Source of the DNA: Euryarchaeota archaeon UBA24
GTDB lineage: Archaea > Halobacteriota > Halobacteria > Halobacteriales > Hikarchaeaceae
Direction of reading: 5' to 3'
DNA: 52,618 nt
Assembly: GCA_002503845.1 (NCBI GenBank)
Contig: DASO01000008.1
Coordinates: 1-52,618 of the forward strand
Numbering within the stretch: position 1 is the first letter of the stretch; the number at the start of each line of letters is the position of its first letter. Positions 1-52,618 of the stretch are shown here, in pieces. The notes under the pieces are model-generated. The model ran no database searches, was not told the origin of the DNA, and saw only the letters and a program-made list of their open reading frames with translations. A program made the translations under genes and the position numbers.

Positions 1-1
1 T

Positions 2-655
2 CCACCAGAAGACCTAGATACAAGCCACGGTAGAATATATCCGAAAGGAGATCCCGATGCAGGAATTGAAATAACAGACGTGTTCACTGCAGCCATTTAC
101 GAATCAGGATACTTCCTAAAACGGGGTGGAGAAATCATTGGAAAAGACACCTGGGTTATTGAAGCTGGAGATCCTCAACCCGGTAAACCAGGTCGTGTGA
201 ACTCATTCTATTCAGAAGGGGCAGTTAGTGCAAGTGTCCGTGTCAATCTCCACACTGGAGAGGTCAAAGTGGACCAAATAGTTGGGGTCTTCGATGTTGG
301 AAAAGCTATCAACCCAAAACTAGTCGATGAACAAATTATTGGGGCAATTAGCATGGGACTCGCAGGAGTTTTATATGAAGGAATGGTTTACGACGAAAAA
401 TCAGGAAGAACCATCAATGCAAATTATTCCGATTATAAAATCCCAACGATTCATGAACACCCGGTGGTAGTTCCAATTTTCTTAGAAGAAGGCCATCCTC
501 AAGGTCCATACGGGGCAAAAGGTATCGGAGAATCCCCCACAGTCGCTGTAATCCCTGCAGTCGCAAACGCGATTAGAGATGCAACAGGGCATCGATTTAA
601 AGAGTTGCCTATAACTCCTGAAGATATCTATTTAAAAATCTCTGAGACTGAATAA
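2..655 (+). CDS. Molybdenum hydroxylase large subunit, C-terminal part (partial)
   Basis: The frame is open from the window edge to the stop at 655, so this is the last 217 residues of a larger gene. It matches the C-terminal Moco-binding half of xanthine dehydrogenase/CoxL-type large subunits. The GAKGIGE stretch carries the glutamate that acts as general base in this superfamily. It is followed by the usual SPTVAVIPAVANAIRDATG helix and a short tail ending near LPITPEDIY. The RGFG or AYR active-site segment lies outside the window, so the subtype cannot be called. The next gene is convergent and starts 8 bases on, so this gene ends its transcription unit. The substrate is unknown. Confidence 0.9.
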   Translation, partial: PPEDLDTSHGRIYPKGDPDAGIEITDVFTAAIYESGYFLKRGGEIIGKDTWVIEAGDPQPGKPGRVNSFYSEGAVSASVRVNLHTGEVKVDQIVGVFDVGKAINPKLVDEQIIGAISMGLAGVLYEGMVYDEKSGRTINANYSDYKIPTIHEHPVVVPIFLEEGHPQGPYGAKGIGESPTVAVIPAVANAIRDATGHRFKELPITPEDIYLKISETE

Positions 656-663
656 TTAATAAA

Positions 664-1818
664 TTAAAAATTGCCTTTCTCGTAATTGTCTCCACTGACG
701 AAGTTGACTAGCCCATCCGGTTTGTTATCCGGAATCCTTCTAGCCACTTCTTCTAATTCTGGTCCAGGTTCTCGATGCAATCTACAGGTAATACACCGAA
801 TTCCATTTACGCCACCCATCTTTATTTGCGATGTCTCCACTTCAATTACATCTACTCCTCTTTTTTCTAGTTCCTTATTAGTTTTCGGTGTTTCTACCCC
901 TTGAATTAATTTACCAGGTTCTAGTAGCATACCATTGCATGGGAGCAAATGCTGTTCTTCTGGTGGAACTTCAATCATCTCAATACCATGATCTGCAAGC
1001 CACTTGTAAACTCCAAAGTCTAGTTGAGGTGGGTACACAACTGCAAGACCCACATCAACAATATTCAATACACCATCCATATGGAATGCACCACTCGATT
1101 GCATCGTGGCATGAATCGAAGAGCTACTTCCCATCACAATTTCTCTTAGGCCTGCCGCTTTGAATTGTGGTAGTGCCTGTTCCAATCCTTCACGATTACA
1201 CGCCCTACCAAATCCTCCTACAACCACTCCTTCTGCAACCCATGGCCATGCGGGTTCTAATATCCCCTTACCTGTGATTTGCAACGAGATTGGGCACCCA
1301 ATATCTGTGAAGAACTTTTGTGTATGCCGATTCAAACCCCTCAGGTATGCCCCTTGACCATATCTTCTAAGTATCACACCATTTCTCAACACTGTACCCA
1401 GAAGTGCTCCAACGAACATCTTTCTAAGCGGTCCGTATGCTCCCCATGGATCCTCATATTCCATAAATCTAACTTTCACCCCTTCTTCTTCCAACGTCCT
1501 TGCATAATCTTCCTGCTGCCCCCGCAAAGCTGGTAGATCTGCCTCTCCATATGTCATCATAAAATATTCTTGATTCCGTTTATCTAGGAATATCTCGTGG
1601 TTTTCATGATCAGTCGCCATGACTAGGGCGACTTCTTTCAATTGACCAATCCCTTGATCTCCCCATTTCCTACCCCAAATCTTCTCCATTTCGTCTAAAT
1701 AATCTATATCGTGAATTACCGCCGGATCTGGTGGCATTCCTCCAACATAATCTGGAAAGTCCGACATTTTAAATTTTCTACCAGCAATAGTGTATTCTTT
1801 TTCATTTTTTTCACTCAT
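664..1818 (-). CDS. Guanidino-group modifying enzyme (DDAH/amidinotransferase-like)
   Basis: This protein of 384 residues has the pentein fold signature of arginine deiminase, DDAH and amidinotransferases. A FHMD segment lies near residue 245 with a second Asp at 255, the usual His-x-Asp pair. A C-terminal GGVNGIRCITC supplies the candidate nucleophilic cysteine (342 or 345). These enzymes hydrolyse or transfer the amidine group of guanidino compounds through a covalent thiouronium intermediate. The usual EGGD substrate loop is not obvious; an EPAWPW stretch near 189 stands in its place, so the substrate may not be arginine. I chose the ATG at 1818 over an upstream GTG at 1833. It lies 61 bases downstream of the amidohydrolase on the same strand and is probably co-transcribed. 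Substrate is unknown. Confidence 0.75.
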   Translation of the reverse strand: MSEKNEKEYTIAGRKFKMSDFPDYVGGMPPDPAVIHDIDYLDEMEKIWGRKWGDQGIGQLKEVALVMATDHENHEIFLDKRNQEYFMMTYGEADLPALRGQQEDYARTLEEEGVKVRFMEYEDPWGAYGPLRKMFVGALLGTVLRNGVILRRYGQGAYLRGLNRHTQKFFTDIGCPISLQITGKGILEPAWPWVAEGVVVGGFGRACNREGLEQALPQFKAAGLREIVMGSSSSIHATMQSSGAFHMDGVLNIVDVGLAVVYPPQLDFGVYKWLADHGIEMIEVPPEEQHLLPCNGMLLEPGKLIQGVETPKTNKELEKRGVDVIEVETSQIKMGGVNGIRCITCRLHREPGPELEEVARRIPDNKPDGLVNFVSGDNYEKGNF

Positions 1819-1879
1819 GTTAGTCAATCTCACTATACCTGAAACCCCGCTATGTGTAAAACCTGTCTACTCCTGACGC

Positions 1880-3355
1880 TTATCTTTCCACGTGGCCTAC
1901 TGATTTCCACGGTCTGTTTGCAAGTACTATTTTCTCCAAACCTGTTCTTTTAATAACGGCATCTGCCGCATCAGCAGCCTGTTCATACAAATCAGGATAA
2001 TTCACTGAAATCCCATCCACTACTCTATCCTTCATGATCACCTTCCCATTACAAATAACTGTATCAACTTCAAATCCCTGGGCCTGATATACGATTGCAG
2101 AAACTACATTCCTAATTGGTTGGAAATGTGTATAATCTAGTCCTAAAAGAACTATGTCTGCTTTTTTTCCGGGTTCAATGGACCCCAAATTTTTTTCTTG
2201 TCCTATTGCCCGGGCCCCATCTATGGTTGCCATCTCGAGTGCCTTTTCCGGAGTCATGATAGTCGAATCCGAGTGAACTCCTTTATGGAGTGACGCAACA
2301 TATCGCATATCGTTTATCATATTGACTGTATCGCTGCAACTCGCATTATCGGTTCCAATCCCCACTGTGACTCCATAATTGAGCATAGTTGGTATGGGTG
2401 CAGTGCCCGACCCCAACATCAAATTTGAAATGCAATTGTGCGCTACTCGCGCATCCGTTTGTTGCATCAGTCGTATATCCGATTCACTCAAGTGAACACA
2501 ATGGCCAAATAAGGCCCTTTCCCCTAAGCATCCAATGACATTCATATATTCTGTCATTGAAAAATGCCCACCCCCCAATGCCAATTCCTCATGATACGTC
2601 TCTGAAACGTGGGTGGTTGTCATCACGTCATGTTCTTCTGCAATGGCATAACATGCTTGTAGCCCATCTGTAGTTGTACATCGTGGAGATAATGGACCCG
2701 GCCAAATACTTTGTCTACCCTCTGCTGACCCGTTCCATTTCTTTATAAGATCTTCAATATTTTTAATAGACCCATCTGTATCATCTAGATCCGTGCTTGC
2801 ACGTTTTACACCTGGGGCAGCATCTCGATATAATTTAACAAAGTCAGACAACGCAGATTCCATGTTTTCATCGATAAAAGATTGACAATATATGTTTCTC
2901 ATTCCTGCCTGATCATACACTTCTAATTTTGATTTTACAATATCATCTGCATAACCCGATCCACCCCCTATCGCATTTTCCACAAATGTAGTTGTTCCCG
3001 ATTCAATTGATTCTAAACAGTACAATGCAGAAGCAATTGCATGCTCCTCTGCGTTCATTTCTGCCCGGGCAGGTTTAGTCACATTAAATAACCAATCATA
3101 AAGAGCCCTATCTGTCTGTCCGCCCCCTCTTAAAAGAATATCTGCAACATGTGTGTGGGTATTTATCAATCCTGGTATTACTGCATGCTTTTCTGCACTA
3201 ATAACCACGTCCGCATCGTGACTTGATTTAATATCCTCTGATTGGCCCACGTCAATGATCTGTTCACCTTCAATTGCAATTGCTCCATTTTCAATAACGG
3301 ATCTGTCCGAATCCATCGTAATCACGACACCATCGGTAATCAATATATCTGCCAT
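1880..3355 (-). CDS. ATZ/TRZ-type amidohydrolase (cytosine/guanine deaminase-like)
   Basis: The 491-residue protein belongs to the metal-dependent amidohydrolase superfamily, the branch with guanine deaminase, SAH/MTA deaminase, 8-oxoguanine deaminase and chlorohydrolases. Visible ligands are HTH at 67-69, a TTHVSETYHE strand, FGHCVH, and GTDN with the catalytic Asp. Such enzymes remove exocyclic amino groups or halides from N-heterocycles such as purines and triazines. It is slightly longer than the usual 440-470 residues. It lies head-to-head with a coxMSL operon across 102 bases and upstream of the guanidino enzyme. That context suggests it prepares or processes the substrate of the neighbouring hydroxylase. 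The exact substrate cannot be read from sequence. Confidence 0.85.
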   Translation of the reverse strand: MADILITDGVVITMDSDRSVIENGAIAIEGEQIIDVGQSEDIKSSHDADVVISAEKHAVIPGLINTHTHVADILLRGGGQTDRALYDWLFNVTKPARAEMNAEEHAIASALYCLESIESGTTTFVENAIGGGSGYADDIVKSKLEVYDQAGMRNIYCQSFIDENMESALSDFVKLYRDAAPGVKRASTDLDDTDGSIKNIEDLIKKWNGSAEGRQSIWPGPLSPRCTTTDGLQACYAIAEEHDVMTTTHVSETYHEELALGGGHFSMTEYMNVIGCLGERALFGHCVHLSESDIRLMQQTDARVAHNCISNLMLGSGTAPIPTMLNYGVTVGIGTDNASCSDTVNMINDMRYVASLHKGVHSDSTIMTPEKALEMATIDGARAIGQEKNLGSIEPGKKADIVLLGLDYTHFQPIRNVVSAIVYQAQGFEVDTVICNGKVIMKDRVVDGISVNYPDLYEQAADAADAVIKRTGLEKIVLANRPWKSVGHVER

Positions 3356-3457
3356 ATTGAATTCCTGTTCCTCTTACAAAAAGATCTTTTCGCAAAACCG
3401 TCGTACCGCAAACGTCATTATAGTCAAAGAGGTAATTTACCGTGGAAAACACCAATC

Positions 3458-4321
3458 ATGAGGGATTTTACCTATATTTGTCCAGAAACTATTGATGAAG
3501 TCTGTCAGTTGCTATCCGAGCAGGAAAATGCATTTCTAATTGCAGGTGGCCAGAGCCTTCTACCACTTTTGCGCCTTAGAGCAGCAGACCTTTCTTGTCT
3601 TATTGATATCAATGGACTAAAAAATGCCAATTACATAACCTTTGAAAACCAACAAGTAAAAGTTGGACCAACTGCGCGACACGCAGAAGTCGCCGAATCT
3701 GAAACTGTAAAGAATCATTGTCTCGTTCTATCTCAAGTAGCATCCCATATTGGAGATGTACAAGTTAGAAACCGGGGTACTATTTGTGGATCTGTTGCCA
3801 ATGCAGATCCTGCAGGGGACCCTCCTGTCCTATCTGCTCTTCTAGATGTTGAAATCCAAGCTACATCTGTTCGCGGCGAAACCATTTATTCCGGAAGCGA
3901 TTTCTTCCAGGGTTTTTACGCCACCAATCTAGAGGAAGATGAGTTCATAACCGAAGTTCGATTCCCCAAGATTTCTTCCCCGACGGGGGTGGGATATGAA
4001 AAATGGGAGCCGAGCGAAGGCGCCTACCCCGTAGCCACTGTTGGTGCACTAATAACCCTGGAAGGCGACCTCATCTCTCAAGCAAAAATAGTAACTGGTG
4101 CAATTGAACCCGGGCCAACCTTTTCTGAGGATGCAGCAAACATTCTCCTCGGACAAAAACCCACAACTGAACTCATCACAGAAGCTGCCATATCTATTGG
4201 CGAAAATTCAGACCCAATTGAAGACGCAGAAGGGTCTATTCTATTCAAACAAGAATTAATGAAAACTTTATCCAAACGTGCAATTACCACTGCGGTAGAT
4301 TGTGCCCAAGGAGGTGCTTAA
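3458..4321 (+). CDS. Molybdenum hydroxylase FAD-binding medium subunit (CoxM-like)
   Basis: Residues 29-36 read AGGQSLLP and residues 108-113 read TICGSV. These correspond to the two FAD pyrophosphate-binding loops (AGGHSLLP and TIGG) of CoxM/XDH-B subunits. The second Gly of TIGG is Cys here. The C-terminal CO_deh_flav_C domain follows to residue 287. An in-frame extension upstream exists, but the ATG at 3458 gives the family's normal length and N-terminus. The subunit passes electrons from the 2Fe-2S clusters of the small subunit to FAD and on to an acceptor. It is the first gene of a three-gene operon M-S-L. The stop is followed 2 bases later by the small-subunit start. Confidence 0.92.
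   Translation: MRDFTYICPETIDEVCQLLSEQENAFLIAGGQSLLPLLRLRAADLSCLIDINGLKNANYITFENQQVKVGPTARHAEVAESETVKNHCLVLSQVASHIGDVQVRNRGTICGSVANADPAGDPPVLSALLDVEIQATSVRGETIYSGSDFFQGFYATNLEEDEFITEVRFPKISSPTGVGYEKWEPSEGAYPVATVGALITLEGDLISQAKIVTGAIEPGPTFSEDAANILLGQKPTTELITEAAISIGENSDPIEDAEGSILFKQELMKTLSKRAITTAVDCAQGGA
4307..4315 (+). promoter_or_regulatory. Strong Shine-Dalgarno for the small subunit
   Basis: AAGGAGGTG lies at the end of the coxM-like frame with about 9 bases to the ATG at 4324. It matches the 16S 3' end almost perfectly and decides the small-subunit start at 4324 instead of an in-frame ATG at 4300. It also shows that this genome uses SD-led initiation inside operons. Confidence 0.75.
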
Positions 4322-4323
4322 AA

Positions 4324-4827
4324 ATGTCTAATGCAAACCAAGAACCACAATCAGAGTTAATAGTAACCATAACTGTAAATGGATCCAAAACGGGTGAAAT
4401 CATCCCTGCAAGAACTCTATTATCAGAATATGTTCGAGAGCATCTATATCTTACTGGAACTCATCGCGGTTGTGAAACTGCAAAATGCGGTGCATGCACC
4501 GTTTTACTTGATGGAAAAGCAGTAAAATCTTGCAACGTACTAGCGGCGCAGGCTAATGGCAGAAACGTAACCACGGTTGAAGGTTTAGATGACCACGGAA
4601 AACTCAGCCCAGTCCAACAATCTTTCTGGGACAATCATGGTATGCAATGTGGTTACTGCACGCCAGGTTTCGTTATCGCCTCAACTGCATTACTAAATGA
4701 AAACCCTAACCCCACCATAGACGAAATCCGATTCGGTTTAGCTGGAAATATCTGTAGATGCACCGGATATACTAAAATTATAGAAAGTGTCCAGGACGCG
4801 GCACACCGAATAAACAAGGGATCCTGA
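4324..4827 (+). CDS. Molybdenum hydroxylase 2Fe-2S small subunit (CoxS-like)
   Basis: The 167-residue protein has the two-domain layout of CoxS/XDH-C. A plant-type ferredoxin domain has Cys 50, 55, 58 and 70. A helical domain has Cys 109, 112, 144 and 146 (CGYCTPG and ICRCTGY). These bind the distal and proximal 2Fe-2S clusters that carry electrons from the molybdopterin cytosine dinucleotide site to FAD. A strong Shine-Dalgarno precedes it. Its TGA overlaps the ATG of the large subunit by one base (4825-4829), implying translational coupling and 1:1 synthesis. Confidence 0.95.
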   Translation: MSNANQEPQSELIVTITVNGSKTGEIIPARTLLSEYVREHLYLTGTHRGCETAKCGACTVLLDGKAVKSCNVLAAQANGRNVTTVEGLDDHGKLSPVQQSFWDNHGMQCGYCTPGFVIASTALLNENPNPTIDEIRFGLAGNICRCTGYTKIIESVQDAAHRINKGS

Positions 4828-7259
4828 TGAGCAAAGCCCAACTCAAATCGCCCAAGCAAGTTGCTTCTACCAGCGCTGTAGTAGGTGCGCGAATTAATAC
4901 CAAAATTGGAAGAAAACTTGTAACTGGTACTGGCAGATTTTTAGATGATATAGTACTTCCTGGAATGCTTCACGCACGGTTTGTTCGCAGTCCCCATGCC
5001 CATGCTAGAATTTTAAATATTGATACTTCTAAAGCCATGGATATTCCTGGTGTAGAACTAGTCTGGACTGCCGAGGATATTGATCCTTATGTACTCCCAT
5101 TTAGCCATCCTGAAAACGCGAAACATCTAGGTTTTGTGGATGAAGAGGTACTTGCCTCCGATAGAGTTCGATATGTTGGGGATGAAGTAGCGATTGTGTT
5201 GGCAAAAGATAGAAACACCGCGATAGAAGCAGCAGACTCGGTCGAGATCGAATATGAAAAATTACCCGCTGTAATCGACGCGGAATCGGCCTTACTTGAT
5301 AGTGCCACTATCATCCACCCGCACCTATCTTCCGACCCAAAAAATCCGATAAATGGAAATCTAATCTATGCTGGAAAAACCGTTGGAGGTGATACTAAAA
5401 CTGCCCTCTCTAATGCAGACGTAGTTGTGGAAGCAACCTTTACAAATAATAAAACGAATCCGTCTCCTCTCGAACCTCATGGTTGTATAGCAGATTGGAA
5501 TAATGGAAGTCAAAAACTAACCCTTTGGGCATCTACCCAGGTTCCCCACCGATTACCCGAACTTATAGCCACTGCAGTTGTGGACCTAGACCCCACGAAT
5601 ATAATCTGTAAAATCTCAGATGTTGGAGGGGGATTTGGAGCAAAAGTTGGTAGATATTCTCATCACGTTGCAACATGCGTTCTTTCTATGTACACTGGAA
5701 AACCTGTTAAAATGTTTTTAGATCGAATTGAAGAAATGCAAGCTGGACGTGGGCGTTACGACGAAACCATGAATGGAAGATTGGCCCTTTCAAAAGAAGG
5801 GAAAATGTTGGCGCTTGATATAGATATGCTCCAAAACACTGGAGCTTATGCAAACTATGGGGCTGTGATTGCCAAATCTTCAGCACTCACTTGTGGAGGC
5901 CCTTATCTCATACCCAACCAAGAAATTCGGTATAAATTAGTTTACACAAATATAATGCCTGGGACTGCAGTACGCGGATTTGGAAATCCCCAATTTATGT
6001 ATGCAATTGAACAGCTCATAGACCTCGCTGCAGAGGAGCTAGGTATGGATGCATTTGATTTACGCCTACTTAATGTGCCCAAAATATCCGATCTCCCTTT
6101 GCGAACTGCAACACGATTAAAACTCCGGGATATGGATGTATATGGATGCCTCACTCAACTCCGAGAACGTATTGATTGGGATTCAAATCGCGGTGGCCAT
6201 CGAACAAAAGATGGTAAACTCCGCGGAGTGGGAATGGGGACTGTTATGCAACGCAACGGGAACAAAAGTGCAAAAGGAGCAGATTACTCCGGAGCAATTG
6301 TTCGCATGGACCGTTTTGGATCTGTCACTGTTTTTTCAGGAACATCTAGTATTGGTACTGGGACCACCACTGGTATTGTTCAAATGGTATCTGACACTCT
6401 GGGCGTCTCCGTGGACCGTGTGGATATAGTCATTGGAGATACTGATATAACTCCCGAAGATATGGGGGTTTGGGGGGACCGTTCCTCTGTTTTCGCAGGA
6501 ACTGCCGCAACCATGGCTGCACAAAACCTCAAAGCTAAAATCATTCGACTAGCTGCTCATCTGCTAAATATTTCTGAATCGAATGTAATCATCTCCAACG
6601 ACCGAATCTTCGAATCCAATAAACCAGAAAATGGGATGTCAATTGAAGAGTTTGCAAATCTTGCTACATATGGTGACCAAACCAACCGCCCCTCCGATTT
6701 ACAAGGTGGAGTTTCCCTTGTTGGCGAAGCACGATTTGAAACCCAAGAAGGTGAATTTATGGATGAATATGGTACTGGGAGTGTATCTCATGTTTATACC
6801 TTCTCTTCCGCAGCCGTTGTTGTAGATGTTGACCTATCCACTGGGGAAATCGATATAGTTGATATCGCAGTTGCAGAAGATGCCGGGACTATAATCAATC
6901 CAAAACTAGCCTCTGGACAAGTCCAAGGGGCCGTAATCCAAGCCCTTGGAGAGGTCCTTCTTGAGGGGTATCAGTATGAATCTGATGGCTCACTTGCAAC
7001 TGGAACTTTACTTGACTATCATTTACCAACCGTTGCAGACATGCCTTTGCTACCTGAAGATTCAATTATCCACGTAGAAACTCCTGACCCAACCACTTCA
7101 TTTGGACAAAAAGGATTGGGAGAATGCGCGACTGTAACTATCTTTCCTGCTGTAGCAAACGCCGTTGCAGATGCGACCGGAATTCGCTTCCCAACGCTAC
7201 CTCTGTCCCCTTCTAGAGTCTTACCAGCTCTAGTTGAAGCAGGCCTGCGCGAATTATAA
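4827..7259 (+). CDS. Molybdenum hydroxylase large subunit (xanthine dehydrogenase-like)
   Basis: At 810 residues this is a full-length Moco subunit. It has the N-terminal Ald_Xan_dh_C hammerhead domain and GGGFGAK near 267-273 for pterin binding. RGFGNPQ lies near 382, and GLGE near 764 carries the catalytic Glu. The RGFG motif matches xanthine and aldehyde dehydrogenases. It is neither the AYxCSFR loop of form I CO dehydrogenase nor the AYRGAGR of form II, so CO oxidation is unlikely. It hydroxylates a C-H next to N or an aldehyde, probably on a heterocycle given the divergent ATZ/TRZ hydrolase and guanidino enzyme. It is last in its operon and converges on the gene for GTP cyclohydrolase III. 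Confidence 0.92.
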   Translation: MSKAQLKSPKQVASTSAVVGARINTKIGRKLVTGTGRFLDDIVLPGMLHARFVRSPHAHARILNIDTSKAMDIPGVELVWTAEDIDPYVLPFSHPENAKHLGFVDEEVLASDRVRYVGDEVAIVLAKDRNTAIEAADSVEIEYEKLPAVIDAESALLDSATIIHPHLSSDPKNPINGNLIYAGKTVGGDTKTALSNADVVVEATFTNNKTNPSPLEPHGCIADWNNGSQKLTLWASTQVPHRLPELIATAVVDLDPTNIICKISDVGGGFGAKVGRYSHHVATCVLSMYTGKPVKMFLDRIEEMQAGRGRYDETMNGRLALSKEGKMLALDIDMLQNTGAYANYGAVIAKSSALTCGGPYLIPNQEIRYKLVYTNIMPGTAVRGFGNPQFMYAIEQLIDLAAEELGMDAFDLRLLNVPKISDLPLRTATRLKLRDMDVYGCLTQLRERIDWDSNRGGHRTKDGKLRGVGMGTVMQRNGNKSAKGADYSGAIVRMDRFGSVTVFSGTSSIGTGTTTGIVQMVSDTLGVSVDRVDIVIGDTDITPEDMGVWGDRSSVFAGTAATMAAQNLKAKIIRLAAHLLNISESNVIISNDRIFESNKPENGMSIEEFANLATYGDQTNRPSDLQGGVSLVGEARFETQEGEFMDEYGTGSVSHVYTFSSAAVVVDVDLSTGEIDIVDIAVAEDAGTIINPKLASGQVQGAVIQALGEVLLEGYQYESDGSLATGTLLDYHLPTVADMPLLPEDSIIHVETPDPTTSFGQKGLGECATVTIFPAVANAVADATGIRFPTLPLSPSRVLPALVEAGLREL

Positions 7260-7276
7260 TCTTTAACCAACTATCT

Positions 7277-8038
7277 TTAGTACTCGAATTCAATCATAGT
7301 CGAATCTTCTCTACAACGTTCTAGTGCATGTTTTGCTGCCATCCCCGCATCTTGGGCCAATCTCCCCCATCCAACCCCAACTTTTAGTTCTACACCCACT
7401 TCTTGCTGAACATGATTAATGGCTTTCTCATATTCTTTCTCTCCCAACTCCGAACATACTGTAATAACATTGTCACCCCCTACAAAAAATGACAAAGAGC
7501 TATATTCCTTGCGCATATATCGCATCAATTCCGCATACCCATGTTCTATTTCAATAAATGCATCAAATTCATTCAATTTATCAGTATACTTTCCAGTTGC
7601 ATCATTCACGTCAAAGTGCGCTATTTGAAGATCTTTCTCTGTCCGTTTTTCTTCCTCTATAGGTTCTCCCTCTAAAATCTGCACACGGCTACTATCTTGG
7701 GCACTACCTGTCACTTGTAATTGAGAAGTTGCTTTCCCGAGGGCCTTTGCGGGATCTTTGTCACTCGCTATACTCAGACTAACTGTTACGGGATATCGAT
7801 TCCCAATCGATTCTTGGATCAATGCGTGATATTCTCTATCGATTCCATTCGTTACGGCAATCATGTTGTCAAACCTTGAGAAAAAAACATATCCCTTTTT
7901 CATGCCAAACAATTGCGAAAAGTCTGCATATAATCTTGACTGAAGTGTCTGTAGATCCACTTCTCTTCTAGGTTTTGGAGTCACCGTCCACGGTCCATAA
8001 TTATCTATCTGTATCAATGTCAATTGAGCATTTGTCAC
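7277..8038 (-). CDS. arfA: GTP cyclohydrolase III (archaeal, FAPy-forming)
   Basis: The N-terminus (TLIQIDNYGPWTVTPKPR) is the hallmark of the archaeal GTP cyclohydrolase IIa/III family typified by MJ0145. The C-terminal half repeats a nucleotide-cyclase-like palm fold with FVGGDN near residue 178. The enzyme opens GTP to a formamidopyrimidine nucleotide, the first step of archaeal riboflavin and F420 (deazaflavin) synthesis. Length (253) is normal. The start is GTG, but the conserved N-terminus begins there, so it is well supported. It sits between two molybdenum hydroxylase gene groups and about 4.5 kb from ribK and ribB, diverging from coxG. Confidence 0.93.
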   Translation of the reverse strand: MTNAQLTLIQIDNYGPWTVTPKPRREVDLQTLQSRLYADFSQLFGMKKGYVFFSRFDNMIAVTNGIDREYHALIQESIGNRYPVTVSLSIASDKDPAKALGKATSQLQVTGSAQDSSRVQILEGEPIEEEKRTEKDLQIAHFDVNDATGKYTDKLNEFDAFIEIEHGYAELMRYMRKEYSSLSFFVGGDNVITVCSELGEKEYEKAINHVQQEVGVELKVGVGWGRLAQDAGMAAKHALERCREDSTMIEFEY

Positions 8039-8146
8039 TATACTTTCTCATTGTGCGTGAGGTATATTATCGGCTTTGTTTTTAATCGATTCCTCTGAGT
8101 CCCTGTTTTATGGCCTCTCCATCCCTCCTCGGCACAGTAAACAAGG

Positions 8147-8155
8147 TTTAAATTA
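8147..8155 (+). promoter_or_regulatory. Likely TATA box of coxG
   Basis: TTTAAATTA is centred about 26 bases before the ATG at 8177. That places the transcription start at or next to the start codon, so the coxG-like mRNA is probably leaderless. The remainder of the 138-base gap to arfA shows no further structure that I can support. Confidence 0.5.
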
Positions 8156-8176
8156 GCTCTTCACCAATAATCTACC

Positions 8177-8617
8177 ATGGAATTTGAAGGAGATATCCTA
8201 GTCCCTGCAGAAAGACAATTTGTTTTCGACGAAATGCAAAAACCAGAAATGATTCAAAAAATCCTGCCCAATTGTGAATCTGTAGAAAAAGTAGAAGATA
8301 ACAAGTATGTGGCAGTTTTAAATGAAAAAGTTTCCAAAATTTCAATGAAACTTGAAACCGAACTTGAGCTAGTCGAAATACGTGACCCCGACCTGGTCAA
8401 ACTAACTATAACTGGTGAGGCTCCCGGTAGCAATACAAGTGTTCAAGGGACTGCAACATTCGAATTATCTGAAGAAGGACAAGAAACTAGAATTCAGTAC
8501 ACAATGGACGTCGAAGTAAGTGGAAAATTAGCTTCAATTGGATTCCGAATGATTAAACACGTAGCAAAAAAACGCATAGACGAGATTGGGACAAACCTCC
8601 AAACTGTGTTTCAATAA
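8177..8617 (+). CDS. coxG: CoxG-like SRPBCC protein
   Basis: The 146-residue protein has the START/SRPBCC fold pattern of CoxG: FEGDILVPAERQFVFDEM at the N-terminus, an LPNCESVEKV segment, and a C-terminal amphipathic helix (ASIGFRMIKHVAKKRI). CoxG proteins accompany molybdenum hydroxylases. They have been linked to membrane recruitment of the CO dehydrogenase and to binding of a lipid or quinone; the role here is inferred. It is monocistronic and convergent with coxE. Confidence 0.85.
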   Translation: MEFEGDILVPAERQFVFDEMQKPEMIQKILPNCESVEKVEDNKYVAVLNEKVSKISMKLETELELVEIRDPDLVKLTITGEAPGSNTSVQGTATFELSEEGQETRIQYTMDVEVSGKLASIGFRMIKHVAKKRIDEIGTNLQTVFQ

Positions 8618-8635
8618 TTCCCTCTATTTTTCCTC

Positions 8636-9880
8636 TTACGGCAAACTACTTTTTAAACTCCTGGTCATTTTCTCTAAATCCTCAATTGAGTTGAATCCAA
8701 AAAAATAATCAATATACGGAAGTGCAGTTTTCATCCCCCTGACCTCTGGCTCATAATTATCTGAACTTGCTGGTGGATTCAACCAAATCGAAATATTACT
8801 TTTTCTCTTTATTTCTGCCATTCGTTTAGACAAAACACCCAAATCTCCCGCATCCCATCCATCACTTACTATCACCACTGCAGTATCCCGATCAACTATA
8901 AACGGATCTTTCGAAATAATCTTGTCTATGCATTCTCCTATTCGTGTCCCAGATCCCCATTTTGTTCTGGCGCGCTCCATCTCCTCGACTGAGTTTTTGA
9001 GACTCGGTGTCTGAAAATATTCTGTCACTTCCGTTATATCTGTATCGAAAAAGAACACTCTGATTTCTGCATATTGGCGCACACATTCAAACACAAATTT
9101 AAACAAAAATTCTCGGTCTATATTCCTGATCATCGATCTACTCACATCAATAAACATCGACATTTTGACCAACGATTTGTCTTTATTTATTCTAGGGAGT
9201 CTGTCGGGGGGAAGTTCTTTAATAACTCCCATCGACCGCCTCAAATCGATCAAACCATTTTTATCTTGGATAGATTCATACCCTCTTATCGTTCCTATTT
9301 TGTCTCCCATTTCCCCTACACAAAATACTATTTGATCCGATCCAAAATCCCCAAATGAGCTCTCCATTACTTGGGCCTTTTCTTCTAGCCCTCCTTCAAA
9401 AAAAACACTATCTGTTTCATTTGTACCGATCTTATCTTGTTTACTTTCTTCCACTTCGGATGAAACAAGATTTTTATCTTGACTTTCTGAATTTTTACCT
9501 TTTTTATTTTCACCCAACATCGACGCTTCCAATGGCTTCCTAACCTCCACTTCCGATAGTTTTTCTTCCTTAGATCCTGCTCTACTCTCCACATCTTCTT
9601 TTACCCTGTCATCCCCATCTTCTAACCCGTCCCTCCACGTTTCTTCCCAATAGTAATTAAACAATTCATCAAATTGGATTTTTTCTTCTGGGTTGTCTAT
9701 CAAACTAGTATATAATGCATAGTAAAATTGATCTTTATTAGTGGGATCTATCTCTCTCAATGCAGTTGCCGCAGAAATAGACTCATCAACCGAAATTCTC
9801 GTCCCTGATTCCCTCAAAGCCCGGCAAAATTGGACCAATGTCTCTGTATATGATTTCTTCTTATGGTCAATCTGTACCAT
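8636..9880 (-). CDS. coxE: CoxE-like VWA-domain assembly factor
   Basis: The C-terminal half is a von Willebrand A domain with the MIDAS motif DVSRSM at 245-250 and the companion Asp in VSDGWDAG. The N-terminal 90 residues resemble CoxE. Between them, about 95-170, lies a charged Lys/Glu/Ser-rich linker likely to be disordered and longer than usual. CoxE works with the AAA protein CoxD in maturing the Mo centre (sulfuration and metal insertion in Oligotropha CODH). The gene is last in an operon coxD-SDR-coxE, with one base between the SDR stop and its ATG. At 414 residues it is near the family norm. Confidence 0.88.
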   Translation of the reverse strand: MVQIDHKKKSYTETLVQFCRALRESGTRISVDESISAATALREIDPTNKDQFYYALYTSLIDNPEEKIQFDELFNYYWEETWRDGLEDGDDRVKEDVESRAGSKEEKLSEVEVRKPLEASMLGENKKGKNSESQDKNLVSSEVEESKQDKIGTNETDSVFFEGGLEEKAQVMESSFGDFGSDQIVFCVGEMGDKIGTIRGYESIQDKNGLIDLRRSMGVIKELPPDRLPRINKDKSLVKMSMFIDVSRSMIRNIDREFLFKFVFECVRQYAEIRVFFFDTDITEVTEYFQTPSLKNSVEEMERARTKWGSGTRIGECIDKIISKDPFIVDRDTAVVIVSDGWDAGDLGVLSKRMAEIKRKSNISIWLNPPASSDNYEPEVRGMKTALPYIDYFFGFNSIEDLEKMTRSLKSSLP

Positions 9881-9881
9881 A

Positions 9882-10646
9882 TTATTTAGCCGTATACCCC
9901 CCGTCCACTACAATATCTGCACCCGTGATATACCTAGCCCTATCTGATGCAAGGAATAAAACCACTTCTGCCACATCATTTGGATTTCCAAAGTAGGGGA
10001 GTGGGGTTTCTAATTCCAACCTTTGTTTCACACCTTCATTCTCAAAAACTTTCTTTGTCCGATGGGTTTGGATTAAACCTGGACATACTGAATTAACTAG
10101 TATCGGAATCTCTGCATATTCTACCGCAAGCTGTTTTGAAAAATTGATCACTCCCCCTTTTGATGCACAGTAAGCAGGCCTATTCTTATAACCCACCAAC
10201 CCCAATTGGGATGCTATATTGACAATCCGCGAATTTTCCGATTGTTTGAGATGTGGGATTGCACATTTAGCACACAAAAACATCCCTGTTAGGTTAGTCC
10301 GTATAACCCTCTCCCACTCGTCAGTGCTCATTTCTTCTATGGTGCCTGCAGATTGGTCTGCAGCAGCGTTGTTTACTAATATGTCTATCCCTCCAAATGA
10401 TTCCACTGTCCTTCCCACCAATGCTTCAACTTGGCTATTTTTCGATATATCCACTTTTGTAAAAATGGCTTCCCCTCCACTTTCTGTAATGATCTCTTCT
10501 GTTGTTTTCCCACCTTCTCTCGGTAGCTCTTGTAGGTCTCCAATAGAAACTTTTGCACCGTAGGTCGCTAGCTTTAATGCTATACTCCTGCCTATCCCCG
10601 AAGCCCCCCCTGTCACAATTGCTATTCTACCCTCCAAATCCCTCAT
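9882..10646 (-). CDS. Short-chain dehydrogenase/reductase
   Basis: A classical SDR of 254 residues with TGGASGIG at 12-19 (Rossmann dinucleotide loop), NNAA near 88, Ser about 145, YCASK with catalytic Tyr and Lys near 158, and a C-terminal GADIVVDGGY. The Asp in IGDL after the second strand suggests NAD preference. It oxidises or reduces a small alcohol or ketone. The ATG overlaps the coxD stop by 4 bases (ATGA), and it sits between coxD and coxE, where an SDR is not normally found. This suggests that its reaction belongs to the pathway served by the hydroxylase. Substrate unknown. Confidence 0.9.
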   Translation of the reverse strand: MRDLEGRIAIVTGGASGIGRSIALKLATYGAKVSIGDLQELPREGGKTTEEIITESGGEAIFTKVDISKNSQVEALVGRTVESFGGIDILVNNAAADQSAGTIEEMSTDEWERVIRTNLTGMFLCAKCAIPHLKQSENSRIVNIASQLGLVGYKNRPAYCASKGGVINFSKQLAVEYAEIPILVNSVCPGLIQTHRTKKVFENEGVKQRLELETPLPYFGNPNDVAEVVLFLASDRARYITGADIVVDGGYTAK

Positions 10647-11551
10647 GTCCCCGACCCTTTATTGATATTTTCCAATATCCGATCGACAGTCTCGCCTTTT
10701 AATAATTCTAAATCCTCTGGTTCTTTCACAATAGTAGACAAAGACCGTTTCACAATATCTGGTGTTATGATTTCTACTTCTAGTTCTGCAAGGGCCATGG
10801 CCCAATCTAGCGTCTCTGATATTCCTGGAATCCTCATAAGATTTTCTTGGTATCTAATAGTCTGCATGAATTCCACTAGTTGGGTCGTAATATGTTCATC
10901 TAAACTTGGAACTTTCATCCGAACAATTTTCAATTCACGGTCCATTTCTGGAGGCTCTAAATATAGATATAGACATCTCCTCTTCAGTGCATCACTAATT
11001 TTACGCGTCCTATTGGATGTTATTATAATTATTGGTGGGTCGTCCGATTTTATTGTTCCCAACTCTGGGATGGTAAGTTGATTCTCATCTAACACTTCTA
11101 ACAGAAATGCTTCTATTTCTTCCCCTGCTCTATCTAGCTCATCTATTAATAATATTGATCTATCCGAATTCCGTAGTGCTTGAAGTACCGGGCGCTCAAG
11201 TAAGTATTCTTCTTCAAAAATAGACTTTTCTATATTTTCTGTTGATTCTTGTTCTCCTAGTTCCCCTTCTATCCGAATTCTAAGAAATTGTCTCATGTGG
11301 TCCCATTCGTAGCTTGTGTTCTCAATCCCCAAACCCCGATAACATTGTAGACGAACCAAATCTCCTTCTGTAACATCTGATAATGCCTTTGCTAGTGATG
11401 TTTTCCCACACCCAGGTTGGCCTTCTATCAGTAATGGCCTAGCCAGTTTGGAGGCCAATAACAAAGCCGTTGAAATTCCTATATTTGAGATATACCCTGC
11501 TTTCTGCAATAGTTCTGTAATTTCATCAGGCGTTTCAGCATTTATTTTCAT
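10643..11551 (-). CDS. coxD: MoxR-type AAA+ ATPase, CoxD-like
   Basis: Walker A is GQPGCGKTS at 44-52, Walker B LLIDELDRAG near 134-142, and the sensor I strand IIIITSNRTRKI near 173. A C-terminal lid follows to residue 302. The arrangement is that of MoxR AAA+ proteins, and pairing with a VWA partner gene (coxE) identifies the CoxD subgroup. CoxD is a chaperone that in CO dehydrogenase remodels the active site for sulfur and metal insertion. It heads the operon coxD-SDR-coxE and lies 10 bases downstream of the ribK-HAD fusion on the same strand, so flavin and Mo-enzyme maturation genes may share a transcript. Confidence 0.88.
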   Translation of the reverse strand: MKINAETPDEITELLQKAGYISNIGISTALLLASKLARPLLIEGQPGCGKTSLAKALSDVTEGDLVRLQCYRGLGIENTSYEWDHMRQFLRIRIEGELGEQESTENIEKSIFEEEYLLERPVLQALRNSDRSILLIDELDRAGEEIEAFLLEVLDENQLTIPELGTIKSDDPPIIIITSNRTRKISDALKRRCLYLYLEPPEMDRELKIVRMKVPSLDEHITTQLVEFMQTIRYQENLMRIPGISETLDWAMALAELEVEIITPDIVKRSLSTIVKEPEDLELLKGETVDRILENINKGSGT

Positions 11552-11561
11552 ATGTTCTCTA

Positions 11562-12491
11562 CTATACTAATTGATCGGGATGTAGATATGACATTTCCGC
11601 TCGATATGCTGTTTCTGCATCAGATCTGGCATCTCCAATAAATATCGAATTTCCCTTAGAAGTTCCCATATGCTCTAGACACCTATACAATGGCTCTGGA
11701 TCTGGCTTGGTTATTGCACTATCTCTTCCAATTATACATTCTATTTTGTCCATAACTCCTAACCCCTCTAGGGCGATTTTAGCCGCCTTTGGGGAATTAA
11801 TCGTGCAAACTGAAATGGGAATTGATAGTTTGTCTAAGAATTCAATCAATTTTAAAGGACTTGCTTTTTTTGCCCCTTCAATCTCATATTTTGTTAATAT
11901 GTCATCTACACCTCCAAACAATCCATTTTCCTCTGCAATTTGAAACACATCTTCATGCCTATACTCTGTTATGTCCCCCTCTACGTACTCTTGCATCAGT
12001 ACCTTCAATTCCTCATAAGAACCTTCCCAATCTACATCTAGATGGACTAAAGTTTGATCCAAATCAAAAATAACCGATTCAAATAAATTTATGTTTTCGT
12101 GTTTTACGATTGATCCATTCGGTTTCCATACCTCCTCCCTTGGAGAAAATACCACTTCATCCTCTTCCTTTAAATCAAATAATTTTCTCAATTTTACAGG
12201 GGCAATTACTTCGGTTATTTCCTCTGGATACCCTTCTATAAGGGGGACTGTCGTACCTGCAACAATCCCATTAATTCTACATAGGTGAACTACTACCCCT
12301 TTGCATTCTCCACCTCCCAATTCTTCTATATTTTCTGACTGCAATCCTCTAGTATCTACATTCCTCAGATTTAATGTCCCATGAAATGGAATGAAGCCCA
12401 CAACTGGTTCTAATTCCCCTTTTGATTCCTCGATGAAATATGCCCCCTTCCCTTGCCCTTCAACCACGGCGCAGAACATTTGGTTATACAC
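11562..12491 (-). CDS. ribK: CTP-dependent riboflavin kinase fused to a HAD phosphatase
   Basis: Residues about 6-118 are a DUF120/RibK domain: GQGKGAYFI at 12-20, GTLN at 38-41 (the Thr/Asn pair that binds Mg in MJ0056), GGGEC near 59, and IAPVKLR near 96. This archaeal kinase makes FMN from riboflavin using CTP. Residues about 136-309 are a complete HAD phosphatase: DLDQT at 143-147, Thr230, Lys262 in KPDP, and GDARSD at 286-291. The N-terminal helix-turn-helix found in haloarchaeal RbkR proteins is absent. The start is either GTG 12491, two bases after the ribB stop, or ATG 12479. The HAD part could be an FMN hydrolase or the unidentified archaeal riboflavin-pathway phosphatase; that is inference. 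Confidence 0.88.
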   Translation of the reverse strand: MYNQMFCAVVEGQGKGAYFIEESKGELEPVVGFIPFHGTLNLRNVDTRGLQSENIEELGGGECKGVVVHLCRINGIVAGTTVPLIEGYPEEITEVIAPVKLRKLFDLKEEDEVVFSPREEVWKPNGSIVKHENINLFESVIFDLDQTLVHLDVDWEGSYEELKVLMQEYVEGDITEYRHEDVFQIAEENGLFGGVDDILTKYEIEGAKKASPLKLIEFLDKLSIPISVCTINSPKAAKIALEGLGVMDKIECIIGRDSAITKPDPEPLYRCLEHMGTSKGNSIFIGDARSDAETAYRAEMSYLHPDQLV

Positions 12492-12493
12492 AA

Positions 12494-13180
12494 CTATTTG
12501 TTTGGTTTCCCCTCTAGGGCTTCCACCAGTATTTTCCCTTCTACAAACAATAATCCGTTCTTTTCGGCATACTCTTGCATCTCCTCTTTCGAACTGGCCT
12601 TTCCACTTACATCATCTAACATCTCACACACCACAACTGCGGGTTCCATTCCTGCTGCCTTTGAAAGTGCTATTCCCAATTCTGTGTGCCCTCTCCTTTC
12701 TTTCAAAGAAGGTGCAGATCTTAGAATCTGGACATGCCCCGGGCTCCTAAACTCCTTAACAAATTGTTCTGCAGTATATTCTCCACTCTCTGCAGCATAT
12801 GCAACCTCAGCGAGCCTCTTGATCGTCGTTTCCCTATCAATATCTGTTATTCCCGTGTATGTGTCACGATGATTCACCGGAAGTGAAAAAGCCGATCTAG
12901 TGTCATATTTCAAATCACTATTCTCTGTTAATGGGTGATCTATCATGTCACTGAGGAATGGCAGTCCCAACAATTCCGACGCTTCATCTGAAATTGCAAC
13001 ACATATCAATCCACCCGCTTCGTTTCTAAACCTAGCAATTAGTGTATGGGTTATTTTTGAAGCAGCAATAACTAAGTCTGTTTCATTCTCTCTATCCTCA
13101 AAATCATGTATCAAGATTGGCTCCCCATCTGTCAGAGCAACGATTGCCCTCTCTACTATATCGTCATTCTTTTTATCCAT
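12494..13180 (-). CDS. ribB: 3,4-dihydroxy-2-butanone 4-phosphate synthase
   Basis: The protein converts ribulose 5-phosphate into the four-carbon unit used by lumazine synthase. The acidic Mg-binding loop DFEDRENETD at 26-35, the SAFSLPVNHRDTYTGIT substrate loop near 120-136, and RRGHTELG near 164-171 with its conserved His are all present. Length is 228 residues, as expected for a stand-alone RibB without a cyclohydrolase II domain, which fits archaea using ArfA instead. It is first in a ribB-ribK operon; its TAG lies 2 bases before the GTG of the fusion gene. Confidence 0.95.
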   Translation of the reverse strand: MDKKNDDIVERAIVALTDGEPILIHDFEDRENETDLVIAASKITHTLIARFRNEAGGLICVAISDEASELLGLPFLSDMIDHPLTENSDLKYDTRSAFSLPVNHRDTYTGITDIDRETTIKRLAEVAYAAESGEYTAEQFVKEFRSPGHVQILRSAPSLKERRGHTELGIALSKAAGMEPAVVVCEMLDDVSGKASSKEEMQEYAEKNGLLFVEGKILVEALEGKPNK

Positions 13181-13221
13181 TGTTTACTCTCTATTAAATA
13201 TGATTCACACAGCGTTATTAC

Positions 13222-14076
13222 TTAAGTGGTTTTACATTCTTTATAGTAATCGCACATTTCGCCACAACTAGGCCACCAGACATTTTCTTTATTTTTTATT
13301 TCCTTTATAATTCCTTCAAAATATTTCGAACGAAATGCCTGTCCGGTTATATGTGGGTGGATGGCAATCGGCATCAATCTGTTTCCTTCTTCAGACAAAA
13401 CTTCAAACTGATCCATGACCGTTTTCTGAAATTGCCCCCCTGTTAAATTCTTTTTTGTAAAAAGGGAAACATCATTTATTTCACCTGAATATGGCATCGA
13501 TAAAATCTTCCCCGAATCTGTCTCAAAAAAGTAGGGATGGTCATCATTACACCAATCACACACGTAGTCAAATTCCTCTTGTATCAGCGTATTTATTGTA
13601 CTAAAATTCTCTGATAACCCTGGACCTAACCATCCTCTTGGAACTTCGCCCGTCGATTCTTCTATCCGATCTTTGCAACTTTTTATCACCAAACGTTCTT
13701 CTTCTGGACTTAGCCCCTTTAATCTCTGTGAGTTTGTTATACCATGGCCTATGATCTCAACTTCTCTCTCCACAAGTGCTTCAACTATTTCTGGCATGTG
13801 GTCACATATAGCCGAATTAAGTGCCACCATTGGTTTAACGCCATATTTATCTAGTATCTTCAATATTCTCCAAATGCCTACTCTCGAACCATATTCTCTC
13901 CAACTATATGTCATTACATTTGGAACACTCTTGTCTCCATCTGCAGGATATGGAATCTCATATTCAAAATATTCCATATTTATGACTACCCAGACTGCTA
14001 TATCTTGGTCCCCTGGCAACTCAAATTCACTTCTGGTAATCGGTCGGTAATTATAGCTTCGAGTTTCCTTACTCAT
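13222..14076 (-). CDS. PuuE-like polysaccharide deacetylase-family hydrolase
   Basis: The 284-residue protein follows the pattern of PuuE-type allantoinases and related NodB-fold hydrolases: a WREYGSRVGIWRI segment, LDKYGVKPMVALN, EIIGHGITN, GWLGPGLSEN and a late IHPHITG. The NodB first-strand Asp is replaced (WVVINMEYFEYE), as in PuuE relatives that do not need the usual metal triad. PuuE hydrolyses allantoin in purine breakdown; the substrate here is inferred only as a cyclic amide or ureide. In-frame starts exist at 14106 (GTG) and 14088. ATG 14076 is preferred because GGTGA lies five bases before it. It diverges from the LLM gene. Confidence 0.72.
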   Translation of the reverse strand: MSKETRSYNYRPITRSEFELPGDQDIAVWVVINMEYFEYEIPYPADGDKSVPNVMTYSWREYGSRVGIWRILKILDKYGVKPMVALNSAICDHMPEIVEALVEREVEIIGHGITNSQRLKGLSPEEERLVIKSCKDRIEESTGEVPRGWLGPGLSENFSTINTLIQEEFDYVCDWCNDDHPYFFETDSGKILSMPYSGEINDVSLFTKKNLTGGQFQKTVMDQFEVLSEEGNRLMPIAIHPHITGQAFRSKYFEGIIKEIKNKENVWWPSCGEMCDYYKECKTT

Positions 14077-14137
14077 TGTACTCACCATCCCATTCGCTTT
14101 CCTCACACTTAAGGCCGTACTAACCTAAATTTAATCA

Positions 14138-15127
14138 ATGGTTAACTTTGGAATCAATGTTAATAACCGTGAACCCCTTATCACAAAAAAATATTCTATA
14201 CCTGATATGTTTCACATGGGGGCAGAAGCAGAAAATATAGGCTTTGATTCCGTTTGGGTTGGAGACAGCCTATTGGAAAAACCACGTTTAGATCCAATTG
14301 CAACTCTTGCTGTACTCGCAGACAGAACTAAAAAAGTGAAATTGGGAACTGCATGCATGGTCACTCCTCTTCGGAATCCTATACAATTCGGTCAGGCGTG
14401 GGCAACTCTCGATATGTTTTCTGAAGGAAGAATGATATTGGGGGCATGTATGGCCGCTGCAGACGACGATCGTGGAAAACTCCAGTACGAAGTCGTTGGG
14501 CTCGACCCTAGAAAACGATCTGCCATTTTCAATGAGCACATCGAGGTGATGAAAATGTTATGGAAAGACGGAGTGGTCAATTATTCTGGAGATCATTTCA
14601 ACTTCGAAAATGTAACCTTCGAAACAGGAAATGAAGAAGTTCCTTATACACCCGTTCAAGAAAACCCTCCCATCTGGGTCATCAGTAACCCTAGTGCACG
14701 CGGAAACAAAGCAGTTTACAGCCCTGCAATCCAGCGAATAGTCGAAGTCGGAGACGGTTGGATGACTTGTTGCAGGGCGGCACAACCTCAGGAGTACGCA
14801 GCCCAATGCGAAGCCATAGATCTTCACGCAAGAGAGCAGGGCCGCGATCCCAAAACTATCCATAAATCTTATCAAGTTACGCTCCACATTTCTGATTCAA
14901 AAGAAAAAGCGATAAAAGATATGGAAGAATACGTCGGGAGCTATTACCCAACGCAGTATTATAATTTGAATGAATGGGGCCCTATCGGAAGCGCCGAAGA
15001 TGTAATTGAGTGGATTGAAACTTTCGCAGATATCGGCTGTGAAACATTTATCATGCGATTCGGGTCTTTCGACCAACTAGGGCAAATGCAGCGATTTGCA
15101 GACGAAGTTCTACCTGCATTTCAATAG
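14138..15127 (+). CDS. Luciferase-like (LLM) flavin/F420-dependent oxidoreductase
   Basis: The 329-residue TIM-barrel protein shows LLM family features: AEAENIGFDSVWVGDSLL at residues 30-47, VKLGTACMVTPLRNPIQFGQ near 68-87, SEGRMILG near 94-101, and VEVGDGWM near 206. Such enzymes use FMNH2 as monooxygenases or F420 as dehydrogenases; archaeal members may be either. Position opposite a PuuE-like ring hydrolase, across a gap of about 60 bases, hints at a shared catabolic role such as oxygenation before ring opening. The ATG at 14138 lies about 27 bases after a TTAAG-containing TATA-like element, so the message may be leaderless. Confidence 0.88.
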   Translation: MVNFGINVNNREPLITKKYSIPDMFHMGAEAENIGFDSVWVGDSLLEKPRLDPIATLAVLADRTKKVKLGTACMVTPLRNPIQFGQAWATLDMFSEGRMILGACMAAADDDRGKLQYEVVGLDPRKRSAIFNEHIEVMKMLWKDGVVNYSGDHFNFENVTFETGNEEVPYTPVQENPPIWVISNPSARGNKAVYSPAIQRIVEVGDGWMTCCRAAQPQEYAAQCEAIDLHAREQGRDPKTIHKSYQVTLHISDSKEKAIKDMEEYVGSYYPTQYYNLNEWGPIGSAEDVIEWIETFADIGCETFIMRFGSFDQLGQMQRFADEVLPAFQ

Positions 15128-15129
15128 CT

Positions 15130-15507
15130 TCACACCGATTTTCCAATTCCCAGTACATACCCATCTGGATCTTCTAATAAAAAGTGGTTTCTTCCCCACA
15201 TAACTTTTGGTTCTGTTAATATTTCTACACCCATACTAACAGCATTTTCGTATATTTTTTCAACATCATCTACATTTAATTCTAGAACCAATCCGTTTCC
15301 TCTTTTCCCAGTTGGTTTCCTCAAATTATACTGTGCAAAAACCTCTTCTTCAAAATCTTCTTCTAATACTATCGAACATCCTCCTGCTCCCAATTCAACT
15401 CTGCTACCTGGTTTTTCTATCCGTTTGAATCCTAACACATTTTCATAAAACTCCCTTGATCTTTCAATATTTTCTACTATCAACGTAACTTCGTGGACTT
15501 CACTCAT
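15130..15507 (-). CDS. VOC (glyoxalase/dioxygenase fold) protein
   Basis: A single vicinal-oxygen-chelate unit of 125 residues with two beta-alpha-beta-beta-beta modules. HEVTLIVENIERSREFYENVLGF opens the first, and GLVLELNVDDVEKIYENA with FLLEDPDGYVLGIG forms the second. His5 and Glu in the DPDGY region could bind metal. Members range from glyoxalase I and methylmalonyl-CoA epimerase to bleomycin resistance proteins. The ATG at 15507 is chosen over an in-frame GTG at 15528. It converges on the LLM gene with a 2-base gap. Specific function unknown. Confidence 0.8.
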   Translation of the reverse strand: MSEVHEVTLIVENIERSREFYENVLGFKRIEKPGSRVELGAGGCSIVLEEDFEEEVFAQYNLRKPTGKRGNGLVLELNVDDVEKIYENAVSMGVEILTEPKVMWGRNHFLLEDPDGYVLGIGKSV

Positions 15508-15602
15508 GTATTTCCCATCGTTTGCCACGTTCTTGGCTCTTACCGATCTATTTCCTGTGAAAAGTGTCCTTTTTATCTTTCAGTCTCTTTGTTCTATCAC
15601 CA

Positions 15603-16580
15603 ATGTCTTGCAAGTGCGTGAAAGTACTTCCTGTGGATGGTGAATCCACCCGAGTCACTTTAGATTCTCTTGAAATTCTTAACCATGAGTACAAAATACT
15701 CTCTCACGAAGGGTACCTATACATTCCAATCACTGAAGATGGAACTCCCCCTTCTAACATGGACGTTGTTTATATGGACCTTTTGCCTAATAAAAATAGA
15801 CTTCTCCCCTCCGACCTCTTGCCCTTTAAAATAACTTACGAACGACTTGGGGACATCATTTTATTGGATGAACCCGACGCACACCAAGCAACAGCTGCTA
15901 CCATTGCTTTATTGGCTTCTGATATTCAGTTTAAAACTATTCTTAACAAGGCCTCAGAAATCCAAGGTGACACGCGGGTTAGAAAGTGGTCTCTCCTATC
16001 TGGAAATTCTACCGAAACCGTTCATAAAGAATATGGATTTGAATTCCTTGTAGATATATCCAAAGTATATTTTTCACCCCGTCTTGTCACTGAACGCCAA
16101 AGAGTAACTGGCCAAGTATGTTCTGGAGAACGGGTCTTTGACATGTTTTCTGGAATCGGGCCATTTACAGTTCCCATAGCTAGTAAAGGGGCAACAGTCA
16201 CGGCAACTGACATAAATGATGATGCGATCGAGTATCTCCGGAAAAATATCTCTAGAAATAGCGTAGAAACAAACGTAACTGCACATATTGGTGATGTTAG
16301 AAACATCGCCGATGACTACTCCCATTGGGCCGATCGAATTATTATGAATCTTCCCCATTCCGCAAATGATTTTTTAGATGTCGCATTTAATATCGCAGGA
16401 AAAAAATGCATCCTGCATTATTATTCCATTTCCGAACTTGATGATCCCTTTACTGCAGATATATCTGTCCTTCAAAATGTGAGTCAAGAACACGAAGTCA
16501 CCATCTTGAATGAAACAATAATTCGTTCTTACTCCCCTAGCCAAGTGCATATCTGTATCGACGCACTCCTCACTCGATAG
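15603..16580 (+). CDS. trm5: tRNA (guanine-37-N1)-methyltransferase, Trm5 family
   Basis: The 325-residue protein combines a Trm5-like N-terminal part with a class I SAM methyltransferase domain: DMFSGIGPFTVP at 180-191, DINDDAIEYLRKN near 203-215, and the NLPH catalytic motif at 249-252. RLGDIILLDE near 81-90 matches the D2 domain of archaeal Trm5. It methylates G37 next to the anticodon to prevent frameshifting. A longer in-frame start at 15564 would add a hydrophobic stretch not seen in relatives, so the ATG at 15603 is preferred. A TYW2-type activity is a less likely alternative. Confidence 0.87.
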   Translation: MSCKCVKVLPVDGESTRVTLDSLEILNHEYKILSHEGYLYIPITEDGTPPSNMDVVYMDLLPNKNRLLPSDLLPFKITYERLGDIILLDEPDAHQATAATIALLASDIQFKTILNKASEIQGDTRVRKWSLLSGNSTETVHKEYGFEFLVDISKVYFSPRLVTERQRVTGQVCSGERVFDMFSGIGPFTVPIASKGATVTATDINDDAIEYLRKNISRNSVETNVTAHIGDVRNIADDYSHWADRIIMNLPHSANDFLDVAFNIAGKKCILHYYSISELDDPFTADISVLQNVSQEHEVTILNETIIRSYSPSQVHICIDALLTR

Positions 16581-16657
16581 TAGTGGAATGATTTATGCCC
16601 GTTTGCATCCTCAACACTTGTGTTATGCTTAATGTGCTCATAAAATGGAGCAAGAAG

Positions 16658-16777
16658 ATGTGCGAAAAAACGAAGGAAATCTTTGGAATTTCGGACTATC
16701 AACTCCTTTGGGTGGCATGGCTCAAAGGCATCGTCTTTGGAGCCGCTCTTGTATATATCGCACTTATATACTTTTAA
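16658..16777 (+). CDS. Small membrane protein (hypothetical)
   Basis: From the ATG at 16658 the frame encodes 39 residues: a short polar start (MCEKTKEIFGISDYQ) and one strong transmembrane helix (LLWVAWLKGIVFGAALVYIALIYF) running to the C-terminus. Longer starts at 16595 or 16625 are in frame. It fills the space between trm5 and tRNA-Thr. I do not recognise a family. Its last codons contain the TATA box of the tRNA, so chance coding is possible, but the amphipathic start plus clean helix look like a real mini-protein. Confidence 0.4.
   Translation: MCEKTKEIFGISDYQLLWVAWLKGIVFGAALVYIALIYF
16763..16770 (+). promoter_or_regulatory. TATA box of tRNA-Thr
   Basis: A CTTATATA element sits about 25 bases before the first base of the tRNA-Thr gene, the normal archaeal spacing. 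It lies within the end of the small membrane frame. Confidence 0.55.
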
Positions 16778-16788
16778 CAAATTCACGT

Positions 16789-16861
16789 GCCTGTGTAACT
16801 CAGTTGGTAGAGTGATTCCTTCGTAAGGAATATGTCGGGAGTTCGATCCTCTCCTCAGGCT
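16789..16861 (+). tRNA. tRNA-Thr (CGU anticodon)
   Basis: A complete 73-base cloverleaf is visible. Acceptor GCCTGTG pairs with CTCAGGC with one U-U mismatch at the sixth pair. D stem is ACTC/GAGT, anticodon stem ATTCC/GGAAT with loop TTCGTAA (anticodon CGT), five-base variable loop, T stem GGGAG/CTCTC with loop TTCGATC, and discriminator T. It reads ACG. No intron is present in the anticodon loop. CCA is not encoded. It is followed 6 bases later by the start codon of the EamA transporter. Confidence 0.95.
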
Positions 16862-16867
16862 TCTAAA

Positions 16868-17770
16868 ATGGATATTTTTTGGGGGATAATTTTTGCATTA
16901 TGCGGGGCAGTATCTATTGCTTCAATGGCCATTTTTGTCAGAATTTCAACTATAAATGGTGGTAAAGCGTTTTATGCAGTTATTGTGAGCTTGATTATGA
17001 ATCTGATTCTAGTAGTCCCAGTTGTGGCCGTGGTTTATTTTCCCGACTATGGAATAACTCTAAAATCAGCTATTGCTTTCGCAGGCGCCGGATTGGCGGG
17101 GACTTTGATAGGGCGTGTTGCTTATTTTGAAGGTATAAAAAGAGCAGGCGCTAGTCGATCAGATGCAATTAAAGCAACTACACCGATAATTGCTACAATT
17201 CTTGCGATAGTATTGATAGGAGAATCTCCCAGTCTGATTCATATTCTCGGAATAATTGCCATCGTAGTTGGAGTTTGGATAATCTCATTGGACTTGACAC
17301 CGGACAAAACCATTGAAGGAATTACAAGTAGAAGGGCGGATGTACTATATCCGATAGCTGCTGCAATATTTTTTGGCTTTGAGCCCGTACTTGCAAGAAT
17401 TGGTGTATTGGAAGGTACACCTGGACATGTGGGGTTGGGTATAAAACTGATAGTTCCTGGAATTGGTTTTTTAGCATATTTTATAGTAAAGGGAGATATG
17501 CCAAATATTGGGAAAATTTTTGAAAATAAAATTACTGCTAAATGGTATATTTTAGCTGGGCTGGCTAGTACCTCTATGCTGATATTTTTATATACTGCTA
17601 TAGAAATAGCCCCCGTGGTTTTTGTAGTCCCGTTCCTTCAAACTAGCCCTTTATTTGTTGTTGTTTTTTCATACATATGGCTTCAAGATATAGAGCATAT
17701 TTCGTGGAGATTGGTTATGGGAATTTTGATCATGACTTGTGCCACTATCATAATAACTACTGTGGCATGA
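16868..17770 (+). CDS. EamA/DMT-family permease
   Basis: The 300-residue protein has ten predicted membrane helices in two EamA repeats (about 5-135 and 160-300), the layout of drug/metabolite transporters. The first repeat carries GLAGTLIGRVAYFEGIKRAGASRSDAIKATTPI, a typical EamA stretch. It likely exports or imports a small metabolite; the substrate cannot be inferred. An in-frame start inside the tRNA gene exists, but ATG 16868 starts exactly at the first membrane helix. Only 6 bases separate it from tRNA-Thr, with no room for its own promoter, so a tRNA-mRNA transcript is likely. Confidence 0.88.
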   Translation: MDIFWGIIFALCGAVSIASMAIFVRISTINGGKAFYAVIVSLIMNLILVVPVVAVVYFPDYGITLKSAIAFAGAGLAGTLIGRVAYFEGIKRAGASRSDAIKATTPIIATILAIVLIGESPSLIHILGIIAIVVGVWIISLDLTPDKTIEGITSRRADVLYPIAAAIFFGFEPVLARIGVLEGTPGHVGLGIKLIVPGIGFLAYFIVKGDMPNIGKIFENKITAKWYILAGLASTSMLIFLYTAIEIAPVVFVVPFLQTSPLFVVVFSYIWLQDIEHISWRLVMGILIMTCATIIITTVA

Positions 17771-17865
17771 TGGATTATAATCGTTCTATGTTAGTTGCCC
17801 GGGGGCCCTTTGGGGCTTGTTCGGTGTTAAACTCAATTTATAAATGTTCTCTCCATTTTCAGCCC

Positions 17866-18357
17866 CTATCCTATTATTTCTTCCACTTCTGCTCCAATTT
17901 TGATCGCCCCCCCTTCCAGTATGTCTGCTCTAAGGCCTCCTCTATTTTCTAATGCCTCCATAACACCCTTTGTAGTAAGAGCCTCCATGTGGCGACAAGG
18001 GGTACAAAGACAGATTCCTTTACAAACCACTTCCCCAATCCTGAATTTTTTTCCAACAAGGTCGTTCAAAGCCACGCCCCTTGTAGTTATATTCCGCCTA
18101 TGTGTTCCTGGTTCAATCTCAATTTGATACTCATTAAGTACTCCCTCCACCGCTTCTGCTTCTATCAACGTCAGATCCCTCCCATTAGTATCTGACCCTT
18201 CTGCATATCTATTACTCTTAGAAAATGTACCTTTCCCTTCATAATATCGATCACCTTCGATTCCCCTCCCTGCTATGACTACAATCTCTTCTCTTGAAGT
18301 GACCTTTTCTGCTCCCTGACTAGCTGTGTGAATTAACTCCACCGTCCCTTTAATCAT
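17866..18357 (-). CDS. MOSC-domain protein
   Basis: The 163-residue protein is a stand-alone MOSC (Moco sulfurase C-terminal) domain: GIEGDRYYEGKGTF near 32-45, DLTLIEAEAVE near 61-71, RRNITTRGVALNDLVGKKFRIG near 87-108, and CTPCRHME with Cys118 and Cys121. MOSC proteins bind molybdenum cofactor or carry persulfide sulfur. In this genome they could serve the several molybdenum hydroxylases nearby, though this gene lies apart from them, 33 bases downstream of a 74-residue protein on the same strand. Confidence 0.85.
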   Translation of the reverse strand: MIKGTVELIHTASQGAEKVTSREEIVVIAGRGIEGDRYYEGKGTFSKSNRYAEGSDTNGRDLTLIEAEAVEGVLNEYQIEIEPGTHRRNITTRGVALNDLVGKKFRIGEVVCKGICLCTPCRHMEALTTKGVMEALENRGGLRADILEGGAIKIGAEVEEIIG

Positions 18358-18390
18358 TTTCCTAACACCGTAGAGTGGAGTCCTCTCTAC

Positions 18391-18615
18391 TTATAATGTC
18401 GTGTCTTCTTCAATTTCTGTTTCATAAACAACCTCCCTAAGTTCTGAGAGAAGTTGTGGATGGTACATTTCCAATAACGACACATCCACTCTTAATTCCT
18501 CCAATCTATCCCGAACTCTAGAAATGGCCTGATATCTTTTGTTCTCACTGACTCTGATTTCTCTGCTAATATATTTCCTTTCAGTTTCAGTTATTATTGC
18601 CCGTGTACGCGCCAT
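18391..18615 (-). CDS. Conserved 74-residue haloarchaeal-type protein
   Basis: A small charged protein, largely helical, beginning MARTRAIITETERKYI and containing a SRVRDRLEELRVDVSLLEMYHPQLLSELREVV stretch. It resembles small haloarchaeal proteins of unknown function with the same TRxxITETER opening; that link is from memory and unchecked. GGAGGAGG lies about 11 bases before the ATG, and an AT-rich, repeat-bearing promoter region precedes it. It probably shares a transcript with the MOSC gene downstream. No function is proposed. Confidence 0.65.
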   Translation of the reverse strand: MARTRAIITETERKYISREIRVSENKRYQAISRVRDRLEELRVDVSLLEMYHPQLLSELREVVYETEIEEDTTL

Positions 18616-18639
18616 TTCCTCACAATCCTCCTCCCCCGC

Positions 18640-18745
18640 GAGCTTTATTAGGTATGCATATATTTAAACATTTGCAAATATAGCTACGTATGCTTATACG
18701 CTAATATATGCATATATGTAAACTAACTACTAACTACTAACTCCA
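18640..18745. repeat. AT-rich intergenic stretch with palindromes and short tandem repeats
   Basis: TATGCATATAT occurs at 18653-18663 and again at 18707-18717; the second copy lies in a perfect 14-base palindrome at 18704-18717. CGTAT-gctt-ATACG at 18687-18700 is an inverted repeat. AACTACT-type units repeat three times at about 18721-18741. The stretch is upstream of the 74-residue gene (minus strand) and downstream of the nicotinate phosphoribosyltransferase gene, and probably holds the promoter and an operator. Confidence 0.55.
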
Positions 18746-18762
18746 TTTTTTACCAATTAAGT

Positions 18763-20112
18763 TTATAATAATGTCTCAACTAGAGCATTTATCCCGTCAC
18801 TAATCTCTACTTTGTAGGGTTCGTGATTCTCAATTTTCTTACAAGATTTTGGAAGTGAAAAAATAGATTCTATCGCATTTTCCTGTATTGCTTTTAATTT
18901 AGGAAGTTCGTACACAAGCTTTCCATTATTGTATATGTCAACTAGCTGTTCTTGCCCTTCTAGTTCCTCTCCTTTCAGCGCAAGAACATCTTTCTGATAC
19001 TTTCCATTTTTAACAATCCTGAGTATGCTCTTTTCCCCTGGATATGTTCGTTTCCCGTCTGAAAATTTCATACTTGGTGTCTTTTTTCCATTTTCTTCTG
19101 TCTGCACTAGTTTGTACACTATCTCTGCAACAGGGATCTCTCGACTAGTTACTAAATTTCCACCCACTCCAAATCCCGTTGCAATCCCTCCGTCTTGTAA
19201 AAATTGATCAATCTTGTACTCGTCTAATCCCGATGTGATGTATATCCCCAATTCTCCTGTTATGTCCTTCACCTGTTTAGATAGTGATACCAGATCTCCC
19301 GAATCTAATCGGACGCCTTTTATGTTAACTCCCTTAGATTGTACAATTTCCTTTACCCTTTCTGCACCTGTTATCGTATCATATGTGTCAATAAGTAGAA
19401 TCGATTCTTCACCGTATGTTTCTATAAATGACTCAAATGCCCCTTCTTCAGTTTCGTAGCTCTGCATCCATGAATGAGCCATAGTCCCCATCACTGGAAT
19501 TCCGTACATGACTCCTGCAGCTAAATTAGATGTACCTTCAAACCCACCTATGTATGCTGCCCTTGAAGCTTTGATCCCCGCTTCAACACCGTGTGCCCTT
19601 CTAGCCCCAAATTCTATAAGTGATTGCCCCTGCCCATATCTTTGCACTGTATCATATATTCTTGCAGCCTTTGTAGCAATCAAACTTTGAAACCCAATCT
19701 GATTAATCAATACAGTTTCTAGAATCTGGGCTTCCACTATTGGAGCGGTTATCTCAACTATGGGCTCATGTTGGAACACGACCGAACCCTCTGGCACTGC
19801 TCTCATGTCTCCTGTAAATCTAAAATCCGCCAAATATTCACAAAGACTTTTTTTGAACCCCATTCCCTGTAAGAACTCCAACGCCCCTTCTTCAAATGAA
19901 ATAGATTCAACATAGTCAACAACATCTTCCAATCCTGCCACTATGACGTATCCTCGATTCTCTGGCATTTCTCTAAAACTCAGATCAAACGAAGAGGTGA
20001 TATTGTGACCCCGCTCCAAATGCCCTTGGGCCATCGTCAATTCATATAGATCTATGAACAATGGCATTTCCGCCTTTGTCAACTCTCCAAATTTTTTCTT
20101 TTCTGATGTCAT
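18763..20112 (-). CDS. pncB: Nicotinate phosphoribosyltransferase
   Basis: The 449-residue protein has the NAPRTase architecture: an N-terminal LFIDLYELTMAQGHLERG, IEFGARRAHGVEAGIKAS near 175-192, the PRPP-binding strands DSGDLVSLSKQV and SGLDEYKI, and FGVGGNLVTSREIP. It makes nicotinate mononucleotide from nicotinate and PRPP in NAD salvage. An in-frame extension runs through the tRNA-Arg gene, but the ATG at 20112 (or 20130) is the first one clear of the tRNA and gives the family N-terminus. The tRNA lies 29 bases upstream on the same strand, so joint transcription is likely. Confidence 0.92.
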   Translation of the reverse strand: MTSEKKKFGELTKAEMPLFIDLYELTMAQGHLERGHNITSSFDLSFREMPENRGYVIVAGLEDVVDYVESISFEEGALEFLQGMGFKKSLCEYLADFRFTGDMRAVPEGSVVFQHEPIVEITAPIVEAQILETVLINQIGFQSLIATKAARIYDTVQRYGQGQSLIEFGARRAHGVEAGIKASRAAYIGGFEGTSNLAAGVMYGIPVMGTMAHSWMQSYETEEGAFESFIETYGEESILLIDTYDTITGAERVKEIVQSKGVNIKGVRLDSGDLVSLSKQVKDITGELGIYITSGLDEYKIDQFLQDGGIATGFGVGGNLVTSREIPVAEIVYKLVQTEENGKKTPSMKFSDGKRTYPGEKSILRIVKNGKYQKDVLALKGEELEGQEQLVDIYNNGKLVYELPKLKAIQENAIESIFSLPKSCKKIENHEPYKVEISDGINALVETLL

Positions 20113-20141
20113 TTGTGACGACCTTTCCATTCGAATATAGA

Positions 20142-20216
20142 CGAGCATGAAGGGATTTGAACCCCCGACATCTTGGTCCGAAGCCAAGCACTCTATCCAA
20201 GCTGAGTTACATGCCC
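20142..20216 (-). tRNA. tRNA-Arg (UCG anticodon)
   Basis: A 75-base cloverleaf on the minus strand. Acceptor GGGCATG pairs with CATGCTC (one G-U), D stem ACTC/GAGT, anticodon stem CTTGG/CCAAG with loop CTTCGGA (anticodon TCG), T stem GGGGG/CCCTT with two wobble pairs and loop TTCAAAT, discriminator G. It reads CGA. No intron and no encoded CCA. A TTAAAC TATA-like element lies about 27 bases upstream. Confidence 0.95.
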
Positions 20217-20306
20217 TAAATTGTCAATTATTGAGGCAACCGTTTAACCCCGGCGATACTGCATCATCGCAGGATTTTAACCTTTTCATGGTTATGGTCC
20301 ATTCAA

Positions 20307-21155
20307 ATGAGTTCTGTCATTGGGGAATATCTGCGCCTTTCACGTCCATTAAATGCATTTGCAGCTGGATTGTTGACCCTTCTTGGCTCCTTGATGACAC
20401 TAAGTTTTCACGGTGGTTGGGAACTTGTTTTTATTATATCCCCTCTCCTTGCCACCATCTTGGCAACTGCCGCAGGAAATTCTCTAAATGATTATTTTGA
20501 CAGTGATATCGATCAAATAAACTCTCCCTCTAGGCCCATCCCCCTTGGTATAATCTCTAAAAACGGCGCTTTAAAATTCAGCATATTTCTATTTCTCATA
20601 GCAACACTGATTTGCTTGACACTTCCACTCTTTGCAATTTTCATAGCAATCTTCAATTTTGTTTTACTAATTTTGTATACTCCTTTATTCAAGGGAATGC
20701 CCCTTGTAGGGAACTTTGTAGTCTCTTATCTTGGAGGGAGTACCATTCTTTTTGGATCTGCTTCACTTATCGGAGTGGAAGCTCTTCAGTATCAAACATT
20801 ATTAGTCCTTTTTTCTCTCATCGTACTTTCCACATTTTCACGAGAAATAATCAAAGACATTGAAGATATGGAAGGCGATAAAATCAAAACTCTCAAAACA
20901 CTCCCCCTAACAATTGGGATTAAGCCTTCTCTTGCAATCTCTACAATATCTCTTTTGATGGCCATTCTAATCAGCCCCTTGCCCTTTTTGAATGGAATTT
21001 TTGGCCTATTTTATTTATTTGCAATAATCGTCGCAGATTCCCTGATGGCATTTGCCATTTTCATCTCTTTTACAAACCCTTCCAAAGGCCAACTTTATTT
21101 AAAATATGGTATGTTTTTAGCTATATTTTCACTCATCATCAGCGGGGTGCTCTAG
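20307..21155 (+). CDS. Digeranylgeranylglyceryl phosphate synthase (UbiA family)
   Basis: The 282-residue integral membrane prenyltransferase has about eight helices and both Asp-rich motifs. NDYFDSDID near 61-69 and DIEDMEGD near 185-192 bind Mg-diphosphate. The family adds the second geranylgeranyl chain to geranylgeranylglyceryl phosphate, making the archaeal diether lipid core. A TTTTAACC element is centred about 28 bases before the ATG, so the transcript is probably leaderless. The CoA-binding gene starts at the base after its stop, forming a two-gene operon. Confidence 0.9.
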   Translation: MSSVIGEYLRLSRPLNAFAAGLLTLLGSLMTLSFHGGWELVFIISPLLATILATAAGNSLNDYFDSDIDQINSPSRPIPLGIISKNGALKFSIFLFLIATLICLTLPLFAIFIAIFNFVLLILYTPLFKGMPLVGNFVVSYLGGSTILFGSASLIGVEALQYQTLLVLFSLIVLSTFSREIIKDIEDMEGDKIKTLKTLPLTIGIKPSLAISTISLLMAILISPLPFLNGIFGLFYLFAIIVADSLMAFAIFISFTNPSKGQLYLKYGMFLAIFSLIISGVL

Positions 21156-21572
21156 ATGAATTTGCCCAGTGATGACCTACTCCATGATATCTTTGGATTA
21201 GATACAATTGCGGTGATAGGATGTTCTACTAATCCTGCAAAAGCTGCCCATAATATACCAAAATACATGCATGAACATGGTTATACTGTTATCCCTATAA
21301 ATCCTCATACTACTGAGAATATTTTTGACCAGGTTACGTATGACACCATCGCCGAAGTCCCTGTTAAAATAGATATGGTGAACATTTTCCGTCCCTCTTC
21401 AGAAATACCAGATGTAGTTGATGCAATCCTCAATAGGGATGATTCTAATATCCTTTGGATGCAATTAGGAATAAGCCACCCAGAAGCTGCAAAATTAGCA
21501 GAATCTCAGGGCAGAATTGTGATCCAAGATGAGTGCTTAATGGTAGAACATCGCCGGATTATGGGGCTCTAA
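21156..21572 (+). CDS. CoA-binding domain protein (YccU-like)
   Basis: A 138-residue Rossmann-type CoA-binding domain: IAVIGCSTNPAKAAHNIPKYMHEHGYTVIPINP at about 18-50, MVNIFRPSSEIP near 87-98, WMQLGISHPEAAKLAESQGR near 109-128, and DECLMVEH at the end. This matches the small stand-alone family typified by YccU. The family is widely conserved but its reaction is not established. Its ATG directly follows the UbiA stop codon, so the two are co-translated. Confidence 0.88.
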   Translation: MNLPSDDLLHDIFGLDTIAVIGCSTNPAKAAHNIPKYMHEHGYTVIPINPHTTENIFDQVTYDTIAEVPVKIDMVNIFRPSSEIPDVVDAILNRDDSNILWMQLGISHPEAAKLAESQGRIVIQDECLMVEHRRIMGL

Positions 21573-21619
21573 AGTTCCTGCCGAAAGGCACTTACCCTGT
21601 CCTTTATTACTAAAACAAG

Positions 21620-21925
21620 CGGATAGGTTGGGCGGTTAGGCCCCGCTTCATGCTCGCAATATGGTCTTAAGCGAGAATCGAAACCAAGGTGCGTCTGTTC
21701 CAAATTGGTTCAGGTCCCTGGACCCAACTGAGAAGCCTTGTCCATTGGGGGCAGAGGTCTCTAGTAAATGCATGAAGGTGCGTTTATATGGAGTTAATCG
21801 ACAACAACTCGTCAGGCACGGAAGTGAACAGCGAATTGTCGGACATCTGTCGCTCAATGGGGTGCGGGGTGGAGAAGGCGATAGGATAAACCCGTTCTGA
21901 GAAGTCGGGCAAACCTTATTTCCGC
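21620..21925 (+). ncRNA. ffs: 7S signal recognition particle RNA
   Basis: The helix 8 signature is present: GTCAGGC, then GGAAG, then CAGC at about 21812-21833, the SRP54 binding site. Ends were set by pairing GCGGA at 21620 with TCCGC ending at 21925, continuing as ATAGGTTGGGC against GGGCAAACCTTAT with G-U pairs. That gives 306 bases, the normal archaeal 7S length of around 300. The stretch otherwise lacks a credible protein frame. It lies between the CoA-binding gene and the convergent YhbY-like gene. Confidence 0.92.
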
Positions 21926-21940
21926 TTCATTTATTCCATT

Positions 21941-22189
21941 TTAGCGAACGAATATAGCAGTATTCCCTATCGTTTCGTACATTTTTGCCCCCGACCTTTC
22001 TGCCAAAATAGATGCTAATTCCTCCGTCGATTTTTCTCCTCTTGAAGACTGTAATAATTTGACTTTAACAGCCTTTCTCTCTCTCAATTGGCCTTTTAAT
22101 TCTTCAATTACTTTTTCTACCCCTTCTTTTCCTACCCATATCGTCGCATCAGTTTCATGAGATAATTTTCTTAGTTCTTTTTTATTCAT
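21941..22189 (-). CDS. YhbY/CRM-domain RNA-binding protein
   Basis: An 82-residue protein that is a single CRM (CRS1-YhbY) domain: KKELRKLSHETDATIWVGKEGV with the conserved GxxGv-type loop, a KVKLLQSSRGEK strand-turn, and ERSGAKMYETIGNTAIFVR at the end. The family binds RNA and is associated with ribosome assembly in bacteria. It starts inside the end of the RNase P subunit gene (overlap 8 bases from ATG 22189; a GTG at 22204 is also in frame). Coupling to RNase P fits an RNA-processing role. Confidence 0.88.
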   Translation of the reverse strand: MNKKELRKLSHETDATIWVGKEGVEKVIEELKGQLRERKAVKVKLLQSSRGEKSTEELASILAERSGAKMYETIGNTAIFVR

Positions 22190-22496
22190 ATTTTTCTTCA
22201 CCATTTCCTATTCCCCTTGTCCCTCCTTTGTATGGATATCTATGATATTCTCCACATTCACATGAAACCACCACACATTTATTATTAGTACGAAATCGAG
22301 CATTCCTGCCTGGAATCAAATATGTGCCACACTTTGAACATGTGAATCTTTTTAAATCTGCAGGAAACTTTAGTCGGTGCCTTTGTGCAATTTTGTGGGC
22401 CAAATACACATAACGTTTCGCTCGAACAGTTTCTCCACTAACTCCTGCTTCTTTTGCCAACTTTGCCAGCTTTTCAATTCGTTCTTCTGCAATCAT
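22182..22496 (-). CDS. rnp4: Ribonuclease P protein component 4 (Rpp21/Rpr2)
   Basis: The 104-residue protein has the N-terminal helices of Rpp21 (RIEKLAKLAKEAG, RAKRYVYLAHKIAQRHRL) and a zinc ribbon with Cys53, Cys56, Cys79 and Cys81 (CSKC and CECG). LIPGRNARFRT near 60-70 is a conserved RNA-contacting basic segment. It assists the RNA subunit in 5' maturation of tRNA. It is first of a two-gene operon with the YhbY-like gene. The 212 bases upstream to the next gene hold only a promoter-like AT-rich stretch and a 31-codon open frame that I do not accept as a gene. Confidence 0.92.
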   Translation of the reverse strand: MIAEERIEKLAKLAKEAGVSGETVRAKRYVYLAHKIAQRHRLKFPADLKRFTCSKCGTYLIPGRNARFRTNNKCVVVSCECGEYHRYPYKGGTRGIGNGEEKYE

Positions 22497-22708
22497 TTTA
22501 TACCTTTAGTACTACCTTCTCAATATTTTTTTTTCGCGATTGCTACTAGTTCGCCGAAATTAACCCTTTGCTTAATGAGATCTATCTCTCCGTACCTTGC
22601 CACAACGTGTTCCATTAAATATTCTCCGAGGCCTCCATCACCTTCAGCACACTGTTCCTAACTAATATCCGGTAATTTCTTTTAAGTTCTGCCCATACGT
22701 CCGATGTA

Positions 22709-23743
22709 TTGAAAGTTCTTAATTATCTGGAAATGGAAAGTCGCCTTCATCGAAGTGGGATCGGAACTTCGACTCAACACCAGCGCACTGCACTAGGCCT
22801 AACCGATTTTAACGTGGTATCTTCTCCTTGGAATTTTAAATATAAACCCAATCACTCGGTGATATGTGAATTTGATATCGCCCATTGCAATCTTTTTGGA
22901 CCCTATAGTGTGCTCGTAGCAAAAACGGCACTAAGCCGCAAGAAACCTCTTATCCTACATGCCCACGTCACCGCAGAAGATTTCGCAGATAGCTTTCGGG
23001 GATCTACCAAACTATCCCGCCCATTAAGATCCTACCTTAGGTGGTTTTACTCACAGGCAGACCGCGTGATCTGTCCCAGCAATTATACAAAAAATATCCT
23101 CCAATCCTATCCCATTAAATCTCCCATTTCTGTTATGAGCAATGGAGTTGATATAGATTCCCTCCAAGGGTTTGAATCTCTCCGTGAAGATTATAGGTCC
23201 AAATATGATCTATCCGGCCTAACTGTGTTTAGTGTCGGAAACGTGTTTGAGAGAAAGGGACTCACTACATTCTGTACACTCGCCCAATCCACTAACTACA
23301 ATTTTGTTTGGTTCGGTCCTTATGAAACAGGCCCTATTGCAAGTCCTTCTGTTAAAAAATGGACTCGGATTAACTTACCAAATCTAACCTTCACCGGATG
23401 GATCCCAGACAAGAGAGGCGCGTATGCCGCAGGAGATATATTTTGTTTCCCGTCTAAAGTTGAAAACCAGGGAATCTCCGTCTTAGAAGCCATGGCATGT
23501 GGCAAAGCTGTTGTGTTAAGCGACATCCCCGTGTTTGAAGAATATTATACCCATGGAAAAGATTGTTTGATGTGCCATTCTATAGATGATTTTAAAAATG
23601 CTATCGACCTGCTCCACCAAGATGATTCTTTATATAAAAAACTTTGTAAGAATGCACAAAAAACAGCAAATAAACATACTTTAAATATACTTTCTGAAAA
23701 CTTAGAAGATATTTATGTCTCTACCTTTGATAACACCATATGA
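22709..23743 (+). CDS. GT4-family glycosyltransferase
   Basis: A GT-B fold glycosyltransferase of 344 residues. The acceptor half opens MKVLNYLEMESRLHRSGIG, a start common in haloarchaeal homologues. The donor half has FSVGNVFERKGL, FTGWIPDKRGAYAAGD and the E-x7-E motif ENQGISVLE followed by AMACGKAVV. It likely adds sugar to a lipid or glycan. The start codon is TTG at 22709, with a CTTTTAAG TATA-like element about 26 bases upstream suggesting a leaderless message; ATG 22733 is the alternative. The next glycosyltransferase overlaps it by 4 bases. Confidence 0.87.
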   Translation: MKVLNYLEMESRLHRSGIGTSTQHQRTALGLTDFNVVSSPWNFKYKPNHSVICEFDIAHCNLFGPYSVLVAKTALSRKKPLILHAHVTAEDFADSFRGSTKLSRPLRSYLRWFYSQADRVICPSNYTKNILQSYPIKSPISVMSNGVDIDSLQGFESLREDYRSKYDLSGLTVFSVGNVFERKGLTTFCTLAQSTNYNFVWFGPYETGPIASPSVKKWTRINLPNLTFTGWIPDKRGAYAAGDIFCFPSKVENQGISVLEAMACGKAVVLSDIPVFEEYYTHGKDCLMCHSIDDFKNAIDLLHQDDSLYKKLCKNAQKTANKHTLNILSENLEDIYVSTFDNTI

Positions 23744-24840
23744 TGCCTTCTGTAGCCTCGTTTTCTGATACTTACCTCCCCACTCTCAATGGCGTTACCT
23801 ATACCATAGCTACTTGGAAAAAGTGGTGGGATATTCGTGGGGGGGAAATGCATGTCATCTACCCCAAATCAAAATATGACCCACAACAGAAAGAGTGGCC
23901 TGTCAGTAGTGTCCCATTTCCATTTTATCCCGGGTACCGACTTGCATTTCCTTTCAACCCTGCCCCTCACAAAAACATGGATATTGTCCATACCCATACT
24001 CCGTTCTCCCTTGGATTAGCAGGGCAAAAAATGGCCAAAAAATATAACCTACCGCTGGTGGCATCCTATCATACTCCTCTTTCAAAATACGTTGGTTATA
24101 TCTCTCCTACTGCTTTGATTTCCAGATCTCTTTCTAAAACTAGCAATCGTTGGGAATCTCGCTTTCTAAATAGGGCAGATTTAATTCTTGTCCACAGTGA
24201 AAATGCACTCACAGATCTCCGGGAAATAGGAGTGACCTCCCCGATAACTCTTCTGAAAAATGGGATCGACACTTCTCTATTTAAACCAGTTAACGCCGAA
24301 TCCTTTCTCACCGATCATGGTCTAAATTCTGATCAAACCATCCTAGGATATACCGGGCGTCATGGCTATGAAAAAAATATCCATGAACTAATCCAACTAG
24401 CCTCTTCCATCGACGCAACAATATTGATCGGGGGTGATGGGCCTGATAGAAAAAATCTTGAATCCCAAGCAAACAAATTTGATGCCAATGTTTTATTCTT
24501 AGGCCGCCTCCCCCGGGAAGATTTACCTGCATTTTATTCGGCATTGGACCTCTTTATATTTCCTAGCCCCGTCGAAACCCAAGGTATAGTGGCCCTCGAA
24601 TCTATTGCTTGTGGCACCCCTGTCGTGGCAGCAGATCAAGGTGCTCTTTTAGAAACAATCACCGAGGGAGTAACTGGAACTCACTATCAGTCTGGAAGCC
24701 CCTCATCATTAATTGAAAAAACATTGGATTCTCTCTCAAATAGAAAAAATCTTTGTAAAAATTGCATATCCCATCGAGATTCTATTTCCATCGATGCCAC
24801 AATTGACCAATTATCTCAGTTATACCAATCTCTTTTATAA
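23740..24840 (+). CDS. GT4-family glycosyltransferase (glycolipid-type)
   Basis: The 366-residue protein opens SVASFSDTYLPTLNGVTYTI, the pattern of diacylglycerol or archaeol glucosyltransferases and phosphatidylinositol mannosyltransferase relatives. It also has DIVHTHTPFSLGLAG, ILGYTGRHGYEKNI, GGDGPDRKNL and the E-x7-E motif ETQGIVALE. Together with the overlapping upstream gene it may build a diglycosyl headgroup on archaeal lipids. This is inferred from family resemblance and the DGGGP synthase gene 2.4 kb away. ATG at 23740 overlaps the previous TGA; a second ATG follows at once. Confidence 0.87.
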   Translation: MMPSVASFSDTYLPTLNGVTYTIATWKKWWDIRGGEMHVIYPKSKYDPQQKEWPVSSVPFPFYPGYRLAFPFNPAPHKNMDIVHTHTPFSLGLAGQKMAKKYNLPLVASYHTPLSKYVGYISPTALISRSLSKTSNRWESRFLNRADLILVHSENALTDLREIGVTSPITLLKNGIDTSLFKPVNAESFLTDHGLNSDQTILGYTGRHGYEKNIHELIQLASSIDATILIGGDGPDRKNLESQANKFDANVLFLGRLPREDLPAFYSALDLFIFPSPVETQGIVALESIACGTPVVAADQGALLETITEGVTGTHYQSGSPSSLIEKTLDSLSNRKNLCKNCISHRDSISIDATIDQLSQLYQSLL

Positions 24841-25644
24841 TTATATTTTGCTTACCATTCTCAAACTAGTTTGAAGGCTAATCTCTTGATTCCCTTCTTC
24901 TATTTCGTATCCAATCAAATCCCGCAAATCCACCGCATAGTTGTCATTGGAGATTTTTAAAATCAAAAACCTTCCTTCAATACCTATAATTTCTCCTGAT
25001 AATATCACCGCAGGGATGGGGGGATATTCCAACTCAAATCCATACTCTAAATCAAATGTTTTCACTGTTTTATAATCTGCTATAATGGTATTCCACTCTT
25101 TCTCACTAACATATTGACCAATGCCATTTATCTTTTCTTTAGAAATCACTCTATCTTTAATTTTATCTGCTATCCCCCGTTCTATTTGTCTCGCAGTTCT
25201 GCCATTTGAAACCGTTTCAATATGGGCTGCTTTACGGGCACCTTGCTCTTTCAGTCTCGTTATTAGACGGGACATCCGCGTTACTCCTACCTTGAAAGTA
25301 GAAGGGGAAAAACCTGCTATGTAAACTGCATGTATTTCTTTGCAAGATGGCAGGGGCAAATCACAATTACCTGTGCATCTCGCACATATCCAGTCATTTG
25401 TATGTTCTATACAATATGGGACTTTATCCTCTCCACAAGATTCATGCACACCATTTGTAATACTCCCTGCACATCGACGTTCACCAAGTTTATAGTCTAC
25501 AAATTCTCCCTGCTCAAGATATATTCGATCCAATTCTCCATTTTTTTCTAGTATTAAATGTGGGACATCTGGCTCATTATTCGTTCCATCTATTAAGTCA
25601 TACTCGAGCACATCCAACCCTGATTCAAATCCAACAATTTGCAC
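24841..25644 (-). CDS. DUF2797 protein with N-terminal zinc ribbons
   Basis: The 267-residue protein belongs to DUF2797 by its cysteine pattern and middle segment. RRCAGS, HESCGE, VPYCIEH and WICARCTGNC supply eight or so zinc-type cysteines in residues 57-95. YIAGFSPSTFKVGVTRMSRLITRLKEQGA near 108-136 is the family core, reminiscent of GIY-YIG-like strands. The C-terminus is a beta-rich domain. No biochemical role is established to my knowledge. The GTG start overlaps the stop of the upstream epimerase by one base, so the two form an operon. Confidence 0.8.
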   Translation of the reverse strand: MQIVGFESGLDVLEYDLIDGTNNEPDVPHLILEKNGELDRIYLEQGEFVDYKLGERRCAGSITNGVHESCGEDKVPYCIEHTNDWICARCTGNCDLPLPSCKEIHAVYIAGFSPSTFKVGVTRMSRLITRLKEQGARKAAHIETVSNGRTARQIERGIADKIKDRVISKEKINGIGQYVSEKEWNTIIADYKTVKTFDLEYGFELEYPPIPAVILSGEIIGIEGRFLILKISNDNYAVDLRDLIGYEIEEGNQEISLQTSLRMVSKI

Positions 25645-26573
25645 TATTGACTTGACACCAGTTCTCTGACAGTGCGTCTGACTGCGTCCTCGCTTTCAAG
25701 TTCTGGGCCCCACCCCAATGATATCAATTTTTCAACCGACAAGCTCATTCGAGGGACATCACCCGCCCATCCTCTATCCGAAGAAGTGTATGTTATCTTT
25801 GGAGACAAATCCATCTGGTTGGCTACTATTTCTGCTATTTCTCTAACGGAAATTGTAGTCTTTGTCCCGATATTATACACGTTTGTAGGGTCCGATGTCA
25901 TTTCAATTATCCAACACATAGCTTCTATGCAATCTTCGATGTATATGTAGGATTTTTCTTGATGCCCATCCCCCAGTACATGAAGCAATTCTGGATTTTT
26001 CTTCAATTTTTCAATAAAATCTGGTATTACTGCCCCTTTTTGAAGACGTGGTCCCACAACATTTGCCAATCGAAATATCCATGTTGTATAATCAAACCCG
26101 TGTGCATATGCCGATATGAGTGCTTCTGAAGCCAGTTTCGATGCCCCATATACACTAATTGGCTCTAGAGGCGTATAACTTTCAGGAGTTGGACACTCTG
26201 CTTCTCCATATACTGTAGATGAAGATGCAAATGCAATATTCATTACTCCCACCTCTTTCATACGGGACAATATATTCGACGTCATGGTATTATTAAAATC
26301 GAATTGAGCAGCAATATTCTCTGAATTAACAGCTTTATCGGCCGCTAAATGAAAAATCATATCTGTTTCAGATGTGATTGCCATCTCCACCACTGATAAA
26401 TCATATAAGTCCCCCTCAATCACTTCTATTCCTTTCACCTCTTCAACACCAATTTGGTTTTCAGATCTGTCTACAATAGTCACGTTGTTGTTAGAGGCCA
26501 ATTGTTCTGCTAAGTGGGATCCTATAAATCCATATCCTCCAGTGATCAAAATCTGTTTGCCATCAAGGTTCAC
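25644..26573 (-). CDS. NAD-dependent epimerase/dehydratase (UDP-glucose 4-epimerase-like)
   Basis: An extended SDR of about 309 residues with GGYGFIGSHLAEQL near the N-terminus, FHLAADKAVNSE near 84, Ser triplet ASSSTVYGE, catalytic YGASK about 140, RLANVVGPR, and IYIEDCIEAM near 204. The family epimerises or dehydrates nucleotide sugars such as UDP-glucose, supplying donors to glycosyltransferases like those nearby. GTG at 26573 starts just before the Rossmann strand; a TTG at 26600 would add nine residues. It diverges from aTrm56. Confidence 0.87.
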   Translation of the reverse strand: MNLDGKQILITGGYGFIGSHLAEQLASNNNVTIVDRSENQIGVEEVKGIEVIEGDLYDLSVVEMAITSETDMIFHLAADKAVNSENIAAQFDFNNTMTSNILSRMKEVGVMNIAFASSSTVYGEAECPTPESYTPLEPISVYGASKLASEALISAYAHGFDYTTWIFRLANVVGPRLQKGAVIPDFIEKLKKNPELLHVLGDGHQEKSYIYIEDCIEAMCWIIEMTSDPTNVYNIGTKTTISVREIAEIVANQMDLSPKITYTSSDRGWAGDVPRMSLSVEKLISLGWGPELESEDAVRRTVRELVSSQ

Positions 26574-26637
26574 AAGCCTTTCATAGGTATCTGCTAACAA
26601 GACCCTTACTACTTCGAAAAATTAGCTAAGCTATTTA

Positions 26638-27195
26638 ATGTCATTTCGGCAATATTACTCTATGGATGGTAAACACGAAGTTTCAATTTTGAGAATTGGA
26701 CATCGTCCTGGGAGGGATGAAAGAATCACTACTCATGTCGGTCTAGTGGCACGTGCATTTGGTGCTGACAGAGTAATTTTCCCCGATGCTGCAAGTTCCT
26801 CCTCATCTACTATCAACGAAGTTTCTTTAAACTTCGGTGGATCCTTTAGAGCAGAATCTATAACTAATGTTTCCAAGTTTGTTAAGTCCTGGAATGGCTC
26901 CATAGTCCATCTAACAATGTATGGGCAGCCGATAGAATCTCTTATAGATGACGTAATCATATCTCATCATTCTGACCCTCTTCTCATAATTGTTGGCGCG
27001 GAAAAAGTCCCCTTTTTCATTTATGAGGCAGCAGATTGGAATCTATCTGTAACAAACCAACCTCATTCTGAAATCGCAGCACTAGCTATCTTCTTAGACC
27101 GACTATTCCAAGGCACTGAATTAAATCAATCTTGGGATGATGCAAAACAAAAAATAATCCCTCAAAAATCAGGAAAACTTGTAGAAGGTAATTAA
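26638..27195 (+). CDS. trm56: tRNA (cytidine-56-2'-O)-methyltransferase
   Basis: The archaea-specific SPOUT methyltransferase aTrm56 is recognised by SILRIGHRPGRDERITTHVGLVARAFGAD at the start and VGAEKVPFFIYEAADWNLSVTNQPHSEIAALA in the SAM-binding knot. It methylates the ribose of C56 in the T loop of tRNAs. Both ATG 26638 and ATG 26662 (MDGKHEVSIL) are possible; homologues usually begin close to the second. Length 177-185 is normal. Confidence 0.93.
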   Translation: MSFRQYYSMDGKHEVSILRIGHRPGRDERITTHVGLVARAFGADRVIFPDAASSSSSTINEVSLNFGGSFRAESITNVSKFVKSWNGSIVHLTMYGQPIESLIDDVIISHHSDPLLIIVGAEKVPFFIYEAADWNLSVTNQPHSEIAALAIFLDRLFQGTELNQSWDDAKQKIIPQKSGKLVEGN

Positions 27196-27265
27196 TTTTT
27201 TGGCATTCTTTTTGCCCAGGCACGAGTGAGTAACTTTAAAGCCAGTTGCTGCCCCCCTTTATATA

Positions 27266-27793
27266 ATGGCTTTCGACGATCTACTACACGACGAAGTAGT
27301 ACAAAAATATCTCCACGAGCTAGTTGGGGATCGAGGAATGCCTGTGGCGGCATCCCCTCCCGAAGGCGAAGTCACCGACGAAGAGCTTTCTCAGAAATTA
27401 GGTTTGGAGTTAAACAATGTTCGACGAGCATTATTCATTTTATATGAAAACGAGCTAGCTAGCTATCGACGTGTTCGGGATGAAGATTCTGGCTGGCTAA
27501 CATACCTCTGGACGTTCAATTATGATCAAATAAGAATAAATCTTTTAGAAGCGATGTCTACTCTTTCGGAGTACCTATCTAAACGTCACGATTTCGAATC
27601 CCAAAATGAATTTTATCTATGCGGAACGTGCTCTCTCCGATTCAGTTTTTCAGACGCCCTTGATCAAAGTTTTGTTTGTCCCACTTGTAGTTCTAAATTG
27701 AATATTATGGACAATTCTCAACTTCTCAATTCAATGAAAAACCGCCTCGATGGCCTTCAAGATCAACTCGCGCTATTATCAATGAAGCTATAA
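27266..27793 (+). CDS. tfe: Transcription factor E
   Basis: The 175-residue protein is the archaeal TFE, homologue of TFIIE-alpha. It has an N-terminal winged helix (about 5-85) with DEELSQKLGLELNNVRRALFILYENELASYRR and WLTYLWTFNYDQIR, then a linker helix. A zinc ribbon with Cys119, Cys122, Cys138 and Cys141 precedes a short C-terminal helix. TFE stabilises the open promoter complex with TBP and TFB. Its stop codon overlaps the start of DUF2110 by one base. Confidence 0.96.
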   Translation: MAFDDLLHDEVVQKYLHELVGDRGMPVAASPPEGEVTDEELSQKLGLELNNVRRALFILYENELASYRRVRDEDSGWLTYLWTFNYDQIRINLLEAMSTLSEYLSKRHDFESQNEFYLCGTCSLRFSFSDALDQSFVCPTCSSKLNIMDNSQLLNSMKNRLDGLQDQLALLSMKL

Positions 27794-28461
27794 TGGTAAC
27801 CCTGGCAACCAAAATTTATGTCAAAGGGGATGCAAGGGATAGGGCAATTCGATCTCTTGATTCTATAATCTCCAACGACATAGGTCAACTTAATGTGTCC
27901 TATGATATTTCCTTCACCCCTCAACACTTTCCTGAAATAAGCATACACGGGGAAGATGAGGTGGCGGCGACTAGTATTTTAATTGAGACGTGGGGTGAAA
28001 TTTTGCCTCCTGTGAAGAATGGTTCTGAATATATTGGGACCTTATCTTCTTGGGACGACCAGGGCTTCTTACTTGATTCGCTTGAACCCGTCCACATCCC
28101 GTCAAATAATTTGGGACTCGGCCCTGGAACTCCTGCCCAAATTAAACAACGTTTCGGACTTGTTCAGCATATGCCCCTCACCTTTATTCAAGGAGAACCT
28201 GCTTCTCTATCTAAGAAAGAATTAGATAGGCTGTATAGTTGGAGGCGTGGGCTTGGTCGTGTAAATGTTAACAGTGCCACGAAAAGCGAGGTCCGGGCTA
28301 CAGTAAACAAATCTGGCCATGCAAAAGATATAGTTTCCGTCGAACGTGTCGGCCTTCTAGAGCAAAGTATTATTTGTTCTGCAGGAACCGACCCTCCTGG
28401 AATTCTAGCAGCGATAGGTCCTTACCTCCCTTCTGAAATGAAGTGTGTGATACCTCTATAG
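27793..28461 (+). CDS. DUF2110 family protein
   Basis: The 222-residue protein matches the archaeal DUF2110 family: an N-terminal alpha/beta part (ATKIYVKGDARDRAIRSL), a central GTLSSWDDQGFLLD strand pair, PGTPAQIKQRFGLVQHMPLTF near 114-134, and a C-terminal segment with VERVGLLEQSIICSAGTDPPGILAAIG. The family regularly follows tfe in haloarchaea. No reaction is known. Its ATG overlaps the tfe stop by one base, so synthesis is coupled to the transcription factor. Confidence 0.85.
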   Translation: MVTLATKIYVKGDARDRAIRSLDSIISNDIGQLNVSYDISFTPQHFPEISIHGEDEVAATSILIETWGEILPPVKNGSEYIGTLSSWDDQGFLLDSLEPVHIPSNNLGLGPGTPAQIKQRFGLVQHMPLTFIQGEPASLSKKELDRLYSWRRGLGRVNVNSATKSEVRATVNKSGHAKDIVSVERVGLLEQSIICSAGTDPPGILAAIGPYLPSEMKCVIPL

Positions 28462-28469
28462 CACGCCTT

Positions 28470-29186
28470 ATGACATCTCGATTTCTTACCACCACTCTTT
28501 TGCTATTCATAGTCATCTGCGCTGGATGCCAAACAATTTCTATAATGGAATCTGAACCTTCATCGCCAGATCCCCTTGCCTATACATCACTCTGGGGCCA
28601 CGACGAAGGCGCTCTCTTTCAACTAGAAAAAAAACAATACCAAGCTGTGTACTCCATTGAAGATGAATCAAAAATAGATCTATACCGCATCCACCGAATC
28701 AACACAAAAAGGCCCCTTGATCTATCTAATGTTCAATTTAGGCACCCCAACGGAACTATAATTTTTGAAGATAAGCTTTCAATAGAGCAGAGTCGATTTT
28801 CAACTTCTATAATTCTGCCCAGTAGCCCTGGTAAACTTGGATTCACTTCCCTGAGATCTGGAAAATCCTTTCAAGCACCTGTAATTACTTCTGGAAATTA
28901 CGTTGTGATTTTACCCAAAGATTCTGATGTTAGCATCCCGCTTCTTAGCAAAGTTAGTCCTTCTAACTATACTACCACATTTACTTCAAATCAGCTACAC
29001 TTGCACTGGAATGATCCCTCTAGCGAGGCAATCTACGTTCAATATTATCTAGCCCGGGACGCACAATTATTGGCAGGATTATTGCTCTTTTGCGGAGCAT
29101 CTCTACTTTTGTACTCCTTATTCTTCTGGTCACAAATGAAACGTATACGGAAAAACAAATTCGAAACAGACCCCCCTCTACAATAA
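28470..29186 (+). CDS. Predicted lipoprotein (DUF5803-like)
   Basis: Residues 1-20 form a signal peptide ending in the lipobox ICAGC, so the mature protein should be lipid-anchored outside the membrane. The middle is beta-rich, and a second membrane helix near 202-222 (LLAGLLLFCGASLLLYSLFFW) is followed by a basic cytoplasmic tail. Position directly after the DUF2110 gene matches the haloarchaeal DUF5803 gene. The ATG at 28470 is chosen because an upstream in-frame start would bury the signal peptide and overlap the preceding gene. Function unknown. Confidence 0.75.
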   Translation: MTSRFLTTTLLLFIVICAGCQTISIMESEPSSPDPLAYTSLWGHDEGALFQLEKKQYQAVYSIEDESKIDLYRIHRINTKRPLDLSNVQFRHPNGTIIFEDKLSIEQSRFSTSIILPSSPGKLGFTSLRSGKSFQAPVITSGNYVVILPKDSDVSIPLLSKVSPSNYTTTFTSNQLHLHWNDPSSEAIYVQYYLARDAQLLAGLLLFCGASLLLYSLFFWSQMKRIRKNKFETDPPLQ

Positions 29187-29223
29187 CCCACTCATATTTA
29201 GGCGATCAGGACCAACTAGCACT

Positions 29224-29931
29224 ATGAATATTGCCATTATCACTATCGGAGATGAATTACTTTCTGGTGATACGGTGAATACAAATGCAACCTGGATCTG
29301 TGCCCAACTCACCAGTTGTGGTGCATCGACCGGAAGAATTCTCGTCATCCCTGACATCATAGAAGAAATAGTCTCAGCTATCCATGAATGCCAGTCAAAA
29401 TATGAGGCAATAATAATCACAGGCGGTTTGGGACCAACCCACGACGATATCACTCTTGAAGGGGTCTCAAAAGCTGTAGGACAACCTCTAGAACCTCATG
29501 AAGAAGCCAAACGTTGGCTCAAAAAACATCCTAGATATAAAGATAGAAAGCTATCTCCTGGAACTGCAGAGTTACCCCGTGGATCGCTAATGATCAAAAA
29601 TACCGTTGGAGTTGCTCCTGGTGCAATTGTAACTACACAAAATGAAGTCCCCCTGTACATCCTCCCCGGTGTGCCTTCTGAAATGAAAGCCATGTTCGAA
29701 CAAATATCTTCAAATTTTAGTGGCCCTATCAAAACACGAGTTTTTGTATTTACCCAGACTGGAGAAAGTAGATTGGTCAAACATTTTGACTATTTATTAA
29801 CAAATTTTGATGTTACGATTGGCAGTTATCCTCAAAAAGGTGGGGTAAAAATAAGAATAGAAGGAACTGACCCAACCAACGTTGAACAAGCCGTATCGTG
29901 GCTCAAAAATCAAATTCCCCTTTCTGAGTAG
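29224..29931 (+). CDS. CinA/MoaB-like molybdopterin-binding domain protein
   Basis: The 235-residue protein is the COG1058 domain: TIGDELLSGDTVNTN at 7-21, ITGGLGPTHDD at 65-75, LPGVPSEM near 148-155. The fold is shared with MogA/MoeA. In CinA it has an ADP-ribose or NAD-derivative hydrolase role, and stand-alone archaeal members are poorly characterised. The amidase (PncC) domain is absent. It lies 33 bases before an ATP-NAD kinase-like gene, which fits a role in nucleotide cofactor repair, but this is inference. Confidence 0.87.
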   Translation: MNIAIITIGDELLSGDTVNTNATWICAQLTSCGASTGRILVIPDIIEEIVSAIHECQSKYEAIIITGGLGPTHDDITLEGVSKAVGQPLEPHEEAKRWLKKHPRYKDRKLSPGTAELPRGSLMIKNTVGVAPGAIVTTQNEVPLYILPGVPSEMKAMFEQISSNFSGPIKTRVFVFTQTGESRLVKHFDYLLTNFDVTIGSYPQKGGVKIRIEGTDPTNVEQAVSWLKNQIPLSE

Positions 29932-29964
29932 ATTTTTCTCTATTCGTATCTGATATGGTGCTAT

Positions 29965-31083
29965 ATGCGGATTGGATTTTTAATTAACCCCATCGCTGGA
30001 ATGGGGGGGAAAGTAGGATTAAAAGGGACCGATAACGTCGTTCAAAAAGCAATTGAAATGGGTGCAAAACCCAGTTCCCCCGATAGGGCGTTGATAGCTT
30101 TACTATCCCTTTCTCATACCCACATCTCCGAATTATTAGTTTATGGCTCTAGCATGGGCGAAGAAATCGCGCTTAAAGCTGGGTTCAGTCCTACCGTTGT
30201 TGGATATCCTCAAAACAAAAAAACATCCGCCATCGACACTCAAAACTCAATCCACTCATTCGTATCCCAAAAGGTTGATCTGATCTTATTTGCAGGGGGA
30301 GATGGAACTGCTGTCGATATATCCCATACTTTGGACGAACTACAATCTTCCATTCCTATCTTGGGAATCCCTTCCGGTGTTAAAGTTTATTCCTCTGTAT
30401 TCGCCAATTCTCCACACGACGTTGGTTCTATCATATCTTCTTATTCAACAACAGAACTTCGTGAGGTAATGGATTTGGATGAAGATGCGTACCGTCAAGG
30501 GGAAATTATCCCTCATATACACTCCATCCGCCCCGTCCCCTTATCTGAAGAACTGCAATCATCCAAGCAACTCTTAGGCGGAACTGTAGAAGGTGCGATA
30601 GAAGGATTGTTGTCTGAACTTTCTACCGACGTTACATATATACTAGGGCCTGGGGGGACACTTCATCAGCTAAAAAAAGAAATAGGATTCGAAGGGACAC
30701 TACTCGGAGTAGACATATGGAGGACCTACCCTCCCGAAAATCAAAATCAATCAACTTCCTCTTCTTCTCCCCCCTACCCTTCTGGAACTGTGATAACAAA
30801 AGACGCAAACGAATCCGCCATCCTCTCTTCTTTAACAGATACTAATGTTGTTATAGTATCTCCCATCGGGGGTCAGGGATTCATCCTCGGACGCGGAAAT
30901 GGGCAAATATCACCCTCTGTTTTAGAACGTTGCACTATCAAAATAGTTGGATCCCGGGCAAAACTAGAAGCGATTGATGTACTCCGAGTAGACACTGGCG
31001 ACCCTGATATTGATTCTAAAATACGTGGATGGCACAGAATTCACATAGGGCGGTTTGAAACCCGACTCATAGAAGTCGTTTAA
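29965..31083 (+). CDS. ATP-NAD kinase-like protein (COG3199/AcoX type)
   Basis: The 372-residue protein begins with the NAD-kinase fold (MRIGFLINPIAGMGG) and has the diagnostic GGDGT at 111-115. It is followed by LGIPSGVKVYSS near 132-143 and a second domain with LGPGGTLHQL and PIGGQGFILGRGNGQISP. The COG3199 branch is related to NAD kinases but longer, and its in vivo substrate is not settled. A Ser/Pro-rich insertion sits near 256-270. It is co-directional with the CinA-like gene and with the PhoU-like gene downstream. Confidence 0.87.
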   Translation: MRIGFLINPIAGMGGKVGLKGTDNVVQKAIEMGAKPSSPDRALIALLSLSHTHISELLVYGSSMGEEIALKAGFSPTVVGYPQNKKTSAIDTQNSIHSFVSQKVDLILFAGGDGTAVDISHTLDELQSSIPILGIPSGVKVYSSVFANSPHDVGSIISSYSTTELREVMDLDEDAYRQGEIIPHIHSIRPVPLSEELQSSKQLLGGTVEGAIEGLLSELSTDVTYILGPGGTLHQLKKEIGFEGTLLGVDIWRTYPPENQNQSTSSSSPPYPSGTVITKDANESAILSSLTDTNVVIVSPIGGQGFILGRGNGQISPSVLERCTIKIVGSRAKLEAIDVLRVDTGDPDIDSKIRGWHRIHIGRFETRLIEVV

Positions 31084-31149
31084 TCCTACATATTAATATT
31101 GTCTATATTGTATCAGGAAGGTTATATTATCTCTCAACCTAATCGTCTC

Positions 31150-32181
31150 ATGACCGATTCCCGGAAAGTACAACGGCTTGGACCTTCGACATTGGCAATA
31201 ACTCTCCCCTCTGATTGGGTTCGAGAATTCGAAGTAAAAAAGGGGGATGAACTATCTCTCACACAGCTAAAAAGTGGTGTAATGGCAGTCTCTCCTGCAT
31301 CTGCAACTTATCAAAAACCCACTGCAACTATCCATGTAGAACACATGAACTCTTCTACTATTGAACGTGCTATTATTGCACAATATGTTTTAGGTAGGCG
31401 CGTTATTTACATCAAGAATGCTGTCACTCTTAACTCTGAAATAATCAATGCCATCTATAAAGCCGAAACTCAATTGATGGGGCTTGGGGTCGTAGAAGAA
31501 ACTCCAAATGCCATTGTTATCAATTGCTCAATTGACCCCACCGATTTCAATCTAAATGATTTGCTAACCCGACTTGAAATTACTGGTAGAACTATGAGAG
31601 ATGAGTCCATTAACGCGTTTATGACTGGCAATAAAGACATGGCACAACGCGCACTCAATCGAGAAAACCAAGCTAACAAAATTTTCCTTTTACTCTTGCG
31701 TTTAATCTATATTTCTTATCAGAACCCTGTTGTAGCACATTCAGTTGGATTTGAGGATGTTTTCCCTTTGATTAGTTACCGCTCCATAGCAAAGAACCTA
31801 GAATTGACTGCAGACGATTCCGAAGATATAGCTAACAAGGTTCTTGAATCTGATGCCCACACAATTGATCTCGACACTGGCACTTCTAAAACGCTATTAA
31901 AACTCGTAGAAAAAGTAGATGATTTAACCTATAATGCCGTCCAATCCGTCGTAACCTTCGATTTTGGAATTGCTGTAACTTGCCGTGACCTTTTCTCTGA
32001 AATCAACCAGTTAGGGGAATCTCTCATAAGCGAAGCATCTCCCATGACCAATGTTGATTTATTACTTCTCACAGAGGTACTCCATAGTTTAACACGCTCC
32101 GCTGGTTATGCAATGCGGAATGTGGAAATTGCCACAAATTTATCACTAAATCAGAATTCAGAATACGTATCAATAGAGTGA
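31150..32181 (+). CDS. PhoU-domain regulator with AbrB-like N-terminus
   Basis: The 343-residue protein joins a SpoVT/AbrB-like swapped-hairpin DNA-binding domain (residues 1-50, RLGPSTLAITLPSDWVREFEVKKGD) to two PhoU-type helical bundles. Such archaeal proteins are thought to regulate phosphate uptake, but no pst genes lie in the window. The ATG at 31150 starts the conserved N-terminus; an upstream in-frame TTG at 31099 is not supported. Its TGA overlaps the GTG of the next small frame by 3 bases. Confidence 0.88.
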   Translation: MTDSRKVQRLGPSTLAITLPSDWVREFEVKKGDELSLTQLKSGVMAVSPASATYQKPTATIHVEHMNSSTIERAIIAQYVLGRRVIYIKNAVTLNSEIINAIYKAETQLMGLGVVEETPNAIVINCSIDPTDFNLNDLLTRLEITGRTMRDESINAFMTGNKDMAQRALNRENQANKIFLLLLRLIYISYQNPVVAHSVGFEDVFPLISYRSIAKNLELTADDSEDIANKVLESDAHTIDLDTGTSKTLLKLVEKVDDLTYNAVQSVVTFDFGIAVTCRDLFSEINQLGESLISEASPMTNVDLLLLTEVLHSLTRSAGYAMRNVEIATNLSLNQNSEYVSIE

Positions 32182-32465
32182 GTATTCAAAATTTTCGAAT
32201 AGGAAAGGACTTACTTGATTGTATTATATTATTCACTGTGTCTACTATAGCAAATGAGGATGATCAATTGCTTGAATATCTAGTCGACCATGTATCTCGG
32301 GGGTCCGAATACTTCCGGGCAAAATACATCGCCGACGTCCTCGGTCTATCTGCAAAACAGGTAGGGGCAAGACTAGCTAGATTGTCACTCAAAACAGACG
32401 GTGTACAAATTGAAAAGTGGGGACGTGGAAGATCAACCACTTGGAAAGTAACCCTATCTGATTAA
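32178..32465 (+). CDS. Small winged-helix protein (DUF7123-like)
   Basis: The 95-residue frame carries a compact winged helix: LLEYLVDHVSRGSEYFRAKYIADVLGLSAKQVGARLARL followed by VQIEKWGRGRSTTWKV, the pattern of a small haloarchaeal DNA-binding family (I recall it as DUF7123). The start could be GTG 32178, overlapping the PhoU stop, or GTG 32238, which begins nearer the conserved part. Its stop overlaps the convergent endonuclease III stop by 4 bases. It is likely a transcription regulator with unknown targets. Confidence 0.75.
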   Translation: MSIQNFRIGKDLLDCIILFTVSTIANEDDQLLEYLVDHVSRGSEYFRAKYIADVLGLSAKQVGARLARLSLKTDGVQIEKWGRGRSTTWKVTLSD

Positions 32466-33163
32466 TTCTTCCCCTCATTTTTCCATAATTTTCCACTTGC
32501 TAGGTCCATCTCTGAATATGTCCACGAAGATGGGCATATTTCTCCCATTGGACACAAATCACATTTTGGACTTCGAGCTTTACAGATAGATCTGCCATGG
32601 GCAATCATTAGATGGGTATATCTTCGCCATTTCTCTTTTGGAATTATTTTCATCAATTCTATCTCAATAGCGTCGCGATTCCTTTTTCCCACAAGTCCCA
32701 TCCGACGAGAAAGCCGCATCACGTGCGTGTCTACAACTATTCCTTCTGTTTCTCCATACGCATGCTGCAAAACAACGTTCGCTGTCTTTCTACCAACTCC
32801 TGGCAATCCAAGAAGCTCTTCCATTGTCCCTGGAACCTCCCCATCATACATTTCTATGATGCATATCGCAGTGTTTACTATCCACCTCGCCTTTTGATTG
32901 AAATAAGTCACTGAAGCTATATCTTTTGAAAATTCCTCGGCACTACTATTTGCATAATCTTCTATGGTTCTATATTTTTTAAAAAGCACTTCAGTAACCT
33001 TGTTGACCCTCTCATCCGTACATTGAGCCGAAAGAATAACTGCAACTAGCAATTCAAACTCGTCTGAGTATTTCAGCGAAATCTCGGCATCAGGATACTC
33101 TTGAAATAAAATATCAACAACTCTAGACGCATGCCCCTTTAACTCTTTATTTGGATCGGCCAT
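32462..33163 (-). CDS. nth: Endonuclease III
   Basis: The 233-residue base-excision repair enzyme has the helix-hairpin-helix LPGVGRKTA at 120-128 with catalytic Lys126 and Asp145 (VVDTHVMR). A 4Fe-4S cluster motif C-x6-C-x2-C-x5-C is formed by Cys194, 201, 204 and 210. It removes oxidised pyrimidines and cuts the abasic site. Monocistronic, in the normal length range. Confidence 0.95.
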   Translation of the reverse strand: MADPNKELKGHASRVVDILFQEYPDAEISLKYSDEFELLVAVILSAQCTDERVNKVTEVLFKKYRTIEDYANSSAEEFSKDIASVTYFNQKARWIVNTAICIIEMYDGEVPGTMEELLGLPGVGRKTANVVLQHAYGETEGIVVDTHVMRLSRRMGLVGKRNRDAIEIELMKIIPKEKWRRYTHLMIAHGRSICKARSPKCDLCPMGEICPSSWTYSEMDLASGKLWKNEGKN

Positions 33164-33286
33164 ACTCTATCCCTTCACTCGAATTTTAATATCTCCGAAG
33201 GCACTTATCAATTTTGACTTATCCATTACATCTATTTTATCCTGTAAAGCAAATATTAAGCTTCCCCCTATCATCTAGGTACTCAT

Positions 33287-35662
33287 ATGTCTCACACAGC
33301 AGAAACAGTAACCAATCCAACAGACGTGGTCGATGTAGGTGACAGAATCGTCCGTAGAGAAGACGGGGGCCTCGTAACTGGAAAGGCCCAATATACTGAT
33401 GATTATTCAGCCCCAGGTATGCTTTACGCCGCTATTCTTCGGAGTCAATATGCCTATGCCAAAATTTCCTCTGTGGATACTAGTTTAGCAGAAGCGCATG
33501 AGGATGTAGTAGCCGTTTACACAGCACAAGACGTCGAAGCCTCAGGAGTACTCGGAGAGGTTCTATCTCCTGTTGGACTTCTCAACCCCGGGCCAGATTC
33601 TCCCGTTTCTATTCGAACTGAGCTGTTCAAACCATTCAGGCCAATGCTAGCGAAAGACATCGTTCGTTATACTGGTGAAGGGATTGCCGTCGTAGTAGCC
33701 ACTGATCGTTATTCTGCATATGACGCTCTCGATCTAATCGACGTAAAATATGAGTCTTTAAAAGGAGTTACTGGAATTTCTGCTTCGACCGACACCAACG
33801 CACCCCAATTACATGAAGGGGCCCCTGGAAACATTTCCTACGATTGGGAAAATGGAAATAAAAAAGATGTAGAGGTCGCATTTAGCAACTCCGACCATGT
33901 AGTTGAATTAGACCTAGTTTTACCCAGGTTAATACCAAATGCAATTGAACCCCGCGTAGCCCTTGCAGACTATTCGCCATCTTCTGGAAAACTATCCATT
34001 AAACTTTCGAGCCAAGGCGCATTTGGACATCGGAATTATTTCTCAAAGTCGCTAGGTATTCCTTTGCACAAAGTCCATGTCACAGTACCTGCCGTTGGCG
34101 GCGGATTTGGATCTAAAAGTAAATTCTATGCTGGGGAGTTACTTTGCGCATGGTGTTCCGTCCAACTAGGATTACCTGTCAAATGGCAAAACACCCGTTC
34201 CGAGGCACATATAACCGATGCCCAAGGAAGATCCCATGCTACCAAGGCAAAAATAGCATTTAATAAAGACGGAACGTTCACTGCCCTCGAAGCCCACACT
34301 TATCTTGACATCGGGGCATACGTTTCTACAAAAGCACCATTACAAACAGGAGGATATGGTGTCCTCCTTTCTGGCCTCTACAAAATCCCTGCAGTATTTG
34401 TTAGGATGACTGGTGTATTCACCAATTCTGCTCCTGTGGACGCTTACCGTGGAGCGGGGAGGCCAGAAGCGGCATTCGTTGTTGAACGACTTGTCTATCT
34501 AGCCGCAAAGAAACTAGGAATGGATCCTGTTGAGATCCGCAGAAAAAATTTCGTCCCAAAGGATGAATTTCCATATAAAACACCAATCATTGCGGAATAT
34601 GATTGTGGTGATTATGAAGCAGCACTTGACCTAGCGTTAAAAACAATTGATTACGAAGGGTTGAGAAAAGAACAAATTTCTCTCCGAAACGAAGGGAGAT
34701 ATATTGGAATTGGACTTTGTTCTTTCATAGAACGAAGTGGTGGTGGAACCGAAACTGCAAAGTTGAGAATACACCCCACTGGTGCAATAACTGCATACGT
34801 TGGTTCTGCCGACTGCGGACAAGGGCACCAAACCCCCTTCACTCAACTAATTTCTCAGGGAACTGGTGTACAATTCAAAGATATTGAGATCGTTGCAGGT
34901 GATAGTGAAATATTACCTAGTGGAACTGGATCCTTTGGCAGTAGAACTGGTTCCATGGCTGGTAGTGCACTTCTCCGATGTACTGAGCAAGTAGTGGAAA
35001 AAGGAGAAAAAATCGCAGCCCATATTTTGGATACTACTACTTCTAATATATCATTTGAAAACAGCACGTTCCACGCAACAGACTCTCCAGACGATTCCGT
35101 AACCTTCGCAGAAGTTGCAGCAGCAGCCTATGGGAACAATCTGCCCGACGGTGTTGAAAGTGGATTTGAAATAACAACGGTTTATGAAAATAATAAAAAG
35201 GCATGGCCTTACGGAACCCACATAGCCGTCGTTGAAGTCGATGTAGAGACTGGAGAGGTTAAATTAAAACGCTATGTTGGAGTCGATGATGTTGGAACTA
35301 TATTAAACCCCATGATCGTCGAGGGCCAAATTGTTGGGGGAATTGTCCAAGGAATTGGACAAGCCTTATTTGAACAAGCTGTTTACGACAACTCTGGCAA
35401 TCTAGTATCTGGGACTTTGCAAGATTATGCAATGCCCCGTGCAATGCACCTACCCGACATCGAAACAGATCATATTGTCACTCCCACACCTAGTAATCTA
35501 CTTGGGACAAAGGGAGCTGGAGAAAGTGGCACTATCGGATCTCCTGCGTCAATAGCAAACGCCGTATCCGATGCACTTGAATCTTTTGGAGTTTCTCATA
35601 TAGACCTCCCAATAACTGATGAGAAGGTGTGGCAATCCATCAGTGAAGCAACCTCTTCTTAA
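33287..35662 (+). CDS. Orphan molybdenum hydroxylase large subunit (form II CoxL-like)
   Basis: At 791 residues this is a full Moco subunit with GGGFGSK near 270, the AYRGAGR loop near 385, and GAGE with the catalytic Glu near 742. AYRGAGR is the form II CoxL signature. Form II enzymes are not proven CO dehydrogenases and probably act on other substrates. No medium or small subunit gene adjoins it; nth and gtrA flank it. It may borrow the M and S subunits of the operons at 3458 or 39161. An AATATTA element centred about 32 bases upstream suggests its own promoter. Confidence 0.92.
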   Translation: MSHTAETVTNPTDVVDVGDRIVRREDGGLVTGKAQYTDDYSAPGMLYAAILRSQYAYAKISSVDTSLAEAHEDVVAVYTAQDVEASGVLGEVLSPVGLLNPGPDSPVSIRTELFKPFRPMLAKDIVRYTGEGIAVVVATDRYSAYDALDLIDVKYESLKGVTGISASTDTNAPQLHEGAPGNISYDWENGNKKDVEVAFSNSDHVVELDLVLPRLIPNAIEPRVALADYSPSSGKLSIKLSSQGAFGHRNYFSKSLGIPLHKVHVTVPAVGGGFGSKSKFYAGELLCAWCSVQLGLPVKWQNTRSEAHITDAQGRSHATKAKIAFNKDGTFTALEAHTYLDIGAYVSTKAPLQTGGYGVLLSGLYKIPAVFVRMTGVFTNSAPVDAYRGAGRPEAAFVVERLVYLAAKKLGMDPVEIRRKNFVPKDEFPYKTPIIAEYDCGDYEAALDLALKTIDYEGLRKEQISLRNEGRYIGIGLCSFIERSGGGTETAKLRIHPTGAITAYVGSADCGQGHQTPFTQLISQGTGVQFKDIEIVAGDSEILPSGTGSFGSRTGSMAGSALLRCTEQVVEKGEKIAAHILDTTTSNISFENSTFHATDSPDDSVTFAEVAAAAYGNNLPDGVESGFEITTVYENNKKAWPYGTHIAVVEVDVETGEVKLKRYVGVDDVGTILNPMIVEGQIVGGIVQGIGQALFEQAVYDNSGNLVSGTLQDYAMPRAMHLPDIETDHIVTPTPSNLLGTKGAGESGTIGSPASIANAVSDALESFGVSHIDLPITDEKVWQSISEATSS

Positions 35663-36144
35663 CTGCTTTTAATCCCAACTTGCCATGTAATGAGGGATTC
35701 AAGAGTATAGTTGACAACCAATCCTACTAATATACCTATTATATTTGCAGAAATGAGTCCAACCCATCCATGTTCTGCTCCCATCCTCTCTACAATGGTA
35801 ACCATGACGCCAGTTGCTACCATGACACCCACAAACCGAACAATATTTGATTTTATAAATCGAATTAGTCTCTGATATTTTCCATTTAATCCATCTTCTA
35901 AGAACGTCCAGTTTTCGTTTAATAAGAACATAGATATAATTGCAAGTTCTGCACCTACCAGTTTGGAAGGGACCAATGGAACTCCCATCGAAATAACTAA
36001 CAAACTCAATGTTATATTGTCTATCACCGCTCCCACAATTCCCACCACTGTGAATTTCGAGAATTTGGTAATGGAGAACAAATATTTTAGATTCCCTATT
36101 CTAAAAATTCTAACCATTTCTTCTTTCATCCCTCTTATCATCAC
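35659..36144 (-). CDS. GtrA-family membrane protein
   Basis: The 161-residue protein has four membrane helices and the GtrA opening FSKFTVVGIVGAVIDN, with NENWTF after the second helix and NYTLESLITW at the end. GtrA proteins are thought to flip or hold polyprenyl-linked sugars. The gene overlaps the GT2 gene upstream by 4 bases, a pairing typical of GtrA with a polyprenyl-phosphate sugar synthase. Its stop overlaps the convergent coxL-like stop. Confidence 0.87.
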   Translation of the reverse strand: MMIRGMKEEMVRIFRIGNLKYLFSITKFSKFTVVGIVGAVIDNITLSLLVISMGVPLVPSKLVGAELAIISMFLLNENWTFLEDGLNGKYQRLIRFIKSNIVRFVGVMVATGVMVTIVERMGAEHGWVGLISANIIGILVGLVVNYTLESLITWQVGIKSS

Positions 36145-36848
36145 TCCGCCTCTCTCAACTTTTTAATTTTTCTACGAACTGTAAACAACGCATTAAATAA
36201 CTCTAACACTGTTGGGATTATTTTCACAGTTGATCCAGGCTGATCATCCCATTCTATGGGTATTTCTTCAATCTTATATCCTCGCATCGACACAATTGAA
36301 ATTAGTTCAATATCCCACGAGAACCCCTTTCTTTCTATGTCTCTTTGCACTTCTTCCCATACCTTTCTATCTATTGCCTTTACACCACATTGGTAATCAT
36401 GCAGTTTCACTTCCAACAAAACACGTGATAGAACTGAAAATCCATCTCCTAGTAATTTCCGGATATTGCCCTGGTGAAATTTTATATTCGAATCTGGATG
36501 TCTACGCGACCCAACTGCCAAGTCCACATTCAATTTTATAATCGAATCACAAACCTTCTTAACAGATTTTGCGGAAATACTTCCATCTGCATCAACAAAG
36601 ACCAGAACATCCGATTTTAATTTGTTAAAACCACGTGTTATGGCCGCCCCCTTTCCCTCCTTTCTATCGGATACTTCGAATCTTGCAGATATTCCTCCCA
36701 TTTGACTTAACACAAGCTCACTCGGATCGTCTATTTCTATTAGAATTACATCTGGACAAAGTACTTCGTCTAAATCTCTTACATATCCCTCTAGCGTCTT
36801 TAAATTTGGATTGTAAGCTGGAATGACCACCCCAATAGAATTTTTCAT
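36141..36848 (-). CDS. GT2 glycosyltransferase (dolichyl-phosphate sugar synthase-like)
   Basis: The 235-residue GT-A enzyme has VVIPAYNPNLKTLEGYV at the start, GKGAAITRGF near 66-75 and the metal-binding DAD in FVDADGS at 84-90. CGVKAIDRKVW near 155 and GFSWDIEL near 174 are typical of dolichol-phosphate mannose or glucose synthases. It likely charges a polyprenyl phosphate with sugar at the cytoplasmic face. The GtrA gene follows with a 4-base overlap, and a DUF2298 membrane protein diverges 57 bases away. Confidence 0.88.
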   Translation of the reverse strand: MKNSIGVVIPAYNPNLKTLEGYVRDLDEVLCPDVILIEIDDPSELVLSQMGGISARFEVSDRKEGKGAAITRGFNKLKSDVLVFVDADGSISAKSVKKVCDSIIKLNVDLAVGSRRHPDSNIKFHQGNIRKLLGDGFSVLSRVLLEVKLHDYQCGVKAIDRKVWEEVQRDIERKGFSWDIELISIVSMRGYKIEEIPIEWDDQPGSTVKIIPTVLELFNALFTVRRKIKKLREAE

Positions 36849-36905
36849 TACTCCCAGTATTAGAATACGAAAATAATTAGTACTTTTGGATGTTCTTTCT
36901 CCCTA

Positions 36906-39146
36906 ATGGAGTTTACTCTAATTTTCACCTGGTGGATTTTATTACTTATACTGTCACTTATAGGTTTACCAATAACATCTTCCCTTTTTTGGAGATTGTC
37001 AGATAAAGGGGCGTCAGCTGCGCTCACTTTTAGCTTGACAGCGCTCTTTTTTTCTATTTATTGGCTGGGTCACTTTTCATTTAGTCTTTCCACAGTATTA
37101 CTAGGATTGGCCACCCTCGTCCTCCTCTCTATGGGTGTTCTTTTCGTAAAAAGACCTGAGCTACCCCTCAAAAGATTTTCAGAATCCTTCGCCGTTTTCA
37201 CAATGGCATTTATGTTAATCGTTGCTATACGATCGGCAGATCCCTCTATATACCCCATTGGGGGTGAAAAATTTCTAGACTTTGGACTTCTACAGTCCAT
37301 CCTACGCTCTTCCGTTTTGCCACCCGAAGATCTCTGGTTCGCGGGAGAGACAGTCCGATATTACTATGGCGGCCATTTAATTTCGGCGATACTTTCTATG
37401 CTATCTGGAATCTCTGCAAAATTCGCATACAATTTAGCTTTGGCTAGTTTCTTCGGCGCTCTCGTTTCGGGTGCTTATGGCCTCTCTGGGTCCCTTTCTA
37501 CCTTTTATGGCCATTCTCATAGATTTGCAGGGTCTCTTGGGGCAATCATAGTTGGAATATCTTCTAATTTTGTAGTTGCATTTTCTATTTTTCTTTGGGT
37601 CCTCCCCCTCGGACTAGCGAACTCTATCGCGCGTTTTGTTGGAAACACCACCGATTTAAAACCTTTGTATTTGCTACATCCCGATTCTTTTTTCTATTGG
37701 ACTTCTAGCAGAGTCATTCGGGGAACTATCAATGAATTTCCATTTTTTGCATGGCTAAATGGGGATCTCCATGCACACATGATGAGCACTCCTTTTATGA
37801 TTCTCATTTTATTTACCATGTTTGCATATTATCTATCACCTGCAAATTCAGTCAGAGAACGAAGATTATTAATTTTGATTATACTCCCTCTTCTATCTGG
37901 ACTTTTAGCTGTAGTTAACACATGGAGCTATCCTACTGTTTTTGGACTTTTATTTTTGACATTGGTATTTTCCCCAACAGACCCACTTTCTATAATTTCC
38001 CCTTCTCTGAATTCAAAAATCAATTTGGAGAGTTTCAGACGTGAAATTTTTCGTATTATCACTTCCCTATTCCTATCCATTTTCGTAATTTTATTAGGGT
38101 CTTTAACAGTCATCCCATTTTTCATTCAATCGGCATCTTTACGCACGATTGCATTTTTCCCCCCTCGAAGTGGACTCATCGAATTTCTTCTTGTGTATTT
38201 ATTTTTCATACTTATATTTTCAATCTATATGTATTCTATACTATCCACTGAACTATCCCATAGTCACAGTAGGATACTTTTACTATGCGCACTATTATTT
38301 TTCGCAGGACTTTTGTTTGGCGCTCCCGCTGTAGCAATACTTCTCCCCTTATGCATAGTTTCCTGGCTGCTACTAGAGCATTTCTCCTCAAAAGTTGGAT
38401 TTGAATTGGTTTTATTTCTTGCTGGCGCAGTACTCATTCTTCTAACTGAATTTCTATTTATCCAAGAACAAGCTGGACCTGGGCGAATGAACACTGTATT
38501 TAAAATCTACATGCAAGTTTGGATATTCTTCTCCATTGGGGCATCAATAGCACTCACACGTTTATTCAGTGATCAATTTTTAAAAAGTAGATCCCCTTCG
38601 AAAAAAAGTTATAAGCTACTCACAACTCTATTTTTATCCCTACTCATCATTTCCACCACATTCTATGCTGGATTTTCTATAGGGGAACATTTCTCTAACG
38701 AACCTAAGTTCACCCTCGATGCCACTCTAGACGCTACTATAAATCACCCTCATGAATGGGCTGCAATTACATTTATAGGAGACCAACCAGGGTCACCAAC
38801 TATAGTCACGGCACCTGGGTGCTGGTGCAATTCTGTTGAAACAACTCTTCCCTATCGGTGGGTTAATGCGCCCTCTAGTTTCACAGGAATCCCCACGGTC
38901 GCAGGATGGTCCCATGAGGTAGGCTATCGCGGAGAAGAACCGTACTTACAGAGAGTCACTCATGTAAACCAAATATACACGGGGTCTTCTGAACTTAGAA
39001 AAGAATTGTTACTCCTTTACGATGTCAAATATGTTTATGTGGGGAAAAATGAGCGAAGTCTTTATCAGGTATCTACTTTCGACGATCCTTATTTAAAACT
39101 TGTTTTTGAGAATGAAGAGGTCGTTGTCTACGAACACATTCTTTAA
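36906..39146 (+). CDS. DUF2298 polytopic membrane protein (GT-C-like)
   Basis: The 746-residue protein has a dozen or more membrane helices. The family signature follows the second helix group: DFGLLQSILRSSVLPPEDLWFAG, then RYYYGGH near 150, the tyrosine run for which this family was named YYY. An exterior C-terminal domain of about 140 residues (GCWCNSVE, PTVAGWSHEVGYRG) ends it. The topology resembles GT-C glycosyltransferases that use polyprenyl-phosphate sugars. With the divergent GT2 and GtrA genes it makes a plausible surface-glycosylation module. Confidence 0.87.
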   Translation: MEFTLIFTWWILLLILSLIGLPITSSLFWRLSDKGASAALTFSLTALFFSIYWLGHFSFSLSTVLLGLATLVLLSMGVLFVKRPELPLKRFSESFAVFTMAFMLIVAIRSADPSIYPIGGEKFLDFGLLQSILRSSVLPPEDLWFAGETVRYYYGGHLISAILSMLSGISAKFAYNLALASFFGALVSGAYGLSGSLSTFYGHSHRFAGSLGAIIVGISSNFVVAFSIFLWVLPLGLANSIARFVGNTTDLKPLYLLHPDSFFYWTSSRVIRGTINEFPFFAWLNGDLHAHMMSTPFMILILFTMFAYYLSPANSVRERRLLILIILPLLSGLLAVVNTWSYPTVFGLLFLTLVFSPTDPLSIISPSLNSKINLESFRREIFRIITSLFLSIFVILLGSLTVIPFFIQSASLRTIAFFPPRSGLIEFLLVYLFFILIFSIYMYSILSTELSHSHSRILLLCALLFFAGLLFGAPAVAILLPLCIVSWLLLEHFSSKVGFELVLFLAGAVLILLTEFLFIQEQAGPGRMNTVFKIYMQVWIFFSIGASIALTRLFSDQFLKSRSPSKKSYKLLTTLFLSLLIISTTFYAGFSIGEHFSNEPKFTLDATLDATINHPHEWAAITFIGDQPGSPTIVTAPGCWCNSVETTLPYRWVNAPSSFTGIPTVAGWSHEVGYRGEEPYLQRVTHVNQIYTGSSELRKELLLLYDVKYVYVGKNERSLYQVSTFDDPYLKLVFENEEVVVYEHIL

Positions 39147-39160
39147 TATTTTCAATAATC

Positions 39161-39661
39161 CTATGCGTTCATCTCTTTGGAAGCACTTTTAACCGCCATG
39201 ATGATGCTATCATATCCTGTACATCTGCATATATTTTCAGAAAGAAATTCCCTTATATCATCATCAGATGGATCTGGATTTTGATCAAGTAACGCCTTTG
39301 AAGCTATCAACATTCCAGGAGTGCAGTAACCACATTGGAATCCCTCATATTCTCTGAAAGAATCTTGAAGTGGATGGAATTCACTATTCTGGTATGTGTC
39401 TGCCAATCCTTCTATGGTCAATACTTCCGTTCTATCTATGTTGACGGCCAATTCCAAACAAGAGGCAACGACTTTATTATTTACCAGTACCGTACAACAA
39501 CCACAAACTCCCACCCCACAACCTTCTGTTGTACCTGTAAGGTGCAATTCTTGACGTAATAGTTCTACCAAAGTTAGATTGGCCGGAATTTCAATCGCAT
39601 ATTCTTCCCCATTGAGTCTGAATTCTATCTCGTGACGTGTAGCCTGTGTGTAGTTATTCAT
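39161..39661 (-). CDS. Molybdenum hydroxylase 2Fe-2S small subunit (CoxS-like)
   Basis: The 166-residue protein has both 2Fe-2S sets: Cys48, 53, 56 and 68 in the ferredoxin domain, and Cys110, 113, 145 and 147 in the helical domain (CGYCTPG, ICRCTGY). It lies last in an operon M-L-S, a different gene order from the M-S-L set at 3458. Its ATG overlaps the large-subunit TGA by 4 bases. Confidence 0.95.
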   Translation of the reverse strand: MNNYTQATRHEIEFRLNGEEYAIEIPANLTLVELLRQELHLTGTTEGCGVGVCGCCTVLVNNKVVASCLELAVNIDRTEVLTIEGLADTYQNSEFHPLQDSFREYEGFQCGYCTPGMLIASKALLDQNPDPSDDDIREFLSENICRCTGYDSIIMAVKSASKEMNA

Positions 39662-42000
39662 TCTGATACCTCCTCTATTGCCTTCAAAACTTTCCCCGGA
39701 GTTATCGGTAGTTCAGTAACTCTAGCACCACAAGCATCTTTAATCGCATTTCCTATTGCAGGAGGTACTGTAACTGTATTTGATTCTCCCACCCCTTTTG
39801 CACCATGGGGCCCATTTGGATCTCCTGACTCTACTACAATTATCTTTGATTCTTTGGGCACATCTCCGATTGCAGGAACTTTGTAGTCCAATAGTGACTT
39901 ATTTACTTGTTGTCCCGATTCAAATACCATCTCTTCACTCATCGTGTGACCCAACGCTTGAACTGCAGCCCCTAAAATTTGACCTTCACATCTAATAGGG
40001 TCTATTGCCTTGCCACAGTCCGCCGAATTAACCCATTTATCGATTGTATATTTTCCCGTTCTTGTATCTACTGATACTTCTGCATATGTGGCCCCTGTCA
40101 TCCAAAATGCAGATGCATATCGGTCACCACTACTCGCTTCAGTAGAGAAATACCCTTTCCCTATGAGCGTTCCCCCTCCTCCCACGAAATAAGAGGAAAC
40201 TACTGCCCCTATCGATTCTTCTCCTGAAGGACTCTTAACTAGGCCCCCTTCAACTATCACCTCTTTTCTTTCTACACCTTGTTTTTGCACCACTATGTCA
40301 ATTAATTGATCTTTTAATTCATCAACCGCCCTCAATATGGCATTTCCCAAGTGGAATGTAGATCTGCTACTTGTTGTAGAGGTATTGAATGGGGCGCTGT
40401 TGGTATTTGGTGTATTCACATTAACATATTCTACTCCTATTCCCAACCCATCTGCAGTTATCTGGGCCAAAGTTGTAATTATACCTTGGCCAACTTCTGT
40501 TCCCCCTGTAATCACATTTACACTACCATCACAATCTAATAGCAAGATGGCTTCCGACGTCGAAGGCGTTATTGTGGCCTTCAAAGTAACTGCAACCCCT
40601 CTTCCTTTCTTAATATGGTTCCCCCTTGATTCTTCTTGTTCCAAGTCCTTTCCGAACCAGTCCACTTCATCAATTACGGCTTGGAGACATTGGGGGGCAC
40701 CATGAGGTTCTATGGGAACGCCATTATATGTTCCCCCATCTTGGGTGATATTTTTGATTCTTAATTCTACTGGATCCATTCCCATCTCCTTTGCAACATC
40801 GTCGAAATGTGATTCCACAGCCCAGGCGGTCTGCGCCACTCCAAATCCTCTATATGCCACACCAGGTGGTTTATTGGTATACGTCGATTTTGATATGACT
40901 TTGACATTGGGAATATCGTATGCCCCTGGGGCGGTATACCCTGCCTTCTTCACTTTTCTGGGACTGATATCGGCATATGCCCCGCTATCCCATATGACCT
41001 CCACTTCTTGAGCTACAATATTTCCATCAACCGTCACCCCCGTCTTAACTCTTGTTTGGGTCCCATCTCTGACCGAAGTATCGAATGATTCACTAGATGT
41101 TTGACGGAGTTTTACTGGTGCTTCTACCGATCTAGATAATGCCGCAGCCAATGGTTCTATTCTGACATATGTCCTCGAACCAAATGCACCCCCCATCTGT
41201 GGAACTTCAACTTCGACTTTTGAAGAAGGGATGTCAAATATGCGGGCAACTTCTCTACGGACAAAATGCGGGGTTTGATTTCCTGTTATTATCTTAAAAG
41301 AATTATCTGATGCATTATAACTAGCAATTGTCACAAACGGTTCAAGATGTGTGTGCTGAACCATTGGTGTGGCATATTTTCCTTCAAGGACTATGTCGGC
41401 TTCTTCAAATCCTTTCTCTACGTCTCCCACATCTAGTTCATAAGTGTATGCAACATTGGGCTCTTCACTACGATGAACTGTAGATAGATCTTCAAAAACC
41501 GCAGCAGATTCGCCACTCTCATGCAACAATGGAGCGGTTTTCTTTCTAGCTTTATTCACGTCAGTTACACTTCTCAGCTTATCACATTCTACAACCACTT
41601 CGGTAGCTGCCAACGATGCTATGTCTGGACGTTCTGCAATAACTGCCGCAACTGGTTCTCCCACGTACCGGACCTTTCCAATAGCCAAAACAGGCTGGTC
41701 TCTAAATGCCGGCCCCACATAAGGAGAGATCCAATCTGCATTTTCAAGATCATTCCCTGTAACAACTGCAACGACTCCTGGTATGGCTTCTGCAGCTTCT
41801 GTAGAGATAGAAATTATTTCTCCATGGGCAATATTGCTCCTGACGACTTCTGCATAATATCCTTCAAAAGGGAGGTCATCTGTATATGCCACGGATCCTG
41901 TGACTTTGCTCTCACCATCTAACCGAAGTACATGCTTTCCTATGGTTCCTGTTTTCTTGGCCTTTCCATCCTGTTCTATTATGGGTATTTGCGTTGACAT
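39658..42000 (-). CDS. Molybdenum hydroxylase large subunit (xanthine/aldehyde dehydrogenase-like)
   Basis: The 780-residue Moco subunit has GGAFGSR near 270 (Arg instead of the usual Lys of the GGFGGK loop), AYRGFG near 379, and GVGE with the catalytic Glu near 733. The RGFG loop places it with xanthine and aldehyde dehydrogenases, not CO dehydrogenases. It is the middle gene of coxM-L-S, 14 bases after the medium subunit stop. The operon's neighbour upstream is a thiamine-diphosphate enzyme. Substrate unknown. Confidence 0.92.
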   Translation of the reverse strand: MSTQIPIIEQDGKAKKTGTIGKHVLRLDGESKVTGSVAYTDDLPFEGYYAEVVRSNIAHGEIISISTEAAEAIPGVVAVVTGNDLENADWISPYVGPAFRDQPVLAIGKVRYVGEPVAAVIAERPDIASLAATEVVVECDKLRSVTDVNKARKKTAPLLHESGESAAVFEDLSTVHRSEEPNVAYTYELDVGDVEKGFEEADIVLEGKYATPMVQHTHLEPFVTIASYNASDNSFKIITGNQTPHFVRREVARIFDIPSSKVEVEVPQMGGAFGSRTYVRIEPLAAALSRSVEAPVKLRQTSSESFDTSVRDGTQTRVKTGVTVDGNIVAQEVEVIWDSGAYADISPRKVKKAGYTAPGAYDIPNVKVISKSTYTNKPPGVAYRGFGVAQTAWAVESHFDDVAKEMGMDPVELRIKNITQDGGTYNGVPIEPHGAPQCLQAVIDEVDWFGKDLEQEESRGNHIKKGRGVAVTLKATITPSTSEAILLLDCDGSVNVITGGTEVGQGIITTLAQITADGLGIGVEYVNVNTPNTNSAPFNTSTTSSRSTFHLGNAILRAVDELKDQLIDIVVQKQGVERKEVIVEGGLVKSPSGEESIGAVVSSYFVGGGGTLIGKGYFSTEASSGDRYASAFWMTGATYAEVSVDTRTGKYTIDKWVNSADCGKAIDPIRCEGQILGAAVQALGHTMSEEMVFESGQQVNKSLLDYKVPAIGDVPKESKIIVVESGDPNGPHGAKGVGESNTVTVPPAIGNAIKDACGARVTELPITPGKVLKAIEEVSE

Positions 42001-42014
42001 TGATTCTTATCCAG

Positions 42015-42872
42015 TTATATTAGTGACTCCCCAACTCCGGTAATTTCTCTCAGGGCACGTATCGTAAATTCCCCTGCCATTTTCCTCTTATACCACACCG
42101 ATCCTCGCGCATCTCCTATTGGTTCACATTGGTCTGCCGCAAGTTCTCCTACTTTGTCGATCGCCTCTGTAGTTATTCCCTCTGAGAATATTTCTTGTAT
42201 CCCTTCAACTTTCATTATGGGTGTGTCTGCAACCGAATTTATGAATACCACGGGAACTGAACCCGGGGCTTCATCAACAAACGCAGCGACGCCTACACAC
42301 GGCCAATCTGCCTCTGACAACGCACGGTGTTTCAAATAAATTCCCTTTCTATCTGGCATGATCGGTATTTTAATCGATTTTATTAATTCTCCTTCTTTTA
42401 AATCGGTTTCATAATACCCTTGTATGAACTCTTTGATGTCCATGGAACGTTCTCCATCTTCTCCTATTATGTCTATGTGGGCATCTAATCCTGCTAAAAC
42501 TGGGGGGAGATCCAGATCCGGATCTGCATGGGCCAAATTTCCACCTATTGTGGCAACATTTCTGATCCTAATACTCGCAATTTTTGAAAGACAATTTGAA
42601 ACAACAGGATGATTTCTTTTCACAATTTCACTTGTTTCTATATCCCGCAATGTGGTCAACGCACCAATTTTAATTTGTCCATTTTCCTCTATAATATAGG
42701 CGTGATCCTTCTCCAATTTTCTAAGATTCACCATCGTCGTTGGTTGGAATATCTTTTCTTTAATTAAAGTTGTAACTGCAGTACCCCCCGATATCGGTTT
42801 TGCACCATGTTCTTTCATTAATTGAATTGCTTCTTCAAAAGATTCTGGAAGAAATAGTCTGAATGGCTGCAT
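42015..42872 (-). CDS. Molybdenum hydroxylase FAD-binding medium subunit (CoxM-like)
   Basis: The 285-residue protein has SGGTAVTTL at 28-36 and ATIGGNLAHADP at 107-118, the two FAD loops of CoxM proteins, and a C-terminal CO_deh_flav_C domain ending near MAGEFTIRALREI. It heads the M-L-S operon. The thiamine-diphosphate enzyme gene ends 62 bases upstream on the same strand, so a four-gene transcript is possible. Confidence 0.94.
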   Translation of the reverse strand: MQPFRLFLPESFEEAIQLMKEHGAKPISGGTAVTTLIKEKIFQPTTMVNLRKLEKDHAYIIEENGQIKIGALTTLRDIETSEIVKRNHPVVSNCLSKIASIRIRNVATIGGNLAHADPDLDLPPVLAGLDAHIDIIGEDGERSMDIKEFIQGYYETDLKEGELIKSIKIPIMPDRKGIYLKHRALSEADWPCVGVAAFVDEAPGSVPVVFINSVADTPIMKVEGIQEIFSEGITTEAIDKVGELAADQCEPIGDARGSVWYKRKMAGEFTIRALREITGVGESLI

Positions 42873-42934
42873 TATGTACTTCTATTTAGCTTTCCAATGA
42901 TTATTATCATACCGATACCAATCCACTATATATT

Positions 42935-44605
42935 TTATTTATTTAATTCTGCATTAAGAAACTCAGTTCCAATCCAGGGATCAACATGGGCATCAATTAG
43001 TGCAGGTCCCTTTACCTCCACAAAACGCTCAATCGTGTCTTTAATCTGAGAACTGTCTTCAATTGACTCCCCAAACATACCTAGATCTCTCGCAAAAGCT
43101 GCAAAGTCTGGATTTTTGAACACAGAACCTGTAGTTCTGCCCTCATACGCCCGATGCTGCCTCACGGTTTGGGACATATATGCATCATTATTGAAAATTA
43201 TTATTTTCACGGGTATTGATTCTCTAACTGCAGTTTCTAGATCTTGCATAACCATCGCGAATCCCCCATCTCCTTCAAACACGAATACTTGCTCATCAAG
43301 GGCTATTTGAGCCCCCATAGCCAGCGGCAAACCTTGACTCATGCCCGAAAAATTAAGAGTTCCAAAATGCCCATTGATGCTAGTCACTGGCAAATGCCGC
43401 GCAAATTTAGCATGTATTCCTCCTCCTGTCACAAATGAATAATCTCCTGCAAAACCATCTAGCAAGTGGAGTATCGGTGCCGGATCAACACCATTCTCGC
43501 CACGGGTCTCTTTAACATTAAAAATAGATTCTCGTGCATCTTGATATTCCTTCCTTGCCACTGAAGAAATATTTTTAAATGAAATATCTTTCTTACTTAT
43601 TGAAAGTTTGCCATTTAAATCTACTATTGCGGATGTAGAATCTGCCATCACGTTGACATCGGCCACATATTGCCGATTTAGTTCTCTCGGCCGCATAGTA
43701 ATGTGTACGATAGATGCATCCGGATTAATCCTCTTCCAATCTGAAGTAGTATAGTCTGATAAACTGGCACCTATCGCTATAATGAGATCCGAATTTTCAA
43801 GGTAGCCATTTGTTGGTTTAAGCCCGATCCAACCAACTAGACCAATTGATAATGGATGCTCTTCTGATAGTGCCCCTCGTGCATTGTGTGTATTTGCAAC
43901 TGGGATTTGCATTTTCTCTGCAAGCATTTTTAATTCATTAGAAGAATCAAACCACCTGGTTTCACTACCTGCAATTATTAAAGGACGTTTTGATTTGGAA
44001 AGCAGCTCAATAACCTGATCCAATTTTTCCGGACTTGGACGGCACCTATTCATCGATGCTATATATTCATGCGATCTCGTTTTTTTCCTCAAGTTTTCAT
44101 CAAGATCTGGAAATGTTTCATTTTCCAAATTATGAGGTACATCTATGTGCACTGGTCCGGGGATTCCCGTTACCGATTGTGTTACTGCGTCTCGAATCTG
44201 GTCATGTGTATTTTCCCTTCCCATCCGGACGTTGTATTTAGTAATACGTTCAAAAACTTGGAGTACATCCCATTCGTGCTTTACATTTCTTCCAAGGTTA
44301 TAGCTAGGTTCGTTACCCGTTATAGCAACCACTGGGACATTCTCTCTATATGCTGAGGCTATCCCCAAAATCATGTTAGCAGCCCCTGGGCCTACATGTA
44401 CCACTGCAGCAGTTGGTTTCCTTGTAGCAAGCGCATACCCGGTTGCCATTCCTGTGGCGACCTGTTCATGCCGAGTAGTGTAAAATTTAATCTTGCTCTT
44501 TGCGATCTCATCGAGAATACCTAGATTGGTAGATCCTGCCAATCCAAATGCACAATCTACACCGGTGTCCTCTAATACTGAAACTAATAGTTTCGATCCA
44601 TGCAT
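42935..44605 (-). CDS. Thiamine-diphosphate-dependent enzyme (acetolactate synthase-like)
   Basis: The 556-residue protein has the three domains of the AHAS/POX family. The N-terminal Pyr domain has catalytic Glu47 in TTRHEQVATGMA. A central domain follows (about 185-320), and the C-terminal PP domain carries the ThDP motif GDGGFAM...FNND near 435-465. Presence of Glu47 argues against glyoxylate carboligase, which lacks it. Candidates include acetolactate synthase-like, sulfoacetaldehyde acetyltransferase-like or 2-oxoacid decarboxylase activities. No ilvN-type regulatory subunit adjoins it, so branched-chain synthesis is less likely. Placement before coxMLS suggests that they act in one pathway. 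Confidence 0.82.
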   Translation of the reverse strand: MHGSKLLVSVLEDTGVDCAFGLAGSTNLGILDEIAKSKIKFYTTRHEQVATGMATGYALATRKPTAAVVHVGPGAANMILGIASAYRENVPVVAITGNEPSYNLGRNVKHEWDVLQVFERITKYNVRMGRENTHDQIRDAVTQSVTGIPGPVHIDVPHNLENETFPDLDENLRKKTRSHEYIASMNRCRPSPEKLDQVIELLSKSKRPLIIAGSETRWFDSSNELKMLAEKMQIPVANTHNARGALSEEHPLSIGLVGWIGLKPTNGYLENSDLIIAIGASLSDYTTSDWKRINPDASIVHITMRPRELNRQYVADVNVMADSTSAIVDLNGKLSISKKDISFKNISSVARKEYQDARESIFNVKETRGENGVDPAPILHLLDGFAGDYSFVTGGGIHAKFARHLPVTSINGHFGTLNFSGMSQGLPLAMGAQIALDEQVFVFEGDGGFAMVMQDLETAVRESIPVKIIIFNNDAYMSQTVRQHRAYEGRTTGSVFKNPDFAAFARDLGMFGESIEDSSQIKDTIERFVEVKGPALIDAHVDPWIGTEFLNAELNK

Positions 44606-44669
44606 ACCACCAGCTAATCCCTTTGTTTACTAAAAAGTTATTGTACCTATTTTTTCTCTAAACTTCTTT

Positions 44670-45206
44670 CTACCTGTGTCTATTACCTCTGCCAACTGCC
44701 CCTGATGCACGGATAGTTTTTAGTACAAATTCCGCATTACTGCCTCCAGTGGCTATGAGTATCATCTCTAGTACTACGACCGCAAAACCTGCCAATGGTG
44801 CTATCTGCCATTGATAACCCATCCAGTAATATCTGTCAAGGAAGTACAGAGCTACCACAGTCACCATCACAATGGTCACAACTGCACCTATCAAAAACCA
44901 CCACCCTTTACTACTTTTTGGAGGTATGTCCAGTGATTTTAACATCTGCTTAGTTGTTTGTGGTGGATTTTCAAACATATCCAGCGCATGACCCGAACAT
45001 GCCCCTAAAAACATCATGAGACAGATCAGTGAGAATGCAAACACCACCACGATATCTGCAACTAACCAATCAATCCCCTGTTCAGTTATTGCCCGAACTA
45101 ATGTATATAAAATGGACAACGTAATTCCCACCCGCGCTCCACGTTGCATTAGTTCTGCGAATTTCTCTAAGTCTTCCATTCCCTTTCCTATTTTCTCTTG
45201 TGGCAT
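44670..45206 (-). CDS. Multi-helix membrane protein of unknown function
   Basis: From ATG 45206 the protein has 178 residues with about four hydrophobic helices in two pairs (near 25-50 and 55-80; then 110-135 and 140-165) and polar ends. I do not recognise a family. It follows nrdJ by 7 bases, so it may be co-transcribed. An in-frame start at 45242 would overlap nrdJ, and ATG 45179 (MEDLEKFAEL) has an AGGAAAGGG-like ribosome site. No function is proposed. Confidence 0.6.
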   Translation of the reverse strand: MPQEKIGKGMEDLEKFAELMQRGARVGITLSILYTLVRAITEQGIDWLVADIVVVFAFSLICLMMFLGACSGHALDMFENPPQTTKQMLKSLDIPPKSSKGWWFLIGAVVTIVMVTVVALYFLDRYYWMGYQWQIAPLAGFAVVVLEMILIATGGSNAEFVLKTIRASGAVGRGNRHR

Positions 45207-45213
45207 CCAGATC

Positions 45214-48200
45214 CTAACACTCAGACCATCCGCACGATTCACACGTCTTGCAACCCTCTGAGAAATTCAATGTCAAAGATCCACACGAAGGGCATTCTGG
45301 ACTTTCTCCTGCATCGATTAACGATTGAGTTACATCCACTACCAATGGTGCAACTTTCTTCACAGCTTCTTGATTAGCTTCCCCCTTGCTAATTTCAGAT
45401 AAGTTCTTTTGTTGAGGATACTCTTTGTGAATTTCACCATCTAAGTATCGTTTCATAGCGGTGCCTATCGCATCCGGTATCGATTGTATTTGACCTCCTC
45501 GATCCCACGCAATTTTAGGTGATCGGATCCCTTTCAACTCACCTGCAATTTCTCGGGGATCAACCCCGGATCTCAATGCAGTAGAAACTATCTTTGCCAA
45601 CGCTTCTGTAAAACTAGCCGTAAATCCTCCCGAATTTCCGATATTTGCAAACAATTCAAATGGTCGCCCTTGTTCATCCTCATTTATATTTACATATAAT
45701 TTTCCATACCCGGTGTCTATCCTTTGTGTAAGTCCATACAGGACACCTGGGCGTGGTCTTTTTCGAGATTTGCCATAAGCAAGTGCTGGAACATCCCATA
45801 TACTGAGATCTTCTCCATGGTGTTTCCATTCCTCTGTAATTTTAGCACGAATCGTTTCATGATTCAAAAATTCTGACAAACTGTCAAAGTGAGTATTGAT
45901 ATACTCTAACAGATGATCTGCAGATCCACCTTCTCCCGATTCTATAAATTCCGCATTTTGCGCGCGAGTTGTGAGAACTTGTTTAGTTCTAGACCCATCC
46001 CTGTATACTGTTACACCCTTCCCCCCATTTCGGTAAATATAGCGATACACTTCATCCATCTCTTCTGCCGTTGCGTCATTTGGAAAATTGCAAGTTTTAG
46101 AAATAGCCGAGTCCACACCTTCTTGACATGCACATTGGACGCTTGCATGTTCTATGGCTGAAACTTCAGAAGATACTACAAACAATTCTCCAATTGCATC
46201 TGGGACCGTTGTCAATCCACCAATTCCTTTGAATTCATTATTTTGCATCTGGGATAGTGCCTCCTCTTTCACCACATCCACATCAATCCCATTAGCTTCT
46301 ATTGTTCTTAAAAAATAATCATCAAACTCAACTAACATCTCATCCCCTTGAACATCGTCTGACACATTTTTATAATATGCCACACTGTATATTGGTTCAC
46401 ACCCTCCTGTGGTGTTTGCAATCATACTCGTCGTTCCAGTAGGTGCTATTGTGGTGGTATTATGATTCCGTATTGGGAATCCTCCTTTCCACTCTTCGGG
46501 GTTCAATCCCGTTTCCTTTGTAAACCATTCTGCATATTTCACAGGGTCTGCGTACTTAGAATCTGGCCAATTTTCAAACGAACCTCTTATCTCTGCCAAT
46601 TCATGAGAAGTCCATTTAGACGCATGATTGATGTAAATCATCACTTGCCTAGCTAGTTCATTTCCTTCAGGTGATCCATATTTCAAACCAAGCTGAACAT
46701 ATAGTTGAGCCAAACCCATTATGCCCAACCCTATCTTTCTATTGTTGTAAACTGTCTCTTCGATCCGTTCTACTGGGAAATCTGACATAGTACATACGTT
46801 TTCAAGAAAACGAGTGCCCAATTCAATCCGCCTATCGAATTCTTCAATGTCCATCGCCACGTGGATGAAATCCGACATCAACTCCCCGAGTTCTCTATCT
46901 GATCTTCCTTTTTGATTCGACCACGTCCTCCAATCAGGGGCATCCAAAGATGCAAGTGTAGAAAGATTGATATGGCCTAGATTGCACGCTTCATATTCCA
47001 TTAACGGCTGCTCTCCACAAGGATTTGTTGCTAAAATCTCATAAGGAGAAGAATCTCCGGTTGGAGTCGATTCAACGGGGAACGAGTGATCTTGGTTCAC
47101 GCGGTCAAGATATATTATTCCTGGTTCACCATTTTCCCATGCACCATCTACGATGCGTTCCCATAAAATCGATGCAGGGATTGACAGCGGTTTTCCAACT
47201 TCCACATAGTCTCCCAAATCATATCTGTCATACATTTCTAAAGTGTATTTTGTAGCAATGTGGGGATCTCCCGTTCGTGGATTTAACAAAGTATATTCTC
47301 TGTTTTCTTCCAATGCTTTCATGAACTCATCAGTCACACCAACGGAAACATTAAAATTAGATAAGTGACCTTCCACTGCATTCCTAAGATGCTTGGGAAC
47401 TCGTCCTTCTTCATCAAGAAGAGTCCTAGCTTCTGCTAGTGCCTCGTTAAATGTCGTGTATGTATAGTCGTCCGGATCGTTCAATTTGAGAGAATGTGCG
47501 AGTGAAACATCTTTATTTTTAGCATGAATAAATTCAATCACGTCCGGGTGGGAAATGCGCATAATTGCCATTTGAGCACCCCTTCTTGACCCACCCTGTG
47601 CGATTGTCTCACACATCTGATCGAAAGTTTCCATAAATGTTATTGGACCTGAAGCAATTCCGCCTGTGGACCCCACTGTATCTCCATATGGTCGTATCCG
47701 CCAAAACGCATAACCCATCCCTCCCCCTGACTGGAAAACCTGGGCTGCTTCCAATGCTGTGTGATGAATATCCACTATGTCATCTTTCGGGGAATCAACA
47801 AAACAAGCCGAAAGTTGTTGGAGTTCATCCCCTGCATTCATTATAGTCGGAGAATTTGGTATGAATGATAAATCTTCCATGAATTCACAAAATTGATCTG
47901 CAATAGATTCTACATGTTTCCGAACATCCTCTGGAAGCAATGGTATAATTGTTTCATAACTGAATTTACTCACATTCCGATCCGTCAATTCCGTGCTCAT
48001 GTTATCTGCAACTATGATCTCACCGTTGTCAGTGGACCCCTCTCCAAATACTTCTTTAATTAATTTTTCCCTCCGTGGATGATCGGGCTTAATCTGATCT
48101 GGGGTAACTGTTATTTTCACATTTTGTCTATCTGCCTCATACACTGCTTCCGCCAGGGCGATGTTGTTTGCAATCCGCCTGAATAGTTTCTCAGGAGGTT

Positions 48201-48357
48201 CTACGATCTCACCTTTTGCATCCTTTCTCAGGTACCTCGCGGGGAGGATGTTCTGATATGCATTCTTTGTAAGGCGCTCTTCCAAAGTCGCCCCATCGGT
48301 ACGCTTCACTGGAAGTACAATTGCATCTTTATCCGTCCGAGTCCTTGTTTCACTCAT
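45214..48357 (-). CDS. nrdJ: Adenosylcobalamin-dependent (class II) ribonucleotide reductase
   Basis: The 1047-residue enzyme reduces ribonucleotides to deoxyribonucleotides. An N-terminal part (LPVKRTDGATLEERLTKNAY) is followed by the ten-stranded barrel with SACFV (first redox Cys), GGGMGYAFWRIRP, and the active-site NPCGEQP with radical Cys and Glu. The C-terminal tail CPSCG...CKTCESCGWSEC holds the mobile Cys pairs. ATG 48357 (MSETRTRTDK) fits relatives better than ATG 48378. No intein interrupts it. Upstream lie a structured leader and a short leader frame overlapping the start. Confidence 0.94.
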   Translation of the reverse strand: MSETRTRTDKDAIVLPVKRTDGATLEERLTKNAYQNILPARYLRKDAKGEIVEPPEKLFRRIANNIALAEAVYEADRQNVKITVTPDQIKPDHPRREKLIKEVFGEGSTDNGEIIVADNMSTELTDRNVSKFSYETIIPLLPEDVRKHVESIADQFCEFMEDLSFIPNSPTIMNAGDELQQLSACFVDSPKDDIVDIHHTALEAAQVFQSGGGMGYAFWRIRPYGDTVGSTGGIASGPITFMETFDQMCETIAQGGSRRGAQMAIMRISHPDVIEFIHAKNKDVSLAHSLKLNDPDDYTYTTFNEALAEARTLLDEEGRVPKHLRNAVEGHLSNFNVSVGVTDEFMKALEENREYTLLNPRTGDPHIATKYTLEMYDRYDLGDYVEVGKPLSIPASILWERIVDGAWENGEPGIIYLDRVNQDHSFPVESTPTGDSSPYEILATNPCGEQPLMEYEACNLGHINLSTLASLDAPDWRTWSNQKGRSDRELGELMSDFIHVAMDIEEFDRRIELGTRFLENVCTMSDFPVERIEETVYNNRKIGLGIMGLAQLYVQLGLKYGSPEGNELARQVMIYINHASKWTSHELAEIRGSFENWPDSKYADPVKYAEWFTKETGLNPEEWKGGFPIRNHNTTTIAPTGTTSMIANTTGGCEPIYSVAYYKNVSDDVQGDEMLVEFDDYFLRTIEANGIDVDVVKEEALSQMQNNEFKGIGGLTTVPDAIGELFVVSSEVSAIEHASVQCACQEGVDSAISKTCNFPNDATAEEMDEVYRYIYRNGGKGVTVYRDGSRTKQVLTTRAQNAEFIESGEGGSADHLLEYINTHFDSLSEFLNHETIRAKITEEWKHHGEDLSIWDVPALAYGKSRKRPRPGVLYGLTQRIDTGYGKLYVNINEDEQGRPFELFANIGNSGGFTASFTEALAKIVSTALRSGVDPREIAGELKGIRSPKIAWDRGGQIQSIPDAIGTAMKRYLDGEIHKEYPQQKNLSEISKGEANQEAVKKVAPLVVDVTQSLIDAGESPECPSCGSLTLNFSEGCKTCESCGWSEC

Positions 48358-48409
48358 TTCCCATTCCACCCCTGCCATTTAATTTAATCATTGAGTCTGT
48401 TTTTTTCAT
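48350..48409 (-). CDS. Possible 19-codon leader peptide upstream of nrdJ
   Basis: ATG at 48409 is preceded by GGAGG at the ideal distance of about 5 bases, the best ribosome site in this stretch. The frame reads MKKTDSMIKLNGRGGMGNE and stops at 48350, 8 bases inside nrdJ in another frame. It could couple or gate nrdJ translation. The peptide has no recognisable motif; chance cannot be excluded. Confidence 0.35.
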   Translation of the reverse strand: MKKTDSMIKLNGRGGMGNE

Positions 48410-48419
48410 AATTCCTCCA

Positions 48420-48510
48420 CATGCAGCGCTAGCAGCGCTATAAGTTATTCTGCACGGCGAACCGTGTTACCTCGATCAACTTATTAGAGGTTTTAGTTTA
48501 GGTAACTCTG
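48420..48510 (-). promoter_or_regulatory. Structured 5' leader of nrdJ with alternative pairings
   Basis: Read on the minus strand, GTTACCT (48506-48500) can pair with AGGTAAC (48472-48466). ACCTC (48491-48487) competes for the GAGGT at 48473-48469, so two structures exclude each other. Then come hairpin CACGG-TTCG-CCGTG (48466-48453) and hairpin AGCGCT-GCT-AGCGCT (48439-48425), the latter 6 bases or so before GGAGG. A TTATAAATT box at 48555-48547 would start transcription near 48525, giving a leader of about 165 bases. A second TATA-like element near 48516 would shorten it to about 130 and remove the first arm. Confidence 0.5.
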
Positions 48511-48616
48511 GCAATATAAGTCTCTTGTGAGCATGGTGAAAGTAATAATTTATAATTCCTACCTAAGCCAATCAATTCGTTTTTCCAGTAGAAGTGCACC
48601 TTTAATTTTACTTTTG

Positions 48617-49198
48617 TCAGACAATCTTCGAGGTGAAATTTAATATTATTTTCTTACCCACTTTTGTGAGTATGCTCTCTGGATGGAATTGCACACATTC
48701 TATCGGGAAGTCAACATGCCTAATTCCCATCACAATTTCAGATTCCCCTTGCATTGTGGTCGCAGTAACTTTGAAGCATTTTGGAACTTCTGTGGCAACC
48801 AAAGAATGATAACGTGCACCTTCAAAATTTTGATCTATACCTTCAAAAACACCTTCTCCATCGTGGCTTATTTGCGAAGATTGCCCATGAATGGGAGATG
48901 GGGCCCGGCCAATTTTACCACCGTACGCATAAACTGCAGCTTCCAGCCCTAGACAAACACCGAATGTTGGAATCGTGGGGCTTACCCTTTTCAGTACCTC
49001 CAAAGTTACTCCCACATCTCTTGGATTTTTTGGGTGCCCTGGTCCTGGACTAATCACTATCGCATCCGGTTCCATTTCATATATCTCTTCCACTGAAGCA
49101 GTGTTGAGCAGTACTTCAGTTTTTGAATGAGCACTTACGTAATCTACAAGATTATATGTAAACGAATCAAAATTATCAATGAAAAGTGTTTTCGTCAT
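48617..49198 (-). CDS. trpG: Anthranilate synthase component II (glutamine amidotransferase)
   Basis: The 193-residue class I amidotransferase starts with FIDNFDSFTYNLVDY and has ISPGPGHP near 50-57, the nucleophile Cys in GVCLGLEA near 80-87, and FHPESILT with the catalytic His and Glu. GVCLGLEA departs from the common GVCLGHQ. It supplies ammonia from glutamine to TrpE. Last gene of trpDFEG; its ATG abuts the trpE stop. Confidence 0.94.
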   Translation of the reverse strand: MTKTLFIDNFDSFTYNLVDYVSAHSKTEVLLNTASVEEIYEMEPDAIVISPGPGHPKNPRDVGVTLEVLKRVSPTIPTFGVCLGLEAAVYAYGGKIGRAPSPIHGQSSQISHDGEGVFEGIDQNFEGARYHSLVATEVPKCFKVTATTMQGESEIVMGIRHVDFPIECVQFHPESILTKVGKKIILNFTSKIV

Positions 49199-50763
49199 TA
49201 TTCTTCTTGATCCTCCTCCACTAGCCGATACACCGATTCTAGAACTGCATGCATTTTTTTCTCCGTTTCTTCATATTCCTTTTCTGGAATAGAGTCTGCT
49301 ACAATTCCTGCCCCTGCCTGTATGGTTATTGTATCCACTTCCCCCAATTCAATAGTTGCAGTTCGAATTACAATGGCAAAATCTGCATCACCATCCCATG
49401 AATAGTACCCAACACCTCCTCCATACACACCCCTTGGTGTGGATTCTAGTTCATGTATAATCTCCATTGCCCTTATTTTAGGGGCGCCAGACAACGTCCC
49501 TGCAGGGAATGTAGCACGCGTAGCATCAAATGAAGTATATTCCAGATCCAGTTCTCCCGTGACTGTGCTTTCTATATGCTGAACATGACTATATTTTAAC
49601 ACATTCATGAATTCCTCAACTTCGACCGTGCCGGGCAAACAAACTCTTCTTACATCATTCCGAGCCAAATCCACAAGCATAGTATGTTCTGACAACTCCT
49701 TTTTGTCTGACAACATTTTTTGAGAAAATAATAGATCCTCATTTAGATTTTTTCCCCTTGCACAAGTACCTGCAATAGGATTTGAAATCACACGCCTATC
49801 TCTAATCGAAATTAGGGTTTCTGGACTAGCCCCTACTATGGCAAAATTACCAAATTTTAGAAGATACATATACGGAGATGGATTCACATTTTTTAGCGAT
49901 GCATAAAGTTCCACGGGGTCTACTTTACACTGTATCTCTCTCTTCCTAGATAACACTCCTTGGTATATGTCCCCGCTTAACACATATTCGATTACCCGTT
50001 CCACTGAGGATTCATATTCCTTTCTACTGCCTATCCTTTCTTCATAAATTGTGACTTTTCCCATTCTTGGTTCTTCTGCATCCCTCAGTTTCTTTTCTAT
50101 CTCGCCCGCCTCTTGACACAATGAATCATATAGGATTTTTAAGTCGGTTTCTTCAGTTATTAAAGGTGTAAATGCAACGAACGTTTTGTCGCTATTATGA
50201 TCAAAAATAATTGTTTTTGTATTCACAACAAATTGTGCATCGGGGATATCTGTTTCACTATGCTGTATTCCCACCTTTTCGAGCCATAGGTTGTACACAG
50301 AATCATATGATAAAAACCCAATCAACCCTCCTAACAGCTGCTGTCTATCTGTATCGGGAAATCCATATAAGGGGTATTTTGGAATGGCCCCTTGCAATAT
50401 ATCTAATATGTCCCCTTTGCCCTTTACTATTTGATCTGCCATTGTAGACTCTTTCAAAACAAGAATTTCTGACTCCTCTGACCCCACTGTAATCACTGCA
50501 TCTGGGTCATATCCTATAAATGAATATTGTGCATGTCCCTTTACCGAAATTGATTTTTCATTTTGGACCGAGGCACTGTGGGCACCTTTTTCTCCACTCT
50601 CTAGTAAAAAGGAGTAATCTTGTCCACCTTCCTCAATCATCGTAGAATATGCTGCCAAGGGTGTCGCACTTATGACGATCTCTGCAGAAGCATATGCAAT
50701 ACAAGGACGATTTTCAACTAACTCTTCAAATTCTTGAAACGATACTCCAAATGAACTCATCAT
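49198..50763 (-). CDS. trpE: Anthranilate synthase component I
   Basis: The 521-residue chorismate-utilising enzyme has an N-terminal Anth_synt_I_N domain (about 10-180) and a C-terminal catalytic domain. The latter carries EYESSVERVIEYVLSGDIYQGVLSR, ASPETLISI, IAGTCARG, LVDLARNDVRRV, FPAGTLSGAPKIRAMEII and GGGVGYYSWDGD. It converts chorismate to anthranilate with TrpG. The order D-F-E-G with overlapping genes is that of haloarchaeal trp operons. It overlaps trpF by 4 bases. Confidence 0.95.
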   Translation of the reverse strand: MMSSFGVSFQEFEELVENRPCIAYASAEIVISATPLAAYSTMIEEGGQDYSFLLESGEKGAHSASVQNEKSISVKGHAQYSFIGYDPDAVITVGSEESEILVLKESTMADQIVKGKGDILDILQGAIPKYPLYGFPDTDRQQLLGGLIGFLSYDSVYNLWLEKVGIQHSETDIPDAQFVVNTKTIIFDHNSDKTFVAFTPLITEETDLKILYDSLCQEAGEIEKKLRDAEEPRMGKVTIYEERIGSRKEYESSVERVIEYVLSGDIYQGVLSRKREIQCKVDPVELYASLKNVNPSPYMYLLKFGNFAIVGASPETLISIRDRRVISNPIAGTCARGKNLNEDLLFSQKMLSDKKELSEHTMLVDLARNDVRRVCLPGTVEVEEFMNVLKYSHVQHIESTVTGELDLEYTSFDATRATFPAGTLSGAPKIRAMEIIHELESTPRGVYGGGVGYYSWDGDADFAIVIRTATIELGEVDTITIQAGAGIVADSIPEKEYEETEKKMHAVLESVYRLVEEDQEE

Positions 50764-51404
50764 TTTCCCCCTTCTGCTTTATGAACATTGGTTATAAATT
50801 CACGAATTGCACTATGGTCTTTTAATCCATTTGGGCCCTCAACCCCACTTGCCACATCCACTGCAAATGGTTTTACCAAACTGATGGCATGAGATACATT
50901 TTGAGGTGTTAAACCCCCTGCAAGTATAACTGGAAGTTTAGTTTTCTCTCTAAATTTTCTAACCGATTCCCAGTCAGTTACCTTCCCGGTTCCTCCTGCA
51001 CCCTTTTCTCTCTGAGAATCGCAAAGCGCAGCATTCGAAATACCCTCAAGTTGATTAGAAATTGTGGCATTCGGATCCACTGAAACAATTAATTTTCCAT
51101 CAATTGAATCTGAAACTTTTTGAATTACATCGAGTGTAAGATCACCATGTATCTGCAATGCATCTGCACCAACTTGTTCAAAAAAATCAAGTGTCCTATC
51201 TACATCTTCTAAAATAGTAACCATAGTCGTAGTCACACCCGATGGTACCTTTGAAACTAATTCATTCGCAAATTTCGGAGATATTTTCCTATGTGATTCT
51301 ACAGAAATATCCACAATAAATCCAACATAATTGGCTCCACATTCTATCGAAGCAACCAAATCGTCCTCATTCGTAATTCCGCAAATTTTAGTTTTTGTCA
51401 TCAT
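50760..51404 (-). CDS. trpF: Phosphoribosylanthranilate isomerase
   Basis: The 214-residue TIM barrel has TKICGITNEDDL with the catalytic Cys, ALQIHGDLT near 135 as the fourth strand, VDVASGVEGPNGLKD near 180, and LAGGLTPQNV as the phosphate loop. It catalyses the Amadori rearrangement of PRA to CdRP. It overlaps trpE and trpD by 4 bases each, implying coupled translation. Confidence 0.94.
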   Translation of the reverse strand: MMTKTKICGITNEDDLVASIECGANYVGFIVDISVESHRKISPKFANELVSKVPSGVTTTMVTILEDVDRTLDFFEQVGADALQIHGDLTLDVIQKVSDSIDGKLIVSVDPNATISNQLEGISNAALCDSQREKGAGGTGKVTDWESVRKFREKTKLPVILAGGLTPQNVSHAISLVKPFAVDVASGVEGPNGLKDHSAIREFITNVHKAEGGK

Positions 51405-52405
51405 CGATCTCTGGATTTTTTTAATGCGGAGAGCTTATTTTTTGCAGATCCATCCGCAATTGATTTTTGAGCACATTCAATTCCATCCAACACCGAATCT
51501 GCAATCCCCGAAACATAAATTGCAGCAGCTGAATTTAATAAGATTATGTCAAGCTTTGCTCCTGTTAATTTTCCATCAATTATCTCAAGTATGTCGCTCG
51601 CATTTCTCTCGGGACTCCCGCCCTTTATCTCTTTTAATGAACTCCTATCTATCCCAAATTCTTCTGGGGTTATGGTATATTCTTTGATTTTTCCATTTTC
51701 TATTTCTGAAACATAGGTCGAATCGTGAATCGTTATTTCATCCAATCCCGATCCATGTACTACCATTGCATTTTTAACATTCATTTTTTTCAGAGCCCTA
51801 GAAACTAGGGGGACCAATTCTTCAGAATATACCCCAATTGTTTGTGCACTAGCCCCTGCTGGGTTTGTTAAAGGCCCAAGTATGTTAAAAATAGTGCGCA
51901 TTCCCAACTCCTTCCTAGGTCCTATGACCGCTTTCATCGCAGGGTGGAATACTGGGGCCAACATGAACCCGATCCCGTGTTTTTCTATAGACGTTTCAAC
52001 CAATTCTGGTTCTGCATTAACTCTTACTCCCAATGCAGATAACACATCTGCACTACCCGATGAAGATGAAACAGAATAGTTTCCGTGTTTGGCTATAGCA
52101 ACTCCTGCCCCACTCGCAACAATTGCACTCGCTGTCGACACGTTAATTGTATTTTTCCCATCTCCTCCAGTTCCGCATGTATCGACCAGTGGGTCTCTTT
52201 TTGGATGAATCCTACGTGCCACATCCCGCATACCTTCGGCAAACCCTGCAATTTCACCTTCTGTCTCTCCTTTCGATCGCAAAGCTGTCAACAAAGCTCC
52301 TATCTGTGCATCTGTAGCATTTTCAAATAGTATTTTAGCTGCATTCCTCGATTCTTGTTGCGTCAGATCGGTTCCCTCTGTCACACGTTCAATATACTCT
52401 TGCAT
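51401..52405 (-). CDS. trpD: Anthranilate phosphoribosyltransferase
   Basis: The 334-residue protein has the N-terminal helical domain of NP-type phosphoribosyltransferases, then CGTGGDGKNTINVSTASA near 75-92 (PRPP loop), AKHGNYSVSSSSGSADVLSALG near 105-126, and RTIFNILGPLTNPAG near 165. It transfers ribose phosphate to anthranilate. It is the first gene of trpDFEG. A CTTTATATG-like element about 22 bases upstream on this strand and GAGG 8 bases before the ATG give mixed signals on leaderless versus led initiation. Confidence 0.94.
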   Translation of the reverse strand: MQEYIERVTEGTDLTQQESRNAAKILFENATDAQIGALLTALRSKGETEGEIAGFAEGMRDVARRIHPKRDPLVDTCGTGGDGKNTINVSTASAIVASGAGVAIAKHGNYSVSSSSGSADVLSALGVRVNAEPELVETSIEKHGIGFMLAPVFHPAMKAVIGPRKELGMRTIFNILGPLTNPAGASAQTIGVYSEELVPLVSRALKKMNVKNAMVVHGSGLDEITIHDSTYVSEIENGKIKEYTITPEEFGIDRSSLKEIKGGSPERNASDILEIIDGKLTGAKLDIILLNSAAAIYVSGIADSVLDGIECAQKSIADGSAKNKLSALKKSRDR

Positions 52406-52530
52406 TTTATATCCTCAATGACTTTATATGTCCTTTAATGAACTATTTTGTACATAGTATTAAACTTAACGGAGCCCCCTTTTCCTATTCGAAACTTTGA
52501 ATTGCCTTCAGGGGTTCCAGAAAACTACAC

Positions 52531-52605
52531 GGGACTGTGGTCTAGTCTGGTTATGACGTCACCTTGACATGGTGGAGGTCCCCAGTTCAAATCTGGGCAG
52601 TCCCA
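52531..52605 (+). tRNA. tRNA-Val (GAC anticodon)
   Basis: A 75-base cloverleaf: acceptor GGGACTG pairs perfectly with CAGTCCC; anticodon stem TCACC/GGTGG with loop TTGACAT (anticodon GAC); T stem CCCAG/CTGGG with loop TTCAAAT; discriminator A. It reads GTC and GTT. No intron, no encoded CCA. It diverges from trpD across 125 bases that hold promoters but no other gene that I can see. Confidence 0.95.
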
Positions 52606-52618
52606 CTCGGTTTTTAAT

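Follow-up and report, generated by a model that had tools for sequence, protein, structure and literature searches.

The archaeal CTP-dependent riboflavin kinase domain, DUF120 (PF01982), is known as the stand-alone MJ0056-type RibK (PDB 2vbv, 2oyn) and, joined to a helix-turn-helix (HTH), as RbkR of haloarchaea and Thermoplasma (PDB 3cta, 5trd). In plants a HAD phosphatase is joined to a flavin kinase in AtFHy/RFK, whose kinase half belongs to the ATP-dependent RFK family rather than to DUF120. Flavin synthesis also needs a phosphatase for 5-amino-6-ribitylaminouracil phosphate (ArPP; EC 3.1.3.104), which Table 6 of PMC8305020 lists among the unfilled pathway steps of Haloferax. Two further papers report the ArPP phosphatases, including those of B. 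subtilis, E. coli and Arabidopsis, as HADs (PMC12051542), until a non-HAD enzyme was described from A. aeolicus (PMC13028884). Judged by title or start of abstract, none of the papers matched in our open-access searches reports a DUF120-HAD protein.

A sequence-only reading of a 52.6 kb stretch of DNA from Euryarchaeota archaeon UBA24 (contig DASO01000008.1), referred to here as the window, had described a CTP-dependent riboflavin kinase of the archaeal type fused to a HAD phosphatase, with both halves apparently active. Here, we describe a computational analysis of this gene, its relatives and its neighbours (Table 1). The fusion is a real architecture made of known domains, and it recurs across assemblies.

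Table 1. Coordinates of the features discussed, in the window or in the locus named.
Feature	Location	Strand	Remarks
DUF120-HAD fusion gene (paralogue A)	window 11562..12491	-	stop codon included; likely start ATG 12479
DUF120 / CTP-dependent riboflavin kinase-type domain	window 12150..12467	-	residues 9-114; PF01982, MJ0056 alignment, conserved positions; GTLN at 38-41
HAD-IA phosphatase domain, motifs I-IV	window 11586..12074	-	residues 140-302; PF13419, TIGR01549, motif counts
ribB, DHBP synthase	window 12494..13180	-	PF00926 E 5e-53; TIGR00506 215.7 bits, cut-off 177.45
MoxR-type AAA ATPase (CoxD-like)	window 10643..11551	-	10 bases downstream of fusion gene
SDR oxidoreductase	window 9882..10646	-	overlaps MoxR gene
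VWA protein, CoxE-like	window 8636..9880	-	PF05762 E 1e-29
arfA, GTP cyclohydrolase III	window 7277..8038	-	PF05165 E 1e-83; first step of archaeal riboflavin/F420 synthesis
CoxG	window 8177..8617	+	PF06240
CoxM-like FAD-binding subunit	window 3242..4321	+	PF00941, PF03450
CoxS-like 2Fe-2S subunit	window 4300..4827	+	PF01799
CoxL-like molybdenum hydroxylase large subunit	window 4827..7259	+	65% identical to CoxL of Natrinema plasmid region
VOC/glyoxalase protein	window 15130..15528	-	haloarchaeal relatives directly adjoin ubiX
Paralogue B copies	L065 9497-10423; L066 9549-10475; L068 2111-3037; L069 1622-2548		
Decayed fusion genes beside ubiX	L181 6530-7203; L180 6130-6770		one DUF120 in frame, one frameshifted

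The open reading frame has 309 codons counted from its GTG. Because four close relatives begin at the downstream ATG, the gene probably starts at ATG 12479 rather than at GTG 12491, which would give a product of 305 amino acids. A Pfam search with this protein placed PF01982 on the N-terminal half (E 8e-16; 58.5 bits, cut-off 25) and HAD_2 on the C-terminal half (E 8e-16; 59 bits, cut-off 23.8), and returned no ATP-type RFK match. The C-terminal half is a HAD-IA member both by profile (TIGR01549, 29.2 bits against a cut-off of 23.3) and by fold. The GTLN motif, with T39 and N41 of the Mg site, and the four HAD motifs (DLDQT 143-147, T230, K262, GDARSD 286-291) lie where the sequence-only reading had placed them, and the HAD catalytic residues are D143, D145, T147, T230, K262, D287 and D291. 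The structure prediction agrees: an AlphaFold2 model (mean pLDDT 90.4, pTM 0.90) was matched by Foldseek over both halves, to MJ0056 with CDP (2oyn, 2vbu) and to HAD phosphatases (2hdo). An additional structure comparison returned HAD structures alone, the DUF120 half being matched by Foldseek.

The same single frame is present in three metagenome-assembled genomes (MAGs) of close relatives, namely the Hikarchaeia Halobacteriales ALOHA_A2.5_47 (L001, 94%) and Marine Group IV archaeon HikBin5 (L002, 74%), and G099. These relatives place the window in Hikarchaeia, a marine group (Marine Group IV). Five metagenome protein clusters also match the fusion, at 58-96%, some of them probably representing the same contigs as the MAGs. 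Since the fusion is intact in these other assemblies, an assembly or sequencing error joining two genes, which the earlier reading had allowed for, is ruled out as its origin. By Hikarchaeia genomes we mean four genomes distinct from the window's own: G001 (source of L002), G002 (source of L001), G099 and G114, the last two assigned to the group by closely similar loci. No DUF120 match in these four genomes leaves space for an N-terminal HTH, and none precedes the domain in the fusion, where it begins at residue 9. The earlier observation that the RbkR-type HTH is missing is therefore sound, as is, within the four genomes, its corollary that ribB control must differ.

The ribB stop codon lies 2 bases ahead of the fusion GTG and 14 ahead of the ATG, and the minus-strand genes follow in the operon-like order ribB-fusion-moxR-SDR-coxE with intergenic gaps of at most 10 bases. 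The gene arfA is 3.5 kb from the fusion, beside CoxM, CoxS, CoxL and CoxG on the plus strand, which gives the fusion a flavin-gene neighbourhood. The order ribB-fusion-MoxR is repeated in L001 and L002 and ribB-fusion in G099; in G114 a contig end falls inside ribB. Three more CoxL-like stretches, similar to that at 4827-7259, occur in the window (23-628, 33335-35650 and 39670-41961). Neither ubiX nor ubiD was found in the window by tblastn at 1e-8. Relatives of the VOC/glyoxalase protein adjoin ubiX in six haloarchaeal loci (L145, L146, L147, L150, L151, L157), and this protein possibly belongs to the same guild.

A PF01982 search found a stand-alone canonical RibK of about 144 amino acids in each of the four Hikarchaeia genomes, at 120-124 bits, as against just 53-63 bits for the fusions in these genomes. 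This rules out the fused domain as the sole riboflavin kinase. A canonical-strength DUF120 domain, RibK or RbkR, is present in 17 of 17 genomes checked; therefore an extra FMN kinase is not strictly needed. Judged from these sequence matches, the fused DUF120 is probably not the housekeeping riboflavin kinase. Of the original assignment, membership in the DUF120 family stands, but the role of the organism's riboflavin kinase is not supported, a separate canonical RibK being present. The canonical gene in L004 (1480-1914) lies away from ribB, flanked by a class IV aminotransferase gene and a radical SAM gene that carries a wyosine-formation domain.

The residues of the fused domain were compared with those of canonical kinases in two alignments. 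The first set 22 fused against 16 canonical domains (sequence from 15 of 18 loci, and MJ0056; 2p3m numbering). G14, T43, N45, P96, E107, P111 and R115 (as K in two) are retained in all 22 fused domains, and with them the Thr and Asn of the Mg site (TxN of GTLN). K/R98, T/S99, H101, Y27 and F31 occur in none of the 22 and K/R19 in one; residues common to all 16 canonical rows are among those lost. The Thr and Glu at the positions compared we take to be FMN ligands in MJ0056. The second alignment held 14 canonical domains (including Thermoplasma TA1064), 34 archaeal fused domains and 16 of 31 bacterial-type fused domains. The K/R98-T/S99 pair appears in 14/14 canonical and 0/50 fused rows. Position 98 is V, I or A in all 50 fused domains, with K/R in none, and T/S99 is kept in two (both S, both archaeal); the window protein has I85-E86 here. 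The NCBIfam equivalog NF040694 scored the window protein at 50.3 bits, below its cut-off of 168. Because the Mg-site residues are retained and K/R98, T/S99, H101, Y27 and F31 are lost, the Mg side of the fused DUF120 looks conserved and its acceptor side rebuilt. The proposal that both halves look active holds for the HAD motifs; the DUF120 half retains the Mg site and several further conserved residues and has lost others.

One alternative is that the DUF120 half is a kinase-dead sensor of CTP, flavin or prenyl-FMN which switches the HAD phosphatase. Canonical kinases elsewhere in the genome, and the loss of K/R98 and T/S99 in archaeal and bacterial-type fusions alike with the Mg site kept, would agree with a sensor. 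However, T43 and N45 are invariant in the rows examined, and a sensor would not obviously need a Mg site; furthermore, the haloarchaeal genome G261 (see below) retains DUF120 with its HAD half broken. We regard a sensor as unlikely.

All eight paralogue A rows have the full set of catalytic residues in the HAD half, as do all 56 stand-alone relatives, the latter with Ser at position 230; among the 25 other archaeal-type rows 23 are complete and the remaining two carry D287N. The stand-alone proteins of about 180 amino acids, family D (loci L011-L039), lie closest to the archaeal fused HADs. Matches to D at about 128-187 bits occur in 88 of 96 haloarchaea, and other haloarchaeal HADs score about 65 bits or lower among the matches listed, except for a gene of G040 that is split into pieces (77 bits). 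W155, E203, N232 and R256 are common to all 96 archaeal HAD rows, fused and stand-alone; of 31 bacterial-type fused HADs, none has W155 or N232, one has R256 and 18 have E203. A PanB-like gene stands within 1.5 kb of D in 20 of 29 loci by tblastn, and in 21 by clustering.

Three of the four Hikarchaeia genomes carry two fusion paralogues, A behind ribB and B elsewhere, and G114 shows B alone. Paralogue B lies between panB and hisD (confirmed by Pfam for G001) on the strand opposite to both, and the PanB-like gene is the neighbour that it shares with family D. Asp287 of HAD motif IV is replaced by Asn in 7/7 copies of B. A role as histidinol phosphatase, considered in view of the adjoining hisD, was set aside on account of the opposite strand. 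In this connection, PMC8305020 mentions Haloferax HVO_0431 in the context of histidinol phosphatase.

The class-wide search found the full-length fusion in 4 of 391 Halobacteria genomes (G119, G149, G323 and G341), and a phylum-wide sample of 294 genomes held none outside G001. A profile search at E 1e-20 gave 81 matches, comprising 28 archaeal-type fusions, 31 longer bacterial-type fusions and a remainder. A bacterial-type profile matched 231 proteins at 1e-60; the best 120 of the 231 all carry PF01982 and HAD, and 117 of these 120 have both motif patterns. Seven of the best 120 carry an organism name, each bacterial, and the named fusions come from Desulfobacula, Desulfobacterales, Dethiobacter, Bacillota, Pseudomonadota and Xanthomonadales. 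The architecture search suggested with the first reading shows DUF120-HAD to be more widespread, in haloarchaea, on a plasmid of Natrinema and in numerous bacterial-type proteins. A scan of viral contigs found no relative of the bacterial fusion. Plasmid searches with it returned 275 records, only the Natrinema plasmid being covered over at least 80%, and the others, among the matches listed, were matches to the HAD half. Eleven haloarchaeal genomes without UbiX have more than one DUF120 match: in nine there is a second or third domain of RbkR strength (108-131 bits), in two one DUF120 gene is split into two matches, and none has a domain of fused-type strength.

In HAD trees the archaeal fused domains form one group (support 88/87 in one tree and 85/83 in another) that adjoins family D, joined at 100/98, and the bacterial-type fused HADs group with phosphoglycolate-phosphatase-like proteins (100/96). 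The DUF120 tree gathers the archaeal fused domains into a single clade (100/99), separate from the bacterial-type and canonical domains, a placement to be read with the long branches flagged in that tree. Separate archaeal and bacterial fusion events are the simplest reading of these trees. The FMN hydrolase-riboflavin kinase of plants, with reversed domain order, is a third fusion (PMC2972280). The convergence with plants that had been proposed therefore rests on at least two prokaryotic fusions and the plant one.

The fusion is linked to ubiX in haloarchaea. UbiX (TIGR00421) scores above cut-off in 32 of 391 Halobacteria genomes, including all four with the fusion in the same draw; chance co-occurrence would have a p of 3.7e-5 if genomes were independent, which they are not, because the operons of G149, G341 and G323 are alike (UbiX, UbiD and PaaA/PaaC-type genes, the latter Pfam-confirmed in G149). 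Fusion and ubiX share a contig in all four. In G341 the fusion, taken by its ORF, opens 1 base after the ubiX stop; the distance is 1.4 kb in both G149 and G323 and widens to 14 kb in G119, where XdhC, MoeA and Cox-type genes are nearby. These contigs measure 386-580 kb and are secondary by size; of the fusion-bearing haloarchaeal replicons, just the Natrinema record that follows is a named plasmid. Among 72,556 plasmid records three match the fusion, with coverage of at least 80% only in Natrinema gelatinilyticum NZ_CP100757.1. This record also has the best plasmid UbiX match (69%); of 389 such matches it alone reaches 60% identity. Its ubiX is 16 kb away from the fusion, and the region further contains CoxL, MoeA, a MobA-like gene and a pair of UbiD genes. 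A role in molybdopterin-cytosine-dinucleotide synthesis, considered for a CTP-type domain near CoxMSL, MoeA and MobA-like genes, was set aside because tblastn found no CoxL in 20 kb around the fusions of G149, G341 and G323. Two fusion-bearing haloarchaea have a second ribB copy (L191 7484-8140; L192 7462-8118); that of G149 (L191), which adjoins lipoate-ligase-type and FGGY-kinase-type genes, was judged unrelated.

The 30 haloarchaeal UbiX loci fall into 10 with at least 61% identity to the UbiX of G341 (G341 included) and 20 with at most 49%. Four of the ten have an intact fusion. Two, G261 and G283, have decayed fusions divergent from ubiX: G261 keeps DUF120 in frame but is without HAD motif I and the greater part of the cap, and G283 has a frameshift and an altered HAD motif I. 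The remaining four show no fusion in the stretch read and a single DUF120 match in the genome. All four Hikarchaeia genomes likewise encode UbiX, at 66-69% identity to the G341 protein, one copy being truncated where its contig stops. These genomes of about 1 Mb (loci L215-L218) have 5-8 UbiD-type decarboxylase matches each: by TIGR00148, G001, G002, G099 and G114 give 5, 8, 6 and 7 matches, of which 3, 7, 4 and 4 are above cut-off. The four fusion-bearing haloarchaea have 2-3 UbiD matches, G261 and G283 one each, just below cut-off, and six haloarchaea without fusion and UbiX have 0, 0, 0, 0, 0 and 2 (below cut-off). The number of UbiD genes suggests that Hikarchaeia metabolism is prenyl-FMN-heavy.

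Our tentative explanation is that the fusion product may be an auxiliary two-domain enzyme of flavin or prenyl-FMN supply. Its N-terminal half, by its residues a riboflavin-kinase-type barrel with a Mg site and without the acceptor-side residues of canonical enzymes, would use CTP-Mg to make a phosphorylated flavin precursor, most simply FMN, for flavin-demanding clusters. The HAD half would dephosphorylate a compound of the flavin pathway, either ArPP or FMN, and the UbiX-linked task would lie mainly in the DUF120 half. In favour of flavin supply are the operon-like order behind ribB with arfA nearby, the co-occurrence with UbiX and UbiD in haloarchaea, the Natrinema plasmid and Hikarchaeia, the survival of DUF120 next to ubiX in G261 despite the loss of HAD motif I, and the independent bacterial fusions. 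Against it stand the lost acceptor-side residues, and a window without ubiX and ubiD; in Hikarchaeia G001 ubiX adjoins an amidase gene, followed by CoxM, and not the fusion. In addition, the haloarchaeal fusions have no rib genes near them in the stretches read, 28 of the 32 UbiX-bearing haloarchaeal genomes are without an intact fusion, four of them with the same UbiX type, and the neighbours of paralogue B, panB and hisD, are not flavin genes.

The sensor considered above and a second alternative are equally improbable in our estimate. In the second, the HAD half is the missing archaeal ArPP phosphatase and the DUF120 half a riboflavin kinase, so that a single chain would catalyse an intermediate and the final step of FMN synthesis. 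The clustering with ribB and arfA, the Haloferax gap in PMC8305020 and the HAD nature of the ArPP phosphatases covered in PMC12051542 agree with this. However, in haloarchaea the fusion keeps company with ubiX, and neither G261 nor G283 retains motif I. The nearest stand-alone HAD, with the same W155, E203, N232 and R256, lies near panB and was not found (no match better than 1e-16) in 14 haloarchaea, all of which keep ribB. The last result argues against family D as the required ArPP phosphatase and weakens it as a dedicated one; it bears little on paralogue A. Paralogue A is a possible candidate, to which the single profile test, that on family D, lends no support.

Somewhat more doubtful still is a plant-like bifunctional FMN hydrolase/riboflavin kinase that sets the balance of FMN to riboflavin. 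Plants combine these two activities in one protein (PMC2972280), some 30% of HAD phosphatases can hydrolyse FMN (PMC12051542), and prokaryotes have fused DUF120 to HAD twice independently. Yet an FMN hydrolase would oppose the FMN demand of ubiX operons, and the acceptor side of the kinase is altered. We further consider it a long shot that the fused DUF120 is a separate class of CTP-dependent kinase whose acceptor is not riboflavin; its more hydrophobic pocket (K/R98 to V/I/A) would yield a UbiX substrate, possibly dimethylallyl phosphate from prenol, and the DUF120-HAD architecture, invented at least twice, would serve prenyl-FMN synthesis where UbiD genes are numerous, as in Hikarchaeia. 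It is likewise very improbable that the protein makes dimethylallyl phosphate, by the HAD half from dimethylallyl diphosphate or by DUF120 from prenol and CTP, for although the fusion co-occurs with ubiX, position 98 has changed in all 50 fused domains and FMNH2 and dimethylallyl phosphate are the UbiX substrates (PMC7662398), the sequence bears no sign of a prenyl substrate, paralogue A stands in a ribB operon, and those 28 UbiX genomes do without an intact fusion.

Two phosphatase lineages were apparently joined independently to one kinase family, and in both cases the same acceptor-side pair is absent. Together with the company of ubiX and ubiD that the archaeal fusion keeps, this points to a specific, previously undescribed reaction in flavin or prenyl-FMN supply. 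These short, assayable proteins bear on three questions: which enzyme serves archaea as ArPP phosphatase, where archaeal UbiX obtains its substrates, and how FMN is turned over. A plain label of CTP-dependent riboflavin kinase on fused DUF120 proteins is an unproven annotation.

Compared with known systems, the fusion shares with MJ0056-type RibK its fold, domain, GTLN Mg site, G14, P96, E107, P111 and R115; unlike RibK, it is without K/R98, T/S99, Y27 and F31, mostly without K/R19, and has a HAD attached. With RbkR it shares the DUF120 domain and linkage to ribB, but it has no HTH, its acceptor residues differ and its gene lies behind ribB, not ahead of it like the DUF120 gene of haloarchaea. 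Family D resembles the HAD half most closely but is without DUF120, and is common in haloarchaea whether or not ubiX is present. The plant AtFHy/RFK likewise unites a flavin kinase-type domain and a HAD phosphatase in a single polypeptide, with the HAD N-terminal rather than behind the kinase domain. Finally, the bacterial-type DUF120-HAD proteins have the same domain order as the archaeal fusion and have also lost K/R98 and T/S99 in the 16 compared, but their HAD half is phosphoglycolate-phosphatase-like and H101 is mostly retained.
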